A stretch of 64,000 nt of DNA from a virus: the IMG/VR virus record IMGVR_UViG_3300042502_000959, positions 1 to 64,000 of that record; one strand, given 5' to 3'. A program made the position numbers and the translations under genes. This document shows, piece after piece, positions 1-64,000 of the stretch. The notes beneath the pieces are model-generated. The model did not search any database, was not told the origin of the DNA, and saw nothing but the letters and a program-made list of their open reading frames with translations. The first letter of the stretch is position 1. Every line of letters begins with the position of its first letter.

Positions 1-3
1 ATT

Positions 4-42
4 AAAGGGGGCAGGTGAGTAAAATCTCCTGCTCCCTTTTTT
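4..42 (+). terminator. Strong rho-independent terminator of an upstream gene
   Basis: An inverted repeat (arms about 4-18 and 26-39, loop TAAAAT) holds matched AAAGGG/CCCTTT and GCAGG/CCTGC blocks with one bulge and one G-T pair, and ends in a T run (37-42). It closes a transcription unit lying before the window. The major capsid gene often sits here, just before the neck genes; that identity is inferred. Confidence 0.8.
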
Positions 43-48
43 AATATC

Positions 49-57
49 TGTTATAAT
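49..57 (+). promoter_or_regulatory. Extended -10 promoter (TGT-TATAAT) for the neck genes
   Basis: TGT precedes a perfect TATAAT at 52-57. It follows the terminator directly and lies 25 bases before a GTG start with an AAGGAG site, so a new transcript starts here. Confidence 0.65.
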
Positions 58-81
58 TAAAAGATAAAGAAGGAGACTTAA

Positions 82-522
82 GTGTCAGAAAAAAATATAG
101 ATGTAGCTCCTGCCCAACTACAAGATGACGAATCACTAATTCCACACCCACTTGTTGAAAAATACAAAGAAGCAGTAGAAGAGCTTAAAAATAAACATAT
201 TGAAGAGTCTAAAGAGTCAGAAATCAATAACGTAATTTCCTTTGACAAGCTGGCCACAAGCCCTAACCCATCAGTTGTATCAAACGACGATAATGTTATT
301 GGTTCTGGTAGTGCGGATAGAAAAGAAACTGCCAAGCAAGAGCCAGTTATTGAAAAAGAAAGCGTAGCCGTATACTCTACAAAAAATGTTACTTGGTCTG
401 GAGTTGGTCAGGTTTCTAAGGGGTATAATATTGTCACTAAGCAAGCCGCAGAAAAATGGGCAGAACGTGACCACATTAGAATTGCAACTCCAGAAGAAGT
501 TGCTGGAGAGTACGGAATTTAA
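82..522 (+). CDS. Hypothetical neck-region protein
   Basis: This 146-residue protein starts at GTG with a good AAGGAG site (69-75). The N-terminal two thirds are charged and low in complexity. The last 50 residues form a compact block (about 97-146) with an aromatic/Gly turn and an AAEKWAERD helix, reminiscent of the short protein often found between the major capsid gene and the head-tail connector in siphophages. Its stop overlaps the start of the next gene, so the two are translationally coupled. A neck or capsid-associated role is inferred from position only. Confidence 0.6.
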   Translation: MSEKNIDVAPAQLQDDESLIPHPLVEKYKEAVEELKNKHIEESKESEINNVISFDKLATSPNPSVVSNDDNVIGSGSADRKETAKQEPVIEKESVAVYSTKNVTWSGVGQVSKGYNIVTKQAAEKWAERDHIRIATPEEVAGEYGI

Positions 523-1409
523 TGGAAATTTTAAGGGTTCTGCCATATCAAGACGTAAATATTACATTTACAATTCCAGCTGCTTATGTTTTAAATGAGG
601 CTTTTGTGGCAACGATTACTGATCTAGCGGACCTTTCTTTTACAACAAAAACCGTAACAGACAATGCAAACTATGTTTGGACAATAGGTCTATCTGGTAA
701 ATATGATACAGACTATCGTGTTGTAATTACAGATGCATCTGGTGATGTCATTCACGATGAAACATATGAGATACGTAGACCATATGTCAATCCAGATACC
801 TTGGGCACAACCGCCTCAGAAATTGCGGAATATACTAAGTATGAAGAAATTGCAAGAGCAATTCTTGACTCTGTTATTCCAGAAGGATTTTACTACAAAA
901 AAAGAACCCTGGAAGTTGTTGGTCTCGGGGCAGACTACATCCCCTTGTGGTGGGAAGCAAAAAGAATTTTATCCGTCTATGAAAATAATGTTTTAGTTGA
1001 AGATCGTACTTATGAAATAACTAGAGATAAAACTGCAATAACAGAAACAGTTCTTGACGGAGTTAATCGTAATGAGCAGGCTCTATTAATTTTGCCAGCA
1101 GCAGCCTCAGACCTTGTAGACACCGTTCTGCCGCCTCTGCGGGGCTTTCCTAATGGATACGACTACAAGTTTGTTTTAGAGGTGGGATACCCTACAGTGC
1201 CCTCAGACGTCGTTAGAGCAGCAACTCTGCTTATTGACGATATTAAGTGTGGCAGAAATGACTACTACCAAAGATATATTTCTGCCTATAACACAGACCA
1301 GTTTAGACTACAGTTTGATAGCAGGGTATTCGAGGGAACAGGAAACATCATAGTAGACAAGATACTTTCAAAGTATGCTAAGTCTATTACTAGACTTGGA
1401 GTCTTATAA
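522..1409 (+). CDS. Putative head-tail connector (adaptor) protein
   Basis: This 295-residue protein is the first gene of the neck block. Residues 1-90 look like a beta-rich domain; the rest (about 95-295) has helix-strand character with a late helix pair containing SDVVRAATLLIDDIKCGRN, typical of gp6-type adaptors that form the ring under the portal. Its ends overlap both neighbours by one base (522 and 1409), the usual packing of connector, stopper and tail genes. The assignment rests on gene order and overall pattern. Confidence 0.55.
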   Translation: MEILRVLPYQDVNITFTIPAAYVLNEAFVATITDLADLSFTTKTVTDNANYVWTIGLSGKYDTDYRVVITDASGDVIHDETYEIRRPYVNPDTLGTTASEIAEYTKYEEIARAILDSVIPEGFYYKKRTLEVVGLGADYIPLWWEAKRILSVYENNVLVEDRTYEITRDKTAITETVLDGVNRNEQALLILPAAASDLVDTVLPPLRGFPNGYDYKFVLEVGYPTVPSDVVRAATLLIDDIKCGRNDYYQRYISAYNTDQFRLQFDSRVFEGTGNIIVDKILSKYAKSITRLGVL

Positions 1410-1858
1410 TGGCTACCTGCGAAAATACGTCAATTATTTTTCCAATGCTTGCAGACGTATACTACCCAATTGTTGACCAAGGAGCATATGGAAATGTTCA
1501 AAAAACTTGGATTCACGATAGAACAATTGCCTGTAATTTTAATTCAGCAGGAACAGCTTGGAAAGAAGACATAAAGCCTAACGCAAACATTACACAGGAT
1601 AGCATAATGCTAGGCAGAGTAAAAACAGACATTCGGTTTTCAAATGAAAATGCTCAAAATTCAATTACAAACATTATTGTGACTAACATAAAAGACAGAA
1701 ATCTTAATGAGGTTTTTTTAGAAACAGCAGGCCCAAGAGCTGGAAGGTCTACCCTATTTGAGGTAGCAACTGTTGAGCCTTTTATGGGGCCATTTGGATC
1801 AGTAGAGTATTACAAGGTTGTTGTTCGTAGATCAGAGAATCAGGCGGCAGACCTATGA
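1409..1858 (+). CDS. Putative head-closure (stopper) protein
   Basis: This 149-residue, mostly beta protein sits second in the neck block. A small beta-barrel protein at this place is usually the head-tail stopper that seals the portal channel. The N-terminus carries a YYPIVDQGAYGNVQKTW segment, like other stopper proteins that start with a paired-strand motif. It overlaps the next gene by four bases (ATGA type). The role is inferred from order and fold impression. Confidence 0.5.
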   Translation: MATCENTSIIFPMLADVYYPIVDQGAYGNVQKTWIHDRTIACNFNSAGTAWKEDIKPNANITQDSIMLGRVKTDIRFSNENAQNSITNIIVTNIKDRNLNEVFLETAGPRAGRSTLFEVATVEPFMGPFGSVEYYKVVVRRSENQAADL

Positions 1859-2532
1859 GGATTAAGTTTGATGGAAGACAGTTTGGCAGAGACATGAAAA
1901 ACATGATGGACTATTCAGCTGGATTCCTAGATGGTATACAGATGGGCAAGCAACAGCTTATGCACTCTCTAGGAGTTCAAACAATAGAAATTTTAAAAAG
2001 CTATATAGACTCTAACGCAAAGGTAAACCCATCAATACTTCATCACGTTTATGAGTGGAATAGGATCGGTAGTCCGACCGCAAGACTTTATGACATAGGA
2101 TATTCCGTAAGCAATCTGGGGCTCTCTTTTAACTCTTCTTTTAGACAGTCTACAACCATTCAAAATGGGTCAAACACACCGTTTTATGACAAGGCACGAA
2201 TTATGGAAGAGGGTATTCCTGTTACCATAGTTCCAGTAAATGCTCAGGTATTAAGGTATATGGATAATGGAGAAGAAGTCTTTACAAAAGGACCAGTGTA
2301 TGTTCAAAATCCTGGAGGAAATACTGAAGGAAAGTTTCAAGAAGTTTTTGATAACTTCTTCAATAAATACTTTACTCAAGCTTTCTTGAGGGCCAGCGGT
2401 ATGGCAGCTTATCTGGAAAACCCTACAGTATATAAAAAGAATTTGTCAAAAGGAAAAAGAACTGGCAAGGCAGGCGGAGTGTCTACTGGATATCGCTGGG
2501 TAGCAAATGCGGGGGTGGCTAAGGTTGGCTAA
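1855..2532 (+). CDS. Putative neck/tail-completion protein (HK97 gp10-like position)
   Basis: This 225-residue basic protein follows the stopper and overlaps it by four bases. The first 70 residues are helical; the middle has beta character with an EEGIPVTIVP strand; the C-terminus is rich in Lys, Gly and Arg. In siphophages this slot holds the HK97 gp10-like tail component or neck protein 2. No catalytic motif is visible. Confidence 0.45.
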   Translation: MRIKFDGRQFGRDMKNMMDYSAGFLDGIQMGKQQLMHSLGVQTIEILKSYIDSNAKVNPSILHHVYEWNRIGSPTARLYDIGYSVSNLGLSFNSSFRQSTTIQNGSNTPFYDKARIMEEGIPVTIVPVNAQVLRYMDNGEEVFTKGPVYVQNPGGNTEGKFQEVFDNFFNKYFTQAFLRASGMAAYLENPTVYKKNLSKGKRTGKAGGVSTGYRWVANAGVAKVG

Positions 2533-3130
2533 TGACTCATTACTAAATACTCCAGTGTTATGGATAAACAAGTATCTTCAAAGCAAGATTCTAGATAGTA
2601 CTAGCTTAGATACTCCATTTTTTCCAACTCTGCCTTCTACAATTAATGACTTAACTTCTTATTTTCCTACTGGTGGAACAATGGCTACCTGGGACAGACT
2701 AATTAAAATGAACAAGAAGAGTTTTCCACACATTAAGTGTGAGCAGATTATGTACTACTTCTACGCAAACGGAGAAAACCCTATTGAAAAGATGGTTCAG
2801 ATTCAAGAGCAGGTTTTGAGACTAATGGACCGTGGCGATGAAACAGCTCAAGAAGTAAATAACTGGTCAGCAAATAGGCAGATAAATTTGGGCAGATTTG
2901 ACAGTAGTGGTAATCCAACTGACCCAGAATTGCTTGTAGATAACATGTTCTATTTTCACGATTTTAAGGTGTATCAGCTAGAAGAGTCTAGAGACATAAT
3001 TGACTTCGGAACTGCTAGAACCTATGGCGGTAACAAGATTATTATTGAATATGACTACCACCAGATGCCAAGCATGACTAATTCAGACTGGGTTCCAGAA
3101 AGAATTTTACCAGTAAAACAGATTATTTAA
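2507..3130 (+). CDS. Putative tail terminator protein
   Basis: This protein (up to 207 residues) is last in the neck block, immediately before the tail tube gene, the usual place for the tail terminator. The ATG at 2507 overlaps the previous gene by 26 bases and has no clear ribosome site. An in-frame TTG at 2525 has a purine-rich GGGGG tract about 9 bases upstream and could be the true start. The C-terminal half is beta-rich. Confidence 0.5.
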   Translation: MRGWLRLANDSLLNTPVLWINKYLQSKILDSTSLDTPFFPTLPSTINDLTSYFPTGGTMATWDRLIKMNKKSFPHIKCEQIMYYFYANGENPIEKMVQIQEQVLRLMDRGDETAQEVNNWSANRQINLGRFDSSGNPTDPELLVDNMFYFHDFKVYQLEESRDIIDFGTARTYGGNKIIIEYDYHQMPSMTNSDWVPERILPVKQII

Positions 3131-3136
3131 ATAAGC

Positions 3137-3145
3137 TGATATACT
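3137..3145 (+). promoter_or_regulatory. Extended -10 promoter (TGA-TATACT) for the tail tube gene
   Basis: TGA-TATACT lies 50 bases before the tail tube start. The gene downstream has its own terminator, so it can be made as a single-gene message, as expected for a highly expressed tube protein. Confidence 0.55.
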
Positions 3146-3195
3146 TAAGCTTGAGGAAACACGCCTATTATCTATAAAAAGAAGAGGTGAAATAA

Positions 3196-3864
3196 ATGGC
3201 ATATACAAGAGGTACAAGCACCAACATTATTGTTGGAGCAGCTGCTTTGTTTACTTACGAAGCAGGAGTATTGACAGACGCAGGTCTTCCAGCTTATGAA
3301 GCTGAAGGATCTGTTGGAAACACAACAGGAACATATCGTGAAACCCTAGCTGACTCTGCAGCCTTCCGTAACGTTGGTTATACAATGAACGGTCTAGAGC
3401 TACAGTTCCAGCCAGATTTTGGCGAGGTACAGGTTGATCAGGTTCTTGACGTTGCAAAGCTATACAAGCAGGGTATGCAGGTTAACCTGAACACTGCTTT
3501 TGCTGAAGCAACACTAGAGAACTTGCTGTTCTCCTTGGCTGGTAGAGATGCAGATCTCACATCAAGCGCAGGAGCAACAGGAATTAAGGTTGGATCCCCA
3601 ACCCTAAACCTATCAGCAGGTGACATCGGTGAGTGTCCAGTTGAGCGTGGCCTAGTTGCTGTTGGTCCAGGTACAGGTGACTGTGACCCAGACGAGCAGA
3701 TTGAGCGTATTTACGTTGCATACCGTGCACTTTCTATTGAGAGTGTTACAGTTTCTGCAAAGCGTGATGAGCCAACTATGTACGAGGTTTCATTCCGTCT
3801 ACTGCCAAACGATGCTGCATCCTACGGTAAGATCGTAGACCGCACTATCCCAGCAGTATCGTAA
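3196..3864 (+). CDS. Major tail (tube) protein
   Basis: This 222-residue acidic, beta-rich protein would polymerise into the tail tube. Support comes from position (after the neck block, before the assembly chaperones and tape measure), a private promoter and terminator, a strong AGAGGTG ribosome site, and a shift toward GT/CG-ending codons compared with neighbours, as in highly expressed phage structural genes. The C-terminal YEVSFRLLPNDAASYG segment fits the closing strand and arm of tube proteins. No direct homology could be tested. Confidence 0.75.
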   Translation: MAYTRGTSTNIIVGAAALFTYEAGVLTDAGLPAYEAEGSVGNTTGTYRETLADSAAFRNVGYTMNGLELQFQPDFGEVQVDQVLDVAKLYKQGMQVNLNTAFAEATLENLLFSLAGRDADLTSSAGATGIKVGSPTLNLSAGDIGECPVERGLVAVGPGTGDCDPDEQIERIYVAYRALSIESVTVSAKRDEPTMYEVSFRLLPNDAASYGKIVDRTIPAVS

Positions 3865-3884
3865 TACAAACTAACAACGCAGAG

Positions 3885-3920
3885 TTACCCAGTCTTTTTA
3901 GGCTGGGTAATTTTGTTTTT
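3885..3920 (+). terminator. Rho-independent terminator after the tail tube gene
   Basis: TTACCCAG (3885-3892) pairs with CTGGGTAA (3903-3910), with two more inner pairs, followed by TTTTGTTTTT. It isolates the tube gene from the chaperones. Confidence 0.85.
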
Positions 3921-3924
3921 GCGG

Positions 3925-3930
3925 TATACT
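3925..3930 (+). promoter_or_regulatory. -10 box six bases before a start codon (leaderless promoter)
   Basis: TATACT at 3925-3930 is followed by exactly six bases and then ATG at 3937. The start of transcription would fall on or next to the A of the start codon, and there is no ribosome site. Confidence 0.55.
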
Positions 3931-3936
3931 TATATA

Positions 3937-4638
3937 ATGGCAACAACAATATATAAAACGGGAAAAGTCAGCTTAATTGACGGTACTGAGATTAACCTAT
4001 CTCCATTAAAAATAAAGTATCTTAGAGAATTTATGGAAGCCTTTGAGCTTGTAAAAACTGCAGATAGCGATGAAGAAGCTATCATATTTCTGTCAAATTG
4101 TGCTGCTATATCAATGCAACAGTACCATCCCAAAATAGCAACAATTGCCGAGCTAGAAGATTCTATGGATTTGCCAGGAATATACAAGGTCTTAGAAATT
4201 GCTGCTGGAATAAAAATTAATGAAGATTCTGAAGACTCTGTAAAAGATCAGGCTGGGGATGGCGGATCTTCTTGGGACAAGCTTGATTTAGCTAAGCTTG
4301 AAGCAGAAGCTTTTTTGCTGGGCATTTGGAAAGACTACGAAGAATTAGAAATTAGCATGTCTATGCCAGAGCTCCTAATAACCTTAGAGTCAAAAAGAGA
4401 ACTTGACTATCAAGAAAAGAAGTTCCTGGCCGCTATTCAGGGGGTTGACATAGATAAGAACAATAGCCAAGCTCCAGAGAATAAGTGGGAAGACATGAAG
4501 GCCAGAGTGTTCAGTGGTGGAAAAGCTAAGGACGGAAATGACGTCTTAGCCCTCCAAGGAGTTAATGCTCAAAAGGCTGGTTTTGGAATTGGAATGGGCC
4601 TTGGATATGAAGACTTGACTAAAAAGCCTAAAAAATAA
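3937..4638 (+). CDS. Tail assembly chaperone, long form (in-frame G-T-like fusion)
   Basis: This 233-residue protein has two parts. Residues 1-95 resemble the separate short chaperone downstream (shared LIDGTE, PLKI, R-FM and LED-DLP-YK motifs). The C-terminal part carries SMPELL and KKFLAAIQGVDID, like the T part that other siphophages add by ribosomal frameshift. Here both parts are fused in one frame. Tail assembly chaperones coat the tape measure while the tube polymerises. An upstream in-frame ATG at 3913 lies inside the terminator T tract, so ATG 3937 is preferred; it has a leaderless-type promoter. Confidence 0.75.
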   Translation: MATTIYKTGKVSLIDGTEINLSPLKIKYLREFMEAFELVKTADSDEEAIIFLSNCAAISMQQYHPKIATIAELEDSMDLPGIYKVLEIAAGIKINEDSEDSVKDQAGDGGSSWDKLDLAKLEAEAFLLGIWKDYEELEISMSMPELLITLESKRELDYQEKKFLAAIQGVDIDKNNSQAPENKWEDMKARVFSGGKAKDGNDVLALQGVNAQKAGFGIGMGLGYEDLTKKPKK

Positions 4639-4646
4639 AGCTTTTT
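4621..4646 (+). terminator. Weak terminator-like hairpin at the end of the long chaperone
   Basis: AAAAAGC (4621-4627) pairs with GCTTTTT (4640-4646), giving a 7-bp stem with a 12-base loop and T-rich end. It overlaps the stop codon of the long chaperone and lies directly before the next promoter. Confidence 0.5.
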
Positions 4647-4647
4647 G

Positions 4648-4656
4648 TGTTATAAT
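4648..4656 (+). promoter_or_regulatory. Extended -10 promoter (TGT-TATAAT) for the short chaperone
   Basis: TGT-TATAAT lies 34 bases before the ATG of the short chaperone and gives it, and probably the tape measure, a transcript separate from the long form. Confidence 0.6.
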
Positions 4657-4690
4657 TAATAAAGCCTCATAGCGGAAGGAATACAAAAAT

Positions 4691-5011
4691 ATGAGTACAG
4701 AAGTATACGAAGAGAAAACAATTAAGTTAATTGACGGAACAGAAGTTAAGGTGCGCCCACTAAAGATTTCTTTGCTACGTCCATTTATGAAAAAGTTTGA
4801 GGGTATTACAGCAGTAGCAGAAGACAACGACAAGTCTATGAGCCTACTGATGGAATGTGTTCAAATTGCAATGAGACAGTACAAGCCAGAAATGGCTGAA
4901 GATTTAAAGGCTTTGGAAGATAATCTAGATCTTCCAACAGTCTACAAGATTGTAGAAGAAGCATCTGGGGTTAAGCTCTCAGAGGCATCTCTTGGTCTTG
5001 TAAATGCCTAA
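4691..5011 (+). CDS. Tail assembly chaperone, short form (G-like paralogue)
   Basis: This 106-residue protein aligns along its whole length with the N-terminal domain of the preceding long chaperone: LIDGTE, a PLKIS-LRPFM block, QIAMRQYKPEMA against SMQQYHPKIA, and LEDNLDLPTVYKI against LEDSMDLPGIYKV. It lacks the T-like tail and ends just before the tape measure. A GGAAGGA site precedes the ATG. No slippery heptamer was seen near its end, so it is probably made only as the short form. The pair appears to replace the usual frameshift-made G and G-T products. Confidence 0.75.
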   Translation: MSTEVYEEKTIKLIDGTEVKVRPLKISLLRPFMKKFEGITAVAEDNDKSMSLLMECVQIAMRQYKPEMAEDLKALEDNLDLPTVYKIVEEASGVKLSEASLGLVNA

Positions 5012-5030
5012 GTAAAGAGGGTGCTAGTGG

Positions 5031-8000
5031 ATGGCTGAAGACGCCAATGCCAGAATAAGAGTCGATATTGACACAGCCGCAGCGCTGGCCAATATTAAGA
5101 ATCTCCAACGGCAGATATCAACTTTCCACACCTCTCTGGCAAAGTCCAGTGCGCAGGCTACTGCATCTTCTTTACAGTTGCAGCAAAGCCTAATTAATGG
5201 TATAAATAAGACTGGTCAATTTTCTGCTGGTATTAAAACTATAAAAACTACCACAGACTCTTTTACCAATTCGCTTCAAAAAAATAAACTCTCTATGGGG
5301 GAATACTTTAGGTATTCTGCTGCAGCCACAAAGAGCTTTGGAAGATTTTTCTCATCAGAGTTTGAGACAATAAACAAGGTAGCACGTGAACGTGTTAAGG
5401 ATTTGCAGACCCAGTATATTAAAATGGGTAGAGATGCAAATGGAGCGATGCGAGCCATTGCGGTTAGACCGCTATCGCTTGACATGGAAAACCTAGCAAC
5501 AAAAACTCAAATTGCTGCTCAGCGCCAAGCCCTTCTTAATCAAATGCTTAAGCAGGGATCTACTAATCTTCTAAACTTTGGTAAGAATACCCAGTGGGCT
5601 GGTCGTCAGCTTATGGTTGGTTTTACCGTACCCCTAATAATGCTTGGTAGCGTTGCAGCTAAAACATTCATGGACATGGAAAAGCAAGCTGTAAGATTTA
5701 AGCGTGTCTATGGCGAAATGTTTACTACAACAGAGGAAACCAATAAGGCTCTTCAGGATATAAAGAATCTTGCAAATGAGTTTACAAAGTATGGTGTCGC
5801 TGTATCAAAAACTATGGAACTGGCTGCTGACATTGCAGCTACTGGCAAGATGGGTGCAGAGCTTACCGCTCAAGTTGCAGAAACAACAAGGCTAGCCGTG
5901 CTTGGTGGGGTAGAGCAAGCAGAGGCCCTACAAGCAACAATATCATTAACAGACGCCTTTGGAGTTTCTGCAGAAGATCTAGCAGGGAAGATTGATTTCC
6001 TAAACGCTGTTGAAAACCAAACTATTACTTCTATTGAAGACCTAACCATTGCTATTCCCAAAGCTGGTCCAGTCGTACAACAGCTTGGTGGAGATGTTGA
6101 AGACCTTACGTTCTTCCTAACAGCTATGCGTGAGGGTGGAATCAATGCCTCTGAAGGTGCTAACGCACTAAAGTCTGGTCTTGCAGCTCTTATTAACCCA
6201 ACTGGAAAAGCGTCCGAGATGCTTGCAGGGTTTGGTATTAACATCAAGGGCATTGTTGAAGCAAATGCTGGAGATGTAAAAGGTCTAGTTATAGACTTTG
6301 CTTCAGCACTCGATGAGCTAGCCCCCCTAGATCGTGCACGAGCAATTGAACAGCTATTTGGAAAGTTTCAATTCTCTCGTCTATCAACTTTATTCCAAAA
6401 CGTTATTAAGGATGGAAACCAAGCAAGTCGTGTCTTAAAGCTAACAAATGCCACCACTGCTGAACTAGCAGTTCTTTCCGAAAGAGAGCTTAAGAAAATT
6501 GAAGACTCTCCAATGTTTAAATTCCAAAAAGCTTTGGAAGACATTAAAGTAACTCTCGTACCACTTGGCGAGGCATTCCTAAAGGCAGTTACCCCACTGC
6601 TAGAGTTTGGAACTAGCGTACTTAAAAAGTTTGATGAGCTAGATGAAGGCGCAAAGGGATTTGTTGTTGGCCTAACAGCTATTGCTGGAGTAATTGGTCC
6701 AATATTCCTAATGGGCTTTGGTCTTATTGCTAACGGTGTAGCAAACGTAATAAAGGGATTTGTATTCTTTAAAACCGCAATGAATAAAGCTGGAAGTGCT
6801 AGCACACAGCTAGGAATGCAAACTGAGTACATGACTCAGCAACAGCTAGAGGCAGCTGCAGTAGCAGCCTCTCTAGATCAGGTGCATACAAAACTAAAAC
6901 AAACATTTACTTCTGAAGCAGCAGCTATAAATGGATTGACTGCCGCATACGAAAGAGCAATCTTAAAGCAAGCTGCTTTTGCTGGAACTCCAATGGCTAT
7001 AGGAAGAGGAGCAAAATCTCCTAAGAAGCTAGCTTCTGGAATTCTTTCAGTGCCTGGGCCAAAGGGTGCTGGAGACGTTGTTCCAGCCATGCTCTCTCCT
7101 GGAGAAGCAGTTATCCCAGCAGAAAAAGCAGAAAAATATCGTGGATTTATTCAAGCATTAATTTCTGGAAATATTCCTGGGTTTAGAAACGGTACGGGCG
7201 ACGTAGACTATGTTAGGGCAATTGCAAAAAGAGAAGTTGCGGGTAGTGGGTTCAGTAGCTCTCCAGACGAGGTCAGAAGGCAAACCGAACTAAAGTCCTG
7301 GGCTGGCATGGATAAAGAAATGGCTGCCAAAAAAGCAGAACTTGAAAAAATGAGACAAGAGGGAAGAAAAATTTCTTCAAGTCAAGAACGATCTCTCCTT
7401 AAAGCAACTCCAGATGCTGCTCACGTTAAGCAGTCTAGCTACAAGATTTCAGTAGCTGGAAGACAAGTCCCCACCAAGTCCTGGATGGCCAGGAGCTTGC
7501 TGGCAGATGACCCAATGGTTAATAGGTACGCTGCTCAAGCTAATCTAGAAAAAGGCGGCGGCGGAACAAAAAGCACCCAGAATGCTTTAAAGGGCATGAT
7601 GGATCCAAAGGGGCAAGAGGCTCTAGCCAAAAAGCTGGGCGTATCGCAAAAAGAACTTAACAAACAGTTAAAGCTGTTAAGTCAGGGAATATCTCCTTCT
7701 ACTGCTGGCGGATCAAAAGTTATGCAAGAGCTGGCAAGAAGAGATCCAAAACCAAATCAAGGAAGGCTTGCTGCGTCAGTTCTAAAATCTAGGGATGATT
7801 TTGCAAAGAAGAATCCAGGAAAAGGTTTTTATGAAACATTAGGAAGTAGAAAATACGATCCTTCTAAGGATGAAGCTGTTAAGAAAAATCAAGAAGCGGC
7901 AACAGCAAAGGCTGACGCTAGGGCAAAGGCCAAAGTTGACAAACTTACTAAAGCTCAAAAAGACGAGTCTGCTAGGGCATTCGCAAAATCTCAAGAAGCA

Positions 8001-11000
8001 GAAAAAGCAAAAACAAGTGCTACCGCAAAACAAGCTTCTGTAATTAACAAAGAAACAAAAGCTACAGAAAAAGCAACAAAAGAAAAAGTTGCAGCTACAA
8101 AGGCAGTAAAAGAAAACAAAAAAGAAACAGTCAAAGAGACTAAGGCAAAGCAAAAGCTGGCAACCCCTGCTGGTCCAGGACAGTCTCAAAGAATTACAGC
8201 TAGAGAAACAAAAGCTGGCACACGTTACTACTCTGGAAACAAATTAGTTGCAGACCAAAAAGCTGGACAAACAACCTATAACAGACAGCAGGGGGCTGCA
8301 AAGGGTGTAGAGACAAGAAGGGCTAATGCTGCACTAAGGTCCCAGGCTCCTCAAGCTCAGCAAAGAGGCTCTGGTGGTGGAAGGGCTGGTATGGTTGGCA
8401 TGGTGGCTTCTGGAGCCGTAATGGGTGGGTCAATGTTGCCTGGTGCCGCAGGAAAAGTTGCACAAGACCTAATGATGCCAATCATGGCACTTTCAATGAT
8501 TTTGCCAATGTTGCCAGGCCCAGTAGCTATTGCAGTTGCTGCTATTTCTGGATTGGCCATGGCTGCCTTTGCTCTAAAGGGTGCATTTGACACCGCTCAA
8601 AAAGAGGCGATAGAATTAACAGAAACTTTGGGCTCTGGTTCAAAAGCAATTCTTGCTTATGCAGAATTTGCAGGAACGGCATCAGCTGGAGAAGTTATGG
8701 ATAAGCAAAGAGCCAATAACGCTTCTCCCTTTTCTGTTCAGCAGGGTAAAACAACATTTGGAGAATCTTTTGTAACTAGCGAACAGGGTAAGGGTATGCT
8801 AGAGTCACTAAGAAAGAGTGTTGCAACTTCTGGGTCTTCTGCAACACAAGCTCAACTTGTAAATCAGCTAGGAACTGCCGTTGCCTCTGGGGCATTAAAT
8901 GAAGCACAAGCAAGAAGCATTGCAGCTAGTATTGGAAAAGAATTAGGGAATCAATCTTTTGGCATTAACGTTAATGCAAAGCTCATTGAAATATTCGGTC
9001 CAAATGGAGAAAATCTTATAAACGAGCCCCTTGAGGTTAGAGTAAAAATGATAGAGCAAACTCAGGATCAGGTTGGAGCTACTATAAAAGCTGGCCAGGT
9101 TCGAAGCTCTACTGCAACTCCTTTAGTTAGCGAAGGACTTGCGTTATCCGCAGCCCTAGGGGCTACTGGCTTAATGGCAAACGCTGTTCCAGTAGTCGGA
9201 CAAGTTGCCAGTGGAATACTTCTTGCATCGTCTGCAGCAGTCCTTTTAGGAACTGGTATTGCAGCTGGAGTAGACAGAATGGCAAAGCTGGGAGAAGTCT
9301 CTGGTACCAATGTTGCCATGGGAATGATTGCTATGCAGCAGCAGCAAGAAATGGTAGACTCTCTAGATCTAGAATATCAGAAACGAATTGCCAATGCCGT
9401 TGCAGCTGGGGACGTGGCAAGAGCAGAAGAGCTTACAACACAGCATATACGAGACAGGGAAGCCCTTCTTATCAAGAATGCGGAAACAACTCAAATGGTT
9501 CTTGACAACTTTGCTAAGCAAGACGTGTTTTTTGGACAAGGTGCTTATATGGATGCAGCCAAGAAGGCTGTTGATGTGGCTTACGCAGACGATCCCGTTA
9601 AGGGACAGATTGCTAAGGGTGCTACGGGACAAATAGGCAGTGCAGCCTTAGACCAAACTCAAAAGTACCAGATGACGCTCATGCTTGCAAGCAAGGAGCT
9701 AGACCCAATGGTTGCTACTCAGCTACTATCTAGTTTTGGTAATGATGGCGAACAGTTGACGAAGGTCCTTAATATCATGACCAACATCGGATCCGCTGAT
9801 GGAAATCGTGCAATCGCATTAATGAATGCGTTTGTTGATAAAGATGGCGAGGCTTTGCCAGATCAACAAAAAACATTTATTGCAAATATAGAGTCTAAAA
9901 CTCCAGCACAAGCTCAAAAAGCCTTGGCCATGTTTGAAGAAGTGGCAAAGCTGGGTGGAGCTAACGTTCTTGAAGCTAGCGTAATTATGCAATTCTACAA
10001 TAAGAATCCACAAGCACAGAAAAAAATGGAAGACATGATAGAGCAAATAAACTCTTATGGGGGAGAGTTGACCATGGACTTTGTTCAAAATCTAGTTGGA
10101 GAAGCACAGTTTGAAGCCTTTAAACAAAACCAAGCTTATTTCGAAAGTCTGGACAATGAACAAAGAAAAGACTATGTTTCTGCATTTGTTAATACCATGG
10201 AGTTGCGTGGTGATAAGGATATGCAAGATGCTTGGAGAGCATGGCAGAAAACACTACCTGCAGATCAAAAGGCTAGGGCCTTTGAAGACTTTGCAACTGT
10301 TACTGCAGTAAGAGTTACTGAGGCTGGGAAAGACGCATCGGCGGTAGACATAGAACAAGAAGACACTAGCGGAGGCGGTGGCGGAGGACCATCTGCATCC
10401 CCACTAGACGACCTCTTGAAAAAACTTAGAGATATTCGTAAAAACCAAATTGGTGTAACCAAGGGCTTTGAAGCATCAGCTAACGCAATCAATAAGTTGT
10501 TTGGAGGCGGAGCTGGAATCAATCTTTTCAGCGGTATTGAAAATGACATGAGACGACTAGGGGCTGGAGAAGACCTAATCAGCCTTATAGCTGGAATGGA
10601 TCCAGAAGAGTTTGAAAAGAAAAAGAATACCCTATTTAATTTTGACAAGCAAACTGGAGAAATTATAGGATTTAAAAATCAGTTAAAGAATATTGGAAAA
10701 GCTCTTTCTGCAATCGCTATTGGTCAATATGTTAACCAGCAGCAGAAACAGGCTCAAGAGTCAAAGAATCAGGTATTAGCATTTAACCAGTTAAGGTCGT
10801 CTGGATATTCTGTTGCAGAAGCGTATGAAGCAATTCAGGATGCAGCGCTTGCCGCAGGCATAGTTGCTGGAGATTACACCCAACAACAAATAGCTGAGAT
10901 GCTTGCATTACAGAGAGCAACTGCAGAAGCAGCAAAGCAATTTGAAAGGCTAACTCCAGAAGGAATCCAACAGGTTTTTGATGAAGGCTTTAATAAGGCA

Positions 11001-12482
11001 ATGGAAGCGTTTGACGTTCAAGAGAAAAAACTAACTCTAGAGTATGAGCTAAAGATAGCAGATGATCAAAAAATTATTGAAGATGCTCAAAATCAGATAG
11101 ATGGAATAAGATACCAGCTTGACGATTACGAAGCAGATTTGCGTGGTATTGAGCAGCAAGAGGATGCTATTAACAAGACTTATGACGATAAGCTAGAAGC
11201 ACTAGAAAAGGTACGCAAAGCAAATCAAAAAGTTCTTGATCAAGAAAAGGGCAAGCTATCAGTTGCAGAAGCCATTACTCGTGGCGATCTTTCTGCAGCA
11301 GCTAGGGCTATTCAGGACGTAAGACAAACTTCTGCTTCTGGATACTTCTCAAGTCAAACTGACGCACTTAACCAGGGAAGACAAAACGCCCTTGACGCAA
11401 TTAGAGGCGAAAATGGACTATCTAGAATTGAAATACAAGAAAGAATAGAAACTCTTACAAATCAGATATTTGAAATTGAAGAAAACTCTATAGAGCCAGC
11501 AACAGAAAGAGTCCGCTTGGCTGGAGTAGAGCTAGCATCAAGAATTAAAGAGCTAGAAGTTTTGGACAAAACAAAAACTGAATGGGAAACTATTAAGAAC
11601 AATATTGATTTCGCTAGAGTAAATAGTAAAACTTACAAAGATGCAATTATAGAAGCCGAAAAAATTGTTCAAAAGGTTCTAGATGCTTGGAATGAAATTG
11701 AGAAGCCAAAGAGCACTGTTTATACAGTAACGACAGTTCGAGAGGGAGATGTAAGCCCTGGAGGCCCAGGCGGTCCAGGCGGTCCAGGAAACCCAGGCCC
11801 AGACCCACTAGATCCAAGCGCTGACACCCCAGCAGCTCAGGCAAATAGGATTAGACAAGCATTAAATAACGCTACCACTGCCCCTAAAGTTTCTAAGGCA
11901 CTTAGAGACGCAGCTGGAGTAACTATGTCTAATGCCGATAGAGCAGAGGCATTAATAAATAGCTACCTTGCAAAAATAACAAAAGCTCAGGCAGACGCTA
12001 TTCTTTCCAAGGCTGGCGTTACTGGAAGAAGCGGAGGCGGAAGTAATGCTAACCGATTCTTGGCTAATGGAGGAAGGGTTATGTCCTACATGTCAGATGG
12101 GGGATCTCCGTTAGGCTCAGATACCGTACCAGCAATGTTAACTCCTGGAGAATTTGTAGTAAGAAGACCTATGGTTAGGAAGTATGGAACAGATTTATTT
12201 AACAAGATTAACTCTGGATCCTTTAGCAATGTTCAGGGCATGTCTAGTCCAAACATTCAAAACATAACAACCCCAATGTTTAACTCTACAGGACCTTCTG
12301 TATCAGTTGATAAAAACTCTGTGCCATCTACACAAGTTCTCTCACCATCTTCGAATTCAGTGTATAATTATAACTTAAGTGTAAACGTTGCGTCTCAGTC
12401 AGACCCTAACTCAATTGCACAAACCGTGATGGGTCAAATTAGAATGATTGACTCTCAAAGAATAAGGGGCAACAGGTTCTAA
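5031..12482 (+). CDS. Tail tape measure protein
   Basis: At 2483 residues this is the longest gene. It sets tail length, and at about 0.15 nm per residue predicts a tail near 370 nm. Residues roughly 190-500 match the TP901-type tape measure pattern. Hydrophobic stretches lie near 540-576, 1113-1183 and 1363-1410, fitting membrane-insertion segments. Lys/Ala-rich helical sequence runs about 930-1050 and a long coiled coil about 2000-2180, followed by a Pro/Gly hinge. The motif PAMLSPGEAVIP near 684 recurs as PAMLTPGEFVV near 2365, an element common in actinophage tape measures. An AGAGGG site precedes the ATG. Confidence 0.95.
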   Translation: MAEDANARIRVDIDTAAALANIKNLQRQISTFHTSLAKSSAQATASSLQLQQSLINGINKTGQFSAGIKTIKTTTDSFTNSLQKNKLSMGEYFRYSAAATKSFGRFFSSEFETINKVARERVKDLQTQYIKMGRDANGAMRAIAVRPLSLDMENLATKTQIAAQRQALLNQMLKQGSTNLLNFGKNTQWAGRQLMVGFTVPLIMLGSVAAKTFMDMEKQAVRFKRVYGEMFTTTEETNKALQDIKNLANEFTKYGVAVSKTMELAADIAATGKMGAELTAQVAETTRLAVLGGVEQAEALQATISLTDAFGVSAEDLAGKIDFLNAVENQTITSIEDLTIAIPKAGPVVQQLGGDVEDLTFFLTAMREGGINASEGANALKSGLAALINPTGKASEMLAGFGINIKGIVEANAGDVKGLVIDFASALDELAPLDRARAIEQLFGKFQFSRLSTLFQNVIKDGNQASRVLKLTNATTAELAVLSERELKKIEDSPMFKFQKALEDIKVTLVPLGEAFLKAVTPLLEFGTSVLKKFDELDEGAKGFVVGLTAIAGVIGPIFLMGFGLIANGVANVIKGFVFFKTAMNKAGSASTQLGMQTEYMTQQQLEAAAVAASLDQVHTKLKQTFTSEAAAINGLTAAYERAILKQAAFAGTPMAIGRGAKSPKKLASGILSVPGPKGAGDVVPAMLSPGEAVIPAEKAEKYRGFIQALISGNIPGFRNGTGDVDYVRAIAKREVAGSGFSSSPDEVRRQTELKSWAGMDKEMAAKKAELEKMRQEGRKISSSQERSLLKATPDAAHVKQSSYKISVAGRQVPTKSWMARSLLADDPMVNRYAAQANLEKGGGGTKSTQNALKGMMDPKGQEALAKKLGVSQKELNKQLKLLSQGISPSTAGGSKVMQELARRDPKPNQGRLAASVLKSRDDFAKKNPGKGFYETLGSRKYDPSKDEAVKKNQEAATAKADARAKAKVDKLTKAQKDESARAFAKSQEAEKAKTSATAKQASVINKETKATEKATKEKVAATKAVKENKKETVKETKAKQKLATPAGPGQSQRITARETKAGTRYYSGNKLVADQKAGQTTYNRQQGAAKGVETRRANAALRSQAPQAQQRGSGGGRAGMVGMVASGAVMGGSMLPGAAGKVAQDLMMPIMALSMILPMLPGPVAIAVAAISGLAMAAFALKGAFDTAQKEAIELTETLGSGSKAILAYAEFAGTASAGEVMDKQRANNASPFSVQQGKTTFGESFVTSEQGKGMLESLRKSVATSGSSATQAQLVNQLGTAVASGALNEAQARSIAASIGKELGNQSFGINVNAKLIEIFGPNGENLINEPLEVRVKMIEQTQDQVGATIKAGQVRSSTATPLVSEGLALSAALGATGLMANAVPVVGQVASGILLASSAAVLLGTGIAAGVDRMAKLGEVSGTNVAMGMIAMQQQQEMVDSLDLEYQKRIANAVAAGDVARAEELTTQHIRDREALLIKNAETTQMVLDNFAKQDVFFGQGAYMDAAKKAVDVAYADDPVKGQIAKGATGQIGSAALDQTQKYQMTLMLASKELDPMVATQLLSSFGNDGEQLTKVLNIMTNIGSADGNRAIALMNAFVDKDGEALPDQQKTFIANIESKTPAQAQKALAMFEEVAKLGGANVLEASVIMQFYNKNPQAQKKMEDMIEQINSYGGELTMDFVQNLVGEAQFEAFKQNQAYFESLDNEQRKDYVSAFVNTMELRGDKDMQDAWRAWQKTLPADQKARAFEDFATVTAVRVTEAGKDASAVDIEQEDTSGGGGGGPSASPLDDLLKKLRDIRKNQIGVTKGFEASANAINKLFGGGAGINLFSGIENDMRRLGAGEDLISLIAGMDPEEFEKKKNTLFNFDKQTGEIIGFKNQLKNIGKALSAIAIGQYVNQQQKQAQESKNQVLAFNQLRSSGYSVAEAYEAIQDAALAAGIVAGDYTQQQIAEMLALQRATAEAAKQFERLTPEGIQQVFDEGFNKAMEAFDVQEKKLTLEYELKIADDQKIIEDAQNQIDGIRYQLDDYEADLRGIEQQEDAINKTYDDKLEALEKVRKANQKVLDQEKGKLSVAEAITRGDLSAAARAIQDVRQTSASGYFSSQTDALNQGRQNALDAIRGENGLSRIEIQERIETLTNQIFEIEENSIEPATERVRLAGVELASRIKELEVLDKTKTEWETIKNNIDFARVNSKTYKDAIIEAEKIVQKVLDAWNEIEKPKSTVYTVTTVREGDVSPGGPGGPGGPGNPGPDPLDPSADTPAAQANRIRQALNNATTAPKVSKALRDAAGVTMSNADRAEALINSYLAKITKAQADAILSKAGVTGRSGGGSNANRFLANGGRVMSYMSDGGSPLGSDTVPAMLTPGEFVVRRPMVRKYGTDLFNKINSGSFSNVQGMSSPNIQNITTPMFNSTGPSVSVDKNSVPSTQVLSPSSNSVYNYNLSVNVASQSDPNSIAQTVMGQIRMIDSQRIRGNRF

Positions 12483-13195
12483 TGGCAACTAATGCATACA
12501 TGACAAATAGGAAAAAGTATAGTCGTCCGCAAGCAATGCTTTGGGCAAACAATCCAGGTAATGCTGTTGGTGGGTTCTATATTCCGTCGGGATTTGAAGT
12601 TGGACAAACTAGGCCAACAACTGCAACAGAAGAAGAGTTGCTTAATGAGTTCTTAATTTTATCAGACGATAATCGATCGGCTTTGCAGTTTAACTCGCTA
12701 AGAATTGAAAAAAAGGAAAGAATGATAAATGGTAGGATGAGGTCATACCATGTTGCAGATAAGATAGAGTTGTCTACTTCTTGGAGCATGCTCCCATCTA
12801 GATCATTTTCTGACTTTCCAGGATTTGATGAGTATGGAAGACAGCAAGAGTTAGTAACCTCTATAGACCATGATAGTAATCCCATAACGCCAAATCAAAC
12901 TATTCAGCTTAGTGGATCACCCCTATATAAAGATCAGCAATACACCTCTGACGGCGGAGCTGGCGGGTTGGAAATACTTGATTGGTATACCAACTACAAG
13001 GGCCCTTTTTATGTTTATCTTGCCTATGATAAATATACAGAATTTTCTGACCAAGACACACTAAAGTATTCTAGGTTGGGCCAGTATAATGAAATTCTTG
13101 AAATGTATATTTCTAGCTTTACTTACTCAGTTGAAAAACGTGGGGGATCAAACCACGATTTATGGAACATAAGCGTAAGCCTAGAAGAGGTTTAA
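12482..13195 (+). CDS. Putative distal tail protein
   Basis: This 237-residue protein starts at the stop of the tape measure (TAATG overlap) and ends directly before the hub gene. The slot between tape measure and hub normally holds the distal tail (Dit-like) protein that caps the tube. The sequence has many aromatic residues and beta character, with a compact C-terminal domain (about 165-237). Assignment is by gene order. Confidence 0.6.
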   Translation: MATNAYMTNRKKYSRPQAMLWANNPGNAVGGFYIPSGFEVGQTRPTTATEEELLNEFLILSDDNRSALQFNSLRIEKKERMINGRMRSYHVADKIELSTSWSMLPSRSFSDFPGFDEYGRQQELVTSIDHDSNPITPNQTIQLSGSPLYKDQQYTSDGGAGGLEILDWYTNYKGPFYVYLAYDKYTEFSDQDTLKYSRLGQYNEILEMYISSFTYSVEKRGGSNHDLWNISVSLEEV

Positions 13196-16100
13196 ATGTT
13201 TGAAAGCAAAGAGCTAAACGATCATCTTAGTACTTCTTCTACAATAAAGTCTCGTGCTGCAGTTATTGCAGAATGGAACATGAATTTCTTTGAAAATATT
13301 GCAGATATTGGAAACTACAGATACCGTCCACTTCTTGGAATTGCTCAAAAATACGGATCAATACCAAACATCTATGACCCAAAAGACCTAGGAAACTTTT
13401 ACACTGGCGCAACAGATGCTGATGTTTTAGTAGATGGTGGTTTTGAAGAGGATGGCCAAACTCCAGTTGTTTTTAAACCTAAAAAAGAAAAAGAAAAACT
13501 TTTATTTTCTCTAGAAGAGTGTTTTGGAAAGTTTAGGCCAAGGTCTGGAATCAACAAACTTAGATACGGAATTACTGGAAAATACCTACATCACAGTAAT
13601 GTTGACATGTTTAATCGGCCAAGATACTATATGCCAGACAAGAATGATACTTTTAAATACTGGACCTCATATAGGACTGAGGATGGAAAAGAGTACGGAA
13701 TTGCAAACAATACTCTTAATGGCAATTACCACGTAGAAGATGTAGCCCCATATGTTGTATATAAAGAAGAAATTCCAGTAAACAGGATTGTTGTAAAGAC
13801 GCAAACCAATGTTGGAAATGTTGATCTTGGACCATTCTCCAACTCATCTGGAATATTTGCAGATCCATTTTTTGGAGAGGAAAATAAAACAACCCCAGTA
13901 AAATGGAAAATCCAATATCTAAAAAACAATATTTGGCTAGACGCAATTTCCTTTAATAAAAACTCTGTACGCTATAATGGCGATGCCATAATCGGAACAG
14001 ATGGATACTTAGAAATTGGGTATGGACTTATTGTTCCAGATAGTTTTAGGTCAAACTTTATAAATAATGGAATCCTAGCCTCCACAACTATGCTTCCAAC
14101 AGAAAATGAAAATGGTCAGGCCTACCTTGTAAAACAAAACACGAATGACCTTGGGCGATACTATATTTGGAAAGACAGTGGCTACCTTGAATTTCACCCA
14201 GAATATGGTTGGTACGTAGTAGATGAAAACGTAGACCAGCTTACAAACTTTGTAACAGATACAACAAGCCCTAAGAAATACAATACAGCTCAGGCTGGTA
14301 TTTTAGACTATGAAGAGTTTTTGTTTATTTCAGGAATCAGGGTAGTTGTTGAAACAATGAATCGTTTTGGAGCAACCCTAGACCTAATAGAACTTTCTCC
14401 AAGACTAACAGTAGATCTAACTGAAAAAACAGTAGCATACTCAGTAACTAAAAATGCTTCAGATCTTGGGGTAAGTGGTTTGCCAGTTGGTCAGCTACTT
14501 GCATCTAATGGAGAGCTGTCCCTCTTTGACTATGACCAGTCTTTTAATCAAAATAATATTTGGAATCCAAAAACTGGAACTGGAAGCATTATTGCAAAAT
14601 ACATAAACAAAAATATTCAAATAAAGTTTTATGAGATAATCTCAGATGTTACTGTCATAGATAATGAAGAAAATAAGATTAAAAAAAGTTTTTATGTTCC
14701 AATAAAAACATTGTATTCAGAATCTTTTCCACAGTCAAACCTAAAGAGTAGAGAGCTTAAGCTATCACTAAGAGACCTTTTCTTCTATTTTGAGTCTCAG
14801 TCAGCCCCAGAGCTTTTGATTCCAAACGCATCCTTGTCATACGCACTTGCAACAATTTTTGACAGCATAGGTTTTAGCAACTACTCCTTTAAAAGACTTG
14901 ACGGAGAAAGCGATCCAATTATTCCATACTTCTTTGTTTCTCCAGATAAAACTATAGCAGAGGTATTAAACGATCTAGCCATAGCAACACAGACCGCAAT
15001 GTATTTTGACGAGTACAACAACTTTGTTATGATGAGCAAAAACTACTCCTTGCCAACTGAAGAAGAAAGGCAAACAGATGTAATTTTGCTGGGATCAAAT
15101 ACTGATCCAAAGTTAACCACAACAGAACAAATTCGTGATGCTCAACCAAGACAATTAGAGAACATTATAGACATAGCCTCTCAGGATAACAACATCTATA
15201 ATGATGGAAAAATAAGCTATATTGCAAGATACATCCAGAAATCTATGGGCTCAATCAAGCAGGCCTATGTAGCAGACAAAAATATTTCTTGGATATATAA
15301 GCCAGCCCTGCTTTGGGAAGTATCTGGCACAGAAAATCTAAAGCCAACAAATGGACAAACAGCTACTGGAAATAAGTATGCCCTAGCAGCTATACCACTA
15401 AATTCAGATTTAAATGATCAAGTACCAGCAGTTCTAAATCATGAACTTGTTAATAATATTATTGATTTTGGCGATGGCATTTTGTACATTGGAAGATATA
15501 ACGGATACTTTTATTCTAATGGAGAGGTCGTTAGATACGACGCAGTAGAATACAATGTTTCGGTTTTGCCATCAAGCGTGGTAGACTCTAATTTTACTGG
15601 AGGAAACGTTTGGATATCTAGTCCACAAGAATACGAAGACTATTTTTCTAAACTTTCTTTTAACGGAAAGATTTACCCAACTGGCCGTGCAAGAATTTAT
15701 GCAGAGCCAAACTATGAAACTTTTGATGGAATAACAAGAATGTCTAATGGCTCAGTAGCCAAGCACGGTAGGGGGCAGTTTGGAACAACAGTTGTAAATC
15801 ACACAGCTGGCCTAAACCCATACTGGACAAATAATGAAAATGTTTATGGCTGTAAAATGAAGTCTGCTTATCTATTTGGAAACCTTGCTTTTGAAGGTGA
15901 CACCAGTGCTGGTACAGCTGGAGTAAGCAAATCTCTAGCTACAAAAGCCTCAAGATCTAGCGTAATTAAAAACTATCTTTCTTTTTCTCATAATGAAGAA
16001 ACCTCTAATAAGAATAAACTCTCTTCAACTTCAGAAACTGTTCAGGCTTCGGCTCTTGTATTTAACGGTCCGTCTTTTTCATCACAAGAAACCCCCATTG

Positions 16101-18415
16101 ACTTTATTTCCTATGTAAACAAACCTCTTAGTGGTTCTTTTAAACATTTTGGAACAAGAATGAGAATTGTCGGTAAACTTGAAAATAACGAGAAATCTGT
16201 TCAAACTCCAGCTGGGGCCACAACATACTTTAACGTTCCTACTACAACTCCAGATGAAAATAAAACTATTTCTGGGGGAAGTGGTGGAATTGCAACATTG
16301 TTAAATCCAGAAAATAACAATGGGTATTATTTTGAAATAGCAGCATTGTCAGAAAAAAACATAGACCTATATAAAAGAAGTACCCCTAACATCAAAAAAA
16401 GCATAACCCGCTTTGATGCTACCACAACCAGCGTTGCAACTGTTTATGTATCTTCCGCAGCCACTAGCTATCCAGTCGGCAGTAAGGTTATGATATCTTC
16501 TGGAAAATCTGCTACTTCTAGCCCAGTAAATTTGCCAGTATATGCATTAGGAACTTGGACTGTAACTGCAGCAACATCTACCACAATAACAATAAGTGGA
16601 TCTGGGTTTACTGTTGCAAATACTACAGGAATTAATCAAACTGAAAATATTTCTTTGGCCCCCGCTACTTATAGTGCCGATGGAATATCCAATATATTTT
16701 TCTATAAACTATTAAAAAATACCAGCTATGATATTCAGACTCCTGTGAGAGACCCCCTAGCACTACCAACCCCAACAGCAACAAGTTTAACTTTGGACAA
16801 TAATCTTCCTGCAGTTGCTACAGAAACAACTTTAACAGCTTCAACCAACTCACCACTAATATTGCCATCTGGCAGTCTTGCTCCTTCCATCGTTCAGGCT
16901 GGGCAAAGAGTTTTGCTAAGGGGACAAACAATTACCTCACAAAATGGTTATTATAAATTAACCAATGCTGGAAATAATCCGCCAACAATTGTTGTAACCA
17001 GCCCTACCACCTTTGTTATGCCATTGCCAACTAGCGGCACAATTCCTGATTATGTTTCTGGTGGTTATGTATCTCGGCATGTTGAAGATGGACAATTTGG
17101 TATTGCGGTTGTATATGAAATTAGTCAAATCACTAAGAACGTATCTACTTTAACCTATACAACAACGACGCCTCACGGCTATACAACTGGTAATCGTGTT
17201 ATTATTTCTGGGGTAAATCCTCCAATATATAACTCTGGGCCACCATCAAAATGGGTTTTAACTAAAGATGAAGACGCAATACCAGTCAGACTTTGGAGTG
17301 GACTTTCTTCAATTATTGTTGATGACGGAAATTTTGCTGGCCAGTCTAGGGTAATAGCTGAGGAGTATACAACGGTATACGACCTTGCAATAGAGTATGA
17401 AGATCTAGAAAAATCTAGAAGATTTTACCTATATCTAAATGATACTCAGGTTGCTGTCGTAGATGACCCAGACCCCCTTCCGCTAAATAATGCAAACAAC
17501 ATGTCTTTATTTGTTCGTGGTGGTTCTCACTGTATGTTTGAAAACGTATATGCTCTAGCTAATAACTATAGTCAAAACTCAGATGTTTCTTTGGGTCCAA
17601 TTGCAAATAAAATTTTTACAAATAAAACTGATATATCGTCTAACGAAGCATTCAGAAAATATTCAATTAACGGTATTGTCCAGCCAACCTTTCTTTCTGG
17701 AATAAGTCCAGCGCAGCCACCACAGTATAATATTTTTTATGAGGAGTTTGGAAGTATTCTTAGAGAAATGGCATACTTTAACGTCAAATATGATAAGGCA
17801 TATCCAGCTTTATATTCGATGGTATCTCCAACCTTTAACAAGCTTCGTGGATATACCGTATCTGGATTTTTTGGAGGAGCCTATGGGGCAGAGTTCCTAA
17901 TCTTTAATGCTACAGATACCTTCTTGTTCTTAGATGAAACTGTAGGAAACTACCTAAGAATTCAAGGAATTACTTTTACCCAAGATTCTCGCTACGAACT
18001 AACGGTAGATAATTATTTTGAAAAAACTGCAAATTTTGCTAACCCTCAGATAAAAGAAGATATGACTATCTTATCTCCAACTACCCAAAAAGAGCTTTAC
18101 AATGATATAAAGACTAGCAGAATAACTTATGGCAGAAATCAATTCTTGCTTGACTCTATCTATATTCAAAGCGCTGATACAGCTAACAATCTGATGAAAT
18201 GGATAATATCAAAAATAATGAAGCCGAGAAAATCTGTGGGAGTTAACATTTTTGCTAACCCAACAATACAGCTAGGAGATATAGTTTCTATAAACTATTC
18301 CGATAGCTCTGACGAGGTAGCCTTTGAACCAGAAAAAAGATTTGTAGTATACAGCATAGACTACGCAAAAGATTCTTCTGGACCAAGCATGAGCCTATAT
18401 TTGAGTGAGGTGTAG
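13196..18415 (+). CDS. Large tail hub / minor tail protein with inserted lectin-like region
   Basis: This 1739-residue protein abuts the distal tail gene. The region around 450-620 (including PDKTIAEVLNDLAIATQTAMYFDE) and the extreme C-terminus (NPTIQLGDIVSINY) look like parts of a baseplate hub. Between them lies a long Thr/Ser/Asn-rich insert. Residues about 950-1070 and 1395-1460 (with RRFYLYLNDTQVAVVDD and NNMSLFVRGG) read like two halves of a concanavalin/LamG-type jelly roll split by Ig-like repeats. It probably holds the host-recognition or glycan-binding surface. The domain reading is visual and untested. Confidence 0.65.
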   Translation: MFESKELNDHLSTSSTIKSRAAVIAEWNMNFFENIADIGNYRYRPLLGIAQKYGSIPNIYDPKDLGNFYTGATDADVLVDGGFEEDGQTPVVFKPKKEKEKLLFSLEECFGKFRPRSGINKLRYGITGKYLHHSNVDMFNRPRYYMPDKNDTFKYWTSYRTEDGKEYGIANNTLNGNYHVEDVAPYVVYKEEIPVNRIVVKTQTNVGNVDLGPFSNSSGIFADPFFGEENKTTPVKWKIQYLKNNIWLDAISFNKNSVRYNGDAIIGTDGYLEIGYGLIVPDSFRSNFINNGILASTTMLPTENENGQAYLVKQNTNDLGRYYIWKDSGYLEFHPEYGWYVVDENVDQLTNFVTDTTSPKKYNTAQAGILDYEEFLFISGIRVVVETMNRFGATLDLIELSPRLTVDLTEKTVAYSVTKNASDLGVSGLPVGQLLASNGELSLFDYDQSFNQNNIWNPKTGTGSIIAKYINKNIQIKFYEIISDVTVIDNEENKIKKSFYVPIKTLYSESFPQSNLKSRELKLSLRDLFFYFESQSAPELLIPNASLSYALATIFDSIGFSNYSFKRLDGESDPIIPYFFVSPDKTIAEVLNDLAIATQTAMYFDEYNNFVMMSKNYSLPTEEERQTDVILLGSNTDPKLTTTEQIRDAQPRQLENIIDIASQDNNIYNDGKISYIARYIQKSMGSIKQAYVADKNISWIYKPALLWEVSGTENLKPTNGQTATGNKYALAAIPLNSDLNDQVPAVLNHELVNNIIDFGDGILYIGRYNGYFYSNGEVVRYDAVEYNVSVLPSSVVDSNFTGGNVWISSPQEYEDYFSKLSFNGKIYPTGRARIYAEPNYETFDGITRMSNGSVAKHGRGQFGTTVVNHTAGLNPYWTNNENVYGCKMKSAYLFGNLAFEGDTSAGTAGVSKSLATKASRSSVIKNYLSFSHNEETSNKNKLSSTSETVQASALVFNGPSFSSQETPIDFISYVNKPLSGSFKHFGTRMRIVGKLENNEKSVQTPAGATTYFNVPTTTPDENKTISGGSGGIATLLNPENNNGYYFEIAALSEKNIDLYKRSTPNIKKSITRFDATTTSVATVYVSSAATSYPVGSKVMISSGKSATSSPVNLPVYALGTWTVTAATSTTITISGSGFTVANTTGINQTENISLAPATYSADGISNIFFYKLLKNTSYDIQTPVRDPLALPTPTATSLTLDNNLPAVATETTLTASTNSPLILPSGSLAPSIVQAGQRVLLRGQTITSQNGYYKLTNAGNNPPTIVVTSPTTFVMPLPTSGTIPDYVSGGYVSRHVEDGQFGIAVVYEISQITKNVSTLTYTTTTPHGYTTGNRVIISGVNPPIYNSGPPSKWVLTKDEDAIPVRLWSGLSSIIVDDGNFAGQSRVIAEEYTTVYDLAIEYEDLEKSRRFYLYLNDTQVAVVDDPDPLPLNNANNMSLFVRGGSHCMFENVYALANNYSQNSDVSLGPIANKIFTNKTDISSNEAFRKYSINGIVQPTFLSGISPAQPPQYNIFYEEFGSILREMAYFNVKYDKAYPALYSMVSPTFNKLRGYTVSGFFGGAYGAEFLIFNATDTFLFLDETVGNYLRIQGITFTQDSRYELTVDNYFEKTANFANPQIKEDMTILSPTTQKELYNDIKTSRITYGRNQFLLDSIYIQSADTANNLMKWIISKIMKPRKSVGVNIFANPTIQLGDIVSINYSDSSDEVAFEPEKRFVVYSIDYAKDSSGPSMSLYLSEV

Positions 18416-18417
18416 TT

Positions 18418-19338
18418 ATGGCACTTAGTAAAGACTCAAACTCAAGAATACAAAGAGTTGCTGCACCAGCAGCAAAGCCAACGGCACAACAAGTAGGAAA
18501 GTCCCCAGATCAAATAGAGAGGGAGGTTGCAGCAAAAGCTGCTCAAATAAAGAGAGACCAGGAGGCAAGTGCTGCAGCCTTTAAAGCCTCTAAGCTAGGT
18601 ATTTCTGGATTTAATAGTATGACAGACTCCAAGGCTACGGCTGCGGCCAAACCTTCAGCTCCTTCAACCCCTTCGGCCCCTTCAGCCCCATCACGACCCG
18701 CTGCTCCAGCGGTAGATCAGGGAGCCCTGGACAGGGCAGCCCAGGCAGAAAGAGATAGGCTGGCTCAACTGGAAAGAGAAAGACAGGCCCAGCTCGAAAG
18801 AGAACGACTTGAAAGAGAAAGGCAGGAAGCGGTAGAGCGAGCCAAGCAAGAGGCTATTGCCAGAATGCCAATACCACTCGTTCCAGCTACAAGAGAACCA
18901 GTCAAGTATGCGACACCAGAAGATGTCCTTATTGATGAAAACGATGTGCCGATAGAATTAATCCTTAAACTAACTTTAGAAAAAATTGGCGGCTTAGAAT
19001 TAATAAACCTTGTAAGACACGATACTGTTAATGGACAAAACATAATCTATAGGCCAATAAAAAACGTTTCTCAGTTGGCAATTGATTATAACCCACAAAA
19101 CATGGTAAAGATGCCAGGCTCTGGAGAAGAATATTTTAAGAATTTTGCAATAAAGCTAGAAAATCATATAGAGCAAACTACAAACGAAGACCCACCCCTA
19201 GTAGCCTACATTGATCCAATTACTAAAAATGTTATAATTGATGTAATTAACACTAAGGCAGATTACGAAATAGAGGTCCAAATGGTCTCTTCTGGAAAAG
19301 TTTTTGATGGTACAATATATGAAGAGGATTATTCATGA
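18418..19338 (+). CDS. Minor tail protein with Ala/Pro-rich and coiled-coil N-terminus
   Basis: This 306-residue protein has an Ala/Lys/Pro-rich first third, including a run of short Pro-Ser-Ala repeats near 80-100, then an Arg/Glu/Gln-rich coiled coil (about 100-145) and a globular acidic C-terminal domain (about 165-306). It lies in the tail-tip cluster and overlaps the next gene by four bases. It is likely a structural linker of the tail tip; no enzyme motif is seen. Confidence 0.6.
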   Translation: MALSKDSNSRIQRVAAPAAKPTAQQVGKSPDQIEREVAAKAAQIKRDQEASAAAFKASKLGISGFNSMTDSKATAAAKPSAPSTPSAPSAPSRPAAPAVDQGALDRAAQAERDRLAQLERERQAQLERERLERERQEAVERAKQEAIARMPIPLVPATREPVKYATPEDVLIDENDVPIELILKLTLEKIGGLELINLVRHDTVNGQNIIYRPIKNVSQLAIDYNPQNMVKMPGSGEEYFKNFAIKLENHIEQTTNEDPPLVAYIDPITKNVIIDVINTKADYEIEVQMVSSGKVFDGTIYEEDYS

Positions 19339-20516
19339 TTACAGATGTTGGCAAAAACCTATTGGCTAAGTACCTTATTGGACAGGCTCCATCTTACGCA
19401 ACTCATATTGCTATTGGTTGTGGACCAACCCCTAAAGCTATAACCTATGACCCAACCAGCGAGGACATAACCGACATCCTAGCAAAGAAAAATTTAGACT
19501 TTGAAATGTTTCGTGTTCCAATTAGCTCAAGGGGATATGTAAATGAAAATGGCGATTCTAAAATTGTTTTAACAGCCGAACTACCAACGATTGAAAGATA
19601 CGAAATTACAGAAATAGGAATTTATTCTGCTGCATCAAATCCAACTGCTGGAGCATACGATAGTAAAACCGTTTATTCTTTTTCAACAGCAGAAAACTGG
19701 GAGTATCACACAGCAACTGCAGCATCCACGATTGAGGTGGTTAATACCCCCTTGGCGCAAGACCCTCTAGAGAAAGCAATAATTACTCCTAGAGTTCCCG
19801 CAGTCTTTCAAACCAATGCTGACAATACAACCCTTCTTGACATTAATAGGCTAAATAGATATGAGTCTTGCAGGTATTTAAATAACACAATATTTATCCC
19901 AGGAAATGAGTCAACCCTATCTATTCCTTCAGGATCAAGGATGGTAGCCACTAATGGATCAAATCATATACACTTGACTGGAGCAAGTCTTGATTTTAAT
20001 AAAAATTCAGCAAGTGATGAGCTAAAGCTTGCATTTTCTATTGTTAATAAAAGTGCAACGCCTACAGCAAATGGCTTTCACCCAACAAGAGTAAAGCTGT
20101 TAGTTGAGTTTGCAGATAGCGATGCTGAAGAAGCAACAAACTATGCTCAGTTCCAAGTAGACATAACTAACGGAGTTGGTGGCTATGATTTTGCAACCAA
20201 TAGATATATTGTTGTAACCAAGCAATTAAAAGATTTAATCAAAAGCACAAGCTTTACTTGGAATACTGTTAACGTTGTAAAAATTTGGGCATCGGTATTG
20301 GGAGCTGGGGGAACACCAACCTCAGACTACTACGTAGCTCTCGACGCAATTAGGCTAGAAAATACTTCTTCTATTAATCCATTATACGGAATGACTGGCT
20401 ATTCCGTAGTAAGATCTCCAGATATTCTTCCAATTGTAAAAGTTTCAAATACTGCAAACCTAGTAGAGTTTCGTTTTGCACTAGATGTAGATCTGGGTAC
20501 TGGAAATGCCAGCTAA
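19335..20516 (+). CDS. Minor tail / tail fibre-like protein
   Basis: This 393-residue protein begins with a domain (MITDVGKNLLAKYLIG to about residue 115, ending in YEITEIGIYSA) seen in tail-tip proteins that carry fibres. The remainder is beta-rich with a probable jelly-roll region (about 175-345). It overlaps both neighbours by a few bases and belongs to the tail-tip operon. A role in adsorption is inferred. Confidence 0.6.
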   Translation: MITDVGKNLLAKYLIGQAPSYATHIAIGCGPTPKAITYDPTSEDITDILAKKNLDFEMFRVPISSRGYVNENGDSKIVLTAELPTIERYEITEIGIYSAASNPTAGAYDSKTVYSFSTAENWEYHTATAASTIEVVNTPLAQDPLEKAIITPRVPAVFQTNADNTTLLDINRLNRYESCRYLNNTIFIPGNESTLSIPSGSRMVATNGSNHIHLTGASLDFNKNSASDELKLAFSIVNKSATPTANGFHPTRVKLLVEFADSDAEEATNYAQFQVDITNGVGGYDFATNRYIVVTKQLKDLIKSTSFTWNTVNVVKIWASVLGAGGTPTSDYYVALDAIRLENTSSINPLYGMTGYSVVRSPDILPIVKVSNTANLVEFRFALDVDLGTGNAS

Positions 20517-20967
20517 AAAGGTAACTATTGAAAAAAAGGACTTGCCACCACTTTCTCCAAATGGGGAGTACCTAATTCGATACCGAGTTATTTCGGAAGA
20601 TAAGAATAGAACATCCCCCTGGTCTCCCATATACACCTTAGATGCAAAACCTTTTATAGAAGATGTACTTGGGGGCCTTCAGTTGTCTGACACCTCTTTA
20701 GCAATTACAGCAATTTGGGAAGAATCTCCCGTAGCTTCATCATATGATGTTTTTGTAAGTTTTGGCATATATAATACTGGAACCTCAACGTTTGCTTGGG
20801 GCAGCTATGCCTATCATGGATCTTCATTATCTCAATCTTATTCTTTTTTAAGACCTTCTGCTGCCACTGGTATACGTGTCAAGATACAGCTTGCTGGGAT
20901 AGAAAAGGTATTAAGCCCTGCCCTAGAGATTTGCAATATAGAAGATTTTGTAGTTAGCCTCTCATAA
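20506..20967 (+). CDS. Small minor tail protein, fibronectin III-like
   Basis: This 153-residue protein overlaps the previous gene by 11 bases. Residues about 20-50 (EYLIRYRVISEDKNRTSPWSP) have the strand and Trp/Ser-Pro pattern of a fibronectin type III edge, and the second half (about 60-140) repeats a similar beta pattern. Such modules are common on siphophage tails and bind surfaces weakly. The exact role is unknown. Confidence 0.5.
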   Translation: MPAKKVTIEKKDLPPLSPNGEYLIRYRVISEDKNRTSPWSPIYTLDAKPFIEDVLGGLQLSDTSLAITAIWEESPVASSYDVFVSFGIYNTGTSTFAWGSYAYHGSSLSQSYSFLRPSAATGIRVKIQLAGIEKVLSPALEICNIEDFVVSLS

Positions 20968-20980
20968 ACCCGTTTGTTTG

Positions 20981-20989
20981 TGTTATAAT
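20981..20989 (+). promoter_or_regulatory. Extended -10 promoter, leaderless type (TGT-TATAAT)
   Basis: TGT-TATAAT ends five bases before the ATG at 20995, so the message would begin at or within two bases of the start codon. No ribosome site is present. Confidence 0.65.
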
Positions 20990-20994
20990 TAACT

Positions 20995-21438
20995 ATGGCA
21001 AGAATACCAACACCAGACAGAGGACAGCCTCTAGACGTAAATTATGTCTATCAAATAGTTGAAGCAATCAATGATTTATCTTCTCAGATATCTTCTGCAA
21101 GATATAAGTATGCATCGATAGATACATCAGAGGGCCGCCAAAGTACACTGCTTACGGATACAAAAGTGGTGGCTGGAGAGCATGTTATTTATCCAACCCT
21201 AACAAATGTAACTGCAGAAACAGACCAATCTTTTACATACTCTTTTAAGGGTGAATACAAGTATCCTCCAATTGTCACAGCTACCCCAGTTCTTATCGAG
21301 GGAACATCATCTGGAAAAGATGTGTCTGTAGTTATTTCAAGCGTTACTAACTCGGCAGTAAATGGAATTGTTCGTTTTAATAGCCCAGGACAGCTAGCCG
21401 TTAAGGTTCATATTATTGCTGTCGGTATTCCAAACTAA
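20995..21438 (+). CDS. Minor tail / fibre-tip protein with its own leaderless promoter
   Basis: This 147-residue protein starts with a short helical segment (NYVYQIVEAINDLSSQI), then a beta-rich domain (about 60-147). It closes the tail operon and is transcribed from its own promoter. The helical neck plus beta head layout is like small trimeric fibre-tip proteins; this is an impression, not a match. Confidence 0.5.
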   Translation: MARIPTPDRGQPLDVNYVYQIVEAINDLSSQISSARYKYASIDTSEGRQSTLLTDTKVVAGEHVIYPTLTNVTAETDQSFTYSFKGEYKYPPIVTATPVLIEGTSSGKDVSVVISSVTNSAVNGIVRFNSPGQLAVKVHIIAVGIPN

Positions 21439-21440
21439 CA

Positions 21441-21983
21441 ATGGCTAAAAGACACGGCCAAGTCGACATGGTAGAGTATAACTCTTTACCAGTTATTCCA
21501 GGAAACAAGAAGGTTTGGTTTTTAAACGGAGACCTAATAAGAGTTCATCACTTAAACAAGTCTAATGGAATCATGTCAGTTTACAATATTGTAAAAGATA
21601 GGATTGAGAGTTGTTTGATTTCAGATTTTAAAAAAAATAGGGAGAGGGCTTATACTGTTGGAGAAACAGCCTCACTAGTAAATCGTCATAAGAAGTATAT
21701 GCCAAGCTTGATGAAGCGTGAAATTATTCCTCATCCTACTGGATCCCAAAAAGGCGGGGGAACTGGATGGCAAGTAAGATCCTATTACGCAGAATCACAG
21801 GTAAAAGAAATTCGTGATATACTAGCTACCTACCACATGGGTAGACCAAGAAATGATAAGCTAATAACCAACGATATAACTCCTAGCCGTCAGGAATTGA
21901 CAAGGCGTCTGGGAGATGGTATACTGACTTATACGAAAACAGAAGATGGTAGATTTATTCCAATTTGGAATGAAAGCATATAA
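21441..21983 (+). CDS. MerR-like helix-turn-helix DNA-binding protein
   Basis: This 180-residue basic protein begins two bases after the tail operon ends. Residues about 68-90 (YTVGETASLVNRHKKYMPSLMKREIIPHP) have the pattern of a MerR/excisionase winged helix in which a helix-turn-helix is followed by a wing. It stands at the border between tail genes and replication genes, a sensible place for a transcription switch protein. No effector domain typical of full MerR proteins is visible. Confidence 0.6.
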   Translation: MAKRHGQVDMVEYNSLPVIPGNKKVWFLNGDLIRVHHLNKSNGIMSVYNIVKDRIESCLISDFKKNRERAYTVGETASLVNRHKKYMPSLMKREIIPHPTGSQKGGGTGWQVRSYYAESQVKEIRDILATYHMGRPRNDKLITNDITPSRQELTRRLGDGILTYTKTEDGRFIPIWNESI

Positions 21984-21998
21984 TAGAAGGAACTGGGT

Positions 21999-22208
21999 AT
22001 GGAAAACGAAAGCACTAGAGTAAAAGTTGGGTTAGGATACACTCTTAACCTTGGCAACTTTCAGTCACTAAGAATTGACCTAGAGGTATCAGATAGCAAG
22101 CGAGACAGCGAAAACACTGGAGAAGCCTTTGAACGTGTCTATGAATTTGTAGAAAACAAGCTAGCAGAAAAGGTTAAAGAAGCCTCTTCTGAAATCGACA
22201 GCAAGTAA
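21999..22208 (+). CDS. Conserved-looking small phage protein
   Basis: This 69-residue acidic protein has two beta strands (VGLGYTLNLGNF, LRIDLEVS) and a C-terminal helix (AFERVYEFVENKLAEKV). It has a good AAGGA site and overlaps the next start (TAATG). It is the first of a tight group leading into the helicase. Function unknown. Confidence 0.6.
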   Translation: MENESTRVKVGLGYTLNLGNFQSLRIDLEVSDSKRDSENTGEAFERVYEFVENKLAEKVKEASSEIDSK

Positions 22209-22516
22209 TGGCTGAGCGTAAATACCGAATGGCTTTGCTTAGTAGGTATAGTAAACTACACAAAGCTAGGTATGAAGAAAAGCCAATCGTAAATCTTAAC
22301 GTAGAGCAATGGGCTGCAGATGCCTTGATAGAGTCTTTTACCCTAGAGATTTGTTACGATATGCTAGACTACTATTTTGAAGTAAGCCCTAACCCATCTT
22401 GGAAGTATTTTGCAAACTACGCAGAAACAATTATAGAATCTAGAGAAAGAATTGTTCAGGACTTAAGGGAAAGATCTGAAAGACGACAAAAAGCGAAGGA
22501 ATGGTTAAGTGAGTAA
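22208..22516 (+). CDS. Hypothetical helical protein before the helicase, possible loader
   Basis: This 102-residue helical protein ends eight bases inside the helicase gene, so the two are coupled. Small helical proteins beside phage DnaB-type helicases sometimes load or regulate them; that is a guess from position. No motif is recognised. Confidence 0.5.
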   Translation: MAERKYRMALLSRYSKLHKARYEEKPIVNLNVEQWAADALIESFTLEICYDMLDYYFEVSPNPSWKYFANYAETIIESRERIVQDLRERSERRQKAKEWLSE

Positions 22517-23729
22517 TGTAGAGGCTAAGCTAATATCTGCAGTCTTAAAAGACAAACAGGTCCACGTTTTGCTGCAAGCAAACGTAGAAAACCTATTGCG
22601 CACTCACACAGATGTTTGGCAGTTCATTAGAAAATATTCTGAGGTAAATGGATCCGTTCCCCCAACAACCCTAGTTGTAGAAAAATTTAGAGACTTCTCT
22701 ACTACAGAAGATGTAGGTTCAACAAAGCACCACCTAGAAGAATTACAAGCAGAGTATCTTAATGCTAGTCTAAAAGATATCCTTATGACAACAGCTGCAG
22801 ATGTCCAAAGTGGCAAAGGCCCAGAAGCACTAGAAGAGCTAATCACAAAAACATCAGAGTTAAAAAAGAATACGGCTGTTATTCGTGACATTGACGTCAC
22901 AGATATTGACTCTGCTGTAGCTTACTTTGAGAATGTGCAAAGACAGAAAGAGCTGGGCATACTTGGAATTAAAACTGGTTTGCCAGGTTTTGACAACTAC
23001 CTCCCTTCTGGAATTATGCCAGGACAGCTAGGAGTGTTCCTTGCTTATCCAGGTATTGGAAAGTCTTGGCTATCTCTTTACTTTGCTGTTCAAGCTTGGA
23101 AGCAGGGCAAGTCTCCAATGGTCATCAGCCTTGAGATGTCGGAGACAGAAGTTCGTAATCGTGTATTTACTATTATGGGCGAGGGTCTTTGGTCGCACCG
23201 TAAGATAAGTAACGGAGAAATAGATATTGAAGACCTTAAGCGTTGGCACAAGGTAAACGTCGAGGGTAAGCCAGAGTTTCACATCATTTCTAATGATACT
23301 GGTGGAGACATTACCCCATCGGTTCTTCGTGGAAAGATAGATCAGTATAAGCCAGACTTTGTTATTGTTGACTATCTACAGCTAATGAGTCCTAATCAAA
23401 AGTCAGATAACGAAACTGTAAGAATGAAGAACTTGTCTCGTGAGCTAAAGCTTATGGCTATTGGAGAAGAAGTTCCAATTATGGCTATTTCTTCTGCCAC
23501 GCCAGATGATGTTACAAAGCTAGACACCGTCCCTACGCTGGGTCAGACAGCTTGGTCACGTCAAATTGCCTACGATGCCGACTGGGTCCTAGCAATGGGT
23601 AGAGCTGCTAATAGCGATATCCTAGAATGTGTATTCAGGAAAAACCGTAATGGATTTATGGGAGACTTCCTTGTTCAAGCTGACTTTGACAAGGGATGGT
23701 ACAAATATAAAGATTATGAAGATAAGTAG
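22509..23729 (+). CDS. dnaB: DnaB-type replicative helicase
   Basis: This 406-residue RecA-fold helicase would unwind the phage replication fork. Walker A is YPGIGKSWLS (about 179-188) and Walker B is VIVDYLQL (about 283-290). A SLEMSE segment near 208 and an Arg-rich end (RKNRNGFMGDF) fit the DnaB family, where the late Arg acts as finger. The N-terminal domain (1-130) is short but present. The start is GTG and overlaps the upstream gene. Confidence 0.92.
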   Translation: MSNVEAKLISAVLKDKQVHVLLQANVENLLRTHTDVWQFIRKYSEVNGSVPPTTLVVEKFRDFSTTEDVGSTKHHLEELQAEYLNASLKDILMTTAADVQSGKGPEALEELITKTSELKKNTAVIRDIDVTDIDSAVAYFENVQRQKELGILGIKTGLPGFDNYLPSGIMPGQLGVFLAYPGIGKSWLSLYFAVQAWKQGKSPMVISLEMSETEVRNRVFTIMGEGLWSHRKISNGEIDIEDLKRWHKVNVEGKPEFHIISNDTGGDITPSVLRGKIDQYKPDFVIVDYLQLMSPNQKSDNETVRMKNLSRELKLMAIGEEVPIMAISSATPDDVTKLDTVPTLGQTAWSRQIAYDADWVLAMGRAANSDILECVFRKNRNGFMGDFLVQADFDKGWYKYKDYEDK

Positions 23730-23730
23730 T

Positions 23731-23736
23731 TATAAT
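23731..23736 (+). promoter_or_regulatory. -10 box five bases before a start codon (leaderless promoter)
   Basis: TATAAT at 23731-23736 lies directly after the helicase stop, five bases before ATG 23742. Confidence 0.6.
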
Positions 23737-23741
23737 GGTTT

Positions 23742-24068
23742 ATGGACAGTTTACACCATAAACCGATTAAGAGCTTCTTCCTAGATGGCATCATCTATGA
23801 CGATTCAACAATTGCACGACTAAAAATAGAATACATAAAACTATTACTAGTTGAAATGAAAACTTTGGGGTATGTGCCAAGGCTAGACCTTGACCCAGAC
23901 TTCACAATAAGGTATAATAAAGAAGTACAAATATTTGAATTTAAATTAACGACATATGGAATATACGTAGGAAAGAAAAAAACACAGTGGATAATAGGAC
24001 TAGACGGAACAAGAGTAATCTATACACAAAAGAGCAAGTTGAAAGAGTTCTTGAGGGATCGGGTATAG
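23742..24068 (+). CDS. Hypothetical protein between helicase and primase
   Basis: This 108-residue basic protein begins with a leaderless-type promoter and overlaps the primase by 82 bases, an unusually long overlap for this genome. It has a helix (about 24-43) followed by a beta-rich half. No family is recognised. Its place between helicase and primase suggests replication, but nothing in the sequence proves it. Confidence 0.55.
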   Translation: MDSLHHKPIKSFFLDGIIYDDSTIARLKIEYIKLLLVEMKTLGYVPRLDLDPDFTIRYNKEVQIFEFKLTTYGIYVGKKKTQWIIGLDGTRVIYTQKSKLKEFLRDRV

Positions 24069-24931
24069 ACGTTCAGTCTGAGGTTGATTCCGACTTTATA
24101 ATCTTCTGCCCATTTCACAACAACTATCGTAGCCCAGCTGGAGAAGTAGACAAAAAGAGTGGTATCTTTTATTGCTTCTCTTGTCACAAAACATCAGATC
24201 TTGTGGAGTTTGTAATGTTTACATCTGCAAGAACATACTTTGAGTCAGTTCGTTTTATAAAAAGCAAAGAGCAGCAAACAGATCTTGAGCAAGAGATGAC
24301 AAGGCAGCTACATACCAGGCAAGAGTATGTTCCCTACGATGAGCTGCAAGTTAAAAAACTTCACCTTCAAGCTATGGACTCTCCAAGAGCTAGCACCTAC
24401 TTTAATGGTAGAAAAATTAATAAAGAATCTATGGCAAAGTTTGGCCTAGGCTTTTCAGAAAATTTTGATATGGTCACTGTTCCAGTTCACTCCCCAGACG
24501 GAATGCTCTTGGGTTTTGTTGGCAGATCAATTGAGGGTAAAGAGTTTAAGAATACTCCAGGACTTCCCAAGAGCAAAACCCTGTTTAACATAAATCGTGT
24601 AAAAACTGCAGAGCAGGTTTATGTGGTAGAATCTTCTTTCGATGCAATTAGGCTAGATCAGGTTGGCCTTTCTGCAGTCGCAACGCTAGGGGCAAACGTC
24701 TCTGGTATGCAAATAGAACTTCTTCAGAAATATTTCAATAACATTATTGTTATTGCAGATAATGATGAGGCAGGCGGTAATATGAAAAACAGGCTGCTAG
24801 AAAAGCTTGGCTCTCGTGTTTCCGTAATACAACTAGATAATAAGTATAAAGACATTGGTGATATGTCGGACGAAGACATAAAGTTATTAGACTTTAAGTT
24901 TGACAACGCTATTGCCAATATGCTAAAATAA
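23987..24931 (+). CDS. dnaG: DnaG-type primase
   Basis: This 314-residue protein would make RNA primers. It has a zinc-binding motif (CPFH at about 41-44, CFSC at about 63-66) and a TOPRIM domain (VVESSFDA near 214, IADNDEAGG near 257). It is shorter than bacterial DnaG, lacking a helicase-binding C-terminal domain, as in many phage primases. The GTG at 23987 is the only start that keeps the zinc finger, has an AGGAAAG site about 10 bases upstream, and forces the long overlap with the preceding gene. Confidence 0.85.
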   Translation: MDNRTRRNKSNLYTKEQVERVLEGSGIDVQSEVDSDFIIFCPFHNNYRSPAGEVDKKSGIFYCFSCHKTSDLVEFVMFTSARTYFESVRFIKSKEQQTDLEQEMTRQLHTRQEYVPYDELQVKKLHLQAMDSPRASTYFNGRKINKESMAKFGLGFSENFDMVTVPVHSPDGMLLGFVGRSIEGKEFKNTPGLPKSKTLFNINRVKTAEQVYVVESSFDAIRLDQVGLSAVATLGANVSGMQIELLQKYFNNIIVIADNDEAGGNMKNRLLEKLGSRVSVIQLDNKYKDIGDMSDEDIKLLDFKFDNAIANMLK

Positions 24932-24960
24932 TAAATAACAAATAAAATAGGAGAAATAAT

Positions 24961-25617
24961 ATGAGCGTAACAAAGGGATTAAAAGATATCAACGCCCTGC
25001 TTGACAGACCAAAATACGAAGGAACTGGAAGCAAAGTTCGCTGGCTAAAGCTAGCTGACGGACAAGCTGTAAAGATCCGCTTTATTGAAGAGCTAGACGA
25101 AGACTCGTCAAACTATGACGCAAAAAGAGGTCTGGCAATTGTAGTAAAAGAACACACAAATCCAAAGGACTACAAGCGTAAGGCTGTAGACACAATGGAA
25201 ACAGAAGGCCGTGACTGGGCAGAAGAGATGCACCGTAAAGATCCAAAGGCTGGCTGGAAAGCACGTCTTCGTTTTTACTGCAACGTTCTTGTCGATGACG
25301 GAATTGAAGACCCATATGTCGCAATCTGGTCTATGGGTATTAGCAAGCAGTCTGCTTTCAACACAATTCGTGAGTATGCTCTAGAAACTGGAAGCATTTC
25401 GAACCTAAGCTGGAAGCTAAAGCGCAGTGGTCAAGGAACAGAAACAACCTACACGTTGTTCCCGTCTGGACCAGACACAGAGCCGTATAGTTGGGGTGGC
25501 GTTGAGGCATTCCCACTAGAGCTAGCTCTTAGAAATATTCCATATTCGGAGCAGGAAGCTTTCTATCTAGGCTTTGACACTCCATCATTAACATCAGCTA
25601 CCAATATTGACTGGTAG
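24961..25617 (+). CDS. Putative single-stranded DNA-binding protein
   Basis: This 218-residue protein lies between primase and polymerase with a strong AGGAGA site. An N-terminal basic arm precedes a beta-rich core (about 25-150) with RFYCNVLVDDGIEDPYVAIW, resembling gp32-like OB-fold proteins of phages. Charged residues dominate 45-100. The role, coating template strands during replication, is inferred from fold impression and neighbours. Confidence 0.55.
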   Translation: MSVTKGLKDINALLDRPKYEGTGSKVRWLKLADGQAVKIRFIEELDEDSSNYDAKRGLAIVVKEHTNPKDYKRKAVDTMETEGRDWAEEMHRKDPKAGWKARLRFYCNVLVDDGIEDPYVAIWSMGISKQSAFNTIREYALETGSISNLSWKLKRSGQGTETTYTLFPSGPDTEPYSWGGVEAFPLELALRNIPYSEQEAFYLGFDTPSLTSATNIDW

Positions 25618-25630
25618 TAGGTAATAATAC

Positions 25631-28600
25631 ATGGGGTATGTTGGCTTACACGTTCACACGCACTACTCGCTTTTTGATGGAATTGCAACTCCTCAAGAGT
25701 ACGTAGATCGTGCTTCAGAACTAGGGATGCCTGCCATTGCAATCACTGACCACGGTTCTTTGTCTGGACACAGAGAAATGTATCGTGCTGCAAAAGAAAA
25801 AGGTATCAAGCCAATACTTGGCGTAGAAGGATATATAACGGAGGATCGTTTTGACCGTCGTGATAAAGACGAAAGAACAGGGCCATTAGACCTTGTTTAT
25901 AACCACCTTGTCCTTCTTGCCAAGAACCCCAAAGGTTTAGAAAACCTAAATAGACTAAATGAAATTGCTTGGACTGAGGGATTTTTTAAGAAGCCAAGAA
26001 TTGATTGGAAAGTCTTAGAGCAATATAAAGAAGGCATAATTGTTACCTCTGGGTGCCTTAGCGGTGTCTTGGCTAAAGCAATTGAGGCTGGAGATTTAGC
26101 CTTTGCAAAAACACATATTAAGTGGTGTAAGGATACTTTTGGTGATGACTATTACCTAGAGGTAATGCCACACAACCCACCAGAGATGAATAAGACAATT
26201 CTTGAGCTTGCCGATGAGTTTAAGATTAAGCCTGTAGTAACTCCAGACTGCCACCACTCAGATCCAGGGCAGAAAGAAATTCAAGAACTAAAGCTTATTC
26301 TTAATACTTATTCTAATAAGGTTGAAAAAGATGCAACCTATGAAAAGTCTAAAAAGTTTAACAATTTGATGGACCGCCTAGATTACCTTTATGGTGCAGA
26401 CAGGCAGATGAGCTTTAACAACTTTGAGATTCATTTACTTTCTTATGAGGAAATGAGAAGTGCCATGGAGGCTCAGGGTATTGACAGAGACGACATGTAT
26501 GAAAACACTCTTGAAATAACAAACAAGATTGAAGAGTATGACATTAAAGACCACATGAACCTATTGCCAGTTCAGTACAAAGACCCAGATAAAGAATTAA
26601 AGACTTTGGCTATTGAAGGACTAAAAGCCAGAGGGCTAGATGGCAATGCCGAATATCTAGATAGGCTTGAAGAAGAGCTTAAGGTAATTAAAGATAAAAA
26701 CTTTGGACCATACTTTCTTGTTGTGCGCTCTATGATTGCATGGGCAAAGAAGGAAGACATCATGGTTGGTCCAGGACGAGGATCGTCTGCGGGATCTTTG
26801 CTTTGTTACTCTCTGGGCATTACAGACATTGACCCAATTAAGCATGGCCTTCTGTTCTTCCGATTTATTAATCCAGAACGTAATGACTTCCCAGATATTG
26901 ATACAGACATCCAGGATAACCGTCGTGAAGAAGTTAAAGATTATCTTGTTCGTCAATATCGTCACGTTGCATCTATTGCAACATTCTTATCTTTTAAGGA
27001 TAAGGGTGTAGTAAGAGACATTGCACGTGTACTAAATATTCCTTTGCCAGACGTAAACAAGGTTATGAAACTTGTAGACACTTGGGATGAATACTGTAGC
27101 TCAAAGTCTACTGCGGAGTTCCGTGAGAAGTATCCAGAGATTGAAAAGTATGGAGAGCAACTACGTGGACGAATTCGTGGTACTGGTATTCATGCTGCTG
27201 GAGTTGTAACCTCTAAAGAACCAATCTTTAGGTATGCGCCAATGGAAACCAGATCATCTCCTGGCTCTGACGAAAGAATTCCAGTAGTTGCAGTTGACAT
27301 GGCTGAGGCCGAAAGAATTGGATTAATTAAGATTGATGCTTTGGGTCTAAAAACTTTGAGTGTGCTACAGGACACCCTAAAGATTATTGAACATAGAAAT
27401 GGAAAAAAGATTGATCTCCTATCTATCCCAATGGAAGATTTAAAAGTTTACGAAATGCTCTCTTCTGGATACACCAAAGGAGTTTTCCAATGTGAAGCTA
27501 CGCCATACACAAACTTGCTGGTAAAAATGGGTGTCAAAAACTTTAATGAGCTAGCAGCTTCCAATGCGTTGGTTCGTCCAGGCGCTATGAATACAATTGG
27601 TAAAGACTATATTGCTCGTAAGCATGGAAAACAAAATATTTCTTATCACCACCAAGTTATGAAAAAGTTTACAGAAGATACTTACGGATGTATCCTTTAT
27701 CAGGAACAAGTTATGCAAGCTTGTACAGAGCTCGGTGGAATGACCATGGCAGAAGCAGACCAAGTTCGTAAGATCATTGGTAAGAAGAAAGACGCCAAAG
27801 AGTTTGATAAGTTTAAGGATAAGTTCATAGACGGATCATCTAAGTTTATGGCACCCAACTTGGCAAGAGATCTTTGGCACGACTTTGAAGCCCACGCAGG
27901 GTACTCGTTCAACAAGTCTCACGCTGTAGCCTACTCAACCCTGTCTTATTGGACAGCATGGTTAAAGTTCTATCACCCACTAGAATTTATGTATTCCTTG
28001 CTTAAGAATGAAAAAGATAAAGATACCAGAACAGAATACTTGATTGAGGCAAAGCGTATGGGGATTGCCGTAAAGCTACCGCACGTAAACGACTCCGACG
28101 CTGACTTTAAAATTGAGGGCAAGGGAATTCGTTTTGGACTAACCGCTATCAAGTACATCTCCGATAACATTGCTTCTAAGTATATTGCTCAGAGACCATT
28201 CAAAAACTATAAGCATCTAGAAGAATTTACCCATACAAAAGGAAGTGGTGTCAACAGCAGGTCCTTGCAGGCCTTGCGTGTAATTGGTGCTGCAACCTTT
28301 GAAGATAACTCTAGAAACGAAGAAGAAATTAAAGAAAATCTTTATGAGTTTCTGAATCTTCCAGAGTTTAATATCACAGTGCCATCTCACTATTACGCTT
28401 TCATCAATCCTGTAGAAGAGTTTGAAGAAAAGGGTGCGTTTGTTTTGATGGGAATGGTAAAATCAATTAAGCGTGGAAAAGGCTGGTCACGAGTAGAAGT
28501 ACTAGATAAAACTGGAAGCGTAGGAATATTTGATGAAGAGCAAACAGTTATTGAGGCTGGCAGGAGTTACCTTCTTCTATGTGATAACAATAGGATTGTT

Positions 28601-28909
28601 ACTGCCATTCCCGTGGATGAAATAAAACAATCTAGTAATGCCTTAGTAAAGTTTTTGGGGTATAAGCAATTGCCCTACAAAGATGAAGAAATGTTTGTAG
28701 TTTCTTTTAAGCCAAGGATAACTAAGGCTGGTAAAAAGATGGCTTCCCTTACCCTTGCAGATAGTTCTAGAAACCTACACTCAGTAACCGTTTTCCCAAC
28801 AACCTTTCCAAAAGCATACATGAAGATCCAAGAGGGTTCATCATACGACTTTTCGTTTGGAAAAACAAAAGACGGAACAATAATTATGGAGGATGTAAAT
28901 GATATATAA
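25631..28909 (+). CDS. dnaE: DNA polymerase III alpha subunit (DnaE type)
   Basis: This 1092-residue protein is the replicative polymerase. Residues 1-210 form a PHP domain with metal-binding motifs HVHTHYS (7-13) and ITDHG (38-42). The C-family polymerase core has PGRGSSAGS near 381 and the catalytic DIDTDI motif near 420; FQCE lies near 618. An OB-fold region begins near 933. There is no internal DnaQ exonuclease domain, so it is DnaE and not PolC; a separate DEDD exonuclease lies at 30673-31287. Length is close to bacterial DnaE, lacking mainly the C-terminal tail. Confidence 0.95.
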   Translation: MGYVGLHVHTHYSLFDGIATPQEYVDRASELGMPAIAITDHGSLSGHREMYRAAKEKGIKPILGVEGYITEDRFDRRDKDERTGPLDLVYNHLVLLAKNPKGLENLNRLNEIAWTEGFFKKPRIDWKVLEQYKEGIIVTSGCLSGVLAKAIEAGDLAFAKTHIKWCKDTFGDDYYLEVMPHNPPEMNKTILELADEFKIKPVVTPDCHHSDPGQKEIQELKLILNTYSNKVEKDATYEKSKKFNNLMDRLDYLYGADRQMSFNNFEIHLLSYEEMRSAMEAQGIDRDDMYENTLEITNKIEEYDIKDHMNLLPVQYKDPDKELKTLAIEGLKARGLDGNAEYLDRLEEELKVIKDKNFGPYFLVVRSMIAWAKKEDIMVGPGRGSSAGSLLCYSLGITDIDPIKHGLLFFRFINPERNDFPDIDTDIQDNRREEVKDYLVRQYRHVASIATFLSFKDKGVVRDIARVLNIPLPDVNKVMKLVDTWDEYCSSKSTAEFREKYPEIEKYGEQLRGRIRGTGIHAAGVVTSKEPIFRYAPMETRSSPGSDERIPVVAVDMAEAERIGLIKIDALGLKTLSVLQDTLKIIEHRNGKKIDLLSIPMEDLKVYEMLSSGYTKGVFQCEATPYTNLLVKMGVKNFNELAASNALVRPGAMNTIGKDYIARKHGKQNISYHHQVMKKFTEDTYGCILYQEQVMQACTELGGMTMAEADQVRKIIGKKKDAKEFDKFKDKFIDGSSKFMAPNLARDLWHDFEAHAGYSFNKSHAVAYSTLSYWTAWLKFYHPLEFMYSLLKNEKDKDTRTEYLIEAKRMGIAVKLPHVNDSDADFKIEGKGIRFGLTAIKYISDNIASKYIAQRPFKNYKHLEEFTHTKGSGVNSRSLQALRVIGAATFEDNSRNEEEIKENLYEFLNLPEFNITVPSHYYAFINPVEEFEEKGAFVLMGMVKSIKRGKGWSRVEVLDKTGSVGIFDEEQTVIEAGRSYLLLCDNNRIVTAIPVDEIKQSSNALVKFLGYKQLPYKDEEMFVVSFKPRITKAGKKMASLTLADSSRNLHSVTVFPTTFPKAYMKIQEGSSYDFSFGKTKDGTIIMEDVNDI

Positions 28910-29228
28910 CTCATTAGATAATTTGGCAAAAGATATTCACACTACGGCAGTAGAAAAAGGATTTTGGCCAGACAAGGTGGATGATATTTTTATTGCCAAA
29001 CAGATGATGATGATTGTATCAGAAGTGGTAGAGGCGATGGAGGCTATTCGCAAGAATAAGGGAAAGCAAGAAGTTGCTGATGAAATGGCAGACATTATAA
29101 TCAGAACACTTGACTTATACCAAGGATTGGTGGATAATGGATATGTCGACCAAGAGCTACAGGTAGCTCTAAACAATAAGACTAGTTTTAACAAGTCACG
29201 ACCAGAAAGACATGGAGTAAAGTTTTAA
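28899..29228 (+). CDS. MazG-like nucleotide pyrophosphohydrolase
   Basis: This 109-residue helical protein has the MazG metal-binding pattern: SEVVEAMEA (E-x-x-E) followed by VADEMADIIIRTLDL (E-x-x-D). MazG-type enzymes hydrolyse nucleoside triphosphates to monophosphates, and phage versions can adjust nucleotide pools. It overlaps the polymerase by 11 bases and the RecA-like gene by one, so it is expressed with them. Confidence 0.8.
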   Translation: MIYNSLDNLAKDIHTTAVEKGFWPDKVDDIFIAKQMMMIVSEVVEAMEAIRKNKGKQEVADEMADIIIRTLDLYQGLVDNGYVDQELQVALNNKTSFNKSRPERHGVKF

Positions 29229-30235
29229 TGACAACTATAGAAGAAGCGTTTGCACTGTTAGATCCAAAGATTAGAAAAAGAATTGCCTCTGGGGTAGGAG
29301 TTAAAACAGAACTACAGCCTACGCCAAGCGTTGGCCTTAATAGAGCACTGGGCGGTGGCTTTCCATATGGAAGACAGGTTCTTCTTTGGGGAAGCAAGTC
29401 TAGTGCAAAGTCTTCGCTCTGCTTGCAAACGATTGCTATGGCACAGAAAGAGGGAAAGCTTTGTGCTTGGGTAGATGCAGAAATGTCCTATGATGAAGAT
29501 TGGGCAAAAAAGCTTGGGGTAGACACATCTAAACTTATATACTCTGAGGCCAGAAGTGTAAACGACATGGTAGATGTTGGTGTTGCACTTCTTCATGCAG
29601 GGGTAGATATTATTGTAATCGATAGTATTAGCTCTCTTCTCCCAGCCGTATACTTTGAAAAAGATTCTGATGAGCTAAAGGCTTTGGACCAGACCAAGCA
29701 AATTGGGGCAGAGTCTAAAGACTTAAAACACGCTTGGTTAATGCTAAACTATGCAAATAATCGTGAAAAGCCCGCTCTAATTATTGCAATTTCTCAAGCA
29801 AGAAATAACATTACCGCAATGTATACCCAGTCAGTGCCAACTGGTGGTCTAACCACTCAGTTTATGTCTTCAACTATCGTTAAGTTGTTTTCTTCAAGCT
29901 CTGACTCTAAAGCTATAAAGGGCAAGATCAAGGTTGGAGACAAGCTAATTGAACAAAAGCTTGGCAGAAGGGTTCTATGGGAAGTCCAGAACTCAAAAAC
30001 CTCTGCCCCAGGAGATACTGGAGAATATGACTTCTACTTCAGAGGCGACACAATCGGCATAGACGGGATTGGGGACCTAGTGGACACTGCAGAGATGTTA
30101 GGGGTTGTAGAGCGCTCAGGGGCCTGGTACATCCTCCCAGACGGGTCTAAGGTCCAGGGTAGAGATGGTTTCGTAAATAAGGTCAAAGAAGACAAAGACC
30201 TTGAAGCCTCTATTAGAAGCAAGCTAGATGTCTAA
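29228..30235 (+). CDS. RecA-like recombinase
   Basis: This 335-residue ATPase would pair strands in phage recombination-dependent replication. The core shows a Walker A variant, GSKSSAKSS (about 55-63), with Ala where RecA has Gly before the Lys, and a Walker B IIVIDSISSLLP (about 129-140). A C-terminal extension follows. The N-terminal oligomerisation helix is short, as in phage RecA/UvsX types. It sits with resolvases and exonucleases. Confidence 0.85.
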   Translation: MTTIEEAFALLDPKIRKRIASGVGVKTELQPTPSVGLNRALGGGFPYGRQVLLWGSKSSAKSSLCLQTIAMAQKEGKLCAWVDAEMSYDEDWAKKLGVDTSKLIYSEARSVNDMVDVGVALLHAGVDIIVIDSISSLLPAVYFEKDSDELKALDQTKQIGAESKDLKHAWLMLNYANNREKPALIIAISQARNNITAMYTQSVPTGGLTTQFMSSTIVKLFSSSSDSKAIKGKIKVGDKLIEQKLGRRVLWEVQNSKTSAPGDTGEYDFYFRGDTIGIDGIGDLVDTAEMLGVVERSGAWYILPDGSKVQGRDGFVNKVKEDKDLEASIRSKLDV

Positions 30236-30404
30236 ATATATAGTTATTAGCGGTAAATTCCCTTGTCATACTTGCAAGAAAGAGGTAACGTCTTTGCGTT
30301 GCTATGGAGAAGATCAGCTACTTAGCTGGATGTGTGAAGACAAACACCTAACAAACGTAAGCTTAAAGTCAAAACGAAAGAAGGATTATGAGCGAGAAAA
30401 GTGA
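30228..30404 (+). CDS. Small zinc-ribbon-like protein
   Basis: This 58-residue ORF (ATG 30228 to TGA 30404) fills the space between the RecA-like gene and the nuclease, overlapping both (8 and 17 bases). It has CHTC near 13-16 and two later Cys (25 and 36), fitting a single zinc site, then a Lys/Arg-rich tail. Overlaps at both ends and the Cys spacing support a real gene. Function unknown. Confidence 0.6.
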   Translation: MSKYIVISGKFPCHTCKKEVTSLRCYGEDQLLSWMCEDKHLTNVSLKSKRKKDYEREK

Positions 30405-30669
30405 AAGCAAAAGGCTTGGAGCTAAGCAGCACAAGAATTCTGGCAGGGGGCTTCACAAGGGCGACGCTTCTTGGGAAAACTTTACCGTTGACTTTAAGGA
30501 AGTTGGCAAGTCGTTTACCCTAAACAAAGATGTCTGGGCAAAGGCAACTACGGATGCGATTAAGAATAACAACGATCCAGCAATCGTAGTCGTACTAGGA
30601 GAGTCTGGAATGAAAACAAGATTAGCAATTATAGAATTATCAATACTAGAAGAACTGACAGGAAAATAA
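30388..30669 (+). CDS. Putative PD-(D/E)XK Holliday junction nuclease (Hjc-like)
   Basis: This 93-residue basic protein carries KGDASWENFTVDFKE (about 24-38), which fits a GD...DxK metal site, followed by GKSFTL and DVWAKATTDA. This arrangement is found in small phage proteins related to archaeal Holliday junction resolvases. The neighbours (RecA-like, DEDD exonuclease, Cas4-like, RuvC-like) agree with a recombination role. Identification is moderate because the motif is short. Confidence 0.5.
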   Translation: MSEKSESKRLGAKQHKNSGRGLHKGDASWENFTVDFKEVGKSFTLNKDVWAKATTDAIKNNNDPAIVVVLGESGMKTRLAIIELSILEELTGK

Positions 30670-30672
30670 AAA

Positions 30673-31287
30673 ATGAAAATACTACTACTAGATATAGAAA
30701 CAACACCAATGCAGGTCTATGCGTGGGGCCTTTGGGACCAGAACATCAGCATTGATCAAATCATCAAGAGCACAGAGATGCTATGCTTTGGTGCAAGGTG
30801 GCTAGATGGAAAGAAGGTAATCTTTAAATCCGTTCACCACGATGGCAAGAAAGAAATGCTAAAAGAGTTGCACAAGCTAATGGACGAGGCAGACTTGTTA
30901 GTTGGCTGGAACTCTGCAGCTTTTGACCACAAGCATATTAATCGAGAGTTCTTAGAGAATAAGATGGCACCGCCATCACCTACAAAAGACCTAGATCTTA
31001 TGAGCATCACAAAGGCTAACTTCTTGTTCCCATCGAACAAGCTAGACTATGTGGCACAAAAGCTAGACGTTGGTGCCAAGGTAAAGCACTCTGGATTTAA
31101 GCTATGGATTCGCTGTATGGAAGGCGATAAAAAAGCTTGGAAAGAGATGAAAGAATACCAGATTCAGGATGTGAATCTTCTGGTAGATCTATACCAAGAG
31201 CTGCTTCCTTGGTTTGTTGGCAAGGCAAGTGCAACAACAAAAGAAAAGATAGCTATCTCTGGGTATGACAGGGAATCTGAGGTATAA
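30673..31287 (+). CDS. DEDD-type 3'-5' exonuclease
   Basis: This 204-residue protein has the exonuclease motifs LDIETT (Asp7, Glu9), WNSAAFDHKHI (about 75-85) and YQIQDVNLL (about 161-169), the DEDDy layout. It can supply proofreading in trans for the DnaE-type polymerase, which lacks this domain. It follows the nuclease gene by three bases. No polymerase domain is attached. Confidence 0.82.
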   Translation: MKILLLDIETTPMQVYAWGLWDQNISIDQIIKSTEMLCFGARWLDGKKVIFKSVHHDGKKEMLKELHKLMDEADLLVGWNSAAFDHKHINREFLENKMAPPSPTKDLDLMSITKANFLFPSNKLDYVAQKLDVGAKVKHSGFKLWIRCMEGDKKAWKEMKEYQIQDVNLLVDLYQELLPWFVGKASATTKEKIAISGYDRESEV

Positions 31288-31288
31288 T
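31283..31288 (+). promoter_or_regulatory. -10 box six bases before a start codon (leaderless promoter)
   Basis: TATAAT at 31283-31288 overlaps the exonuclease stop codon and is followed by six bases and ATG 31295. Confidence 0.6.
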
Positions 31289-31294
31289 ATTATT

Positions 31295-31600
31295 ATGGAA
31301 CAACAGCAAACAACTATCGATTCAATTAACGGACTATCTGAAATTGCAGAGTATATGCAGGATGAGGAGCTAAACACAGCTCTTACCTTTATTGCCAAGG
31401 TAATTATTAAGCCAGATATCCCTATTAACGTAGTGACAATAGAGATTGTAAGATTACAGGCTATTGCCGCTAAGATGGCATTCAAGGCTACTTGGATGGC
31501 TAACGTAGATAAGTCAGATCGTGGCAAGAAAAATCTATACTATACTGCTGCAGAAGCAATCAACAACCTTGTCTCTGCCTTGAAATATATCGCTAGATAG
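31295..31600 (+). CDS. Hypothetical helical phage protein
   Basis: This 101-residue protein is all-helical with acidic N-terminal and basic C-terminal parts (HATWM- and YYTAAEAINNLVSALKYI-type helices). The ATG at 31295 is chosen over the upstream ATG 31265 because a perfect TATAAT sits six bases before it. No family is recognised; it lies among recombination genes. Confidence 0.6.
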   Translation: MEQQQTTIDSINGLSEIAEYMQDEELNTALTFIAKVIIKPDIPINVVTIEIVRLQAIAAKMAFKATWMANVDKSDRGKKNLYYTAAEAINNLVSALKYIAR

Positions 31601-31634
31601 TGTATACTAGAGGTATATAGAAAGACTTTAAACA

Positions 31635-32441
31635 ATGACAAAAAGCTTGCTGCAACAAATAATGATAAAGACAGAACAAAAGATTGCCTCTAGGCCTTCT
31701 TTTCTAGACCAGGCAGCACTTATTGAAAAGATTAAGTCTGGCTATATTGTCAATCGTGTAGATAAGTTTACCACAAAGACTAGCTTTGCCCCATCAACTA
31801 TCGCATACTCTCACGGGGAATGTCCTAGATACTGGTATCTTGCCTTTAGTGGTGCCATGTTTACAGACAATGCAGATGCATATGGCGGAGCAAACATGAC
31901 TGCTGGAACAAAGTCACACGAAAGAATCCAGAAAGCTATGGGCGATGCTGGCATTCTTAAGGATTCAGAATTTAAGATAACATCATCAGATCCACCAATC
32001 TTTGGTTATGGAGACGTTGTGCTAGATTGGGATGGTCAAGATCTTCTTGGAGAGATTAAGACTATGCCCAACGAAGGCTTTGAATATAGGAAAATTGCAG
32101 GAAAACCTAAGTCTGGCCATCTAATACAGCTACTTATTTATATGAAAATTTTAAACAAAAGTAAAGCTGTAATGATTTATGAAAATAAAAACAATCATGA
32201 ACTTTTGATTTTTCCTGTAGAACTAAATGAGTATTCTTTTAAGTGGGTAGAGAACGCTTTTGAATGGATGAGAACAGTTAGAAAGGCTTGGGAAGATAAA
32301 GCCCTGCCAGAGAAAAACTATAGGTCCAATTCAAAAATTTGCAAGACTTGTCCGATTCGGGCAACTTGTGATGTAGCGGGTACTGGGGAGATAAAGATTA
32401 AATCCTTGGAGCCGCTAGATGAAGCATTGTCAATGGTGTGA
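31635..32441 (+). CDS. Cas4/RecB-like PD-(D/E)XK exonuclease with Fe-S cysteines
   Basis: This 268-residue protein has the Cas4-like order: an early Cys (CPRYWY, Cys63), GTKSHERIQ (conserved His), GYGDVVLD and GEIKTM as the D...ExK site, HLIQLLIYM (QhxxY-like motif), then a C-terminal cluster of three Cys (CKTCPIRATC, about 236-245). Together the four Cys can hold a 4Fe-4S cluster. Such phage enzymes process DNA ends during recombination. A TATACT box at 31603-31608 may drive it. It is not next to a CRISPR array. Confidence 0.82.
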   Translation: MTKSLLQQIMIKTEQKIASRPSFLDQAALIEKIKSGYIVNRVDKFTTKTSFAPSTIAYSHGECPRYWYLAFSGAMFTDNADAYGGANMTAGTKSHERIQKAMGDAGILKDSEFKITSSDPPIFGYGDVVLDWDGQDLLGEIKTMPNEGFEYRKIAGKPKSGHLIQLLIYMKILNKSKAVMIYENKNNHELLIFPVELNEYSFKWVENAFEWMRTVRKAWEDKALPEKNYRSNSKICKTCPIRATCDVAGTGEIKIKSLEPLDEALSMV

Positions 32442-32703
32442 CCTAGGTTTTGAAACCAAGGTTTCTTATCAAATATATTGTTCTGCAGAGTGTAGAGATT
32501 TAGCTACAAAACAAAAAATTGCAGAGAGGTATCAGCTTTCTAGAATTAGTCGCAGAACTGGCAAGCCCAGGAAGTGCAAGAAGTGTGAGCAAAATTTGTC
32601 AATCTACAATGACGATCCAATCTGTAGCAAGTGTTTAATTAATCCAATAGACATATCTATTGCTTTAAAGGACATAAAAAGGTTGTCTAATGGTAAATCT
32701 TAA
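32419..32703 (+). CDS. Small zinc-finger protein
   Basis: This 94-residue protein starts within the preceding gene (23-base overlap). It has two Cys sets: CQWC...CSAEC (about 4-25) and CKKC...CSKC (about 53-73), each able to bind zinc. The first resembles treble-clef fingers of phage proteins. It overlaps the RuvC-like gene, so it is made with recombination proteins. DNA binding is likely but not shown. Confidence 0.65.
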   Translation: MKHCQWCDLGFETKVSYQIYCSAECRDLATKQKIAERYQLSRISRRTGKPRKCKKCEQNLSIYNDDPICSKCLINPIDISIALKDIKRLSNGKS

Positions 32704-33265
32704 TCTATTAAAAGACCTACCCAAAAACATTTGTGCTATTGATGCCAGCACAAACAACCTAGCCTTTGCTATTTTTAACGACAAGTCCCTAGTCGCTTTT
32801 GGAAAGATTAGCTTTAAAGGATTAGATACCTACTCTAAGGTTGGAGATGCTGCAAGAAAGTCATTGGCCTTTTTTGAAAAGTTTGACATTGATGCAATTG
32901 TTATTGAGCACACCGTTTTTATGAACAGCCCCAAGACTGCTGCAGACCTTGCTCTTGTTCAGGGTGGCCTTTTGGGGGCAGCAAGAATTGTGGGCATCAA
33001 GAAGTTTGGCTCTGTGAGTCCAATTACTTGGCAAAACTTTATAGGAAATAAAAAACTAACTACCCCAGAAAAACTAGAGGTAGCTAAGAATAATCCAAAC
33101 AAAGCTCCTTCCACACTCAAAACAATTGAGAGAGAGTTTCGCAAACAAAGAACTATTAAGTTTGTGAACACCTACTACGACAAAAAGATAGATGACAACG
33201 ATGTTGCTGATGCAGTAGCAATTGGGCACTATGCTGTGAATAATCCAGGAAAGATTGGTTTGTAA
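32690..33265 (+). CDS. RuvC-like Holliday junction resolvase
   Basis: This 191-residue protein shows the RNase H-fold acidic set: AIDASTN (Asp18), VIEHTVF (Glu near 73) and DDNDVADAVAIGHYA (Asp pair near 166-171). That spacing matches RuvC and related phage resolvases. It would cut branched DNA before packaging. With the Hjc-like protein at 30388 the phage may have two junction nucleases. Confidence 0.82.
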   Translation: MVNLNLLKDLPKNICAIDASTNNLAFAIFNDKSLVAFGKISFKGLDTYSKVGDAARKSLAFFEKFDIDAIVIEHTVFMNSPKTAADLALVQGGLLGAARIVGIKKFGSVSPITWQNFIGNKKLTTPEKLEVAKNNPNKAPSTLKTIEREFRKQRTIKFVNTYYDKKIDDNDVADAVAIGHYAVNNPGKIGL

Positions 33266-33267
33266 AA

Positions 33268-33423
33268 ATGGCAGCGAAGCTGTATACTAGTGAAGCATGG
33301 CTTAAAAAAAGATATTGGCTGGACAAAAAAAGTCCAGAAGATATTGCAAAAGAATGTGGAACAAGCGTAGAAACTATATATGTTTACCTAGCAAAATTTG
33401 GACTAAGAAAGAGTAGAAGATGA
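33268..33423 (+). CDS. Small helix-turn-helix protein
   Basis: This 51-residue protein (ATG 33268 to TGA 33423) has a clear helix-turn-helix near 22-45: SPEDIAKECGTSVETIYVYL, like the DNA-binding end of resolvase/Hin or sigma-like proteins. It starts two bases after the RuvC-like gene and its stop overlaps the next start (ATGA). The motif and the tight spacing support a real gene. Confidence 0.65.
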   Translation: MAAKLYTSEAWLKKRYWLDKKSPEDIAKECGTSVETIYVYLAKFGLRKSRR

Positions 33424-33692
33424 GCATACAAACAGAAAAAGATATTGAGAGAGTTTCAGATCAAGTAAAAGAATTATTAATTTCTAAGAATAGATCTTAC
33501 GGAGACTCTGCACTACATCCTTCGAGAATATTCTCAAAGACCGACAACGTAGAGCAGCTGCTTGTCCGCATTGACGACAAGCTTTCTCGCATACAGAATG
33601 GGCACGACTGGCCAGGGGATAACGAGATTGATGACTTGCTAGGATATCTGATCCTACTAAAGATTGCAAAAGAAAGATCTTCTAGTGAATAA
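33420..33692 (+). CDS. Nucleotide-modification-associated (Nmad/DUF1599-like) protein
   Basis: This 90-residue protein contains NRSYGDSALHPSRIFSK and VRIDDKLSRI, then an acidic helix DNEIDDLLGYLILLKIA. These blocks match a small all-alpha family found in phages and linked by others to nucleotide metabolism or modified bases. It resembles MazG in build. It lies in the tight operon ahead of the terminase; the function is not certain. Confidence 0.55.
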   Translation: MSIQTEKDIERVSDQVKELLISKNRSYGDSALHPSRIFSKTDNVEQLLVRIDDKLSRIQNGHDWPGDNEIDDLLGYLILLKIAKERSSSE

Positions 33693-33966
33693 AAGAAGGC
33701 TTGCTCCAATTAAGGAAACCAAGTTTGAAAGAATAAAAGAAATGCAGATTGGAACTAGGACCCTTATCTCTGGAGAGATTATTAAAATTGCTGGAGAGTA
33801 CGGCTCAAGATTTAGGTTTGATAGTCTTGTGACTAATAAAGAAACTGGCTCTCAGTGGGTAGACTGCTTTGAACTTAGCAAGGGAGTGATTTCTGGATGG
33901 AGATCGTTTAAATCTGATAGAATTAGACTAATGCCAATAAAAAGGGGTAAAAAGAATGTCGACTGA
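33685..33966 (+). CDS. Hypothetical beta-rich basic protein
   Basis: This 93-residue protein has a beta core (TLISGEIIKIAGEYGSRF then WVDCFEL) like a small OB-fold or SH3-like module, with basic ends. The GTG at 33685 is preferred over a start at 33664 because it reduces overlap and has an AGAAAGA site about 8 bases before it. It overlaps the terminase small subunit by 11 bases. Confidence 0.55.
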   Translation: MNKRRLAPIKETKFERIKEMQIGTRTLISGEIIKIAGEYGSRFRFDSLVTNKETGSQWVDCFELSKGVISGWRSFKSDRIRLMPIKRGKKNVD

Positions 33967-34489
33967 AGATAACCTAATTGAACACCTAGACAAGGTTAAT
34001 AAGGTCGTAGAAGAATACCTAAAGGGTAGCGAAGCAACGCAAATATCCAAAGAGCTTGACATACCAAGACAAAAGGTTGTTAGCTATATAAACGAGTGGA
34101 AGCAGATGGCTTCTGATAACGCAGCTATTCGTGCAAGAGCCAAAGAGGCTTTGGTTGGCGCAGACACACACTACAACAAACTAATTAATAAAGCTTATGA
34201 AGTTATTGATGATGCAACTACAACTGCAAACCTAAGTGCAAAAACTGCTGCTATTAAACTAGTTCTTGACATTGAGGCAAGAAGAATTGACATGCTTCAA
34301 AAAGCTGGGTTACTTGAAAACAAAGAGTTGGCAGAAGAAATGCTTGAGATTGAAAGAAAGCAAGATGTTCTTGTGAACATTCTTAAAGACATTGCTTCGG
34401 AATACCCACAAATACGAGACGAGATTATGCGCAGGCTATCTGCTGTTTCAAAAAACAAAGAGGTAATTACAATTGTCAGCGATGTTTGA
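33956..34489 (+). CDS. terS: Putative terminase small subunit
   Basis: This 177-residue protein begins with a helix-turn-helix-like segment (about 22-48, with ATQISKELDIPRQKVVSYI), then a long coiled coil (about 55-140). That layout and its place directly before the large terminase fit a small subunit that recognises the packaging site. It overlaps the large subunit gene by 17 bases. Confidence 0.7.
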   Translation: MSTEDNLIEHLDKVNKVVEEYLKGSEATQISKELDIPRQKVVSYINEWKQMASDNAAIRARAKEALVGADTHYNKLINKAYEVIDDATTTANLSAKTAAIKLVLDIEARRIDMLQKAGLLENKELAEEMLEIERKQDVLVNILKDIASEYPQIRDEIMRRLSAVSKNKEVITIVSDV

Positions 34490-36257
34490 TGACTTCTTAG
34501 AAGTTTTAAAAGACAGCAACTTTGACGAGACGCCAGTTGATGCAAAAACATTTGTAGAAGGCGAAGACTATCTTGCTCAACCACCACTGTCAGATGTTCA
34601 ATACGATATTGTCGAAGCTATGAGTCAAATTTATAAACTAGAAGATTTAATTAATTTAATGGGACAGGAAGAGGGTACAAAATATTACAAAAAGTATACA
34701 AAAAATGAGGTTATTCTTCAGCTTGGTAAAGGATCTGGCAAGGATTTTACGTCTACTGTTGCGTGTTCTTACATCGTATACAAGCTCCTTTGTCTTAAGG
34801 ACCCAGCGAGATACTTTGGAAAGCCAGCTGGCGATGCGATTGATATCATTAACGTGGCGATTAACGCTCAGCAAGCTAAGAATGTTTTCTTTAAGGGTTT
34901 CAAAAATAAAATAGAGAGATCTCCTTGGTTTGCTGGAAAGTTTTACGCAAAGGCTGAGTCAATTGAATTTGATAAAGCTATCACGGTTTACTCTGGACAT
35001 TCAGAGCGTGAATCTCATGAGGGTCTTAACCTTATCTTGGCAGTCCTAGATGAGATATCTGGATTTGCACAAGAAATTGGTGGCGGTAATGATCAAGGCA
35101 AAACCGCCGATAACATTTATAAAGCGTTCCGTGCATCTGTAGATTCTCGATTCCCAGATCTTGGAAAAGTAGCGTTGCTATCATTCCCACGTTTTCCAGG
35201 GGACTTTATTTCTCAAAGATACGACTCAGTGATTGCAGAAAAAGAAAGCATTGCCAAAACTCATACCTTTATAATGAACCCAGACTTGCCAGAAAATGCT
35301 GAGGGCAACTCTCTAAAAATTGATTGGGATGAGGACATTATTATCTCATACAAATATCCAGGGGTGTTTGCACTAAAGAGACCAACTTGGGTTGTCAATC
35401 CAACCAGAACTATTGACGACTTTAAATTAGCCTTCTACACAGACATTGGCGATGCAATGCAGAGATTTGCATGTGTTCCCACCTTCGCATCTGACGCATT
35501 TTTTAAACAGCGTGAGAAGGTTAGAGCCTGCATGACAATTAGAAATCCAATTGATTCCTCAAAAAGATTTGACGAAGCATTCAAACCAGATCCAGAGAAA
35601 AAATATTTTGTTCATGCCGACCTTGCACAAAAGCATGACAAGTGTGCGGTAGCAATTGCTCACGTAGAAAAATGGGTATCTGTTCAAGTCATGAAAGATT
35701 ATGAGCAGGTTGTTCCAATGGTTATTGTAGATGCTGTTGTCTACTGGGAACCAAGAGTTGAAGGCCCCGTAAACCTTTCTGAAGTAAAGCAATGGATTCA
35801 AAACTTACGTAGACAGGGATTCGATCTAGGAATGGTTAGCTTTGACCGTTGGCAATCTTTTGATATACAGAACGAGCTAAAGTCCGTTGGTATTAAAACT
35901 GAAACGGTATCTGTAGCAAAGAAACATTACGAAGATATGGCAATGCTTATGTACGAAGAAAGACTAGCCATGCCAGCAATTGAGCTACTTTTTGAGGAGC
36001 TAACAGAATTAAAGATTATGAAAAACAATAGGGTAGACCACCCAAGGAAAAGCTCCAAGGACTTAGCTGACGCTGTTTGTGGCGCAATCTTTGGTGCAAT
36101 ATCGCATACGCCAAGGGATCAAAATCTTGAAGTAGATATCCACACCTTCAGAGATAGGCCCAAGACTCAGCTTGACACTGGTAAGGACAATGTGATACAA
36201 TATAAGCCTATCCCGAAAGACATCAAAGACTATCTGGATAGTTTCGAAATAATCTAA
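34473..36257 (+). CDS. terL: Terminase large subunit
   Basis: This 594-residue protein is the packaging motor and nuclease. The ATPase has Walker A GKGSGKD (about 85-91) and Walker B LILAVLDE (about 187-194). The nuclease domain has HADLAQKHD (Asp near 382), an Asp after a strand near 460 (MVSFDRW) and a late Asp (DLADAV near 533), the usual metal triad. A TTG at 34473 has an AAAGAGGT site 10 bases upstream; the alternative ATG at 34482 is less well placed. It is far from the neck genes in this window. Confidence 0.93.
   Translation: MSAMFDDFLEVLKDSNFDETPVDAKTFVEGEDYLAQPPLSDVQYDIVEAMSQIYKLEDLINLMGQEEGTKYYKKYTKNEVILQLGKGSGKDFTSTVACSYIVYKLLCLKDPARYFGKPAGDAIDIINVAINAQQAKNVFFKGFKNKIERSPWFAGKFYAKAESIEFDKAITVYSGHSERESHEGLNLILAVLDEISGFAQEIGGGNDQGKTADNIYKAFRASVDSRFPDLGKVALLSFPRFPGDFISQRYDSVIAEKESIAKTHTFIMNPDLPENAEGNSLKIDWDEDIIISYKYPGVFALKRPTWVVNPTRTIDDFKLAFYTDIGDAMQRFACVPTFASDAFFKQREKVRACMTIRNPIDSSKRFDEAFKPDPEKKYFVHADLAQKHDKCAVAIAHVEKWVSVQVMKDYEQVVPMVIVDAVVYWEPRVEGPVNLSEVKQWIQNLRRQGFDLGMVSFDRWQSFDIQNELKSVGIKTETVSVAKKHYEDMAMLMYEERLAMPAIELLFEELTELKIMKNNRVDHPRKSSKDLADAVCGAIFGAISHTPRDQNLEVDIHTFRDRPKTQLDTGKDNVIQYKPIPKDIKDYLDSFEII
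36193..36201 (+). promoter_or_regulatory. Extended -10 box inside the terminase end (TGA-TACAAT)
   Basis: TGA-TACAAT lies inside the last codons of the terminase, about 75 bases before the secreted Ig-like gene, and could drive it separately. Confidence 0.45.
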
Positions 36258-36276
36258 AATAAGGAGATCCAAAAAT

Positions 36277-37155
36277 ATGACTTCGTTCAAGAAGCCACTA
36301 ATTGCTATTGCTTCTGCAGTAGCCCTAGTAGGAACTATGCTAATTGCTGGTCCTGCCATTGCATCATCTGCTACACTAACGGTTGCTGGATCGTCTCCAG
36401 CCTCTGCAGGAACCTCATCTGCAAGTGCAATTGCACTCCCCGTCCCATCCGACAATGACGTAAGCTCTGCTGACGCACTTCGCATTTCCCTGTCTGGCGT
36501 AACTGCTGGCAGCAATGTTGTTGTGACTGCTACCAATGCAAAGATTGTCACAGCTGTTACTTCTGGTTCTACCACCGTAAAGGTCGACTCTGGAGTGTCT
36601 ACAGCAACAATCGCAACTGGCACAGGAACAACTGCTGATGTTTATGTTTACACAACTACTACCGAAACTGGAACTGTTGTAGTTACTGCAAACAGTAACA
36701 CAACAACGTACTACGTTAAGGGCACTGCAGGTGCTGCGTACAACCTAGTTGTTGCTGCTCCATCTGTTGCTAACCTAGGTGCTGCAGTAGAACTAACTGC
36801 AACTGTAACTGACGTGTTTGGTAATGCTGTAACTAACGCTAGCATTTCTTCCGCAGTAATTCGTGGTACAGTTGGTTCATTCTCATACGATGCAACTGAC
36901 AAGCGTTACGAGGCAACTCTAACCGCTCCTGCAACTGCAGGCACAACGGTAATTGCTAACACAATTACTGCATCTGCTGTAACAGGTCTTGCAAAGCCAG
37001 CTACTGAGGTTGTTTCAAACATCTCTGTTGCAGACCTTGCTGGTCAGGTTGCTGTACTTCAGGCATCCGTTGCAGCTCTAAAAGCTGATCACAACGCACT
37101 GGCAAAAAAGTACAACAAGCTAGTAAAGAAGAGCAAGAGAGTTGCTCTAAAGTAA
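36277..37155 (+). CDS. Secreted Ig-like protein with C-terminal coiled coil
   Basis: This 292-residue protein has a Sec signal peptide (basic KK, hydrophobic core, cleavage after AIASS near 31). Residues 35-150 are Thr/Ser/Val-rich strands; 153-240 resemble a bacterial Ig-like (invasin/Big type) domain with VELTATVTDVFGNAVT. The last 45 residues are a short coiled coil ending in Lys/Arg. Codon use is closer to that of highly expressed genes, the ribosome site is strong and a strong terminator follows. It has the look of a host cell-surface protein, perhaps for superinfection exclusion or decoy; the role is unknown. Confidence 0.75.
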   Translation: MTSFKKPLIAIASAVALVGTMLIAGPAIASSATLTVAGSSPASAGTSSASAIALPVPSDNDVSSADALRISLSGVTAGSNVVVTATNAKIVTAVTSGSTTVKVDSGVSTATIATGTGTTADVYVYTTTTETGTVVVTANSNTTTYYVKGTAGAAYNLVVAAPSVANLGAAVELTATVTDVFGNAVTNASISSAVIRGTVGSFSYDATDKRYEATLTAPATAGTTVIANTITASAVTGLAKPATEVVSNISVADLAGQVAVLQASVAALKADHNALAKKYNKLVKKSKRVALK

Positions 37156-37170
37156 TTTGAATAACGTTGG

Positions 37171-37205
37171 AAAGGGGGGCTAAAATCCCCCCTTTTCTAT
37201 TTTTA
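37171..37205 (+). terminator. Strong terminator after the secreted Ig-like gene
   Basis: AAAGGGGGG (37171-37179) pairs perfectly with CCCCCCTTT (37187-37195) around a 7-base loop, then TCTATTTTT. It isolates the gene from the RNR unit. Confidence 0.9.
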
Positions 37206-37265
37206 AAAACTCTCATGTAAAGCTTTAAGGAGTGTTTTGTATTTTTAAAAACACTGTGCTATAAT
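37198..37265 (+). promoter_or_regulatory. RNR promoter with paired repeats
   Basis: TGC-TATAAT has its -10 at 37260-37265. Upstream, a 13-base direct repeat TATTTTTAAAAAC occurs at 37198 and 37240, exactly 42 bases apart (about four helical turns). The second copy lies in an inverted repeat AGTGTTTT/AAAACACT (37231-37238, 37248-37255) that ends five bases before the -10. This looks like a regulator site. Confidence 0.5.
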
Positions 37266-37301
37266 TGATCTCTAATCCCAACTCTCGAAAGGTAACATTT
37301 T

Positions 37302-39347
37302 ATGTCCGATTTTTTCTCCTTCAGACTTCCAGTAGATTTTGTTGAAAAATACACTACTGTAGAGGCACCATTTGGTTTCAAAGACGCAGGAGAAAACTCC
37401 ATTGGAGAAATTACTTTTGCTAGAACTTACTCTCGCATCAAAGAAGATGGAACCAAAGAACGCTGGTATGAAGTTTGTAGGAGAGTTATCGAGGGTATGT
37501 ATTCTGTCCAGAAAAATCATGCAAAAGACAACCGCCTTCCATGGAATGATTACAAGGCACAGAAGTCTGCACAAGAAGCTTTTGACCGCATGTTCAATCT
37601 AAAGTGGACCCCTCCAGGACGTGGCATGTGGACTTTTGGAACCCCACTAACAATGGAGAAGAGAAACTCTGCAGCACTACAGAACTGTGCTGTTGTGTCT
37701 ACAAAAGATTTGGATAAGAACGACCCAGGAGCTTTGTTTGCTTGGGTAATGGATGCTCTAATGCTCGGCATTGGTGTCGGCTTTGATACCCTTGGACAAG
37801 ATAAGGCGTTTCCAATTCACGCACCAACTGAGCCAAAGGTGGTCTACGAAATTCCAGACACTCGTGAAGGCTGGGTAGAGGCAACAAGACTACTTCTTAA
37901 CTCATTCTTAAGACCAAACCAAAACATTCAGGAGCTGGACTACTCTCTTATTAGACCGCTGGGTGCACCAATCAAGGGCTTTGGAGGAACTGCTTCTGGA
38001 CCAGCACCACTAAAGCAGCTTCACGAACAAATTAGCAAAGTAATTGGAGGACGTGCTGGAGAAACCCTAGACTCTCGTGCAATTGTAGACATCATTAATC
38101 TTATTGGAACTTGTGTTGTTTCTGGAAACGTTCGTCGTTCTGCCACATTAGCTTTGGGAGTAGAGGGAGACGACGACTTCTTAAACTTAAAAAATGCAGA
38201 AGCCTTCCCAGAGCGTAACAGCTATGACTCAAACAATCCAGGCTGGGCATGGATGAGCAACAACTCTATCTCTGCTACTGTTGGCATGGATTACTCAAAG
38301 TATGTAGATCGTATTGTAGATAACGGAGAGCCAGGATTTATTTGGTTGGATGTTGCTCGTAACTACGGACGTTTGGCTGACCAGCCAGACGGTGCAGACT
38401 ACCGTGTAGTAGGCTTTAATCCGTGTGCAGAACAGCCACTAGAGTCCTATGAGCTCTGCACCCTAGTTGAAGTACATCTAAACCGTCACGAGTCCAAGGA
38501 GGACTTCCTACGGACCCTGAAGTTTGCTTACCTATATGGTAAGACCGTTACTTTGTTGCCAACTCACTGGCAACAGACCAACGGTATCATGCAAAGAAAC
38601 CGTAGAATTGGAACATCCCTAACTGGCATTGCATCATTTGCGGATGAGAATGGTCTTCCAACTGTTCGCAACTGGATGGATGAGGGGTATAACAAGATCC
38701 GTTTCTATGACAAGAAGTATTCTGAATGGTTATGTGTTCGTGAATCAATTCGTGTGACTACCGTAAAGCCATCTGGATCAGTATCCTTGCTGTCAGGTGC
38801 AACCCCTGGAGTTCACTGGGGACCAGGTGGGGCCTTCTACCTACGTGCCATTCGTTTTGGAAACACAGACCCAATGCTACACCTATTTAGGGCAGCTGGA
38901 TACAGGTGTGAGGATGATCTGGTATCAGCAAATACTACAGTTGTATACTTCCCAATTAAGTCTGGGCAGAAACGTAGCGAGAAGCAGGTCTCTTTGTTTG
39001 AAAAGATGTCTCTTGCTGCAACTGCCCAAGAGTATTGGTCGGACAACGGGGTATCAGTAACCCTATCCTTTGACAAAGAAACAGAAAGGCAGCACGTATC
39101 ATCTGTTCTTAATATGTATGAGGGCAAGCTAAAGGCTGTATCATTCTTGCCAATGGGCAACAAGGTGTATCCACAGCAACCATACACAGAGATTACAGAA
39201 GAAGAGTATGACTACTTTATTGGTCGCATTGCCAAGATTGACTTCTCTGCCATTTATGACGGGGTAGACAATTTAGAAGCACTTGGAGAATCGTACTGTA
39301 CAACAGACTACTGCGAGATCAAGATTCCAGACAAGAGGGCAAAGTAA
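37302..39347 (+). CDS. nrdJ: Class II (adenosylcobalamin-dependent) ribonucleotide reductase
   Basis: This 681-residue single-chain reductase makes dNTPs using adenosylcobalamin as radical source. Visible landmarks are the redox Cys in QNCAVV (Cys129), FNPCAEQP with the thiyl-radical Cys375 and Glu377, Cys386 in CTLVEV, and a C-terminal Cys pair (about 666 and 671) for re-reduction. There is no separate R2 gene nearby, and the size and motifs match the monomeric triphosphate reductase type. A thioredoxin gene follows by one base. The window also carries a cobalamin adenosyltransferase (61186-61773). Confidence 0.93.
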   Translation: MSDFFSFRLPVDFVEKYTTVEAPFGFKDAGENSIGEITFARTYSRIKEDGTKERWYEVCRRVIEGMYSVQKNHAKDNRLPWNDYKAQKSAQEAFDRMFNLKWTPPGRGMWTFGTPLTMEKRNSAALQNCAVVSTKDLDKNDPGALFAWVMDALMLGIGVGFDTLGQDKAFPIHAPTEPKVVYEIPDTREGWVEATRLLLNSFLRPNQNIQELDYSLIRPLGAPIKGFGGTASGPAPLKQLHEQISKVIGGRAGETLDSRAIVDIINLIGTCVVSGNVRRSATLALGVEGDDDFLNLKNAEAFPERNSYDSNNPGWAWMSNNSISATVGMDYSKYVDRIVDNGEPGFIWLDVARNYGRLADQPDGADYRVVGFNPCAEQPLESYELCTLVEVHLNRHESKEDFLRTLKFAYLYGKTVTLLPTHWQQTNGIMQRNRRIGTSLTGIASFADENGLPTVRNWMDEGYNKIRFYDKKYSEWLCVRESIRVTTVKPSGSVSLLSGATPGVHWGPGGAFYLRAIRFGNTDPMLHLFRAAGYRCEDDLVSANTTVVYFPIKSGQKRSEKQVSLFEKMSLAATAQEYWSDNGVSVTLSFDKETERQHVSSVLNMYEGKLKAVSFLPMGNKVYPQQPYTEITEEEYDYFIGRIAKIDFSAIYDGVDNLEALGESYCTTDYCEIKIPDKRAK

Positions 39348-39598
39348 TGAAACAACTATTACACTTTACTGCAACATGGTGTCAGCCATGCAAACAGATG
39401 GAAGTCCCGATTGCAATGCTTGTGTCTTCAAATCTAGATATTAATTATAATAAGATTGATGTGAGCGATGTTTTTGATGAAGCTGTTGAGTATGGAGTTA
39501 GAGGTGTTCCAACTTTTATTGCATTAAAAGATGGAATAGAAGTTGCTAGACACACAGGTGTCGCAACAAACGAAAAACTACTTAGCTTATTTGACTAA
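39347..39598 (+). CDS. Thioredoxin
   Basis: This 83-residue protein has the active site WCQPC (Cys12, Cys15) and the cis-Pro motif GVPTF near 54-58. It is slightly short for thioredoxin. It overlaps the reductase stop and is therefore probably its dedicated electron donor, acting on the C-terminal Cys pair. Confidence 0.88.
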   Translation: MKQLLHFTATWCQPCKQMEVPIAMLVSSNLDINYNKIDVSDVFDEAVEYGVRGVPTFIALKDGIEVARHTGVATNEKLLSLFD

Positions 39599-39607
39599 AA
39601 AATAAAA

Positions 39608-39646
39608 TGTTATAATAGTCTTGTTAGAATTAACCCCACTAACAAG
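39608..39646 (+). promoter_or_regulatory. Extended -10 promoter plus 5'-end hairpin
   Basis: TGT-TATAAT (-10 at 39611-39616) is followed by CTTGTTAG (39620-39627) and CTAACAAG (39639-39646), a perfect 8-bp stem at the start of the message. The 3' arm runs into the AAGGAG ribosome site. Confidence 0.6.
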
Positions 39647-39654
39647 GAGAAACA

Positions 39655-41067
39655 ATTAAAAAACCCCTATACTTTGTCATAGCCGTATCCATAGTTTTTG
39701 TATCACTACTTTGGCCAGTTGCGGCTAAAGCATCTACGACTGCAGTATGTGATACCCATCAGGTTAACGGTGGAGATCAGGCATTCTTGATGAACCTAAA
39801 TACCCCACTAGAATTTGGTGGCACTGTATATAATGGTAACGTTTATGTAAGTCCAAAAGGAACAGTTACTTTTGGTCAGGGTGACTACACCTACTGGGAC
39901 TATCCAGCAACCCCATCAATATCAATTGGTTCTTGGGACTACCACGCTTTTGCTACTGGAACCCACCCTTGGGCAGGACAGAACGACCTGTATGTAAGGT
40001 ACGGCTCAACATCTACTTCTATTTGCGTTGACTGGAAAGTAATGGTATGGGGTCAGTCTTCTGGAGAACCAATCTACATAAGAATGATTGCAGAAGTAAA
40101 TCCAGTAAACTATACTTGGACTCCAACTTATCAGGTAAGCTCTAATGCACCAGCTAATGCTAGGTATGGAGTTCGTTATACACAAGGTGGCCCAGTACAG
40201 CCTCTAGAAATTCAGACAATTACTACCCCACCTGAGCCAGCTCCTATTGTCCCCCCTGCCCCAGAACCTACCCCAACGCCAGAGCCTACCCCAGAACCTA
40301 GTCCAGAACCTAGTCCAGAACCTAGTCCAGAACCTAGTCCAGAACCAACTCCTGAGCCTAGCCCAACTCCAGTAGAGCCAGAACCAACTCCTACTCCTGA
40401 GCCATCCCCAGTCGTGCCCGTTGTACCAGAGCCACAGCCCTCCACACCAGTAACCCCAGAACCAGAACCGTCGCTGGAGCCAGAGCCAGAAGAACCGACC
40501 ACACCACAGCCAGAGGAACCAGTGCAACCAGAAGAGCCAGCCGTAGAACCTGAAGAACCCGTTGAAGAACCATCTCCCATTGAACCCGAACCAATTGAAC
40601 CTCCTATTATAGAACCTGAAGAAGAGTCTATCACATCTGCGGAAGAATTACCAGAGGAGCTTTCTACTGAAGAATTGATGCAAGTAGATCTAGAGCAGAT
40701 CATAGCTACAGATCTCTCAGAGGCTCAGGTAGAGGCTCTTATAGAGGCAGCACTTGAGACCTTTGAAACAGCTGAACAGGGCTCAGAGGAGTATGTGCAG
40801 GCTCTAGAAGCCCTTTTTGTAGCAGCTCAGGCAGACGACATTGTCTTGGATGAGGCTCTAGCAGCAATTCCGCTTCTTGGAGATGTGCTTGGTGAAGCAG
40901 CAGAGCTTGTTAACTTCCTTGGAAATGCTGGGGCAGACATGAGTCCAGAAGTTAGAGAAGACTCAGAAAAAGTAGTAGTTACAGCAATTGTTGCAGTGCA
41001 AGCAGCACTATCAGCAATTTCTATAAGCGGTATAGCAACAACAGTAAACATAAGGAGCGGAGCATAA
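39655..41067 (+). CDS. Secreted proline-rich protein, apparent ATT start
   Basis: The first usual start (TTG 39787) would remove a clear Sec signal peptide encoded in the same frame from about 39658 ([10 protein letters not shown], hydrophobic core, cleavage near VAAKA). No ATG, GTG or TTG lies between the stop at 39640 and 39787, but AAGGAG at 39644-39649 sits five bases before ATT at 39655. The mature protein (470 residues in total) has a beta-rich domain (about 45-190) with nidogen-like strands, a Pro/Glu/Ser linker (about 190-315) of PEPS-type repeats, and an acidic helical end. It resembles host surface proteins. Function unknown. Confidence 0.7.
40291..40346 (+). repeat. 12-bp tandem repeat encoding Pro-Glu-Pro-Ser
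   Basis: The unit CCAGAACCTAGT occurs four times in a row from 40291, with a degenerate fifth unit. It lies in the linker of the secreted protein and could expand or contract by slippage. Confidence 0.85.
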
Positions 41068-41068
41068 C

Positions 41069-41479
41069 ATGTACGAATATCGAGTAAAGCAAGTGCTAAG
41101 AGTCGTTGATGGCGACACTATTGACGTTGATCTGGACTTAGGCTTCAACATCTCTTATACCCAGCGAGTTCGTCTAGCAGGTATTGACACCCCAGAATCA
41201 CGCACAACTGACAAAACAGAAAAAGCTCTAGGGCTAGAGGTCAAAAAGCACTTGAGCGATCTTTTAAAATCCGCAACTCAGACTGTTATTCGCACTGAAA
41301 AGCCAGACTCTACTGAAAAGTATGGCCGCATTTTAGGTTGGATATTTTTAGACGGGTCAAGCGAATCAGTTAATTCTGCATTAGTTGCAGAGGGGTATGC
41401 GTGGGACTACATGGGAGAAACAAAAGTAAAAGACTTTGAGCTGCTAAAGCAAAGAAGGAAGAAGGAGCAAAATAAATGA
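41069..41479 (+). CDS. Staphylococcal-type thermonuclease (SNase)
   Basis: This 136-residue protein has the SNase landmarks RVVDGDTIDV (about 11-20), RLAGIDTPE (about 35-43) and KYGRILGW (about 87-94), which supply the Asp and Arg catalytic residues. It has no evident signal peptide, so it probably acts in the cytoplasm, for example on host DNA or RNA. It follows the secreted protein and overlaps the next gene by four bases. Confidence 0.85.
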   Translation: MYEYRVKQVLRVVDGDTIDVDLDLGFNISYTQRVRLAGIDTPESRTTDKTEKALGLEVKKHLSDLLKSATQTVIRTEKPDSTEKYGRILGWIFLDGSSESVNSALVAEGYAWDYMGETKVKDFELLKQRRKKEQNK

Positions 41480-41661
41480 AATTTTTAATAGCATTAGTTA
41501 AGGACGTCATAGAACAGGCATGGACATTGCTTGGTATGGTCGTGGCTTGGCTTGTCTTGGAAGGTTCTGCAAAGGAACTTACAGGAAATCTAATACTAAT
41601 TACCCTATTAGTATGGATAGTAACATTTCCGATTTTTCGTTATGAAAAAGAAGATAAATAG
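41476..41661 (+). CDS. Small membrane protein, holin-like
   Basis: This 61-residue protein has two hydrophobic stretches (about 14-30 and 37-53) and a charged tail. It overlaps the nuclease gene (ATGA) and precedes another small membrane protein. Either could serve as a holin, but size and topology are the only evidence. Confidence 0.5.
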   Translation: MKFLIALVKDVIEQAWTLLGMVVAWLVLEGSAKELTGNLILITLLVWIVTFPIFRYEKEDK

Positions 41662-41679
41662 TAGAGAGGAAACCCAAAA

Positions 41680-41949
41680 ATGGAACAAGAATATGGAGTA
41701 ACTGGTGGCTGGGCCACAGTTAAGAATATCATCTTTAGGATTGTAGCAGTATTTGCAGCATCTGGACTTACGGTCCTAGGTGCAGGAGCAGTTGTAGGCA
41801 TTGACCTAATTTCTGCTGTGCTAATGGCTGGAATTCTGGGGGTAGCTGCGGTAGTTGAGAAACTAGCACGTTCCTACCTAGATGATGGTAAGCTAACTAT
41901 GGCCGAAATCAACGATGCATTTGCCACAGTTGACAAAAAGTCCAAGTAA
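41680..41949 (+). CDS. Putative holin (two membrane segments)
   Basis: This 89-residue protein has two transmembrane segments (about 19-39 and 43-63), Ala/Gly/Val-rich like holins, and a charged C-terminal tail with KLTMAEINDAF. It follows another small membrane protein and lies 2 kb before the lysin cluster. Holin function is inferred from size and layout. Confidence 0.55.
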   Translation: MEQEYGVTGGWATVKNIIFRIVAVFAASGLTVLGAGAVVGIDLISAVLMAGILGVAAVVEKLARSYLDDGKLTMAEINDAFATVDKKSK

Positions 41950-41956
41950 ATAGCCC

Positions 41957-42012
41957 TTGACAGTCCCCTCTGGGTAGTGTATAATAAACCTATACAAAAC
42001 TTAGAGGGGACT
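41957..42012 (+). promoter_or_regulatory. Perfect sigma-70 promoter with inverted repeat reaching the ribosome site
   Basis: TTGACA (41957-41962), 17 bases, TATAAT (41980-41985) is the full consensus. AGTCCCCTCT (41962-41971, in the spacer) is the exact inverse of AGAGGGGACT (42003-42012), which contains the ribosome site of the next gene. Confidence 0.85.
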
Positions 42013-42017
42013 TTCCT

Positions 42018-42548
42018 ATGACCTGTATAGCCGCTTTGAAGGCTAACGGTAAGGTGTACATGGCTGGTGATCGTGGTGCATCCACTGAAGACAGCATCAT
42101 GCATATATCTAAACCTAAGATTAAAATTGTTGGTCCATATCTAATTGGATATGCTGGAACCATGGAAGGGCAAAAGCTTCAGTATAGCTTTGATCCACCC
42201 AGACCACATCCAGAAGAAGACCTAGATATTTTTATGCACACAACTTTTCTTAAGTACCTTAAAGAGTTTTATGACGAATGGTGGATTGAAACCTCTAAAG
42301 ATGCGGAACTAGAAATGCTAGTCTCAATTGGAGATAAGCTATATGAGCACAGCTCTTCAGATATGTCCATGAATGAATTTTCTTCACACTTCTTATCTAT
42401 TGGATCTGGCTCACCATTTGCAATGGGGTATATGTCAGCAGTGTCTTCTACCAAAATACCACCAGAAAAAATGGTAGAGGGTGCAGTAAAGACTGCAATT
42501 AAATTTTCACCAACTTGCTCTGGCACAGTTGACATTCTTTCTACGTAG
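42018..42548 (+). CDS. Proteasome/HslV-like Ntn peptidase
   Basis: This 176-residue protein begins Met-Thr-Cys. After Met removal the catalytic set falls exactly on Thr1, Asp17 (in AGDRGAS) and Lys33 (in KPKIK), as in proteasome beta subunits and HslV. The hallmark IGSGSPFAMG lies near 127-136 and CSGTVDI near the end; the usual Asp166 appears replaced by Pro. Length matches HslV (about 174) with no propeptide. No HslU, Mpa or Clp-type ATPase is seen in the window, so any unfoldase would come from the host. A consensus promoter drives it. Confidence 0.82.
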   Translation: MTCIAALKANGKVYMAGDRGASTEDSIMHISKPKIKIVGPYLIGYAGTMEGQKLQYSFDPPRPHPEEDLDIFMHTTFLKYLKEFYDEWWIETSKDAELEMLVSIGDKLYEHSSSDMSMNEFSSHFLSIGSGSPFAMGYMSAVSSTKIPPEKMVEGAVKTAIKFSPTCSGTVDILST

Positions 42549-42551
42549 GAG

Positions 42552-42557
42552 TATAAT
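42552..42557 (+). promoter_or_regulatory. -10 box seven bases before a start codon (leaderless promoter)
   Basis: TATAAT at 42552-42557 overlaps the end of the peptidase gene and lies seven bases before ATG 42565. Confidence 0.55.
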
Positions 42558-42564
42558 ATTGGGT

Positions 42565-42825
42565 ATGAATAAAAAAACATTTGATGAATGGCTACAAGAA
42601 GGGCTAGACCTTAACTTTTGTGGCCCAGCAATTTGCTATCCACACGATGGGCTGCCACTGACTCTTGAAGAAGAGCAGGAGTTTGATGACGGAAGCGATC
42701 CTTGCATTCACATCATAAGACTCTACGAAGATAAAGAAACAAAAGTTGCTGTAGAGGATAACCACTCTCCATCTATCTGGAGAGCAACCAATGCTGGATT
42801 TAATTTAGAAGTAAGGAAAGATTGA
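42565..42825 (+). CDS. Hypothetical acidic protein
   Basis: This 86-residue protein has no recognised domain. It holds three Cys (in NFCGPAICYPHDG and DPCIHII) and an acidic middle. ATG 42565 is chosen over the upstream in-frame start at 42529 because the leaderless promoter places the message start there. It follows the proteasome-like gene. Confidence 0.55.
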   Translation: MNKKTFDEWLQEGLDLNFCGPAICYPHDGLPLTLEEEQEFDDGSDPCIHIIRLYEDKETKVAVEDNHSPSIWRATNAGFNLEVRKD

Positions 42826-42826
42826 A

Positions 42827-42937
42827 ATGGCAAAAACAAAGGGCAATAGGAATGACGATCGTCCAAATGGAAAAGCTGCAAAAAAGCATCCAAAAATTTT
42901 TGATGCAATTAAGCGTAGACTAGTAGTTAAAAACTAA
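42827..42937 (+). CDS. Very small basic protein
   Basis: A 36-residue ORF begins one base after the preceding stop (ATG 42827, TAA 42937). It is rich in Lys, Arg and Asn and ends IFDAIKRRLVVKN. The tight spacing suggests a real coupled gene; function unknown. Confidence 0.4.
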   Translation: MAKTKGNRNDDRPNGKAAKKHPKIFDAIKRRLVVKN

Positions 42938-42946
42938 ATACTGAAT

Positions 42947-43018
42947 TCCTTCTTAGCTCAGCGGCAGAGCAGAGAGCTGTTAACTCTAAGGTCCCTGGTT
43001 CGATCCCAGGAGAAGGAG
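42947..43018 (+). tRNA. tRNA-Asn (GTT)
   Basis: The acceptor TCCTTCT pairs with AGAAGGA, D stem GCTC with GAGC and T stem CCTGG with CCAGG; the loop CTGTTAA gives anticodon GTT at 42979-42981. The anticodon stem has four good pairs and one G-A mismatch. CCA is not encoded. Confidence 0.9.
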
Positions 43019-43072
43019 CTATTGGTGTGGTCCATACCACTCCCACGGGTATAGGGATAAAAATGGACATCA

Positions 43073-43143
43073 GTGACTATTGCATAGTGGTAGTGCGTAA
43101 CCTTGCCAAGGTTAATGTGCGAGTTCGATTCTCGCTAGTCGCT
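43073..43143 (+). tRNA. tRNA-Gly (GCC)
   Basis: The acceptor GTGACTA pairs with TAGTCGC (one T-G pair), anticodon stem TAACC with GGTTA around TTGCCAA, and T stem GCGAG with CTCGC. The anticodon GCC is at 43105-43107. CCA is not encoded. Confidence 0.88.
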
Positions 43144-43145
43144 CT

Positions 43146-43192
43146 GAGAGTATCCTAGCATGACTCATAAGAACCATTCACTGGGTACTCTC
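43146..43192 (+). other. Hairpin between tRNA-Gly and tRNA-Asp
   Basis: GAGAGTATCC (43146-43155) pairs with GGGTACTCTC (43183-43192), ten pairs with one G-T, around a 27-base loop, followed by TTT. It could be a processing or termination element or a small structured RNA. Confidence 0.45.
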
Positions 43193-43196
43193 TTTA

Positions 43197-43270
43197 GGCT
43201 CTGTAGCTCAGTTGGTTAGAGCGCCTCCCTGTCACGGAGGAGGTCGCCAGTTCAAGTCTGGTCAGAGTCG
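43197..43270 (+). tRNA. tRNA-Asp (GTC)
   Basis: The acceptor GGCTCTG pairs with CAGAGTC (one G-T pair). The D arm has the standard AGCTCAGTTGGTTAGAGC form, and the anticodon loop in CTCCCTGTCACGGAG reads GTC. CCA is not encoded. Confidence 0.92.
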
Positions 43271-43274
43271 CAAT

Positions 43275-43350
43275 GCCTCTATAGCTCATCTGGTAGAGCG
43301 ACGCACTTGTAATGCGTAGGTGACGGGTTCAAGTCCTGTTGGAGGCTCCA
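43275..43350 (+). tRNA. tRNA-Thr (TGT), CCA encoded
   Basis: The acceptor GCCTCTA pairs with TGGAGGC (one A-T and otherwise canonical pairs), and anticodon stem ACGCA with TGCGT around CTTGTAA gives TGT. Unlike the other three, CCA is encoded (43348-43350). Confidence 0.92.
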
Positions 43351-43373
43351 ATATTTTACTGCTGTCTGTAGTG

Positions 43374-43379
43374 TATAAT
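43374..43379 (+). promoter_or_regulatory. -10 box six bases before a start codon (leaderless promoter)
   Basis: TATAAT at 43374-43379, right after the tRNA cluster, lies six bases before ATG 43386. Confidence 0.62.
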
Positions 43380-43385
43380 AAAAGT

Positions 43386-43946
43386 ATGATCCTTACCAGA
43401 CCTTTTCCAAACACAGAAATCATTGTAATAAAAGAGTTTGCAAGTGAAGAGGAAAATTCTATTATCTATGAATATCTTTATTCTATGTATCTTGCACAAA
43501 AAGAAAAAGATGATTCTTTAAAAAGACTAGATCTTGTAGACAAAAGTTTTGAAACGATTAACAGGTTAGAAAAAAGATACACAGAATTTGCAAAAGAAAA
43601 CCTGTTTTTTGTTGTAGAGCCCAGCTTTACTACTTTAAAAAATTATGTATATTGGGAAGCTGGAAAAGAAATGGCTCCTCATTATGATAATTTTCATGTA
43701 GAACATGCATTTCCAGTAATGTATGGTTGCATATACTATATAAATGATAATTTTAATGGGGGAGAGCTCCACTACCCTGGCTTGGGGGTATCCTATAAGC
43801 CAGTAGCTAGGGACATGCTTATTCATCCAGGCACAAAAGAGTATAGCCACGGAGTAAGGGCGGTAGATGAGGGAGTAAGGATTACTGCTTCGTCTTTTAT
43901 TACCAAAAAAGACATGAGTGATGAAAGATTTACATTTGAGGGCTAG
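43386..43946 (+). CDS. 2OG-Fe(II) oxygenase, prolyl-4-hydroxylase-like
   Basis: This 186-residue protein has the iron-binding motif HYDN (His near 99, Asp near 101), a distal His in EYSHGV (near 155) and a 2OG-binding Arg in VRITASS. GGELHYP and the YYINDNFNGG stretch are typical of prolyl-4-hydroxylase-type folds in phages. Substrate unknown; protein or nucleic acid hydroxylation is possible. ATG 43386 is used because the leaderless promoter fixes it; the longer frame from 43320 would run through the tRNA gene. Confidence 0.82.
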   Translation: MILTRPFPNTEIIVIKEFASEEENSIIYEYLYSMYLAQKEKDDSLKRLDLVDKSFETINRLEKRYTEFAKENLFFVVEPSFTTLKNYVYWEAGKEMAPHYDNFHVEHAFPVMYGCIYYINDNFNGGELHYPGLGVSYKPVARDMLIHPGTKEYSHGVRAVDEGVRITASSFITKKDMSDERFTFEG

Positions 43947-43996
43947 ACCGCCCCAATACAAATGATGACAAGCCCTGCCAAAACTTTAAATCTTAA

Positions 43997-44032
43997 TGAT
44001 ATAATAAACCTATGTTCTAATTTGTTAGGACA
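43997..44032 (+). promoter_or_regulatory. Lysin promoter (TATAAT) with 5'-end hairpin
   Basis: TATAAT (44000-44005) is followed by TGTTCTAA (44013-44020), loop TTTG and TTAGGACA (44025-44032), an 8-bp stem (one T-G) at the very start of the message. AAGGAG follows at 44040-44045. Confidence 0.6.
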
Positions 44033-44049
44033 TATAATTAAGGAGATTT

Positions 44050-44709
44050 ATGGCAAAAACACAATACCCGATTGATGGGAAAAAAGGAAAGGCTTGGAAG
44101 ATTACAAGTCCTTTTGGATGGAGGGTGCATCCTATTGAAAAAATCAAGAAGCATCATAATGGCACGGACCTTTGGGGCAGCAATCCAAAGATCTATTGCG
44201 AAGCTTGGCACGACGGCACAGTCGTTTATGCTGGCCCATCAAAGCTAAAGAACGCTGACGGCTCTCTAGGGGGCGTAGGATACTATGTAGACCTACGCTG
44301 CAAGGTTAATGGTGTTTGGTACGTTGCTCGCTATGGACACATGGAAGAGGGTTCATTAAAGGTCAAGACTGGTCAAAAGGTTGAGGCTGGAACTATTCTT
44401 GGAATCATGGGAAACACTGGCGCATCTGCTGGTCGTCACCTCCACTTCGAGATTGTTGAAGGCAAGGTCCACCGCTGGGATCTAAACGGCAAGGGCTTTG
44501 TTAGTCCAATCGAGTTTGTTGAAGCTGTAATGGCTTATGAAAAACTAAGAGACTCTGCTCCAGCTGCAACTCCAGAGGACGGTATTGTTGATGAGACCCC
44601 ACCAAGCTTTGATGCATCTAGTCTAAAAGCAAAAAAGAAACCAACTGGAAAGCTAGTAAACCCAGTTCCAGGTTTTGGTGGCACAGCTAAGAAAAACCCA
44701 ACAAAATAA
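44050..44709 (+). CDS. M23 peptidase endolysin
   Basis: This 219-residue protein would cut peptidoglycan cross-bridges. It has the metal motifs HHNGTDL (His and Asp near 36-41) and RHLHFEI (near 129-135), and starts with SPFGWRVHP like other M23 lysins. There is no signal peptide, so a holin is needed. The C-terminal 60 residues are Lys/Pro-rich and end in short Ala-Lys-Lys runs, possibly for wall binding. It has its own promoter and terminator. Confidence 0.88.
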   Translation: MAKTQYPIDGKKGKAWKITSPFGWRVHPIEKIKKHHNGTDLWGSNPKIYCEAWHDGTVVYAGPSKLKNADGSLGGVGYYVDLRCKVNGVWYVARYGHMEEGSLKVKTGQKVEAGTILGIMGNTGASAGRHLHFEIVEGKVHRWDLNGKGFVSPIEFVEAVMAYEKLRDSAPAATPEDGIVDETPPSFDASSLKAKKKPTGKLVNPVPGFGGTAKKNPTK

Positions 44710-44725
44710 TTTATAGGAAAGTGTT

Positions 44726-44762
44726 CCTCACATAAATTTAATATTTGTGTGGGGGCATTTTT
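44726..44762 (+). terminator. Terminator after the first lysin
   Basis: CCTCACATAAAT pairs with ATTTGTGTGGGG around TTAAT, twelve pairs including G-T, followed by a T-rich end. Confidence 0.7.
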
Positions 44763-44803
44763 ATATTCATAAACAAACATATAAAGCATTTTTTATCTAT
44801 TAA

Positions 44804-44835
44804 TGTTATAATAAGATGTACGCTGAAAAGCGGTA
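44804..44835 (+). promoter_or_regulatory. Promoter (TGT-TATAAT) with GNRA-type hairpin leader
   Basis: TATAAT at 44807-44812 precedes TACGCT-GAAA-AGCG-GTA (44819-44835), a small hairpin with a GAAA tetraloop at the message start. A second hairpin (TTCCA/TGGAA) lies before the AAGGAG site. Confidence 0.55.
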
Positions 44836-44880
44836 ACAATACACATTCCAAATAATTATGGAAAACTAAGGAGATTTAAT

Positions 44881-45558
44881 ATGACAACTTGGATAAGGCC
44901 AGTAGATGGCGGTTCAATTTCAGACGGCTTTGAAGGTCACAAGAACAGAGCAAAGCCAGCCCTCAACCCAGGAATAGACTATGCGGTTGGTACTGGTACA
45001 CCAGTAAAAGCAGTTGCCGATGGAACTGTGACTGGTATTGTTACAACATTCACTGGCTCTGGTGGCATGATGATATTCCTAAGCTTCCCTTCAGGTCACA
45101 CAGCAGACTACTTACATCTTTCACGTATTGATGTTACGCCAGGACAGGCAGTAAAGCAAGGTCAAGTACTTGGTCTCTCTGGTGGCTCAGGACTGGGCTC
45201 AATGACTGGCTACGGAGCACACCTTCACTTCTCTTTCCGTGTTGGCGGTAAACCAACAATGGGTGCTGGAAACATTGACTACGAGGCTTTCCGTGGAGCA
45301 CCTACAAGTGCTGCACCTGCTGCACCAGCAAAGGCACCAGCTGCACCTGCTAGTGGATCAAGACCTTATCCTGGCAAAGAGCTAAAGCAAGGAGCTCCAG
45401 AGGGGCCAGACGTTCTTCACTTACAAAACAAACTAGGCGTAAGCCCCACTGGCCCATTTGGTCCAAAAACTCACGCTGCTGTTGTTGCTTTCCAAAAGAA
45501 GCACAAGTTGCTGGCTGACGGTATCGTCGGTCCTCTAACTTGGTCCAAATTAAAATAA
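44881..45558 (+). CDS. M23-like peptidase with C-terminal PGBD domain
   Basis: This 225-residue protein has an M23-type domain (about 1-140) with AHLHFSF but NPGIDY where most family members have HxGxD, so the usual first zinc His is Asn29; His20 in FEGHKN could replace it. A Pro/Ala linker (about 142-165) leads to a peptidoglycan-binding domain (about 170-225, LHLQNKLG...FGPKTHAAVVAFQ). It may bind or cut peptidoglycan. It lies between two other hydrolases with its own promoter. Confidence 0.82.
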   Translation: MTTWIRPVDGGSISDGFEGHKNRAKPALNPGIDYAVGTGTPVKAVADGTVTGIVTTFTGSGGMMIFLSFPSGHTADYLHLSRIDVTPGQAVKQGQVLGLSGGSGLGSMTGYGAHLHFSFRVGGKPTMGAGNIDYEAFRGAPTSAAPAAPAKAPAAPASGSRPYPGKELKQGAPEGPDVLHLQNKLGVSPTGPFGPKTHAAVVAFQKKHKLLADGIVGPLTWSKLK

Positions 45559-45621
45559 CCGAGAACGGTACCTGTTGGCTTTAGTAAAATAAAGCAAACT
45601 CTAATAAAATAAGGAGAAAAA

Positions 45622-46368
45622 ATGACATGGTATCCAAAAGTATCAGGCATTAAAGACAACGGATTTGGAGGCAGTCGTAACGGACAGCCAATAAACGGTG
45701 TAGTGATTCACCACGTTGCAGGAACTAACGGATTGGGATATGTTGCGAATGCTAATACTCGCAACTCTCATCCAACTTATCACATTGCAAACAGCGGGGC
45801 TGTGACTGGAATTGTTAATCCAGATCGCAGACCATACTCAACAGGCGGAAGCCCTGACCCTAATGCTGTAACATTTGAGATTGATAACTCATCTGCTGGA
45901 GGGGATTGGCCAGTTTCAACTGCTGCATTAGAAGCACTTGTTGACGTAATTGTTTATCACGCCAGTCAGTCGCCTAGGGCTGGAAAAGGCTTTGCTAAGA
46001 ACGAACCATCAGTTAAACAATCAGAGTTCTTTATAGCTTGGCACTCACAATACAAGGCTACTGCTTGCCCTGGACCTTTCATAATGTCTCAGCTTGACTA
46101 CATAGTGGATCAGTGCAACAAAAAAGCTTCTGGTGTTGCACCTGCTTCTACTCCAGCTCCAGCAGCAATTCCAACAAAACCAAGACTAACTAATTCTTTA
46201 AGAAGAGGGTCGACTGGTGCAAACGTCAGATACCTTCAGACAATTCTTGGAATTAAGTCCGACGGTCAGTTTGGCCCCATTACTGATAGATCGGTTAGGG
46301 CATTCCAGGCAGCACAGGGAATCAAAGTTGACGGAATTGTTGGTCCAATTACTTGGTCAAGGTTGTAA
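45622..46368 (+). CDS. N-acetylmuramoyl-L-alanine amidase with PGBD domain
   Basis: This 248-residue protein has an Amidase_2-type domain (1-165): VVIHH near 27-31 (zinc His), HPTYHIANSG, and AWHSQYKATACPGP near 139-152 with the second His and Cys zinc ligands. A Pro/Ala linker and a peptidoglycan-binding domain (about 190-248) follow. It is the third wall hydrolase in the cluster and cuts the bond between muramic acid and the peptide. It has an AAGGAG site. Confidence 0.9.
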   Translation: MTWYPKVSGIKDNGFGGSRNGQPINGVVIHHVAGTNGLGYVANANTRNSHPTYHIANSGAVTGIVNPDRRPYSTGGSPDPNAVTFEIDNSSAGGDWPVSTAALEALVDVIVYHASQSPRAGKGFAKNEPSVKQSEFFIAWHSQYKATACPGPFIMSQLDYIVDQCNKKASGVAPASTPAPAAIPTKPRLTNSLRRGSTGANVRYLQTILGIKSDGQFGPITDRSVRAFQAAQGIKVDGIVGPITWSRL

Positions 46369-46404
46369 ACTTTATAACTTTGTGCTAAAATGTAATAGAT
46401 AAAT

Positions 46405-46590
46405 ATGCCTATATACGAGTATGAGTGTTCAGATTGCAAGCAACGCTATACGTTTGATCGGGGAATCAATGATAAAGATCCTGGATATGAATGTAAGGCT
46501 TGCAGCCTGAGCCTCACTCGTGTATACTCGTTAGGTGCCGTTACATTTAATGGCAGTGGATTCTATAGAACGGATAGTCGGGCTAAGTAA
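46405..46590 (+). CDS. FmdB-like zinc ribbon protein
   Basis: This 61-residue protein starts MPIYEYECSDC and has a second CKAC pair, giving four Cys for zinc; the end, FNGSGFYRTD, is characteristic of the FmdB family. Such proteins are small regulators of unknown target. There is no ribosome site; TGC-TAAAAT at 46386-46391 would give a leader of only about 7 bases. Confidence 0.75.
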   Translation: MPIYEYECSDCKQRYTFDRGINDKDPGYECKACSLSLTRVYSLGAVTFNGSGFYRTDSRAK

Positions 46591-46591
46591 A

Positions 46592-47404
46592 ATGAAGACC
46601 CCAGAAATTATTAATTTTATAAGCATCCAGGACATCTCTGACAACATCTCTTTATATAAGGATATTCTTATTCGGGATGGTGTTTTGGTTTTTAGGGATG
46701 CAAATCTTTCCCACGAAGATCACGGAATAGTTAGCAATAATATAAATAACCATTTTGGTATATATGACGAGGGAGATTTTGATGGATATCTAGAAAATCA
46801 TTCTAAAACCAGTAAAAATAGTTATAAAAAATTCGGTCCAGATGACATAATGTTGCCTTGGCATATAGAGAATCCAACCTACAGTAACCCAATTGTTCTT
46901 GGAGCATGGAACATGCATAAATTTAAAACAAACGAAGAAAATGGCAAAACATATTTTGTAAATAGTAAATTACTATATAAAGAAATGCCAGACAGATTTA
47001 AAGACTTTATTGGTAAGTGTGTAATATACGATGACGTAGCCAGTCGAGGAGAAAAACAAACACATAAAGTGATTCACAGCCACTGGCTAACTAGCGAGCC
47101 AGTAATCAGAACAAGTTTTGTTTATTCAGAAAACAATCAAATCCTTTATTCTGTAGATGGAGAGGTCCCTTCTGTAAATGACCTCATCATCTATGACGAG
47201 GCCATGACTTGGATACGTAATCAGCTTTATGATAATCTAGACATAAGAATTGTTCATAAGTGGAAGCAGGGAGATCTAGTTATTCCAGATATGTTTGTCA
47301 TGTATCATGCCGTTACTGGAGGATTTACCCCAGACGAAAGAGAGTTTGTTGGCATTTGGAGTCGTAGAGACAAAAAAAATGTGGAGGTACAGAGTGATAG
47401 GTGA
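46592..47404 (+). CDS. TauD-like 2OG-Fe(II) dioxygenase
   Basis: This 270-residue protein has WHIENP near 89-94 (His and an acidic ligand, HxE instead of the usual HxD), a distal His in MYHAVTGG near 237-240 and Arg in REFVGIWSRR. An N-terminal segment (VFRDANLSHEDH) fits the TauD/TfdA fold. The substrate is unknown. ATG 46592 starts two bases after the zinc ribbon gene. Confidence 0.72.
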   Translation: MKTPEIINFISIQDISDNISLYKDILIRDGVLVFRDANLSHEDHGIVSNNINNHFGIYDEGDFDGYLENHSKTSKNSYKKFGPDDIMLPWHIENPTYSNPIVLGAWNMHKFKTNEENGKTYFVNSKLLYKEMPDRFKDFIGKCVIYDDVASRGEKQTHKVIHSHWLTSEPVIRTSFVYSENNQILYSVDGEVPSVNDLIIYDEAMTWIRNQLYDNLDIRIVHKWKQGDLVIPDMFVMYHAVTGGFTPDEREFVGIWSRRDKKNVEVQSDR

Positions 47405-47639
47405 AACCAAAGAGGCAAAAAAAGAATATCAACTTAATGCATCAGACCGTTGCGACTCTTGTGGAGCACAAGCCTATATCTGGGCTAATGGTTTAAACGG
47501 AGACTTAATGTTTTGTGCACATCACTATGAAGGAATTATGGCAAATGCTGTGGGGTATGACGGGATGATGAAATTTGCAATAGAAGTTGTTGACGAGCGT
47601 GAAAAACTTATTGAAAATAGATTGAAAGTAGATGAGTAG
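47394..47639 (+). CDS. DUF7455-like actinobacterial zinc protein
   Basis: This 81-residue protein contains SDRCDSCGAQAYIWANGLNG and FCAHHYEG, a Cys/His site like that of a small actinobacterial family (DUF7455). The GTG at 47394 has a TGGAGGT site 7 bases upstream, better than ATG 47379 or the long frame from 47295, and slightly overlaps the dioxygenase. It is a host marker more than a known function. Confidence 0.65.
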   Translation: MIGETKEAKKEYQLNASDRCDSCGAQAYIWANGLNGDLMFCAHHYEGIMANAVGYDGMMKFAIEVVDEREKLIENRLKVDE

Positions 47640-47641
47640 CC

Positions 47642-48070
47642 ATGGACTATCTTTTGGGATTTTTAGTGGCAATTGGAATGCTTCTATTTTTTAGGTTTGT
47701 GGCTCCCAAAGTAATATCTAAAGACTTTGGCAACAAGGTACGTTATAGCCAAAGCCATATACACGAAATGATAAAATATAACATTCCAGAATCAATGTTT
47801 TATCCTATAAAAAGACCTAGCCAATCCTCCCGCCATGAAAAAAGCATTAATCTTAGGGTTCTTTTTATAGAAAAAGAAGCTTATTGGATTAAAGAGAATG
47901 CCCTTTTTATTGCGGAACAAGAAGACGGCATCGTACAAGAGGGCACAGCTAGGAGAGTTGACACAATGGGTATGAATAGGGTACAATTAGAGAAGTTAAT
48001 CTACATCGTAGATACTCTAAACGAAGGAACCGACAATGATCGTGGCTATACAGGGAACAAAGGCTTTTGA
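47642..48070 (+). CDS. Single-pass membrane protein
   Basis: This 142-residue protein has an N-terminal membrane segment (about 3-23) and a basic/acidic cytoplasmic domain (about 25-142). Its start lies two bases after the preceding stop. No domain recognised. Confidence 0.5.
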   Translation: MDYLLGFLVAIGMLLFFRFVAPKVISKDFGNKVRYSQSHIHEMIKYNIPESMFYPIKRPSQSSRHEKSINLRVLFIEKEAYWIKENALFIAEQEDGIVQEGTARRVDTMGMNRVQLEKLIYIVDTLNEGTDNDRGYTGNKGF

Positions 48071-48386
48071 CCTATACCCTGTATTTTTGCGAGCCATGGG
48101 TGTAGCCCTTTCAAATCTACCAGATGAAGATAAAGAGTTTTACATTTATTCTGCAGGGCCTTCACAAATAAATTCTATGTGTTCAGAATTTTCTAATATT
48201 TCTGAAAGAGGTCTCAGGGCACGTGGAATTAAGATAAAGATGATAAAGGTACCGCCAAGTTGGATAAAAGAAAACATACATAGCGTTAATTATTTTGCGT
48301 TCTTTAGTAAGCCTAAAGAGCCCGTATCAACAATAGTGTCATATGCAGAAAGCAAAGATGCTAAAGTTGGAATTTACCGCTATTAA
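48036..48386 (+). CDS. Conserved-looking alpha/beta protein, possible SLOG-type fold
   Basis: This 116-residue protein begins with a strand and Gly loop (MIVAIQGTKAF) followed by alternating helices and strands (FYIYSAGPSQINS, IKMIKVPPSW, VGIYRY). The layout recalls nucleotide-binding Rossmann-like folds of the SLOG/YspA type. A GAAGGA site precedes the ATG. The gene overlaps the previous one by 35 bases. The fold is only a suggestion. Confidence 0.5.
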   Translation: MIVAIQGTKAFDLYPVFLRAMGVALSNLPDEDKEFYIYSAGPSQINSMCSEFSNISERGLRARGIKIKMIKVPPSWIKENIHSVNYFAFFSKPKEPVSTIVSYAESKDAKVGIYRY

Positions 48387-48405
48387 ACAAAAGAGAGAAA
48401 AGATC

Positions 48406-48627
48406 ATGGTCATCAAAACAATTGAAGAAATGGAAAAGTTTGTTTCATCAAACAAAAATTTTTCTTGGGACGGTTGGACTGTTTTAAAAACATATAAGTC
48501 TGATAAGGCTAGAACATCTTCTAGTGGCGTCTGCATTAGCGGAGACTGGTTTATCCAGGAAAGGTTCGCTCCTGGTATTGATGGCTGGGTTATTCCAGAA
48601 AGTATAGTTCCCAATGGGAAGGCATGA
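48406..48627 (+). CDS. Hypothetical small protein
   Basis: This 73-residue protein has an N-terminal helix and Trp-rich strands (FSWDGWTVLKTY, GDWFIQERF). ATG 48406 is preferred over 48343 because it avoids the overlap with the preceding gene. It overlaps the WhiB gene by 14 bases, so it may be its coupled partner. Confidence 0.5.
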   Translation: MVIKTIEEMEKFVSSNKNFSWDGWTVLKTYKSDKARTSSSGVCISGDWFIQERFAPGIDGWVIPESIVPNGKA

Positions 48628-48901
48628 GTGGAAAGATGAAGGCTCGTGCAAGGGCTACGACACAAATCTATTCTTTGATAAATATGAAGAAGATATTGCC
48701 CTTCGTCCTGCGATTGACAAACTTTGTGCTGGTTGTCCAGTATCAAGGCAGTGCTTTGCTGTCGGAGTTTCTCAAAAAGAATGGGGAGTCTGGGGAGGAA
48801 TATTTCTTGAAAATGGAAAAATATCTAGAGAATTTGCCAAGCATAGAAGCAAAGAACAATGGGCCGAAACTTGGAAGAGCTTAACGATGGAGGATAACTA
48901 A
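48614..48901 (+). CDS. whiB: WhiB-family Fe-S transcription factor
   Basis: This 95-residue protein has four Cys at 12, 38, 41 and 47, with the family spacing CxxCxxxxxC, and the GVWGG turn at 58-62, then a basic tail with a SREFAKHRSKEQW helix. WhiB proteins bind a 4Fe-4S cluster and the main sigma factor in actinobacteria; phage versions can redirect host transcription. The family is confined to actinobacteria and their phages, which identifies the host phylum. Confidence 0.93.
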   Translation: MGRHEWKDEGSCKGYDTNLFFDKYEEDIALRPAIDKLCAGCPVSRQCFAVGVSQKEWGVWGGIFLENGKISREFAKHRSKEQWAETWKSLTMEDN

Positions 48902-49125
48902 TGGAGCTGTGGTCATGGATACTTGCTGCTATTGGTGTATCTGGAATTTATTTTGTTGGCAGAAAAACTATTTGGGGCTGGCTTGTCCTATTATTTAATG
49001 AGGCTATTTGGATTGCCTATGCATTGGTTACCGAACAGTATGGCTTTATTGTTTCTGCCGTCGCTTATGCAGCGGTATACATCAGATCTTATCTACACTG
49101 GAAAGAGGATTCACATGTACACTGA
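48901..49125 (+). CDS. Small three-segment membrane protein
   Basis: This 74-residue protein has three hydrophobic stretches (about 3-20, 23-43, 46-64) with Gly/Trp/Tyr patterns (GRKTIWGW, NEAIWIAYAL) like those of small phage membrane proteins loosely related to PnuC. It starts at the WhiB stop. Function unknown. Confidence 0.6.
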   Translation: MELWSWILAAIGVSGIYFVGRKTIWGWLVLLFNEAIWIAYALVTEQYGFIVSAVAYAAVYIRSYLHWKEDSHVH

Positions 49126-49354
49126 TGCGATGAAAAGGGCATTTCATTCTTTGGCTCACTATGCACCAAAAGGATTTTACCTACAAGTAATTGATAATGA
49201 ACACTTCATTAGCGTTAAAGCACAAGAAAAAATGTTTATGCTTTTAACTGGAGAAGGAAAGAAGCAAGCTGTAGAGTATATGATCAGAGTTAAAAAGGCA
49301 CTAGAAGACAACGGTGCAATCGTTTTACTTGTTAGAGAGGGTGGAGAAGAATGA
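49115..49354 (+). CDS. Hypothetical helical protein
   Basis: This 79-residue protein starts at ATG 49115 with an AGAGG site 7 bases upstream; a longer frame from 48923 is only a shadow of the membrane gene. It has two helices and central strands (FYLQVIDNEHFISV). It overlaps both neighbours. Function unknown. Confidence 0.5.
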   Translation: MYTDAMKRAFHSLAHYAPKGFYLQVIDNEHFISVKAQEKMFMLLTGEGKKQAVEYMIRVKKALEDNGAIVLLVREGGEE

Positions 49355-49782
49355 TTCTAGATTTTATTGCTTTTCTATTTTTAGTGGTAGTAATCGTTGC
49401 TTTAATTATTATTGCAATAAATCTAAAAATAAAGAATAGAAGGCTGGCTGTTGAACTTCTTCAGTCAACCATAGATCACAACATAGCATTAACAATGTTT
49501 GCAGAAGAACTTAAAGAAAAACAAAATGTTTCAGTGGAAAAAACTGATGGGTTCTTAAAGTTTATTTCTGAGTCAAGGGATCTTGCCTTTCAATATATAG
49601 AAAAGGTACAGGAGTCTGTTGCTAAATTTAAGACTAAGATGGACCCAGAAATAAAATATATGCTTTCCTATGGAGCAGCCGCTGGAGATAATCTTTACCT
49701 AAAATCATTTAGGAAAATTGAAAAAGCGTATGCAGAGCTACTTCATGAAGCTCTGCCACCAGAAGAAAATAAAAAGAATTAA
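49351..49782 (+). CDS. Membrane-anchored coiled-coil protein
   Basis: This 143-residue protein has an N-terminal membrane segment (about 4-25) followed by helical, charged sequence (about 30-140). Its start overlaps the previous stop (ATGA). The build resembles i-spanin-like proteins, but no lipoprotein partner was found. Confidence 0.5.
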   Translation: MILDFIAFLFLVVVIVALIIIAINLKIKNRRLAVELLQSTIDHNIALTMFAEELKEKQNVSVEKTDGFLKFISESRDLAFQYIEKVQESVAKFKTKMDPEIKYMLSYGAAAGDNLYLKSFRKIEKAYAELLHEALPPEENKKN

Positions 49783-49826
49783 GGTTTCTATACAAAAGTA
49801 TGGGAAAAGTAAAAACAAGGAGAAAA

Positions 49827-50126
49827 ATGAATACAAAAGAAATCAAGGCAATCGCAGACTCGTATCTACGTAACCTGCTAGGTGTAGCCCTAGCACTGAT
49901 TACCACAACAATGGCAAACTCTGGATTGGCTTCGCCTCTAGACTTTGGCACTGGAGAATGGCTAACTGTAGCCAATGGTTTGTGGGCAGCAGCTGTACCA
50001 ACAATTCTACGCTATGTAAACAAGCAAGATCCAGCTTTTGGACTAATTGCTGAAGTAGCTACCAAAGAGGTCTCAAAGAAGCTCTCAGAGGCTGCTAAGA
50101 AGAAGACAGCAACAAAGAAGAAGTAA
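49827..50126 (+). CDS. Putative holin-like protein with Lys-rich tail
   Basis: This 99-residue protein starts at ATG 49827, 6 bases after an AAGGAG site; the frame from 49800 lacks one. It has one or two hydrophobic stretches (about 14-35 and 45-62) and a strongly basic tail (KKKTATKKK). Size and tail resemble actinophage holins. A terminator follows. Confidence 0.55.
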   Translation: MNTKEIKAIADSYLRNLLGVALALITTTMANSGLASPLDFGTGEWLTVANGLWAAAVPTILRYVNKQDPAFGLIAEVATKEVSKKLSEAAKKKTATKKK

Positions 50127-50141
50127 TTAAACAAAACAAGG

Positions 50142-50172
50142 AACAGGTCATCTTTTTGGTGGCCTGTTTTTT
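50142..50172 (+). terminator. Terminator after the holin-like gene
   Basis: AACAGGTCATC pairs with GGTGGCCTGTT (eleven pairs with G-T) around TTTTT, followed by TTTT. It ends the rightward lysis region. Confidence 0.78.
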
Positions 50173-50193
50173 GTATGATAGAATTGGTTAAGT

Positions 50194-50904
50194 ATGTCTA
50201 ATTTAAAGGTTGCAATAGTAATGCTGACTTGGCAAAGACTAGAAAGGTTGCCAGAGTCTTTAGAAATGCTGTCTAAGCAAACTAACAATAATTTTTCTTT
50301 ATATATCTCTAATTCAAACCTTGAGGAGATTTCCAGGGTAGAGGAGTTGGTAACTCCATTTAAACAAAACCTAAGTATTAATCTTACACATGATAGCAAT
50401 GAGCTATATTCCTTTAGACGGCTCTTCATAGGGAAAGATCTAGCAGAAAAAGGCTTTGAGGTAATCTTGTTTTTAGATGATGACGTAATAATCCCAGAAA
50501 ACTATGTGGATCAATTGCTAAACCATTTTGAACCAAACTCCTACAAATCAGCTTACGCTTGGAAATTTTTAGAGAATGGTAAAAACTATTACAGAAATCG
50601 TGTCAGAATAGATAATGCCAACTCGAAAGTTCATTATTGCGGTACAGCAGTATCTATAATAGATGCCAAAATATTTTTAGAAAATGGACTATTTGCTGTT
50701 GATTCAGAAGTACATAAAATAGAAGACCTCTGGATGTCTTACTATGCAGACCATGTTCTTGGATGGAAGCTAGAGTATATTCACATAAACAATCTGTCTA
50801 TTGGTGGCAATGATAGCGTTGCCCTGAGTAAATTAGTAAAAAGAGACAGAACCAATAAAGCTGTTCTTTTAAGAAAACTAGTTGGTACTGGCTGGAAGAT
50901 TTAA
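50194..50904 (+). CDS. GT-A glycosyltransferase (GT2-like)
   Basis: This 236-residue protein has an N-terminal nucleotide-binding strand (VAIVMLTWQR) and the metal motif FLDDDVIIP near 88-96, as in family 2 type glycosyltransferases. It has no signal peptide. It faces the minus-strand glycan cassette and overlaps its end by 27 bases. A TAGAAT box at 50179-50184 lies nine bases before the ATG, giving a 2-3 base leader. Confidence 0.8.
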   Translation: MSNLKVAIVMLTWQRLERLPESLEMLSKQTNNNFSLYISNSNLEEISRVEELVTPFKQNLSINLTHDSNELYSFRRLFIGKDLAEKGFEVILFLDDDVIIPENYVDQLLNHFEPNSYKSAYAWKFLENGKNYYRNRVRIDNANSKVHYCGTAVSIIDAKIFLENGLFAVDSEVHKIEDLWMSYYADHVLGWKLEYIHINNLSIGGNDSVALSKLVKRDRTNKAVLLRKLVGTGWKI

Positions 50905-51924
50905 AAGAATATCTAAGTATTTTTGCTTTAAAGATTCGCTAGAAAACTTTGAATATCCAACATCAAAAGCTGCCTTTTTTGCTTCTGTTTGATCATTAGA
51001 CATATAATGATCTATCTTGGCTGCAAGCAAAACTGGATCGGCAGAATAGACATCTAGCATAGTCCTTGTCATTAGCTCACCTACCTTGTGAGACGCTACA
51101 AGCCAATCTGAGGGCAGAACTTGGTTGTTTGGTGATATATCAGTCATAAAGACTGGCAGGCCGCTCAGGAGCGCCTCATTCATTGGCAGGCATAGTCCAG
51201 CATATCTTCTTGGCAAGATCATTGCGTCGTATCCAGAATATAAGTCCTTCTGGTCTTTAACGTTATCAGAAATAATCTTAATTCTATCGTCATTTATGTT
51301 GTATTCAAGCTTATCTTGGCATCTAATCTCTAGGGTAAAGTCTTCTTTTGAATATTTCATCATTTCAATTACTGTATCTGTACCGTTTCTATCCATCACA
51401 GCAACTTTTCCAGCAATATGCAAAAGCTTCCTTGTTGATCTTGAATTTATTTTCCTGACATCTTCGAATGTTCTATGGTCGGTTGGTGGTGGTAGGTGAA
51501 TTACACTACAAGATTGACCAAATTTTCTTACAACGTCATCCAGATTCCACTTACTTGGAGATAACAAGATGTCTGGTAGTGCCAGCCTAGGGCTTTGCAA
51601 ATTATCTAAAAACTCATAGTTATATTGTAATATAGTCTTAACACCACTTTGCTTAGCTAACTTTGGAAAATTTTTATTATAGAAAATTTCACAACTAATG
51701 ACTACGTCTAGATTTTTTAAGAACTCTAGGGCCACTGAGTCACCAATAAAACCTAGATTAGTCTGGACATTGTAGTTGCTATACCAGTCTGGATTTTGTG
51801 TATTTTGATTAAAAGAGCTAGAGTCTATTAGCAATATTTTGCTAGGATTTAGCATGTATGCTAATTCTCTAGTCTGATTCCCCAAGCCAGAATTATCTGA
51901 TCTAGCAATAAGTCCTATTCTCAT
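50878..51924 (-). CDS. GT-B glycosyltransferase
   Basis: This 348-residue protein (start ATG at 51924, complement) begins MRIGLIARSDNSGLG and has a C-terminal GT4-like part (about 210-300) with an acidic-plus-GLCLPMNEALLSGLP segment that contacts the sugar nucleotide. The longer frame to 52029 is rejected because ATG 51924 overlaps the upstream stop (ATGA). It is last in the minus-strand cassette. Confidence 0.82.
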   Translation of the reverse strand: MRIGLIARSDNSGLGNQTRELAYMLNPSKILLIDSSSFNQNTQNPDWYSNYNVQTNLGFIGDSVALEFLKNLDVVISCEIFYNKNFPKLAKQSGVKTILQYNYEFLDNLQSPRLALPDILLSPSKWNLDDVVRKFGQSCSVIHLPPPTDHRTFEDVRKINSRSTRKLLHIAGKVAVMDRNGTDTVIEMMKYSKEDFTLEIRCQDKLEYNINDDRIKIISDNVKDQKDLYSGYDAMILPRRYAGLCLPMNEALLSGLPVFMTDISPNNQVLPSDWLVASHKVGELMTRTMLDVYSADPVLLAAKIDHYMSNDQTEAKKAAFDVGYSKFSSESLKQKYLDILLNLPASTN

Positions 51925-52586
51925 AGATCCATTTCTTTGTATAGCTGCTTCAATCCTTTTAGTGTTCCAATGTCCATATACTTGCCACCAGGCCTTACCG
52001 CTCTGATGTCGGCACTGTTGGATAACCATTCTTTTAGTTGTTTTCCAGGGTGGTCTAGCGTTGTGTCTAAGTGTTTAATCATGTTTTTACTAAACATCAT
52101 GGTTCCCCACATGTCTAGGTAATCACAATTTTCTACCTTATCTTCAGACTGGATTACTTTATTGCCAGACAATAATACCTGCCCAACACGACCCTTTAAC
52201 TCATCTGTGCATTCCCAAACGCCCAAGACTAAGTCGGCATCTGTCTCTTTCATCATTTCTTTATAAATGTTTACTGGTGTATTTATTATGTAGGTATCTG
52301 GCATACCAACAAGTATAGTATCGTTATAGTCACCAACCATAAATTTAATTGCATCAGACATTGTGGTAGGTTCACGAACAATTAGCTTAATGTTCATGTC
52401 CATATTTTGTACAATAGGAACCCACTCAGGCCTAGTTGATACACGAACTTCATCGCATACTTCTAGCATTTGTTCTACATGCCACTGAAGCAAAGATCTT
52501 TCATCCGAAATAGGCAAACAAAATTTTGGTATACCACCAATTCGAGATGCTTTTCCAGATGCTGGTAAGACTCCTATTGTATGCAT
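51921..52586 (-). CDS. Sugar-phosphate nucleotidyltransferase
   Basis: This 221-residue protein starts with the nucleotidyltransferase signature LPASGKASRIGGIPKF (about 7-22), here with Ser in place of one Gly of the usual GxGxR loop, and has MPDTYI near 95 for metal binding. It would form an NDP-sugar that supplies donor for the neighbouring transferases. It overlaps its neighbours by one and four bases. Confidence 0.8.
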   Translation of the reverse strand: MHTIGVLPASGKASRIGGIPKFCLPISDERSLLQWHVEQMLEVCDEVRVSTRPEWVPIVQNMDMNIKLIVREPTTMSDAIKFMVGDYNDTILVGMPDTYIINTPVNIYKEMMKETDADLVLGVWECTDELKGRVGQVLLSGNKVIQSEDKVENCDYLDMWGTMMFSKNMIKHLDTTLDHPGKQLKEWLSNSADIRAVRPGGKYMDIGTLKGLKQLYKEMDL

Positions 52587-53374
52587 TAGCTTAAACCATA
52601 ATTTTTCTTTAGAGTAGCTATATCATTGACTGGCCAGTAGTCTAAAGATTTAGTAGGATCATTAAATGGATACTTATATTCTCCCCAGCCTTCTCTTGTT
52701 CTATCCCCACCCCATTTAGACTTAAAGTAATCATGAACACCGTCAATATTTATCTTTAGACCATCTATTGTTGCACCACCATCTACCTGACATGTAACAT
52801 CAACCTCTGCCGTTGCAGCACTAATTCTCATAACATAACTTATTGGGGTATTAGAGTGTATAAACTGACTACGCCAGGATACTACAAGGTCTGATTCAGT
52901 ATCTGGCATAGACTGTTCTTCAAGCAGTCTGCACCTATGATCCCAGTCACAATCATCAAAGTTATATGGATAAAAGTTTTCATCAAAATATCCAATTGCA
53001 CTAACCAGCTTCTTGTTTATTCCACAAAGATGCCATCCGTGTTGTGTTCTAAACATTACACCATTAAATCCTTTAAGCATTTCAATAATGTGTGAAAAGG
53101 GCTGATTAAACAACATTGAAGAGGAGACAACAAAAGTCCAATCATGGTTCTTTTTTAATGCGATGTTCCATGCTCTTGCTAGCCCAATATTTTCCGACTG
53201 ATACTCTACCTGGAACCCGTATTGTTTTTCAAATACTTCGCATTCTCTATTGCCACTATTATCTATAAGCAAAACATTTTTATCTTTTATGGACTCCATG
53301 CATTTGTAAATTCTCTCTGTTACTTTATAGATGGGAATACAAATTAAATAATCAATTTTGGTATCTGTTTCCAT
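52586..53374 (-). CDS. GT2-like glycosyltransferase
   Basis: This 262-residue protein has a GT-A start (YLICIPIYK), an LLIDNSGN loop and NIGLARAWN near 62-70, all usual for family 2. The metal motif is not a clean DxD, with acidic YNFDDCDWDHRC near 138-149. It overlaps the methyltransferase by 23 bases. Confidence 0.75.
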   Translation of the reverse strand: METDTKIDYLICIPIYKVTERIYKCMESIKDKNVLLIDNSGNRECEVFEKQYGFQVEYQSENIGLARAWNIALKKNHDWTFVVSSSMLFNQPFSHIIEMLKGFNGVMFRTQHGWHLCGINKKLVSAIGYFDENFYPYNFDDCDWDHRCRLLEEQSMPDTESDLVVSWRSQFIHSNTPISYVMRISAATAEVDVTCQVDGGATIDGLKINIDGVHDYFKSKWGGDRTREGWGEYKYPFNDPTKSLDYWPVNDIATLKKNYGLS

Positions 53375-54050
53375 AAATATACCCCCCTCTTTCGGGGCTT
53401 CCTAAAATTTCTAAGCCAAACTGCTTAGCTAATTTCTCAACCATGATTCCAAATTTGCCGTCAAAAGACTTATCAAACTCAAGCACTAAATAATTAATTT
53501 TTGCAAGTATTTTTTCGGGGGCATTAATTATAAGATCAAACTCTGCACCCTCAATGTCAATCTTCATAACTTCAACACGCTTAATGTTATTCTCTTTAAA
53601 CAGCTTTTCCAATGTGATTGCCTGGATCTTTGTTTGCTCAACACCTTCGATTTCAAAAATGCTGCTATTTCCACCACGATTAGTTATTAAAACTTCTTTA
53701 TTCTCGTGCCAAATTGCTTTATTAATAACGGTAACATTCTCTACTGGATTGTCTTCTATGTTTTTCTGCAAAAGAATTAGGTTATGTGGCTCAGGCTCAA
53801 TAGCAAAGACCCTGATCTTTCTTTTTCTATCTTTATTAAAGTTGTCAACAAAAAGACTTACGGAGCCAACGTTGGCACCAATATCAACAAAAACAGCATT
53901 TTTATTTTTAGCAAAGTGCCATTGATGAATTCTATAAACGTTTTCATTCCAAGTTTCTTCAATAACCTTCCAGTCCAGGTCGTGATCATCGCTTGGATCA
54001 TGCTCTTCATCTCGCAAATTAAAGACATAGCCGTTAGTTTCTAAAATCAT
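53352..54050 (-). CDS. FkbM-family methyltransferase
   Basis: This 232-residue protein has FVDIGANVGSVSL (SAM-binding loop), FAIEPEPHN and VEVMKIDIEGAEFDLI, the standard FkbM motifs. FkbM enzymes O-methylate sugars and similar substrates. ATG 54050 is chosen because it overlaps the upstream stop (ATGA). It may cap the glycan made by the cassette. Confidence 0.87.
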   Translation of the reverse strand: MILETNGYVFNLRDEEHDPSDDHDLDWKVIEETWNENVYRIHQWHFAKNKNAVFVDIGANVGSVSLFVDNFNKDRKRKIRVFAIEPEPHNLILLQKNIEDNPVENVTVINKAIWHENKEVLITNRGGNSSIFEIEGVEQTKIQAITLEKLFKENNIKRVEVMKIDIEGAEFDLIINAPEKILAKINYLVLEFDKSFDGKFGIMVEKLAKQFGLEILGSPERGGYIYGNRYQN

Positions 54051-54988
54051 AGGTTTAATTCCTTTAAGATATGCTGCCATCTATTTTTATAGGTGTAGTT
54101 GTTTTTGACCATGTCGTGACCAGACCTTCTAATTTCTTCACGTTCTTCTTCGTGCTCTAAATAGTATTCAATTAATTGGTTTAGTTGATCTAAATTATTA
54201 TACTCATAAAATACTACATGCTTCTTATCTTCAAATTCTTTTTCAAGACCTGGGATATAGGGGTGAATCAAGAAGCCACCACGACCAAGGGTTTCGTAGA
54301 TCCTGTCGGACCAATAGTCTGGGTAGTCAAAGTTTGGACATAGAGTATCTCCAACTACAATCTTAGTAGAAGCATACAAGTTGTTTAGCTCTTGTCCTCT
54401 TACAACCCCAAGCCCTTCTTTTCCATATAAATTAAACCTTGCTCCATATGTCTGACTTAAAAAATTAATAAGCTTTGGTCTATAAGGCCACTCTGCATGA
54501 TAAGTTTTACTTCCAACAAAAATAATTTCTTCTTTTGGAATAGCTGGTGTGTAAACACACTCTTTATCATATACCCCAGCTGGTAAGTAGTGACCTTTTA
54601 CGGATGTTCGTGTATTAAACCAATCAGCCATTTTGTTATCTACGGTAAAAAAGTGATCTATAAATTGATACACTGGCTTACGCAACAAATCTCTTTGTCT
54701 GTTTAGCCCAAGCCAAAGGTCTAAGTGGTAGGTCATGCTCGGAACGTTATGTTTTTTTAACTCAATCAGCATGTCTTGCATCGTAAGTCTTCCTGGGGTA
54801 TCCCAGCCATGAGTATGGACCCAAACAAAAAGATCGCTGTTTATTGCATTGTTAAAAATATCTTCAGCGGTTGCTTCGCTTTCTTGCATCCTAACAACCT
54901 GATGTCCCATAGACTCTAAAGTTTTTGTGTGATGTGTTTCGGTACTATAGTCTACTCTAAAATTTCCTAAGAATGTTATTTTTGCCAT
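54047..54988 (-). CDS. Glycosyltransferase (CgeB/GT1-like)
   Basis: This 313-residue protein begins MAKITFLGNFRVDYSTETHH and has a C-terminal donor site with SDRIYETLGRGGFLIHPYIPG (about 230-250), then a coiled helix end (EEREEIRRSGHDMV...YTYKNR) typical of CgeB-like transferases. The frame to 55078 is not used since ATG 54988 follows the upstream gene closely. Confidence 0.8.
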   Translation of the reverse strand: MAKITFLGNFRVDYSTETHHTKTLESMGHQVVRMQESEATAEDIFNNAINSDLFVWVHTHGWDTPGRLTMQDMLIELKKHNVPSMTYHLDLWLGLNRQRDLLRKPVYQFIDHFFTVDNKMADWFNTRTSVKGHYLPAGVYDKECVYTPAIPKEEIIFVGSKTYHAEWPYRPKLINFLSQTYGARFNLYGKEGLGVVRGQELNNLYASTKIVVGDTLCPNFDYPDYWSDRIYETLGRGGFLIHPYIPGLEKEFEDKKHVVFYEYNNLDQLNQLIEYYLEHEEEREEIRRSGHDMVKNNYTYKNRWQHILKELNL

Positions 54989-55001
54989 ACTATTTCCTAT
55001 A

Positions 55002-55592
55002 TTAGATGCGAATAGCCTTAGCAAAAACAACTCTAGATGCCATTTTAGATGCTGCAATAATTGCGATAGGAGCAGCAATGCTCAGAACTGTTCCTGCCCA
55101 CATGCGTGGCTCCAAGTATTCCCATGCCCAAAAGTCGAGGGTATGGAAAGCATTTGCCAAAACAGCAATGCCACCAAACATTAGCATTCCAACAACAGCA
55201 CCAAGCGTTTTTTCTGGCTTGCCGTCTTCATTCATTCTAGAAGCAAGAACTAGGTATGCAACCAAGAACAATAGGTACATAAGCTCAATAAAGAAAAAGA
55301 ATAGTCCAGCCATCCAGCTCTGAGAAAGGCCAACAAATTCTGCAACAGCTGTAATACCATTAAAAGAGACAATAGCAGAAGAAATAAAGGCAATCCCAAT
55401 TCCTATAAGCCATGTCCAAAGAATTATCTTTTGATCAATCTGAATTTTTGGAGCACGTTTTGATTCCTGTAGCTCATAGCGCTGTCTTTTGGTATCTTCT
55501 ACACGTCTCACAGTAGCCTCTTGACTGTTTGGATTGTTGACTTTATCGGCAAGAACTTGTTGCCTTCTTCTAAATGACATAGGATTACTCAT
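55002..55592 (-). CDS. Four-segment membrane protein
   Basis: This 196-residue protein has a charged N-terminal 50 residues and four membrane segments (about 57-78, 93-117, 132-150, 163-183). It is first in the minus-strand cassette and is led by TGG-TATAAT nine bases before the ATG. It could anchor or export the glycan product; no family is recognised. Confidence 0.65.
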   Translation of the reverse strand: MSNPMSFRRRQQVLADKVNNPNSQEATVRRVEDTKRQRYELQESKRAPKIQIDQKIILWTWLIGIGIAFISSAIVSFNGITAVAEFVGLSQSWMAGLFFFFIELMYLLFLVAYLVLASRMNEDGKPEKTLGAVVGMLMFGGIAVLANAFHTLDFWAWEYLEPRMWAGTVLSIAAPIAIIAASKMASRVVFAKAIRI

Positions 55593-55601
55593 AATGTATT
55601 A

Positions 55602-55610
55602 ATTATACCA
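55602..55610 (-). promoter_or_regulatory. Minus-strand extended -10 promoter (TGG-TATAAT)
   Basis: Read on the minus strand, TGG-TATAAT ends nine bases before ATG 55592, giving a leader of only a few bases. It drives the six-gene glycan cassette. Confidence 0.62.
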
Positions 55611-55643
55611 CTAAAGTGTATTAAGGGCAAGGGTTGTTTTGTA

Positions 55644-55682
55644 TGCTATAATATTTATGCCTGCCCAATTGGGGGGCATTAA
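55644..55682 (+). promoter_or_regulatory. Promoter and 5'-end hairpin of the heat-shock gene
   Basis: TGC-TATAAT (-10 at 55647-55652) is followed by an ATGCC...CCCAATTGGG...GGCAT hairpin (55657-55679). The AAGGAG site lies outside the stem, so the hairpin does not look like a ROSE-type thermometer. Confidence 0.5.
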
Positions 55683-55709
55683 CTCGCTTAACATAAGGAG
55701 ATGATATAA

Positions 55710-56099
55710 ATGGTTATTACAACACCATTCGGAGGACTTGGTCTAGATATTGACAAGTTCTTTAGCACAACACCAGCAGCAAACACCTATCCACCATACA
55801 ACGTTGTCAGGATTGACGATGATAAGATCGTGATGGAGTTTGCGGTAGCTGGATTCAAAAAGGACGAGATCAGTATTACTACTGAAAAAAATGTCCTATC
55901 TATAAAAGCAGAAAGACCAGACGCTGACGATAAGAAATACCTACACAAAGGTATTGCTGCTCGTAGGTTTGCTCGCTCATTCTCACTGCCAGAATACTAT
56001 GAAGTTGATTCGGCTGGATTTGAGGACGGTATTCTGTATGTTCATTTGGTAAGAGACATCCCAGAAGAAAAGAAACCAAAATCAATTAAGATTGGTTAA
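55710..56099 (+). CDS. Small heat-shock protein (Hsp20)
   Basis: This 129-residue protein has an alpha-crystallin domain (about 28-118) with VMEFAVAGFKKDEISIT, the LSIKAER strand and a FARSFSLPEYYEVDSAGFEDGILYVHL block typical of IbpA-like proteins. A short C-terminal tail ends KSIKIG, with an I-x-I-like motif. It would hold unfolding proteins, perhaps virion proteins, in solution. A strong AAGGAG site precedes the ATG. Confidence 0.9.
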   Translation: MVITTPFGGLGLDIDKFFSTTPAANTYPPYNVVRIDDDKIVMEFAVAGFKKDEISITTEKNVLSIKAERPDADDKKYLHKGIAARRFARSFSLPEYYEVDSAGFEDGILYVHLVRDIPEEKKPKSIKIG

Positions 56100-56117
56100 A
56101 AACGATGATATCCTTTA

Positions 56118-56146
56118 GGTAGCTTGATTTTCCTAGGACCGCTACC
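56118..56146 (+). other. Hairpin after the heat-shock gene
   Basis: GGTAGC (56118-56123) pairs with GCTACC (56141-56146) around a 17-base loop, with no T run. It may be a weak 3' element or RNA-stability structure. Confidence 0.35.
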
Positions 56147-56194
56147 TTGGGATACAACCTGGGCATGTTGGCAAAAGGCCTACCATAATACCTG

Positions 56195-56203
56195 TGGTAT
56201 AAT
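56195..56203 (+). promoter_or_regulatory. Extended -10 box six bases before a start codon (leaderless promoter)
   Basis: TGG-TATAAT (-10 at 56198-56203) is followed by six bases and ATG 56210. Confidence 0.68.
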
Positions 56204-56209
56204 AACTAT

Positions 56210-57367
56210 ATGCCATATCATGTTGGAGAAAAGGGATCTTACGGTTGCTCAGGCTACCCTGCCCTTAAAGACGATGGAACCGTAATGGGTTGCCACACTA
56301 CAGCCGAAGAAGCTGCTAATCAAATTTATGCCATCAACCAGTCTGAGGGAAATATTGAAGCTGGTGTTGGTATTAAAAATCCAGAAGAGTGGCCAGGAAC
56401 TGCTATAAAGGCAGCAACAGATAAAGACGGCATGGGTTCTGCTATTGGACAGCCAGAGCCAGCATCTAAAAAACCTTCTGCACTAAAAGATCCTAAGAAA
56501 AAACCAAAGGCTAGAGTCGGTGGTGTTGGTGGAGATTCTGCTGGTGCAATTGCAACTACAAATGGTGGAACATCTATGGGAACTAAAGCCGATGAAAAGG
56601 TTGCTCCTTGCTGGGATGGATACACCCAAAGGGGGATGAAGCCAGGAGACAACGGACGCATGGTTCCTAACTGTATTCCAGTTTCTAAGGCAGAAGCTCG
56701 TATTACTGAGGGAGACTTTGTAAGTGCAAGGACCACAGAAGGCATGATCGTTGGTCAAGTAGAGCACGTTATGCGTGAGGGTGGCAGATATGGTGAGCCA
56801 GGAAACCCTTACTCTGTTGAGTCTACTCCAGAAAATCCAGCGGTAGCTATTAGAATTTTAGAAGAAGACGATGAAGTCTATCACTACACACCATACTCAA
56901 TTGGTGCGTTGATGTCAGATGTTGAAAGAATTAACATGCCAAACATTAGTATGGAAGATTATGAGGATGATGATTATGATGAATACATGGACAAAGCTGA
57001 AGGCTACTCTCCTCCTGCTGGGGCTAGGTCTGCTGCTCGTAGGGCTATCAAGTTCAAAGAAGATGGCAAGGCCACAGGAGCAGGAACTGCAGTTGGATGG
57101 ACTAGAGCTAGACAGCTGGCTAATGGAGAGACACTATCGCTAAGCACTGTAAAGCGTATGTACTCTTACTTCTCCCGCCACGAGGTAGACAAAAAAGGCA
57201 AGGACTGGGCAAATCGGGCTAATCCTTCTAACGGATATATTATGTGGCTAGCGTGGGGCGGAGATGCAGGATACTCTTGGTCTCGCAGGATCGCTCAAAG
57301 AGAAGCAGACAAAGCTTTATTCTCTGACTTTGGAAAAAATTATACCTCAGTCACAAGATTGATTTAG
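56210..57367 (+). CDS. Probable head-associated protein of unknown role
   Basis: This 385-residue protein begins with a YGCSGYPALKDDGTVMGCHTT block (about 10-30) resembling the N-terminal segment found on some phage prohead protease or portal-associated proteins. A Lys/Pro-rich linker follows, then a beta domain (about 160-235) that begins ITEGDFVSART. The C-terminal RAIKFKEDGKATGAGTAVGWTRAR and WLAWGGDAGYSW segments (about 285-365) also recur in phage head-region proteins. No Ser protease triad was identified. It lies far from the head block. Confidence 0.55.
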   Translation: MPYHVGEKGSYGCSGYPALKDDGTVMGCHTTAEEAANQIYAINQSEGNIEAGVGIKNPEEWPGTAIKAATDKDGMGSAIGQPEPASKKPSALKDPKKKPKARVGGVGGDSAGAIATTNGGTSMGTKADEKVAPCWDGYTQRGMKPGDNGRMVPNCIPVSKAEARITEGDFVSARTTEGMIVGQVEHVMREGGRYGEPGNPYSVESTPENPAVAIRILEEDDEVYHYTPYSIGALMSDVERINMPNISMEDYEDDDYDEYMDKAEGYSPPAGARSAARRAIKFKEDGKATGAGTAVGWTRARQLANGETLSLSTVKRMYSYFSRHEVDKKGKDWANRANPSNGYIMWLAWGGDAGYSWSRRIAQREADKALFSDFGKNYTSVTRLI

Positions 57368-57369
57368 TT

Positions 57370-57774
57370 TTAATTCATATCTATTAGATATCGAACATTG
57401 TCAATAAAACCAGCCCTGACTGCTGCTTTCAACATTTTATGAGAAGACGATCCATACTTTGGTAAATCTGAAAAGTAAACAATGTATTGTGTGTCTGGAT
57501 TTAAAGATTTAATTAAAGCAGCATTTGCTATAGCTTTTTTAACATTGTCAGTTCTCTTTGCTCCAGGACGCTTCTTCTCTCCCTGCAAGCCACCCTTAGC
57601 CTCAACATAAACTTGAGTGCCTCTTTGATCGTAAGCAAAGTCAACCTCACACCCAGTATCCTCAACCATCACATTCTTTTTTATATTGGTTGTTCCAAAT
57701 CGGGATAAGTCAGCTAAGACTTTAGACTCAAATGCATCGCCAGAACGCTTAGACTCTGCCTGAAAGTTAATCAT
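57370..57774 (-). CDS. PD-(D/E)XK nuclease, restriction endonuclease-like
   Basis: This 134-residue protein has an N-terminal helix (GDAFESKVLADL) and the sequence GCEVDFAY...VYVEAKGG (about 42-62), giving D...ExK metal residues, then Lys/Arg-rich helices. The layout resembles restriction-endonuclease-like nucleases and single-domain phage nucleases. It overlaps the next gene by four bases. Confidence 0.72.
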   Translation of the reverse strand: MINFQAESKRSGDAFESKVLADLSRFGTTNIKKNVMVEDTGCEVDFAYDQRGTQVYVEAKGGLQGEKKRPGAKRTDNVKKAIANAALIKSLNPDTQYIVYFSDLPKYGSSSHKMLKAAVRAGFIDNVRYLIDMN

Positions 57775-57956
57775 TTTTCTTCAGACATCCTGTTAATTCC
57801 AGCAATGTATCCAGCTTGCCAAGCTTTTATCTCTGGCTCTGAAGGCAGTTCCTGAAGCGTCTCAATATACTCTTGCATATCTACCTTGGCTTTCTTAATG
57901 ATAGATGCCGTCTGCCTGTCTAGCTTTCGCTTTTCTTGTCTTTCAAATTTACTCAT
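57771..57956 (-). CDS. Small hypothetical helical protein
   Basis: This 61-residue charged helical protein precedes and overlaps the nuclease gene on the minus strand. Its promoter is TGG-TATCAT six bases before the ATG. It could be a partner or control protein of the nuclease, a guess from position only. Confidence 0.55.
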   Translation of the reverse strand: MSKFERQEKRKLDRQTASIIKKAKVDMQEYIETLQELPSEPEIKAWQAGYIAGINRMSEEK

Positions 57957-57962
57957 AAATAA

Positions 57963-57971
57963 ATGATACCA
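57963..57971 (-). promoter_or_regulatory. Minus-strand leaderless promoter (TGG-TATCAT)
   Basis: The -10 (57963-57968 on the complement) lies six bases before the ATG at 57956 and is preceded by TGG. Confidence 0.5.
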
Positions 57972-57987
57972 AAAAAATAGCGGTATG

Positions 57988-58107
57988 TCAATCTTCTTGA
58001 GAAGCTTCTATAATGTCACAATAACAATACTCTTTATGCTTAATGATATCAAAATAAAGATCTAACTTTAGCACATGCACCTTGCCGCAAACACACTTAT
58101 ATAGCAT
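57988..58107 (-). CDS. Very small Cys-rich protein
   Basis: This 39-residue ORF has a CVCG pair near 5-8 and a CYC pair near 28-30, fitting a zinc site. TGG-TAGAAT lies five bases before the ATG, as for other leaderless genes here. Both features support a real gene that is too short for usual ORF finding. Confidence 0.45.
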   Translation of the reverse strand: MLYKCVCGKVHVLKLDLYFDIIKHKEYCYCDIIEASQED

Positions 58108-58112
58108 ACTCA

Positions 58113-58121
58113 ATTCTACCA
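58113..58121 (-). promoter_or_regulatory. Minus-strand leaderless promoter (TGG-TAGAAT)
   Basis: TAGAAT on the complement (58113-58118), preceded by TGG, lies five bases before ATG 58107. Confidence 0.45.
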
Positions 58122-58135
58122 ATGTTTTATGAATC

Positions 58136-58144
58136 TGCTATACT
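58136..58144 (+). promoter_or_regulatory. Leaderless promoter (TGC-TATACT)
   Basis: TGC-TATACT (-10 at 58139-58144) is six bases before ATG 58151. Confidence 0.6.
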
Positions 58145-58150
58145 TTTACC

Positions 58151-58309
58151 ATGGACCTAGAAGAAGAGATAAACAACATCTTATTTAATCTTGGCAAAGA
58201 GATTAAGATACATAGGGTAGACCAAGAAAATACGCTTATTGAGATTGAGTATGAAAAATACACTATTGAAATCTTGAGAGTATTCATGAAATACCTGTCA
58301 GAAGAATGA
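58151..58309 (+). CDS. Small acidic hypothetical protein
   Basis: This 52-residue acidic, helical protein ends just before the promoter of the next gene. Its leaderless promoter with exact six-base spacing is the main support. Function unknown. Confidence 0.5.
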   Translation: MDLEEEINNILFNLGKEIKIHRVDQENTLIEIEYEKYTIEILRVFMKYLSEE

Positions 58310-58310
58310 C

Positions 58311-58339
58311 TTGACATCCCCAGACAAATGCCATATAAT
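58311..58339 (+). promoter_or_regulatory. Perfect sigma-70 promoter (TTGACA-N17-TATAAT)
   Basis: TTGACA at 58311-58316, 17-base spacer, TATAAT at 58334-58339, about 30 bases before the next ATG with an AGGAG site. Confidence 0.85.
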
Positions 58340-58369
58340 ATAACATAGCTAAAAAATAGGAGAATAAAA

Positions 58370-58624
58370 ATGAAAAACGTTTATAAGAGTATCGTAGTTG
58401 CTGTAGTGTTTGGAAACATTATTGCATTCCCAGTAGTAGCCTATAGCTTTCCATGGGAAACCTATTTAATTGATCCAACTCCCTACTACATTGTGCAGTC
58501 AGGCTCTCTTGGATTGCTTATCGCAGCCTGTATCTTTGTCTATGAATGGGCTAGATATTCAGAGAAGCCTTGGCTAAAAAGAGCTACTACACGTAAGCCA
58601 AAAATAAGAAATAAAACTAATTAA
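58370..58624 (+). CDS. Small membrane protein
   Basis: This 84-residue protein has two hydrophobic segments (about 7-26 and 41-59) and a very basic C-terminus. It has a consensus promoter and a TAGGAG site, so it is probably expressed strongly and early. Function unknown. Confidence 0.6.
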   Translation: MKNVYKSIVVAVVFGNIIAFPVVAYSFPWETYLIDPTPYYIVQSGSLGLLIAACIFVYEWARYSEKPWLKRATTRKPKIRNKTN

Positions 58625-58645
58625 TGTTTATTTTGTATTAATTTG

Positions 58646-58654
58646 TGGTAAAAT
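58646..58654 (+). promoter_or_regulatory. Extended -10 promoter (TGG-TAAAAT) with long leader
   Basis: TGG precedes TAAAAT (58649-58654). Transcription would start near 58661, giving a leader of about 110 bases, the longest in the window. Confidence 0.5.
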
Positions 58655-58660
58655 AGTAGT

Positions 58661-58770
58661 ACCCCTTTGAGATGGATGTGTCTATCTCAAGGGTTTATAA
58701 CTTAATAGGGAAACCACCCGCTAACGCTCAACGACCGAGTACTAACTACCAAGGAAAGGTAGGTCGCCAA
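58661..58770 (+). promoter_or_regulatory. Structured 5' leader, possible c-di-AMP-type riboswitch
   Basis: The leader has a strong hairpin (CCCTTTGAGAT with ATCTCAAGGG, one bulge), then TAGGGAAACCACC, then CCGAGTACTAACTACC, and a last hairpin CTACC-AAGGAAA-GGTAG whose 3' arm reaches toward the start codon. TAGGGAAACC and CCGA...CTAACT...CC recall conserved blocks of the ydaO/yuaA c-di-AMP riboswitch, which is known upstream of cell-wall hydrolases in actinobacteria. The match is partial and unproved. Confidence 0.4.
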
Positions 58771-59529
58771 ATGAAAAGAAAAAGGTTCATAGCAATTGGT
58801 ATGATTGCACTAGTAATGACAACTGGTACTGGAGTAGCTTTTGCAGCTATGCTAGACGCAAGTGAGTCATCGAACAAAGAACTACCAGTAACACAAGTAA
58901 CAAAGCCAACACCATTAATTGATTCTCCAGTAACAACAGAAGTGGTTCTTTCGGGACCAGTTCGTTCAATTGAAGTTTCATCAGGCCCAGTGCTTAGGTC
59001 AGACGCTCCAAAGGTTGGCTCGCATGATTGGATGGCTCAGGTAAAAGCTGCAAAAGATAAGCTCAAGGCTCAGGCTGAGAAAAAGCAAAATGAGCTAGAG
59101 TCAAAGATTGCTAGGCTAGAGAAAATTGCTGCCGACACCAAAGCCCTGAATGAGACTCTTGTCTTAGTTAAAAAACAAATTGGCATCACCCCTTGGGTTT
59201 TTCAGGGATCTGACACACGCTCCTGGGATTGCTCTGGTCTGGTCAAATGGACTTACGCTCAGCTTGGAATAGACCTGTATCACAGTGCCACATGGCAAAG
59301 ATATTGGGGTGCAATTGTGACTGAGCCTAAAATTGGAGACCTAGTGTCATTCAATTACCAAAACCATTCAAGTGCCTACCACATTGGAATCTATATAGGC
59401 CCTGACGAGATGATTCATGCTGGTGGTAAGCCAGGGGACAGGACTGAGATAATTTCTATAAGCGACTGGGCAAAAGATAACTCTAATAGTGATGTTATTT
59501 ATACAAGAATAATTGAAACAAATAATTAA
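58771..59529 (+). CDS. Secreted NlpC/P60 peptidase
   Basis: This 252-residue protein has a signal peptide (KRKRF then a hydrophobic core to about residue 28), a coiled-coil stalk (about 90-130) and an NlpC/P60 domain with WDCSGLVKW (Cys154), YHIGIYIG (His near 204) and MIHAGGKPG. The layout is RipA-like. It would cut stem peptides of peptidoglycan from outside. ATG 58771 starts the signal peptide; the longer frame from 58672 would translate the structured leader. Confidence 0.85.
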   Translation: MKRKRFIAIGMIALVMTTGTGVAFAAMLDASESSNKELPVTQVTKPTPLIDSPVTTEVVLSGPVRSIEVSSGPVLRSDAPKVGSHDWMAQVKAAKDKLKAQAEKKQNELESKIARLEKIAADTKALNETLVLVKKQIGITPWVFQGSDTRSWDCSGLVKWTYAQLGIDLYHSATWQRYWGAIVTEPKIGDLVSFNYQNHSSAYHIGIYIGPDEMIHAGGKPGDRTEIISISDWAKDNSNSDVIYTRIIETNN

Positions 59530-59533
59530 ATAA

Positions 59534-59542
59534 TGCTATAAT
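59534..59542 (+). promoter_or_regulatory. Leaderless promoter (TGC-TATAAT)
   Basis: TGC-TATAAT (-10 at 59537-59542) is six bases before ATG 59549. Confidence 0.68.
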
Positions 59543-59548
59543 AAAATC

Positions 59549-59830
59549 ATGACTACTCACTCTCTAATCACTCTTAGCAGTTCTGCTGCTACCCTTTTAA
59601 CTCCTAATGGAGTTCACTCTGGAATGGACGTTACCATTCAGAATATTCACGCCTCTGCCTATGTTTATATTGGTGGAGAAGGTGTAACAAGTTCTTCTTA
59701 TGGATACCGCTTAAGTCCTGGATCAGCTATTTCTTTTGAGCTTCCAGGAACAGATGCCTTATATGCAATCACTAACACAAACAGCTCTCAGGTTGCAGTT
59801 ATAAAGACTAACCTAGAGGCTGGTCACTAA
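59549..59830 (+). CDS. Small beta-rich structural protein
   Basis: This 93-residue protein is almost entirely beta strands (SSAATLLTPNGVHSGMDVTIQN, YVYIGGEGVTSSSYGYRL). This compact jelly-roll-like form is typical of small virion decoration or fibre-tip proteins. It overlaps the next start (TAATG). A virion role is inferred. Confidence 0.55.
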   Translation: MTTHSLITLSSSAATLLTPNGVHSGMDVTIQNIHASAYVYIGGEGVTSSSYGYRLSPGSAISFELPGTDALYAITNTNSSQVAVIKTNLEAGH

Positions 59831-60276
59831 TGGCTAGACTTAGTGGTGGTTCTGGCAATGCTGTTGAGTCAAACGGATCTTGGAACCCTAACTTTACAGA
59901 TGCTTCAGGAACGCTTGCAGGAATCACTGCTACTGGAAACTACAATCGCATCGGCAACATGGTATTTTTCTGTGTGAGCGTAATATTCAATGGTTATACA
60001 AACCTAGGTACTGGCCAGTATCAGTTTGATTTACCATTCCAGCCAAGACAGACCTTTACTTCTCGTGGAGGAACTCTACACAACCCCAATACTGATTCTA
60101 GGTATCACATTGCTTCTATCGTAGACATTGTGGCTGAGGGGCCAAATGCAAAAGCAAAGCTTTACTACTCAGGCAGCACTACTGATCTTGCTTGGAAGTA
60201 CAACACTCCTGTCAGCTGGGCACATAATACCGCCCACTTTGACATGTCTGGTTTCTACGAAATACTGCCTTCTTAA
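59830..60276 (+). CDS. Fibre-head-like protein
   Basis: This 148-residue protein has WNPNFTDASG and GNYNRIGNMVFFCVSV, the start of a beta-sandwich seen in phage fibre heads, then FDLPFQPRQTF and an HFDMSGFYEI end. It is coupled to the preceding gene and probably forms a virion fibre tip or decoration with it. Confidence 0.6.
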   Translation: MARLSGGSGNAVESNGSWNPNFTDASGTLAGITATGNYNRIGNMVFFCVSVIFNGYTNLGTGQYQFDLPFQPRQTFTSRGGTLHNPNTDSRYHIASIVDIVAEGPNAKAKLYYSGSTTDLAWKYNTPVSWAHNTAHFDMSGFYEILPS

Positions 60277-60310
60277 AGGATATTTTATTCTAAGGTATCT
60301 TAACCTTTAC

Positions 60311-60339
60311 TTGACATCCATCCCCATATCCTGTACAAT
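60311..60339 (+). promoter_or_regulatory. Near-consensus promoter of the cobalamin operon (TTGACA-N17-TACAAT)
   Basis: TTGACA (60311-60316), 17 bases and TACAAT (60334-60339), followed by six bases and ATG 60346. It is both a strong sigma-70 promoter and leaderless. Confidence 0.8.
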
Positions 60340-60345
60340 ATAGGT

Positions 60346-60561
60346 ATGACAAATACTGATGATGGAATCGACGATTATTTTAACAATCATTGGCTTAACA
60401 ACCAATCCATTAACCCACAAGATCGGGTTTCTATGCATATCCAGAATATTGCCAAGGTAAAGCAAGAAGAGCAAGAACGCATCATTCAATTGCTTGAAGA
60501 TAATCTTGGTAACATGGACCTAAACGATTTACTAAAACTAATTAAGGAAGAAACAAAATGA
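60346..60561 (+). CDS. Small acidic helical protein, first in the cobalamin operon
   Basis: This 71-residue protein is helical and acidic (VKQEEQERIIQLLEDNLGNMDLNDLLKLI), with no recognised motif. It is leaderless and overlaps the next gene by four bases, so it leads the operon. Confidence 0.55.
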   Translation: MTNTDDGIDDYFNNHWLNNQSINPQDRVSMHIQNIAKVKQEEQERIIQLLEDNLGNMDLNDLLKLIKEETK

Positions 60562-61019
60562 ATAAGGCAACTATAGCAATTGGAGCAGTTCTGGGTATTC
60601 TGACAACTGGAATTGTATTTCATAATGTCAATGCGGACTGTGTTAATGTCTATGTAGACTATGGGACACTTAAAAATAATGAAAAGATTGAAGAGTGTAT
60701 TGCGGTAAATGGAAAAACTAATGCCTTGGATCTATTGTCTACCGCTGGGTTTACCACAGAAGGAACTGTAGAATACGGCGAAGCAATCCTTTGTAGGTTA
60801 AACAATCTTCCAGATGCCACAGCAGAGACTTGCGAGAGTATGCCGCCAGCCGAGTCTTACTGGGGTGTCCTTGTAAAAGAACATCAGGTTGTTCCAGTTC
60901 CCCTTGGAATCACTGGGGCATGGGGATGGGCCCAAACAGGCATTGATGGTGTATACTTGAATCCTGGAGATTCGCTAGGGCTAGTCTTTGCAGATAACGG
61001 AGAAGTAAGATTTCCATGA
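60558..61019 (+). CDS. Secreted DUF4430 (transcobalamin C-terminal-like) protein
   Basis: This 153-residue protein has a signal peptide (to about NVNA, residue 26) and a domain with VNVYVDYGTL, TNALDLLSTAGF, SYWGVLV and the end GVYLNPGDSLGLVF. That series matches the DUF4430 pattern, the family named for its likeness to the C-terminal cobalamin-contacting domain of transcobalamin. It may bind corrinoids at the cell surface. It overlaps both neighbours. Confidence 0.72.
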   Translation: MNKATIAIGAVLGILTTGIVFHNVNADCVNVYVDYGTLKNNEKIEECIAVNGKTNALDLLSTAGFTTEGTVEYGEAILCRLNNLPDATAETCESMPPAESYWGVLVKEHQVVPVPLGITGAWGWAQTGIDGVYLNPGDSLGLVFADNGEVRFP

Positions 61020-61186
61020 AAACAATAACAGATAAGTTTGATGCAATTATTGAATATCAAGACTTTAAGAAGCAAAGCTGGATAGAGGCTACCACGCCCT
61101 ACCTCCAGGTTGCTTTTAGCCTTCTTGCACTATTTGCATCTAACGATCTGTTGGTTACAATCTGGCGTTCGATGACGGGACACTAA
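61016..61186 (+). CDS. Small single-pass membrane protein in the cobalamin operon
   Basis: This 56-residue ORF overlaps the DUF4430 gene (ATGA) and the adenosyltransferase start (TAATG). It has a charged N-terminal half and one membrane segment (about 29-50). The double overlap supports a real gene. It might anchor or pass on the corrinoid; no family is recognised. Confidence 0.6.
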   Translation: MKTITDKFDAIIEYQDFKKQSWIEATTPYLQVAFSLLALFASNDLLVTIWRSMTGH

Positions 61187-61773
61187 TGGTAAACCTAACT
61201 CGAATTTATACTAAGACTGGTGATGATGGCACTACCTCTTTGGGGGACATGAGTCGTACATCAAAGAATGATCCAAGACTTGAGGCTTTTGCCACGGTAG
61301 ACGAAGCCAACTCTGTCATCGGAGTAGCCATTCTACATGTAGTTAACCAAGACGTTAGGAATATCCTTAATCAGATACAGAATGACCTGTTTGATGTAGG
61401 AGCAGACTTATGTACACCAGTGATAGATAATCCTCCTGTAGAGCCTCTGAGAGTTACTGAGGGCCAAGTTAGCAACCTTGAGTCCCAGATAGACAGATTC
61501 AATGCAGAGCTGGATTCTCTCAGGTCTTTTGTTATTCCTGGAGGAACTGCCTCATCTGCCAACCTGCATGTTGCTAGGACTGTAGCTCGTCGTGCAGAAA
61601 GACTTACCTGGAATGCTATTCACCAATTTGGCGAGGGTGTAAGTAAACTAACCGCAAAATATTTAAACAGACTATCAGACCTACTATTTGTATTAGCTAG
61701 GTATGAGAATAAGTCCGTAGGAGACGTCTTATGGGTTCCAGGAAAAAATACATTAGGAGAAACAAATGGCTAA
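61186..61773 (+). CDS. pduO: PduO-type cob(I)alamin adenosyltransferase
   Basis: This 195-residue all-helical enzyme moves the adenosyl group of ATP to cob(I)alamin. It begins RIYTKTGDDGTTSLGD (ATP loop), continues FATVDEANSVIG, and has FVIPGGTASSANLHVARTVARRAER (about 115-140), the Arg/Glu signature of the PduO family. Length is normal. In this genome the product, adenosylcobalamin, is the cofactor of the class II RNR. Confidence 0.93.
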   Translation: MVNLTRIYTKTGDDGTTSLGDMSRTSKNDPRLEAFATVDEANSVIGVAILHVVNQDVRNILNQIQNDLFDVGADLCTPVIDNPPVEPLRVTEGQVSNLESQIDRFNAELDSLRSFVIPGGTASSANLHVARTVARRAERLTWNAIHQFGEGVSKLTAKYLNRLSDLLFVLARYENKSVGDVLWVPGKNTLGETNG

Positions 61774-61864
61774 AATGGCAAGCCTTCATGCCGAAGGACT
61801 AACAGACGAAGATCTAGAATCTGCAGAAATTGCTGAAATTCTAGAAGAGATATTTGTAGACTAA
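61766..61864 (+). CDS. Very small acidic protein
   Basis: This 32-residue ORF has an AGGAG site at 61754-61758 and overlaps the adenosyltransferase by 8 bases. It is acidic and helical (DLESAEIAEILEEIFVD). The ribosome site and place support it. Confidence 0.5.
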   Translation: MAKMASLHAEGLTDEDLESAEIAEILEEIFVD

Positions 61865-61865
61865 T

Positions 61866-62030
61866 ATGGATAAGCAAATCATTAAAGACAGTATAAAGAT
61901 TGGACTATTGATTGTAGCTATCCTATTTATATTTGTAGTAGCCTTACCTTTTATTGTAAGTGATGAGGCAGATAGGCTAATAATTGAGTATGGCTTAGAT
62001 CAGTGGGTTCGAGACCTACTTGGAAGATAG
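61866..62030 (+). CDS. Small single-pass membrane protein
   Basis: This 54-residue ORF starts one base after the preceding stop and has a membrane segment (about 10-31). Its end overlaps the minus-strand peroxidase by 15 bases. It ends the operon. Confidence 0.5.
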   Translation: MDKQIIKDSIKIGLLIVAILFIFVVALPFIVSDEADRLIIEYGLDQWVRDLLGR

Positions 62031-62816
62031 AGCTGGATTTACGATAGATCTCTTACCAGCTATTAGCTCTTCGATATCCTGGCAAATGATAGCCCACTCT
62101 TCTTCAAAGATTTTTTTAGAACGACCAGGCCCAATGCCAACCTTGCCACCAGAATCAGCTGTTGCCTCTTTAACAGTTTTTTCAACATCAATATTTAAAG
62201 TTGTGCACTGATAATGCTTGTGAACATATCCGTCTTTGTCAATTAGGTACTTCTCAAAGTTGCCACCCATCTGGTCTCCATTATAGAACCCCATGTTTAG
62301 CCAGTAAGAATAATACTTATCCTTAAACATTGTTTCTGGGTCAAGGCCGCTTTCTTCTATCTTACTTTTTGCAGTCATTTGATGATCTTTGATTGTCAGG
62401 TAAAGTTCGTGTGGATCACCATTAGGTTGGTTTAGACCATTGTGTCCTGGCTCTACGTTGAGCTGCTTGCTGACACCGCCACTAGGGATAGAAGAAACCA
62501 TTTCAGAAAATTGGAAAGTAGTTCCATAAACATCTTTGCCATAGTTTGCGGAATCTAGTCCACAGGTAATTCCTTGAGACCACTTGCCATAGGTGATACC
62601 TGGCCCACAGTAATCATTTGTTGGAATAGCAATAATTTGAAAGTATTGGCCACCGTACTTTTCCTGTAGCCATTGCAAAACTTCCATTTGGTTGGCATTT
62701 CCGCATCCGACAGTAGTGTTGACCACAATAGCGGCCTTGCCCTTAAACTGCTGTAAAAAGCCTGACTCTCCGTCTGCAGAATTTAGCTCAATATCATAGA
62801 TAGATTTTAATGTCAT
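62016..62816 (-). CDS. Glutathione peroxidase-like protein
   Basis: This 266-residue protein has the GPx layout: a first strand SIYDIELNSADG, FKGKAAIVVNTTVGCGNANQMEVLQWL with Cys38 in the peroxidatic place, and NFEKYLIDKDGYV. It is longer than usual GPx (about 160-180), with a middle insert and a C-terminal extension. A strong AGGAGG site precedes the ATG on the minus strand. It may remove peroxide during infection; the electron donor could be the phage thioredoxin. Confidence 0.78.
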   Translation of the reverse strand: MTLKSIYDIELNSADGESGFLQQFKGKAAIVVNTTVGCGNANQMEVLQWLQEKYGGQYFQIIAIPTNDYCGPGITYGKWSQGITCGLDSANYGKDVYGTTFQFSEMVSSIPSGGVSKQLNVEPGHNGLNQPNGDPHELYLTIKDHQMTAKSKIEESGLDPETMFKDKYYSYWLNMGFYNGDQMGGNFEKYLIDKDGYVHKHYQCTTLNIDVEKTVKEATADSGGKVGIGPGRSKKIFEEEWAIICQDIEELIAGKRSIVNPALSSK

Positions 62817-62873
62817 TTTGAATGACCTCCTGCTTTAAATTATAGCAGTATTTTCAGGGTATAAGTTAGGCAA

Positions 62874-62902
62874 TTGACAATGGCTCTGAAGTATAGTATA
62901 AT
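62874..62902 (+). promoter_or_regulatory. Perfect sigma-70 promoter (TTGACA-N17-TATAAT)
   Basis: TTGACA (62874-62879), a 17-base spacer and TATAAT (62897-62902), with a leader of about 15 bases, drives the DUF2061 pair. Confidence 0.85.
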
Positions 62903-62924
62903 TGACATAAGAGAAAGATAAAAC

Positions 62925-63122
62925 ATGGAAAGCACTAAAAGAAGTTTAGTCAAGACCCTTAGCTGGGAGTTTGTTCACCTTGTTATTATAGCAGGAGTAA
63001 TCTACATAATCACAGGAGAATGGGAGTATGCCACTCTGGGAGCACTTGTATACATTGCCTGGGAAGCTGTAGCATACTTCATCCACGAGCGTATCTGGTC
63101 TAAGTTCGTAAAGATCAAGTAA
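62925..63122 (+). CDS. DUF2061 membrane protein, first copy
   Basis: This 65-residue protein has KRSLVKTLSWEFVH, two membrane segments and YFIHERIWSKF, the DUF2061 pattern. It lies in tandem with a diverged copy. Function unknown; a consensus promoter suggests early, strong expression. Confidence 0.78.
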   Translation: MESTKRSLVKTLSWEFVHLVIIAGVIYIITGEWEYATLGALVYIAWEAVAYFIHERIWSKFVKIK

Positions 63123-63124
63123 TA

Positions 63125-63334
63125 GTGGCCAGCAAAAAACGTTCGTTAGCTAAGTCCATAACCTGGAGACTCATAGCTATATTTGTGACATTTGCAGTTG
63201 GGTTTGTCATGACTAACAGCTGGGAGTTTGCGGCTTCCCTATCTCTAGTATCAAATCTTATTAACTTTGTACTGTATTACATCCATGAAAGATTTTGGCT
63301 TAAGGTTGAGTGGGGAAAATCAAGGGTATCTTAA
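63125..63334 (+). CDS. DUF2061 membrane protein, second copy
   Basis: This 69-residue protein has KKRSLAKSITWRLIA and YYIHERFWLKVEWG, more like typical DUF2061 proteins. The start is GTG, two bases after the first copy. The two may form a heteromeric membrane complex. Confidence 0.82.
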   Translation: MASKKRSLAKSITWRLIAIFVTFAVGFVMTNSWEFAASLSLVSNLINFVLYYIHERFWLKVEWGKSRVS

Positions 63335-63343
63335 AAGACCCAC

Positions 63344-63349
63344 TATAAT
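63344..63349 (+). promoter_or_regulatory. -10 box six bases before a start codon (leaderless promoter)
   Basis: TATAAT (63344-63349), six bases, then ATG 63356. Confidence 0.62.
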
Positions 63350-63355
63350 TAGTGT

Positions 63356-63565
63356 ATGGTTTTAACTCAAGAATGTCCTACCTGCCAAAAGACTATGGTA
63401 CCAATAGTTTATGCACATAGGACGCCAGATCTCCAGAAGATGGAGAATGATGGTGTAATTAAGGTAGCTGGGTGCCAAGCTTATATTGGCTACACCAATG
63501 GTCCAACCCTTTTTTGTAATTCATGCAGAGACACTGTTTGGCCAGGCCCCGAGGATGTTGCTTAA
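63356..63565 (+). CDS. Zinc ribbon protein
   Basis: This 69-residue protein has CPTC near 7-10 and CNSC near 54-57, a typical four-Cys zinc ribbon, with one further Cys between. It is leaderless. Function unknown. Confidence 0.65.
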   Translation: MVLTQECPTCQKTMVPIVYAHRTPDLQKMENDGVIKVAGCQAYIGYTNGPTLFCNSCRDTVWPGPEDVA

Positions 63566-63568
63566 ATT

Positions 63569-64000
63569 ATGAAAAATGTCTATGAAATTTCAAACTTTCT
63601 TTTGCCAGAAGAACTTGAGATGATAGAGCGTGATGCAAATAATAAAGAAATTGATAAGGAAGATGTTGTATTAGGAAGAATTCTTTACATGGTCCCAAAC
63701 CTTTATGAAATGAATAATGCCATACAAAAAAGAGTGGCCCATCTAGTCGGTAAAGAACTAAACTCAATATTTGGGGTATTTGCAGAATATAACAGTAAAT
63801 ACGGACAGCCGAACCTTCCCCCACATTTTGATGGGGACAATAACAGCCTAATAATTGATTATCAGTATAAATCAAATACTTCGTGGGGGCTTGGCGTAGA
63901 CACAACAGTATTTGAAATGGAAGATAATAAGGCTATTATATTTAACCCTAATGAATACCCACACTGGAGACCTCATAAAGTTTTTAAAGATGGGGAGTTT
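63569..64000 (+). CDS. 2OG-Fe(II) oxygenase-like protein (cut by window end)
   Basis: The frame opens at ATG 63569, three bases after the zinc ribbon gene, and runs off the window (144 codons seen). LPPHFDGDNN gives an HxD pair and YPHWRPH could carry the distal His and Arg. The layout resembles prolyl-4-hydroxylase-like enzymes and is the third such gene here. Confidence 0.65.
   Translation, partial: MKNVYEISNFLLPEELEMIERDANNKEIDKEDVVLGRILYMVPNLYEMNNAIQKRVAHLVGKELNSIFGVFAEYNSKYGQPNLPPHFDGDNNSLIIDYQYKSNTSWGLGVDTTVFEMEDNKAIIFNPNEYPHWRPHKVFKDGEF

Follow-up and report, generated by a model that had tools for sequence, protein, structure and literature searches.

The stretch of viral DNA analysed here (the window: 64,000 nucleotides, positions 1 to 64,000 of IMG/VR record IMGVR_UViG_3300042502_000959) carries a gene for a proteasome/HslV-like Ntn peptidase and, directly upstream of it, a perfect promoter that lies within an inverted repeat whose RNA is predicted to hide the ribosome-binding site of the same gene. 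The explanation that we consider probable is that of a phage Ntn peptidase insulated from its surroundings by a promoter-in-hairpin switch and expressed early. Computation establishes the family, the fold and the catalytic residues of the peptidase as well as the conservation of promoter and hairpin. The peptidase is not of a new kind, as phage proteasome homologs have already been described; the unexpected part is the expression device, which is testable. The elements concerned are the following:

41957–41985, plus strand: perfect sigma-70-type promoter of the peptidase gene, TTGACA-17-TATAAT (from sequence; conserved in relatives)
41959–42015, plus strand: inverted repeat or RNA hairpin enclosing the -10 box and predicted to hide the ribosome-binding site (from folding and conservation)
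42004–42009, plus strand: putative Shine-Dalgarno sequence GAGGGG in the 3' arm of the hairpin, eight bases 5' of the ATG
42018–42548, plus strand: proteasome/HslV-like Ntn peptidase, 176 aa, with a mature N-terminal Thr (from profiles, fold and alignment)

The promoter, TTGACAGTCCCCTCTGGGTAGTGTATAAT, matches the sigma-70 consensus with a 17-base spacer; perfect consensus promoters number four in the window, versus 0.07 expected. In the main stem of the hairpin, 41962–41975 pairs with 41999–42012: the spacer AGTCCCCTCT pairs with AGAGGGGACT, which holds the putative Shine-Dalgarno sequence. The hairpin RNA has a predicted energy of -30.6 kcal/mol (z -6.0; the relatives that were folded range from z -4.5 to -7.5), and the peptidase leader is the most stable among 110 ORF starts of the window (mean -9.9, sd 5.0). 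Promoter and hairpin are kept in ten of the eleven distinct members of the peptidase's clade that were examined, with TATACT replacing TATAAT in three of these ten; the remaining member, L029, has neither. Standard pairs fill 95% of the hairpin pair cells, a share that never exceeds 64% once the partner is shifted along; there is little covariation, with a single pair altered in both of its bases, and the promoter spacer and Shine-Dalgarno signals contained in the arms could explain why the arms are conserved. A pattern search located the element at one place per record, at the peptidase gene, in six of seven relatives, the seventh record (G002) carrying a variant sequence that escapes the pattern. 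No Rfam family was found at the hairpin, and a role as intrinsic terminator was rejected: only three T follow the stem, which is absent from the terminator scan. Stable start-region hairpins of about -25 kcal/mol are also seen in two other homologs, at L046 3380–3444 and L091 14935–15001 (an IMG/VR phage and DSL-LC01). The promoter and the hairpin had no place in the original prediction, which dealt with the peptidase.

Judging from the predicted structures, this arrangement could control the gene in the following manner: RNA that reads through from upstream would fold into the hairpin, leaving the Shine-Dalgarno sequence hidden and the gene silent, whereas RNA from the gene's own promoter, starting near 41992, would be without the 5' arm and would be translated. 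The predicted mean probability that the Shine-Dalgarno sequence is unpaired is 0.42 in the own-promoter RNA, which thus opens it only partly, versus 0.00 in the read-through RNA. The peptidase gene would thus be insulated from the genes around it. In phage T4, promoter-in-hairpin arrangements are documented for e and I-TevI, while soc and 49 have structures at their start regions that inhibit translation (PMC3014915; PMC2988022). As in gene e and I-TevI, a read-through hairpin would hide the Shine-Dalgarno sequence, the promoter resides in the 5' part and the gene's own RNA would be open; the hallmark of a T4-type switch, a Shine-Dalgarno sequence in a stable stem with the 5' arm upstream of the own transcript start, is found in the window by prediction. 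In T4, the embedded promoter is late and early translation is blocked, whereas the sigma-70 consensus in the window suggests that the order is probably reversed. From the vegetative consensus of the promoter we infer early expression of the peptidase and silence of the read-through RNA; the protein would most likely be an early product that depends on host RNA polymerase in its unmodified form, with no contribution from read-through.

The inverted repeat might instead act at the DNA level, as an operator to which a repressor or activator binds, or be an RNase III site, and not hide the ribosome-binding site at all, a reading that we regard as rather unlikely. It would account for near-palindromic DNA that overlaps the promoter spacer and for the CCCCTCT and GAGGGG cores being the best-conserved part. 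On the other hand, 22 of the 140 hairpin pair cells are G.U, which is acceptable in RNA but mismatched in DNA, and the T4-type arrangement provides a close precedent for the switch; moreover, each genome has the element at a single place, so that a regulator would have no second site.

The gene behind this proposed switch is an ATG-start ORF at exactly 42018–42548 on the plus strand; its 176-aa product begins with MTCIAALKANGKVYMAGDRGAS, Met directly preceding Thr with no propeptide. Its length had been said to fit HslV without a propeptide, and E. coli HslV is indeed also 176 aa counting the initiator. The protein matches PHROG 1040, 'peptidase HslV family', over its full length (E 1.9e-20, residues 1–175) and passes Pfam PF00227 at the border (23.6 bits versus a curated cut-off of 22.4), a match that is absent from a separate six-frame search listing. 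NCBIfam HslV is matched at E 1.1e-5, far under the equivalog cut-offs (25.2 and 24.1 bits versus 157.75 and 137 for TIGR03692 and NF003964), and the cut-offs of the 20S proteasome beta models TIGR03634 and TIGR03690 are likewise missed (17.8 and 16.6 bits versus 224 and 191.9). The gene is carried by 20 IMG/VR loci at 63–100% identity, with a dN/dS of 0.03–0.13 between the window copy and the tested set, a sign of purifying selection, and can therefore be taken as real and selected; a register read of the opposite strand reveals no long open frame. PF00227, PHROG 1040, the conserved loci and the Ntn fold described below bear out the proposal of a proteasome/HslV-type peptidase on a phage. The HslV-type label survives for the proteasome/HslV family as a whole; HslV proper it is not, because the score is far below the HslV cut-off and there is no hslU.

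The Ntn fold, on which the original prediction hinged, is obtained at high confidence with AlphaFold2 (mean pLDDT 90.4, pTM 0.87; 32 aligned phage sequences). The model contains six strands between residues 3 and 46 and the helices H1–H4 (49–57, 69–87, 132–142 and 149–163) without insertions and without a C-terminal helix; H1 is short and is followed by a conserved PPxP...EDLD segment. The top solved match in Foldseek is BPH (5ovt, TM 0.81), then HslV (6kui, 1g3i; about 0.72–0.73) and proteasome beta, and 40 phage proteins in a viral structure library match the model at E <= 0.001, some of them named HslV or proteasome. Shared with BPH and HslV is the predicted fold, and with HslV also Thr1, Asp17, Lys33 and Ser129; the window peptidase differs in having about 20% identity to them, no HslU partner and a shorter H1.

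Once Met is removed, Thr1, Asp17 and Lys33 occupy the positions typical of the family, as had been claimed, and Ser129 of the IGSG motif is also at a proteasome-family position. Thr1 and Lys33, whose lack of conservation had been named beforehand as grounds for refutation, are invariant in 40 of 40 aligned rows, E. coli HslV included. In the same alignment, position 17 carries Asp except in four rows of the window clade, which have Glu there, and position 129 is occupied by Ser, Cys or Thr; within the clade, Gly46 and Ser129 are invariant. The family's Asp166 had been reported as replaced by Pro: the Asp is missing, but alignment to relatives with the canonical D-x-x-S-G (D-I-Y-S-G-G) places its column at Ser163, with the Pro directly after it. 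No member of the window clade has an Asp in this column, nor does E. coli HslV, and since the latter is also without it, the loss says nothing about activity or altered chemistry. The protein is a genuine and probably active phage Ntn enzyme and would be classed as a phage-borne N-terminal-threonine peptidase of group I (BPH/HslV/AAH-like).

Two kinds of proteasome homologs, PPH and AAH, have been described in phages by Fuchs, Alva and Lupas in 2021, who identified neither a function nor an AAA+ partner, reported no genomic context suggesting a function and found no AAH-bearing actinophage (PMC8665760). PPH comprises about 140 residues and lacks helix H2 (PMC8665760); this identity was rejected for the window peptidase, with its 176 aa and H2 (69–87). 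Like AAH, the window peptidase occurs in a phage and has H1–H4 and no propeptide, insertion or S12/H5, a shape common to BPH and HslV and hence not diagnostic. The fit to AAH is provisional, by shape and nearest bacterial hosts, in comparison with the published description; if the assignment holds, the window phage would be an AAH-bearing actinophage. The nearest bacterial matches lie on rhizobial, Paraburkholderia and Streptomyces plasmids at about 30% identity. In the tree, the window clade is sister to rhizobial and Streptomyces plasmid and T5-like sequences, themselves AAH by host only, and forms a separate deep branch (stem length 1.04) with about 21–33% identity to the others. Homologs on rhizobial and Paraburkholderia plasmids are those at L103, L104, L107 and L102, and the Sinorhizobium americanum homolog is situated among nitrogen-fixation genes (nifQ, nifS) and rpoN. 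Two contig scans with strict patterns found no homolog at home on a bacterial chromosome, and a search with the gene of one clade member found no nucleotide-level relative in named phages.

Members of PHROG 1040 from T5-like, Vibrio, Aeromonas and Moorella phages resemble the window peptidase in the full-length family match, in being phage-borne and in that no hslU is seen, but have about 21–30% identity to the window clade, and many of them carry Ser/Thr with VGSG or VGCG where the clade has Gly46 with IGSG. A gene named 'nucleophile aminohydrolase' that adjoins the Vibrio R16F homolog was discarded, being no family member by alignment. Homologs are also found in the actinophages DSL-LC01, Arthrobacter Hum25 and Pitbull, Microbacterium Pumpernickel and Planktophila phages E7 and F5 (OX376640, LanE43-AprE7, is by name and size phage E7 of PMC10202952; OX376641 fits F5 by size); those that have an annotation are called 'protease' or 'HslV'. 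They share actinobacterial hosts and Thr1/Asp17/Lys33 with the window peptidase (Pitbull and F5 are outside the alignment), whereas those placed on the tree belong to a different branch.

In the cell, host methionine aminopeptidase would expose Thr1, and the subunits probably form a ring whose chamber would hold the Thr1/Asp17/Lys33 sites. The peptidase would need no dedicated phage unfoldase, taking substrates that are unfolded or loosely folded or relying on a host factor; ring assembly, activity and an early trimming of host proteins are inferred. Family scans of the window found no HslU or other unfoldase, its large ORFs having other functions or no family match, and the AAA and AAA_2 profiles have no match in relatives of 112,370 and 124,540 bp; the earlier statement that no unfoldase gene is present thus holds for the window and for this pair of relatives. 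One weak AAA match apiece occurs in two other relatives. The missing unfoldase gene, together with H1 shortened to 49–57 and the conserved segment behind it, could also speak for a monomeric or small-assembly Ntn enzyme, that is, a ligase or specific processing enzyme akin to connectase, instead of a ring protease. We consider this unlikely: H1–H4 are all predicted, without insertions, the best solved matches, BPH and HslV, are ring formers, and connectase is without H1–H2 and has an insertion (PMC8665760).

The surroundings of the gene bear on the time at which the peptidase would be made:

41476–41661, plus strand: p41476, small protein with two hydrophobic stretches, 61 aa, holin-like by inspection, upstream of the peptidase in the clade
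41680–41949, plus strand: p41680, another small protein with a pair of hydrophobic stretches, 89 aa, likewise holin-like by inspection, immediately before the peptidase in the clade
42529–42557, plus strand: another perfect promoter, which overlaps the 3' end of the peptidase gene and reads into p42565
42565–42825, plus strand: p42565, 86 aa, downstream of the peptidase in the clade (from order conservation)

Loci of the clade retain this gene order, with the two small membrane proteins first, then the peptidase and then p42565. Conceivably, then, the peptidase is a late, lysis-linked helper that processes structural or lysis proteins: the p41476–p41680–peptidase order persists across the clade loci, and three cell-wall hydrolases follow downstream, with M23 and amidase-like genes. 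This is improbable, as the perfect vegetative promoter and the read-through block would uncouple the gene from the lysis genes, and several relatives in other phages are without annotated adjoining lysis genes. Downstream, p42565 was set aside as a dedicated partner of the peptidase: the clade keeps it, but it has no family match. Its message is probably leaderless because the ATG lies only seven bases past the -10 box. The overlapping promoter may add to the conservation of the last codons of the peptidase.

The window encodes a tape measure protein, tail proteins, terminase, primase, helicase and DNA polymerase; the DNA polymerase (55.7%) and the terminase (about 55%) are identical to those of Streptomyces phages at these levels over their full length. 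Record G000, at 67 kb, may be a fragment. A further gene marks the host:

48614–48901, plus strand: WhiB transcription factor, a marker of actinobacterial hosts (profile match, 47.4 bits)

WhiB genes are held to be exclusive to and universal in Actinobacteriota (PMC10202952). WhiB, DNA polymerase and terminase support the suspected actinobacterial host, and with a GC content of 40% for the window, a low-GC actinobacterium is the best reading of the sequence. The suggestion that the protein might replace or poison a host Pup-proteasome finds no support here; the scan of the ORFs revealed no gene resembling Pup, Mpa or ARC. It is highly improbable that the protein is a decoy or poison without catalytic activity that enters host proteasome or HslV rings and blocks them, a reading to which the short H1 and the change of Asp17 to Glu in some relatives would lend themselves, since Thr1 and Lys33 (40 rows) and, in the clade, Gly46 and Ser129 are invariant, dN/dS is 0.03–0.13, and an identity of about 20% to HslV and proteasome beta makes mixed rings unlikely.

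Several side features of the phage were recorded. In several unrelated phages, the peptidase homolog has a gene for ribonucleotide reductase or thymidylate synthase no more than a few kb away, an observation without background control (the window, 37302–39347; L026, L025, L021, L024, L093, L106; L050, L058, L084). The window phage combines a cobalamin adenosyltransferase (61186–61773) with the ribonucleotide reductase (37302–39347) and thioredoxin, which suggests that the reductase is of the B12-dependent class II. Four tRNA genes (Asn, Gly, Asp, Thr) at 42947–43350 lie downstream of the peptidase region, and two dioxygenase-like genes, of the 2OG-Fe(II) oxygenase and TauD families, at 43380–43946 and 46586–47404. 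Glycosyltransferases, an NTP-transferase and an FkbM methyltransferase occupy the minus strand at 50878–55078 and possibly serve surface or DNA modification.

Phage proteasome homologs have been catalogued for years. The gene-specific switch predicted and conserved in this clade is a clue to when production of the protein is called for and when it is not, and the peptidase gene is placed in a further actinophage lineage. Tentatively, this lineage may use a switch-controlled peptidase, made only by unmodified host polymerase early in infection and silenced on read-through RNA, that would reshape the host proteome and spare the phage proteins made later. The role of a phage proteasome subunit would thereby become a question for the bench, with a predicted time of action.

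Follow-up and report, generated by a model that had tools for sequence, protein, structure and literature searches.

Phages are known to carry B12-dependent ribonucleotide reductases (RNRs), and the locus described here raises the question whether a phage may also encode the means to acquire B12 and to convert it into the coenzyme that its reductase consumes. The DNA analyzed, hereafter called the window, is 64,000 nucleotides in length and represents the first 64 kb of a 67,034-base IMG/VR virus record, the phage nature of which is shown by genes for a DNA polymerase, a DnaB-like helicase, a terminase, tail proteins and peptidoglycan hydrolases. The record appears to be that of a freshwater phage which uses B12 for the production of DNA building blocks and which carries its own kit for capture and activation of this vitamin. 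The relevant features of the window are as follows.

37302-39347, + strand: monomeric RTPR-type class II RNR, 681 aa, presumed consumer of the cofactor
58672-59529: peptidoglycan-hydrolase-like gene, shortly 5' of the operon
60311-60339, + strand: promoter-like site TTGACA-17 nt-TACAAT, 11 of 12 consensus positions
60346-60561, + strand: ORF1, 71 aa, no assigned function, ATGA overlap with the next gene, outside the conserved core
60558-61019, + strand: capture protein, 153 aa, transcobalamin-beta-like predicted fold
61016-61186, + strand: one-helix membrane protein, 56 aa, conserved C-terminal WR(S)xTGH
61186-61773, + strand: PduO-type ATP:cob(I)alamin adenosyltransferase, 195 aa (PF01923, TIGR00636)
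61766-61864, + strand: ORF5, 32 aa, doubtful, only in near-identical phages
61866-62030, + strand: ORF6, 54 aa, predicted one-helix membrane protein, non-conserved, only in near-identical phages

The operon, the class II reductase and their distribution in phages

The initial annotation had described six tightly overlapping genes behind a near-consensus promoter. Six closely packed ORFs are indeed present on the + strand (60346-62030), the first four being joined by ATGA or TAATG overlaps, but the unit that is conserved in related phages consists of only three of them (60558-61773), namely those encoding the capture protein, the one-helix protein and PduO; for ORF1 a single distant relative was found, in the related stretch L003. 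The promoter is likewise present, though sites of this kind are common: eight sites matching at least 9 of 12 positions were found in the 3.5 kb scanned, which is AT-rich, versus 9.4 expected in shuffled sequences, and the site at 60311-60339 therefore proves nothing by itself. Since the ATG of ORF1 (60346) is positioned only 6 nt past the -10 hexamer of this site, the operon transcript is possibly leaderless. An Rfam search upstream of the operon at E<=1 returned no meaningful element and no riboswitch, and a search of the whole window at gathering thresholds returned tRNAs only.

Several other features of the window were recorded. A gene on the - strand (62016-62816), convergent with the end of the operon and also present in the near-identical phages L001 and L002, encodes a protein that resembles glutathione peroxidase in its N-terminal stretch (PF00255, 3.7e-9). 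A sigma-70-type promoter sequence at 62874-62902, matching the consensus at 12 of 12 positions with a 17-nt spacer, precedes two ORFs for small membrane-protein-like products (62925-63334), and positions 42018-42548 give a weak match to a proteasome subunit (PF00227, 23.6 bits versus a cut-off of 22.4).

The presence of a PduO-type adenosyltransferase in the operon was borne out by profile searches, the product of 61186-61773 matching PF01923 over its full length (4e-61; 206.5 bits versus a cut-off of 24) and TIGR00636 (1.2e-54; 184.6 bits versus 108), and on these matches it is certainly a member of the PduO family. The closest solved structure is that of the corrinoid adenosyltransferase 2g2d/6wgs (2.5e-64). 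Residues D39, F115, R131, R135 and N161, which we take to be the equivalents of D35, F112, R128, R132 and N156 of the Lactobacillus reuteri enzyme, are invariant across 27 relatives. The closest cellular relatives (approximately 76% identity) belong to the Nanopelagicales (acI), including Ca. Planktophila, where pduO lies near ATP synthase genes in a neighbourhood from which the capture gene is absent. The phage host is probably actinobacterial, and B12-auxotrophic Nanopelagicales are its likely hosts. Among the 50,697 phage records of INPHARED, 15 PduO matches were obtained, all below 60% identity and many in unannotated records, and no convincing relative of the capture protein was found.

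A class II RNR had also been proposed at 37302-39347, and this assignment holds: the protein matches phrog_367 (1.2e-142) and scores 334 bits with TIGR02505, slightly below the cut-off of 340, while its sole PDB match is the Lactobacillus leichmannii RTPR (1l1l), alignment with which places the active-site NPC..E..C residues (Cys/Asn/Glu) and the C-terminal Cys pair. On the basis of these residues and matches it is classed as an adenosylcobalamin-dependent RNR of the RTPR type.

Searches of IMG/VR retrieved 226 related stretches with PduO and 211 with the 153-aa protein, of which the 80 best per query were inspected. Within these sets, 56 of the 62 distinct phage capture proteins are followed, at their stop codon, by a gene for a one-helix protein ending in WR...GH, and three more capture loci carry C-terminal variants of it (WRLLTCPC in L034, WRVVTCNC in L032 and WRFYNGHY plus a tail in L255). 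PduO is encoded within approximately 1 kb of the capture gene in 55 of the 60 phage versions with sufficient flanking sequence, and a class II RNR within approximately 3.2 kb upstream in 26 of 48. The order capture-TM-PduO is kept even though the capture proteins share only about 45% and the PduOs about 50% identity. The window RNR is located 21 kb from the cassette, and in many relatives the RNR is adjacent to it; in L012, nrdJ (5388-7430), capture (7427-7879), TM (7870-8001) and pduO (7977-8564) each overlap the next. An nrdJ-capture-TM arrangement without PduO is found in L239, L246-L249 and L251. In two related phages, a tmRNA gene is present a few kb from the cassette (L029, 10983-11303; L028, 11013-11359).

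The proposal that the operon serves a class II RNR implies that its occurrence in related phages should depend on RNR class. A class II RNR was found on 30 of 50 PduO-bearing viral contigs and on all 11 of those of at least 90 kb, these lineages being partly non-independent, whereas a class I large subunit was found on none of the 50, the class I/II barrel profile PF02867 matching only the class II genes. The cassette thus goes with class II, and the pattern that the initial annotation had named as refuting, an operon present regardless of RNR class, was not seen, but the converse does not hold: among 33 contigs whose RNR is at least 83% identical to that of the window, the capture protein is encoded on two and PduO on one, and six of the 31 cassette-free contigs are 91-116 kb in length. 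The RNRs adjacent to a cassette are typically about 62%, and in some cases about 81%, identical to the window RNR. Because most of the closest relatives of this RNR occur without it, the cassette is an optional add-on which the enzyme does not require. Two class II RNR frames, in G034 (13135-15078) and G048 (47436-49370), contain one or two in-frame stops but match strongly in all other respects (631 bits); the stops may reflect an error of assembly, an intron or decay.

The capture protein and its putative one-helix partner

The alignment of the capture family defines an N-terminal signal or anchor helix followed by an extracytoplasmic domain, in which C28, C47, C79, C92, W102 and W122 are invariant and which has a fixed end consisting of F or W followed by P. 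The initial annotation had called this a signal-peptide DUF4430 protein. The helix is there, and a transcobalamin-beta-like fold is predicted (see below), but the family assignment failed: PF14478 (DUF4430) gave no match at E<=10 for the window protein or any of its 35 relatives, the family profile aligned to one DUF4430 protein (L167) with a score at the level of shuffled sequences, and the DUF4430 label is not confirmed. Pfam searches of 35 family members at E<=10 produced single matches at chance level only, and a PDB sequence search with the family profile produced only weak, unrelated ones, so that kinship with DUF4430 or transcobalamin by sequence is unsupported by any profile. DUF4430 itself was not detected by Pfam in 29 acI/actinobacterial genomes and is present in only 4 of 297 Actinomycetes genomes.

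AlphaFold models led by two members of the family reached pLDDT values of 83.5 and 86.1 and exceeded 90 across the greater part of the domain. When these were compared to the PDB by Foldseek, the first model matched 3u7z of Ruminococcus gnavus, the beta domain of 5no0 and transcobalamins across ranks 1-12, and the second model ranked 5no0 first; transcobalamin folds and 3u7z together occupy nearly all of ranks 1-12 in both searches. The matches have a probability of approximately 1.0, but E values of only 0.004-0.015 and query TM-scores of 0.40-0.49. A library of viral structures contained no convincing match. Judged from these models, the 153-aa protein is transcobalamin-beta-like in fold and not a member of DUF4430.

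The small membrane protein encoded next (61016-61186) corresponds to what had been noticed as a 56-residue membrane protein: it has one predicted helix and a conserved WR(S)xTGH end, and its gene is kept beside the capture gene in relatives, making it the putative partner of the capture protein. Of 58 distinct close phage versions, 57 terminate in His, and Cys takes this position in divergent phage versions and in some host versions. Interchange of His and Cys is what a metal ligand would show, and it is possible that this terminal residue donates a ligand to cobalt. The mean charge is +2.6 on the N side of the helix versus +0.8 on the other side, and the C-terminus is therefore probably outside, that is, in an N-in/C-out topology which would place it beside the capture domain.

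Chromosomal homologues in Nanopelagicales

A search of genome contigs with the capture family returned nothing, probably because the patterns used contained the phage-type WGW motif. By six-frame profile search of 151 Nanopelagicales genomes, chromosomal homologues were located in six (E approximately 1e-47 to 1e-50). All six are directly preceded by an AdoCbl/cobalamin riboswitch scoring above the gathering threshold, and all six are directly followed by a one-helix gene whose product ends in WRxWGGH(Y) or WRxWGAC. Considering that a Nanopelagicales genome contains only one, rarely two, riboswitches of the cobalamin class, their position ahead of the pair is not a matter of chance. PduO is not part of these host loci.

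The riboswitch locus is flanked by an aldo-keto reductase gene (PF00248) and gcvT (GCV_T). Depending on the lineage, this slot is occupied by an ECF module, by BtuFCD or by the capture+TM pair, riboswitch-led BtuFCD or ECF systems being those of most Nanopelagicales. Examples are as follows.

L422, 4577-7227: riboswitch-btuF-btuC-btuD (PF01497, PF01032, ABC)
L356, 4704-8416: riboswitch-secreted protein-CbiQ/EcfT-EcfAA'-S component (PF02361, PF00005, PF07155)
L177, 8179-8876: riboswitch-led capture+TM pair

An ECF S component is absent from all six capture-bearing genomes, one of which (G458) encodes a CbiQ-family protein. In another of the host genomes, the complete genome G223 (1,238,108 bases), the class II enzyme is the sole RNR detected and PduO is encoded as well, while no homologue of BtuF, BtuC/FecCD, EcfS, EcfT, CobU, CobS or MetE was detected at E<=1e-3 and a CbiQ-family protein is absent. 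Import of B12 by a BacA-like protein was considered for this genome and rejected, its two full-length ABC half-transporters resembling flippases/exporters of the PglK/MsbA type. Because G223 is devoid of any recognizable B12 transporter and the pair resides at the transporter locus, the capture+TM pair is, by absence of recognizable alternatives, the leading candidate for the means by which such cells obtain B12.

In the phylogenetic tree, host and phage capture sequences fall on opposite sides of a single branch (SH-aLRT 94); this split gives no direction, and transfer from phage to host is not claimed.

Other riboswitch loci of these bacteria were noted. In G295 (L424, 3796-6956), class I nrdAB lies behind a second AdoCbl riboswitch, which suggests that the class I RNR is a B12-repressed backup to class II, and in G192 (L425, 5185-7563) an AdoCbl riboswitch precedes metE, encoding the B12-independent methionine synthase. 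No Pfam model matched the secreted 'YWGYFQ' protein encoded first in the ECF cobalamin operon of L356 (7883-8416). The C-terminal half of this protein can be aligned to the phage capture family (hhalign score of 36, versus at most 23 for shuffled columns), and the protein is possibly a rearranged relative of that family. A circular permutation between the two was not retained, since a permuted profile lengthened the alignment from 66 to approximately 100 columns without raising the score.

Proposed route of the corrinoid and relation to known systems

Taken together, the three core genes are likely to constitute a phage cobalamin capture-and-trapping cassette that feeds the class II RNR. From the computed identities of PduO and the RNR, the conservation of the operon, its co-occurrence with class II RNRs, the fold resemblance and the riboswitch control in hosts, we infer corrinoid binding, membrane passage, a role for the terminal His/Cys and a benefit to the phage. 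The anchored transcobalamin-beta-like protein and the one-helix protein, with its WR.xTGH end facing outward, would bind cobalamin or other corrinoids outside the cell, and the pair would deliver the corrinoid to the inside of the infected cell, acting either by itself as a small uptake unit or docked on a host permease. PduO would then adenosylate the incoming cob(I)alamin, by which it would be both trapped in the cell and made into coenzyme, and the resulting AdoCbl would be used by the monomeric class II RNR of the phage to supply dNTPs for its replication.

The strongest evidence for this cassette is provided by the host chromosomal pairs behind AdoCbl riboswitches. The initial annotation had already proposed that uptake and activation of corrinoid are aided by the phage to keep its own reductase working, and this proposal gains support from the adjacency of nrdJ in relatives and the co-occurrence with class II RNRs, from the riboswitch at six of six host loci and from the high ranks of transcobalamins in two fold searches. 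Counted against it are the lack of a riboswitch in the phage operon, the distance of 21 kb to the RNR in the window, the modest E values and TM-scores of the fold matches, the absence of a sequence profile linking the family to DUF4430 or transcobalamin, and the 31 of 33 contigs with close RNRs but no cassette.

As to how the corrinoid crosses the membrane, the capture and one-helix proteins could form a minimal, motor-less uptake system in which the C-terminal His/Cys would ligate cobalt and PduO would trap the vitamin, having spread among phages in linkage with nrdJ and acting as sole B12 importer, in place of BtuFCD or ECF, in some streamlined acI. This specific form is advanced tentatively, a single helix and an anchored domain being no obvious transporter. 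A serious alternative, itself plausible rather than probable, is that the pair only binds and concentrates cobalamin at the surface and hands it to BtuFCD or ECF systems of the host, after which PduO adenosylates it. The riboswitch-led BtuFCD or ECF systems of most Nanopelagicales, the small size of the one-helix protein for a permease and the ECF operon that starts with a secreted protein, the second half of which is alike to the phage family (36 versus at most 23), are in keeping with such a hand-over, whereas in G223, with its class II RNR only, the pair at the transporter site is the sole recognizable candidate for uptake. This alternative overlaps with the preferred explanation, where the passage step may be the pair's own or proceed via a permease.

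It is improbable that the surface proteins handle corrinoids for another purpose, such as sequestration of corrinoid or the blocking of superinfecting phages or competitors that use the B12 receptor of the host, while PduO acts as a separate metabolic enzyme. Phage surface proteins often serve in exclusion, and a peptidoglycan-hydrolase-like gene lies shortly upstream (58672-59529); however, the riboswitch-led host versions at the transporter locus point to acquisition, and the linkage of the operon to PduO and the RNR is strong. It is very unlikely that pduO is just one more auxiliary gene taken from the host, co-transcribed by chance with genes for unrelated small phage proteins upstream of it, the resemblance to Nanopelagicales PduO (about 76%) and the non-conserved ORF1, ORF5 and ORF6 being outweighed by a gene order kept at about 45% (capture) and 50% (PduO) identity and by the occurrence of the pair, without PduO, behind host riboswitches.

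If the cassette operates as proposed, phages of very abundant freshwater bacteria would scavenge B12, and their replication would be tied to the vitamin exchange of lakes. The unnamed protein pair would be a candidate B12 uptake system of bacteria in which none of the known B12 transporters searched for was found, and the fold of the capture protein would make it a possible relative, in prokaryotes, of the human B12 carriers. According to the initial annotation, a phage system with all these parts is not known to have been described, and in the part of the literature searched no described case was found of a phage that acquires and activates B12 by one system.

The individual components can be set against known systems. 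The phage PduO shares with 2g2d/6wgs full-length homology above curated cut-offs, and differs in being phage-encoded and linked to a capture pair. The capture protein has a predicted fold in common with the beta domain of transcobalamin and intrinsic factor (5no0, 5np4, 2bb5) and with R. gnavus 3u7z, but is devoid of a sequence-profile match to transcobalamin and of its alpha-barrel domain, and instead possesses four family-specific invariant Cys residues and a membrane anchor. According to a published description, acI bacteria are auxotrophic for cobalamin and possess ECF modules led by riboswitches (PMC5301498); the host capture pair uses the same genomic slot and riboswitch as these modules and BtuFCD, whereas the phage cassette and the six host loci are without ATPase, EcfT or S component. 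In BtuM, a Cys of a membrane protein is the axial cobalt ligand, and the adenosyltransferase BtuR has been proposed to trap the vitamin (PMC6072759). The likeness lies in a small protein for B12 uptake, which has no ABC motor dedicated to it, and in a co-localized adenosyltransferase, and the axial Cys compares with the conserved terminal His/Cys of the one-helix protein of phages and hosts; BtuM is, however, a multi-helix, S-component-like protein, while in the phage pair the membrane protein has a single helix and the extracytoplasmic domain is a protein apart, with no sequence link to BtuM seen.

The closest described arrangement is the nrdJ-cbrS-cbrT-pduO cluster of Lactobacillus delbrueckii, whose CbrT has been proven to serve as S component for B12, ECF-CbrT being a B12 transporter (PMC5997447). 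There, as in many related phages and in the same order, a class II RNR, genes for B12 acquisition and PduO are clustered. Pfam searches of the phage cassette revealed no S component, EcfT, FecCD permease or BtuF, and in place of the ECF S component of the Lactobacillus cluster the middle genes of the phage encode two proteins of unnamed families, one secreted and transcobalamin-beta-like, the other with a single helix.
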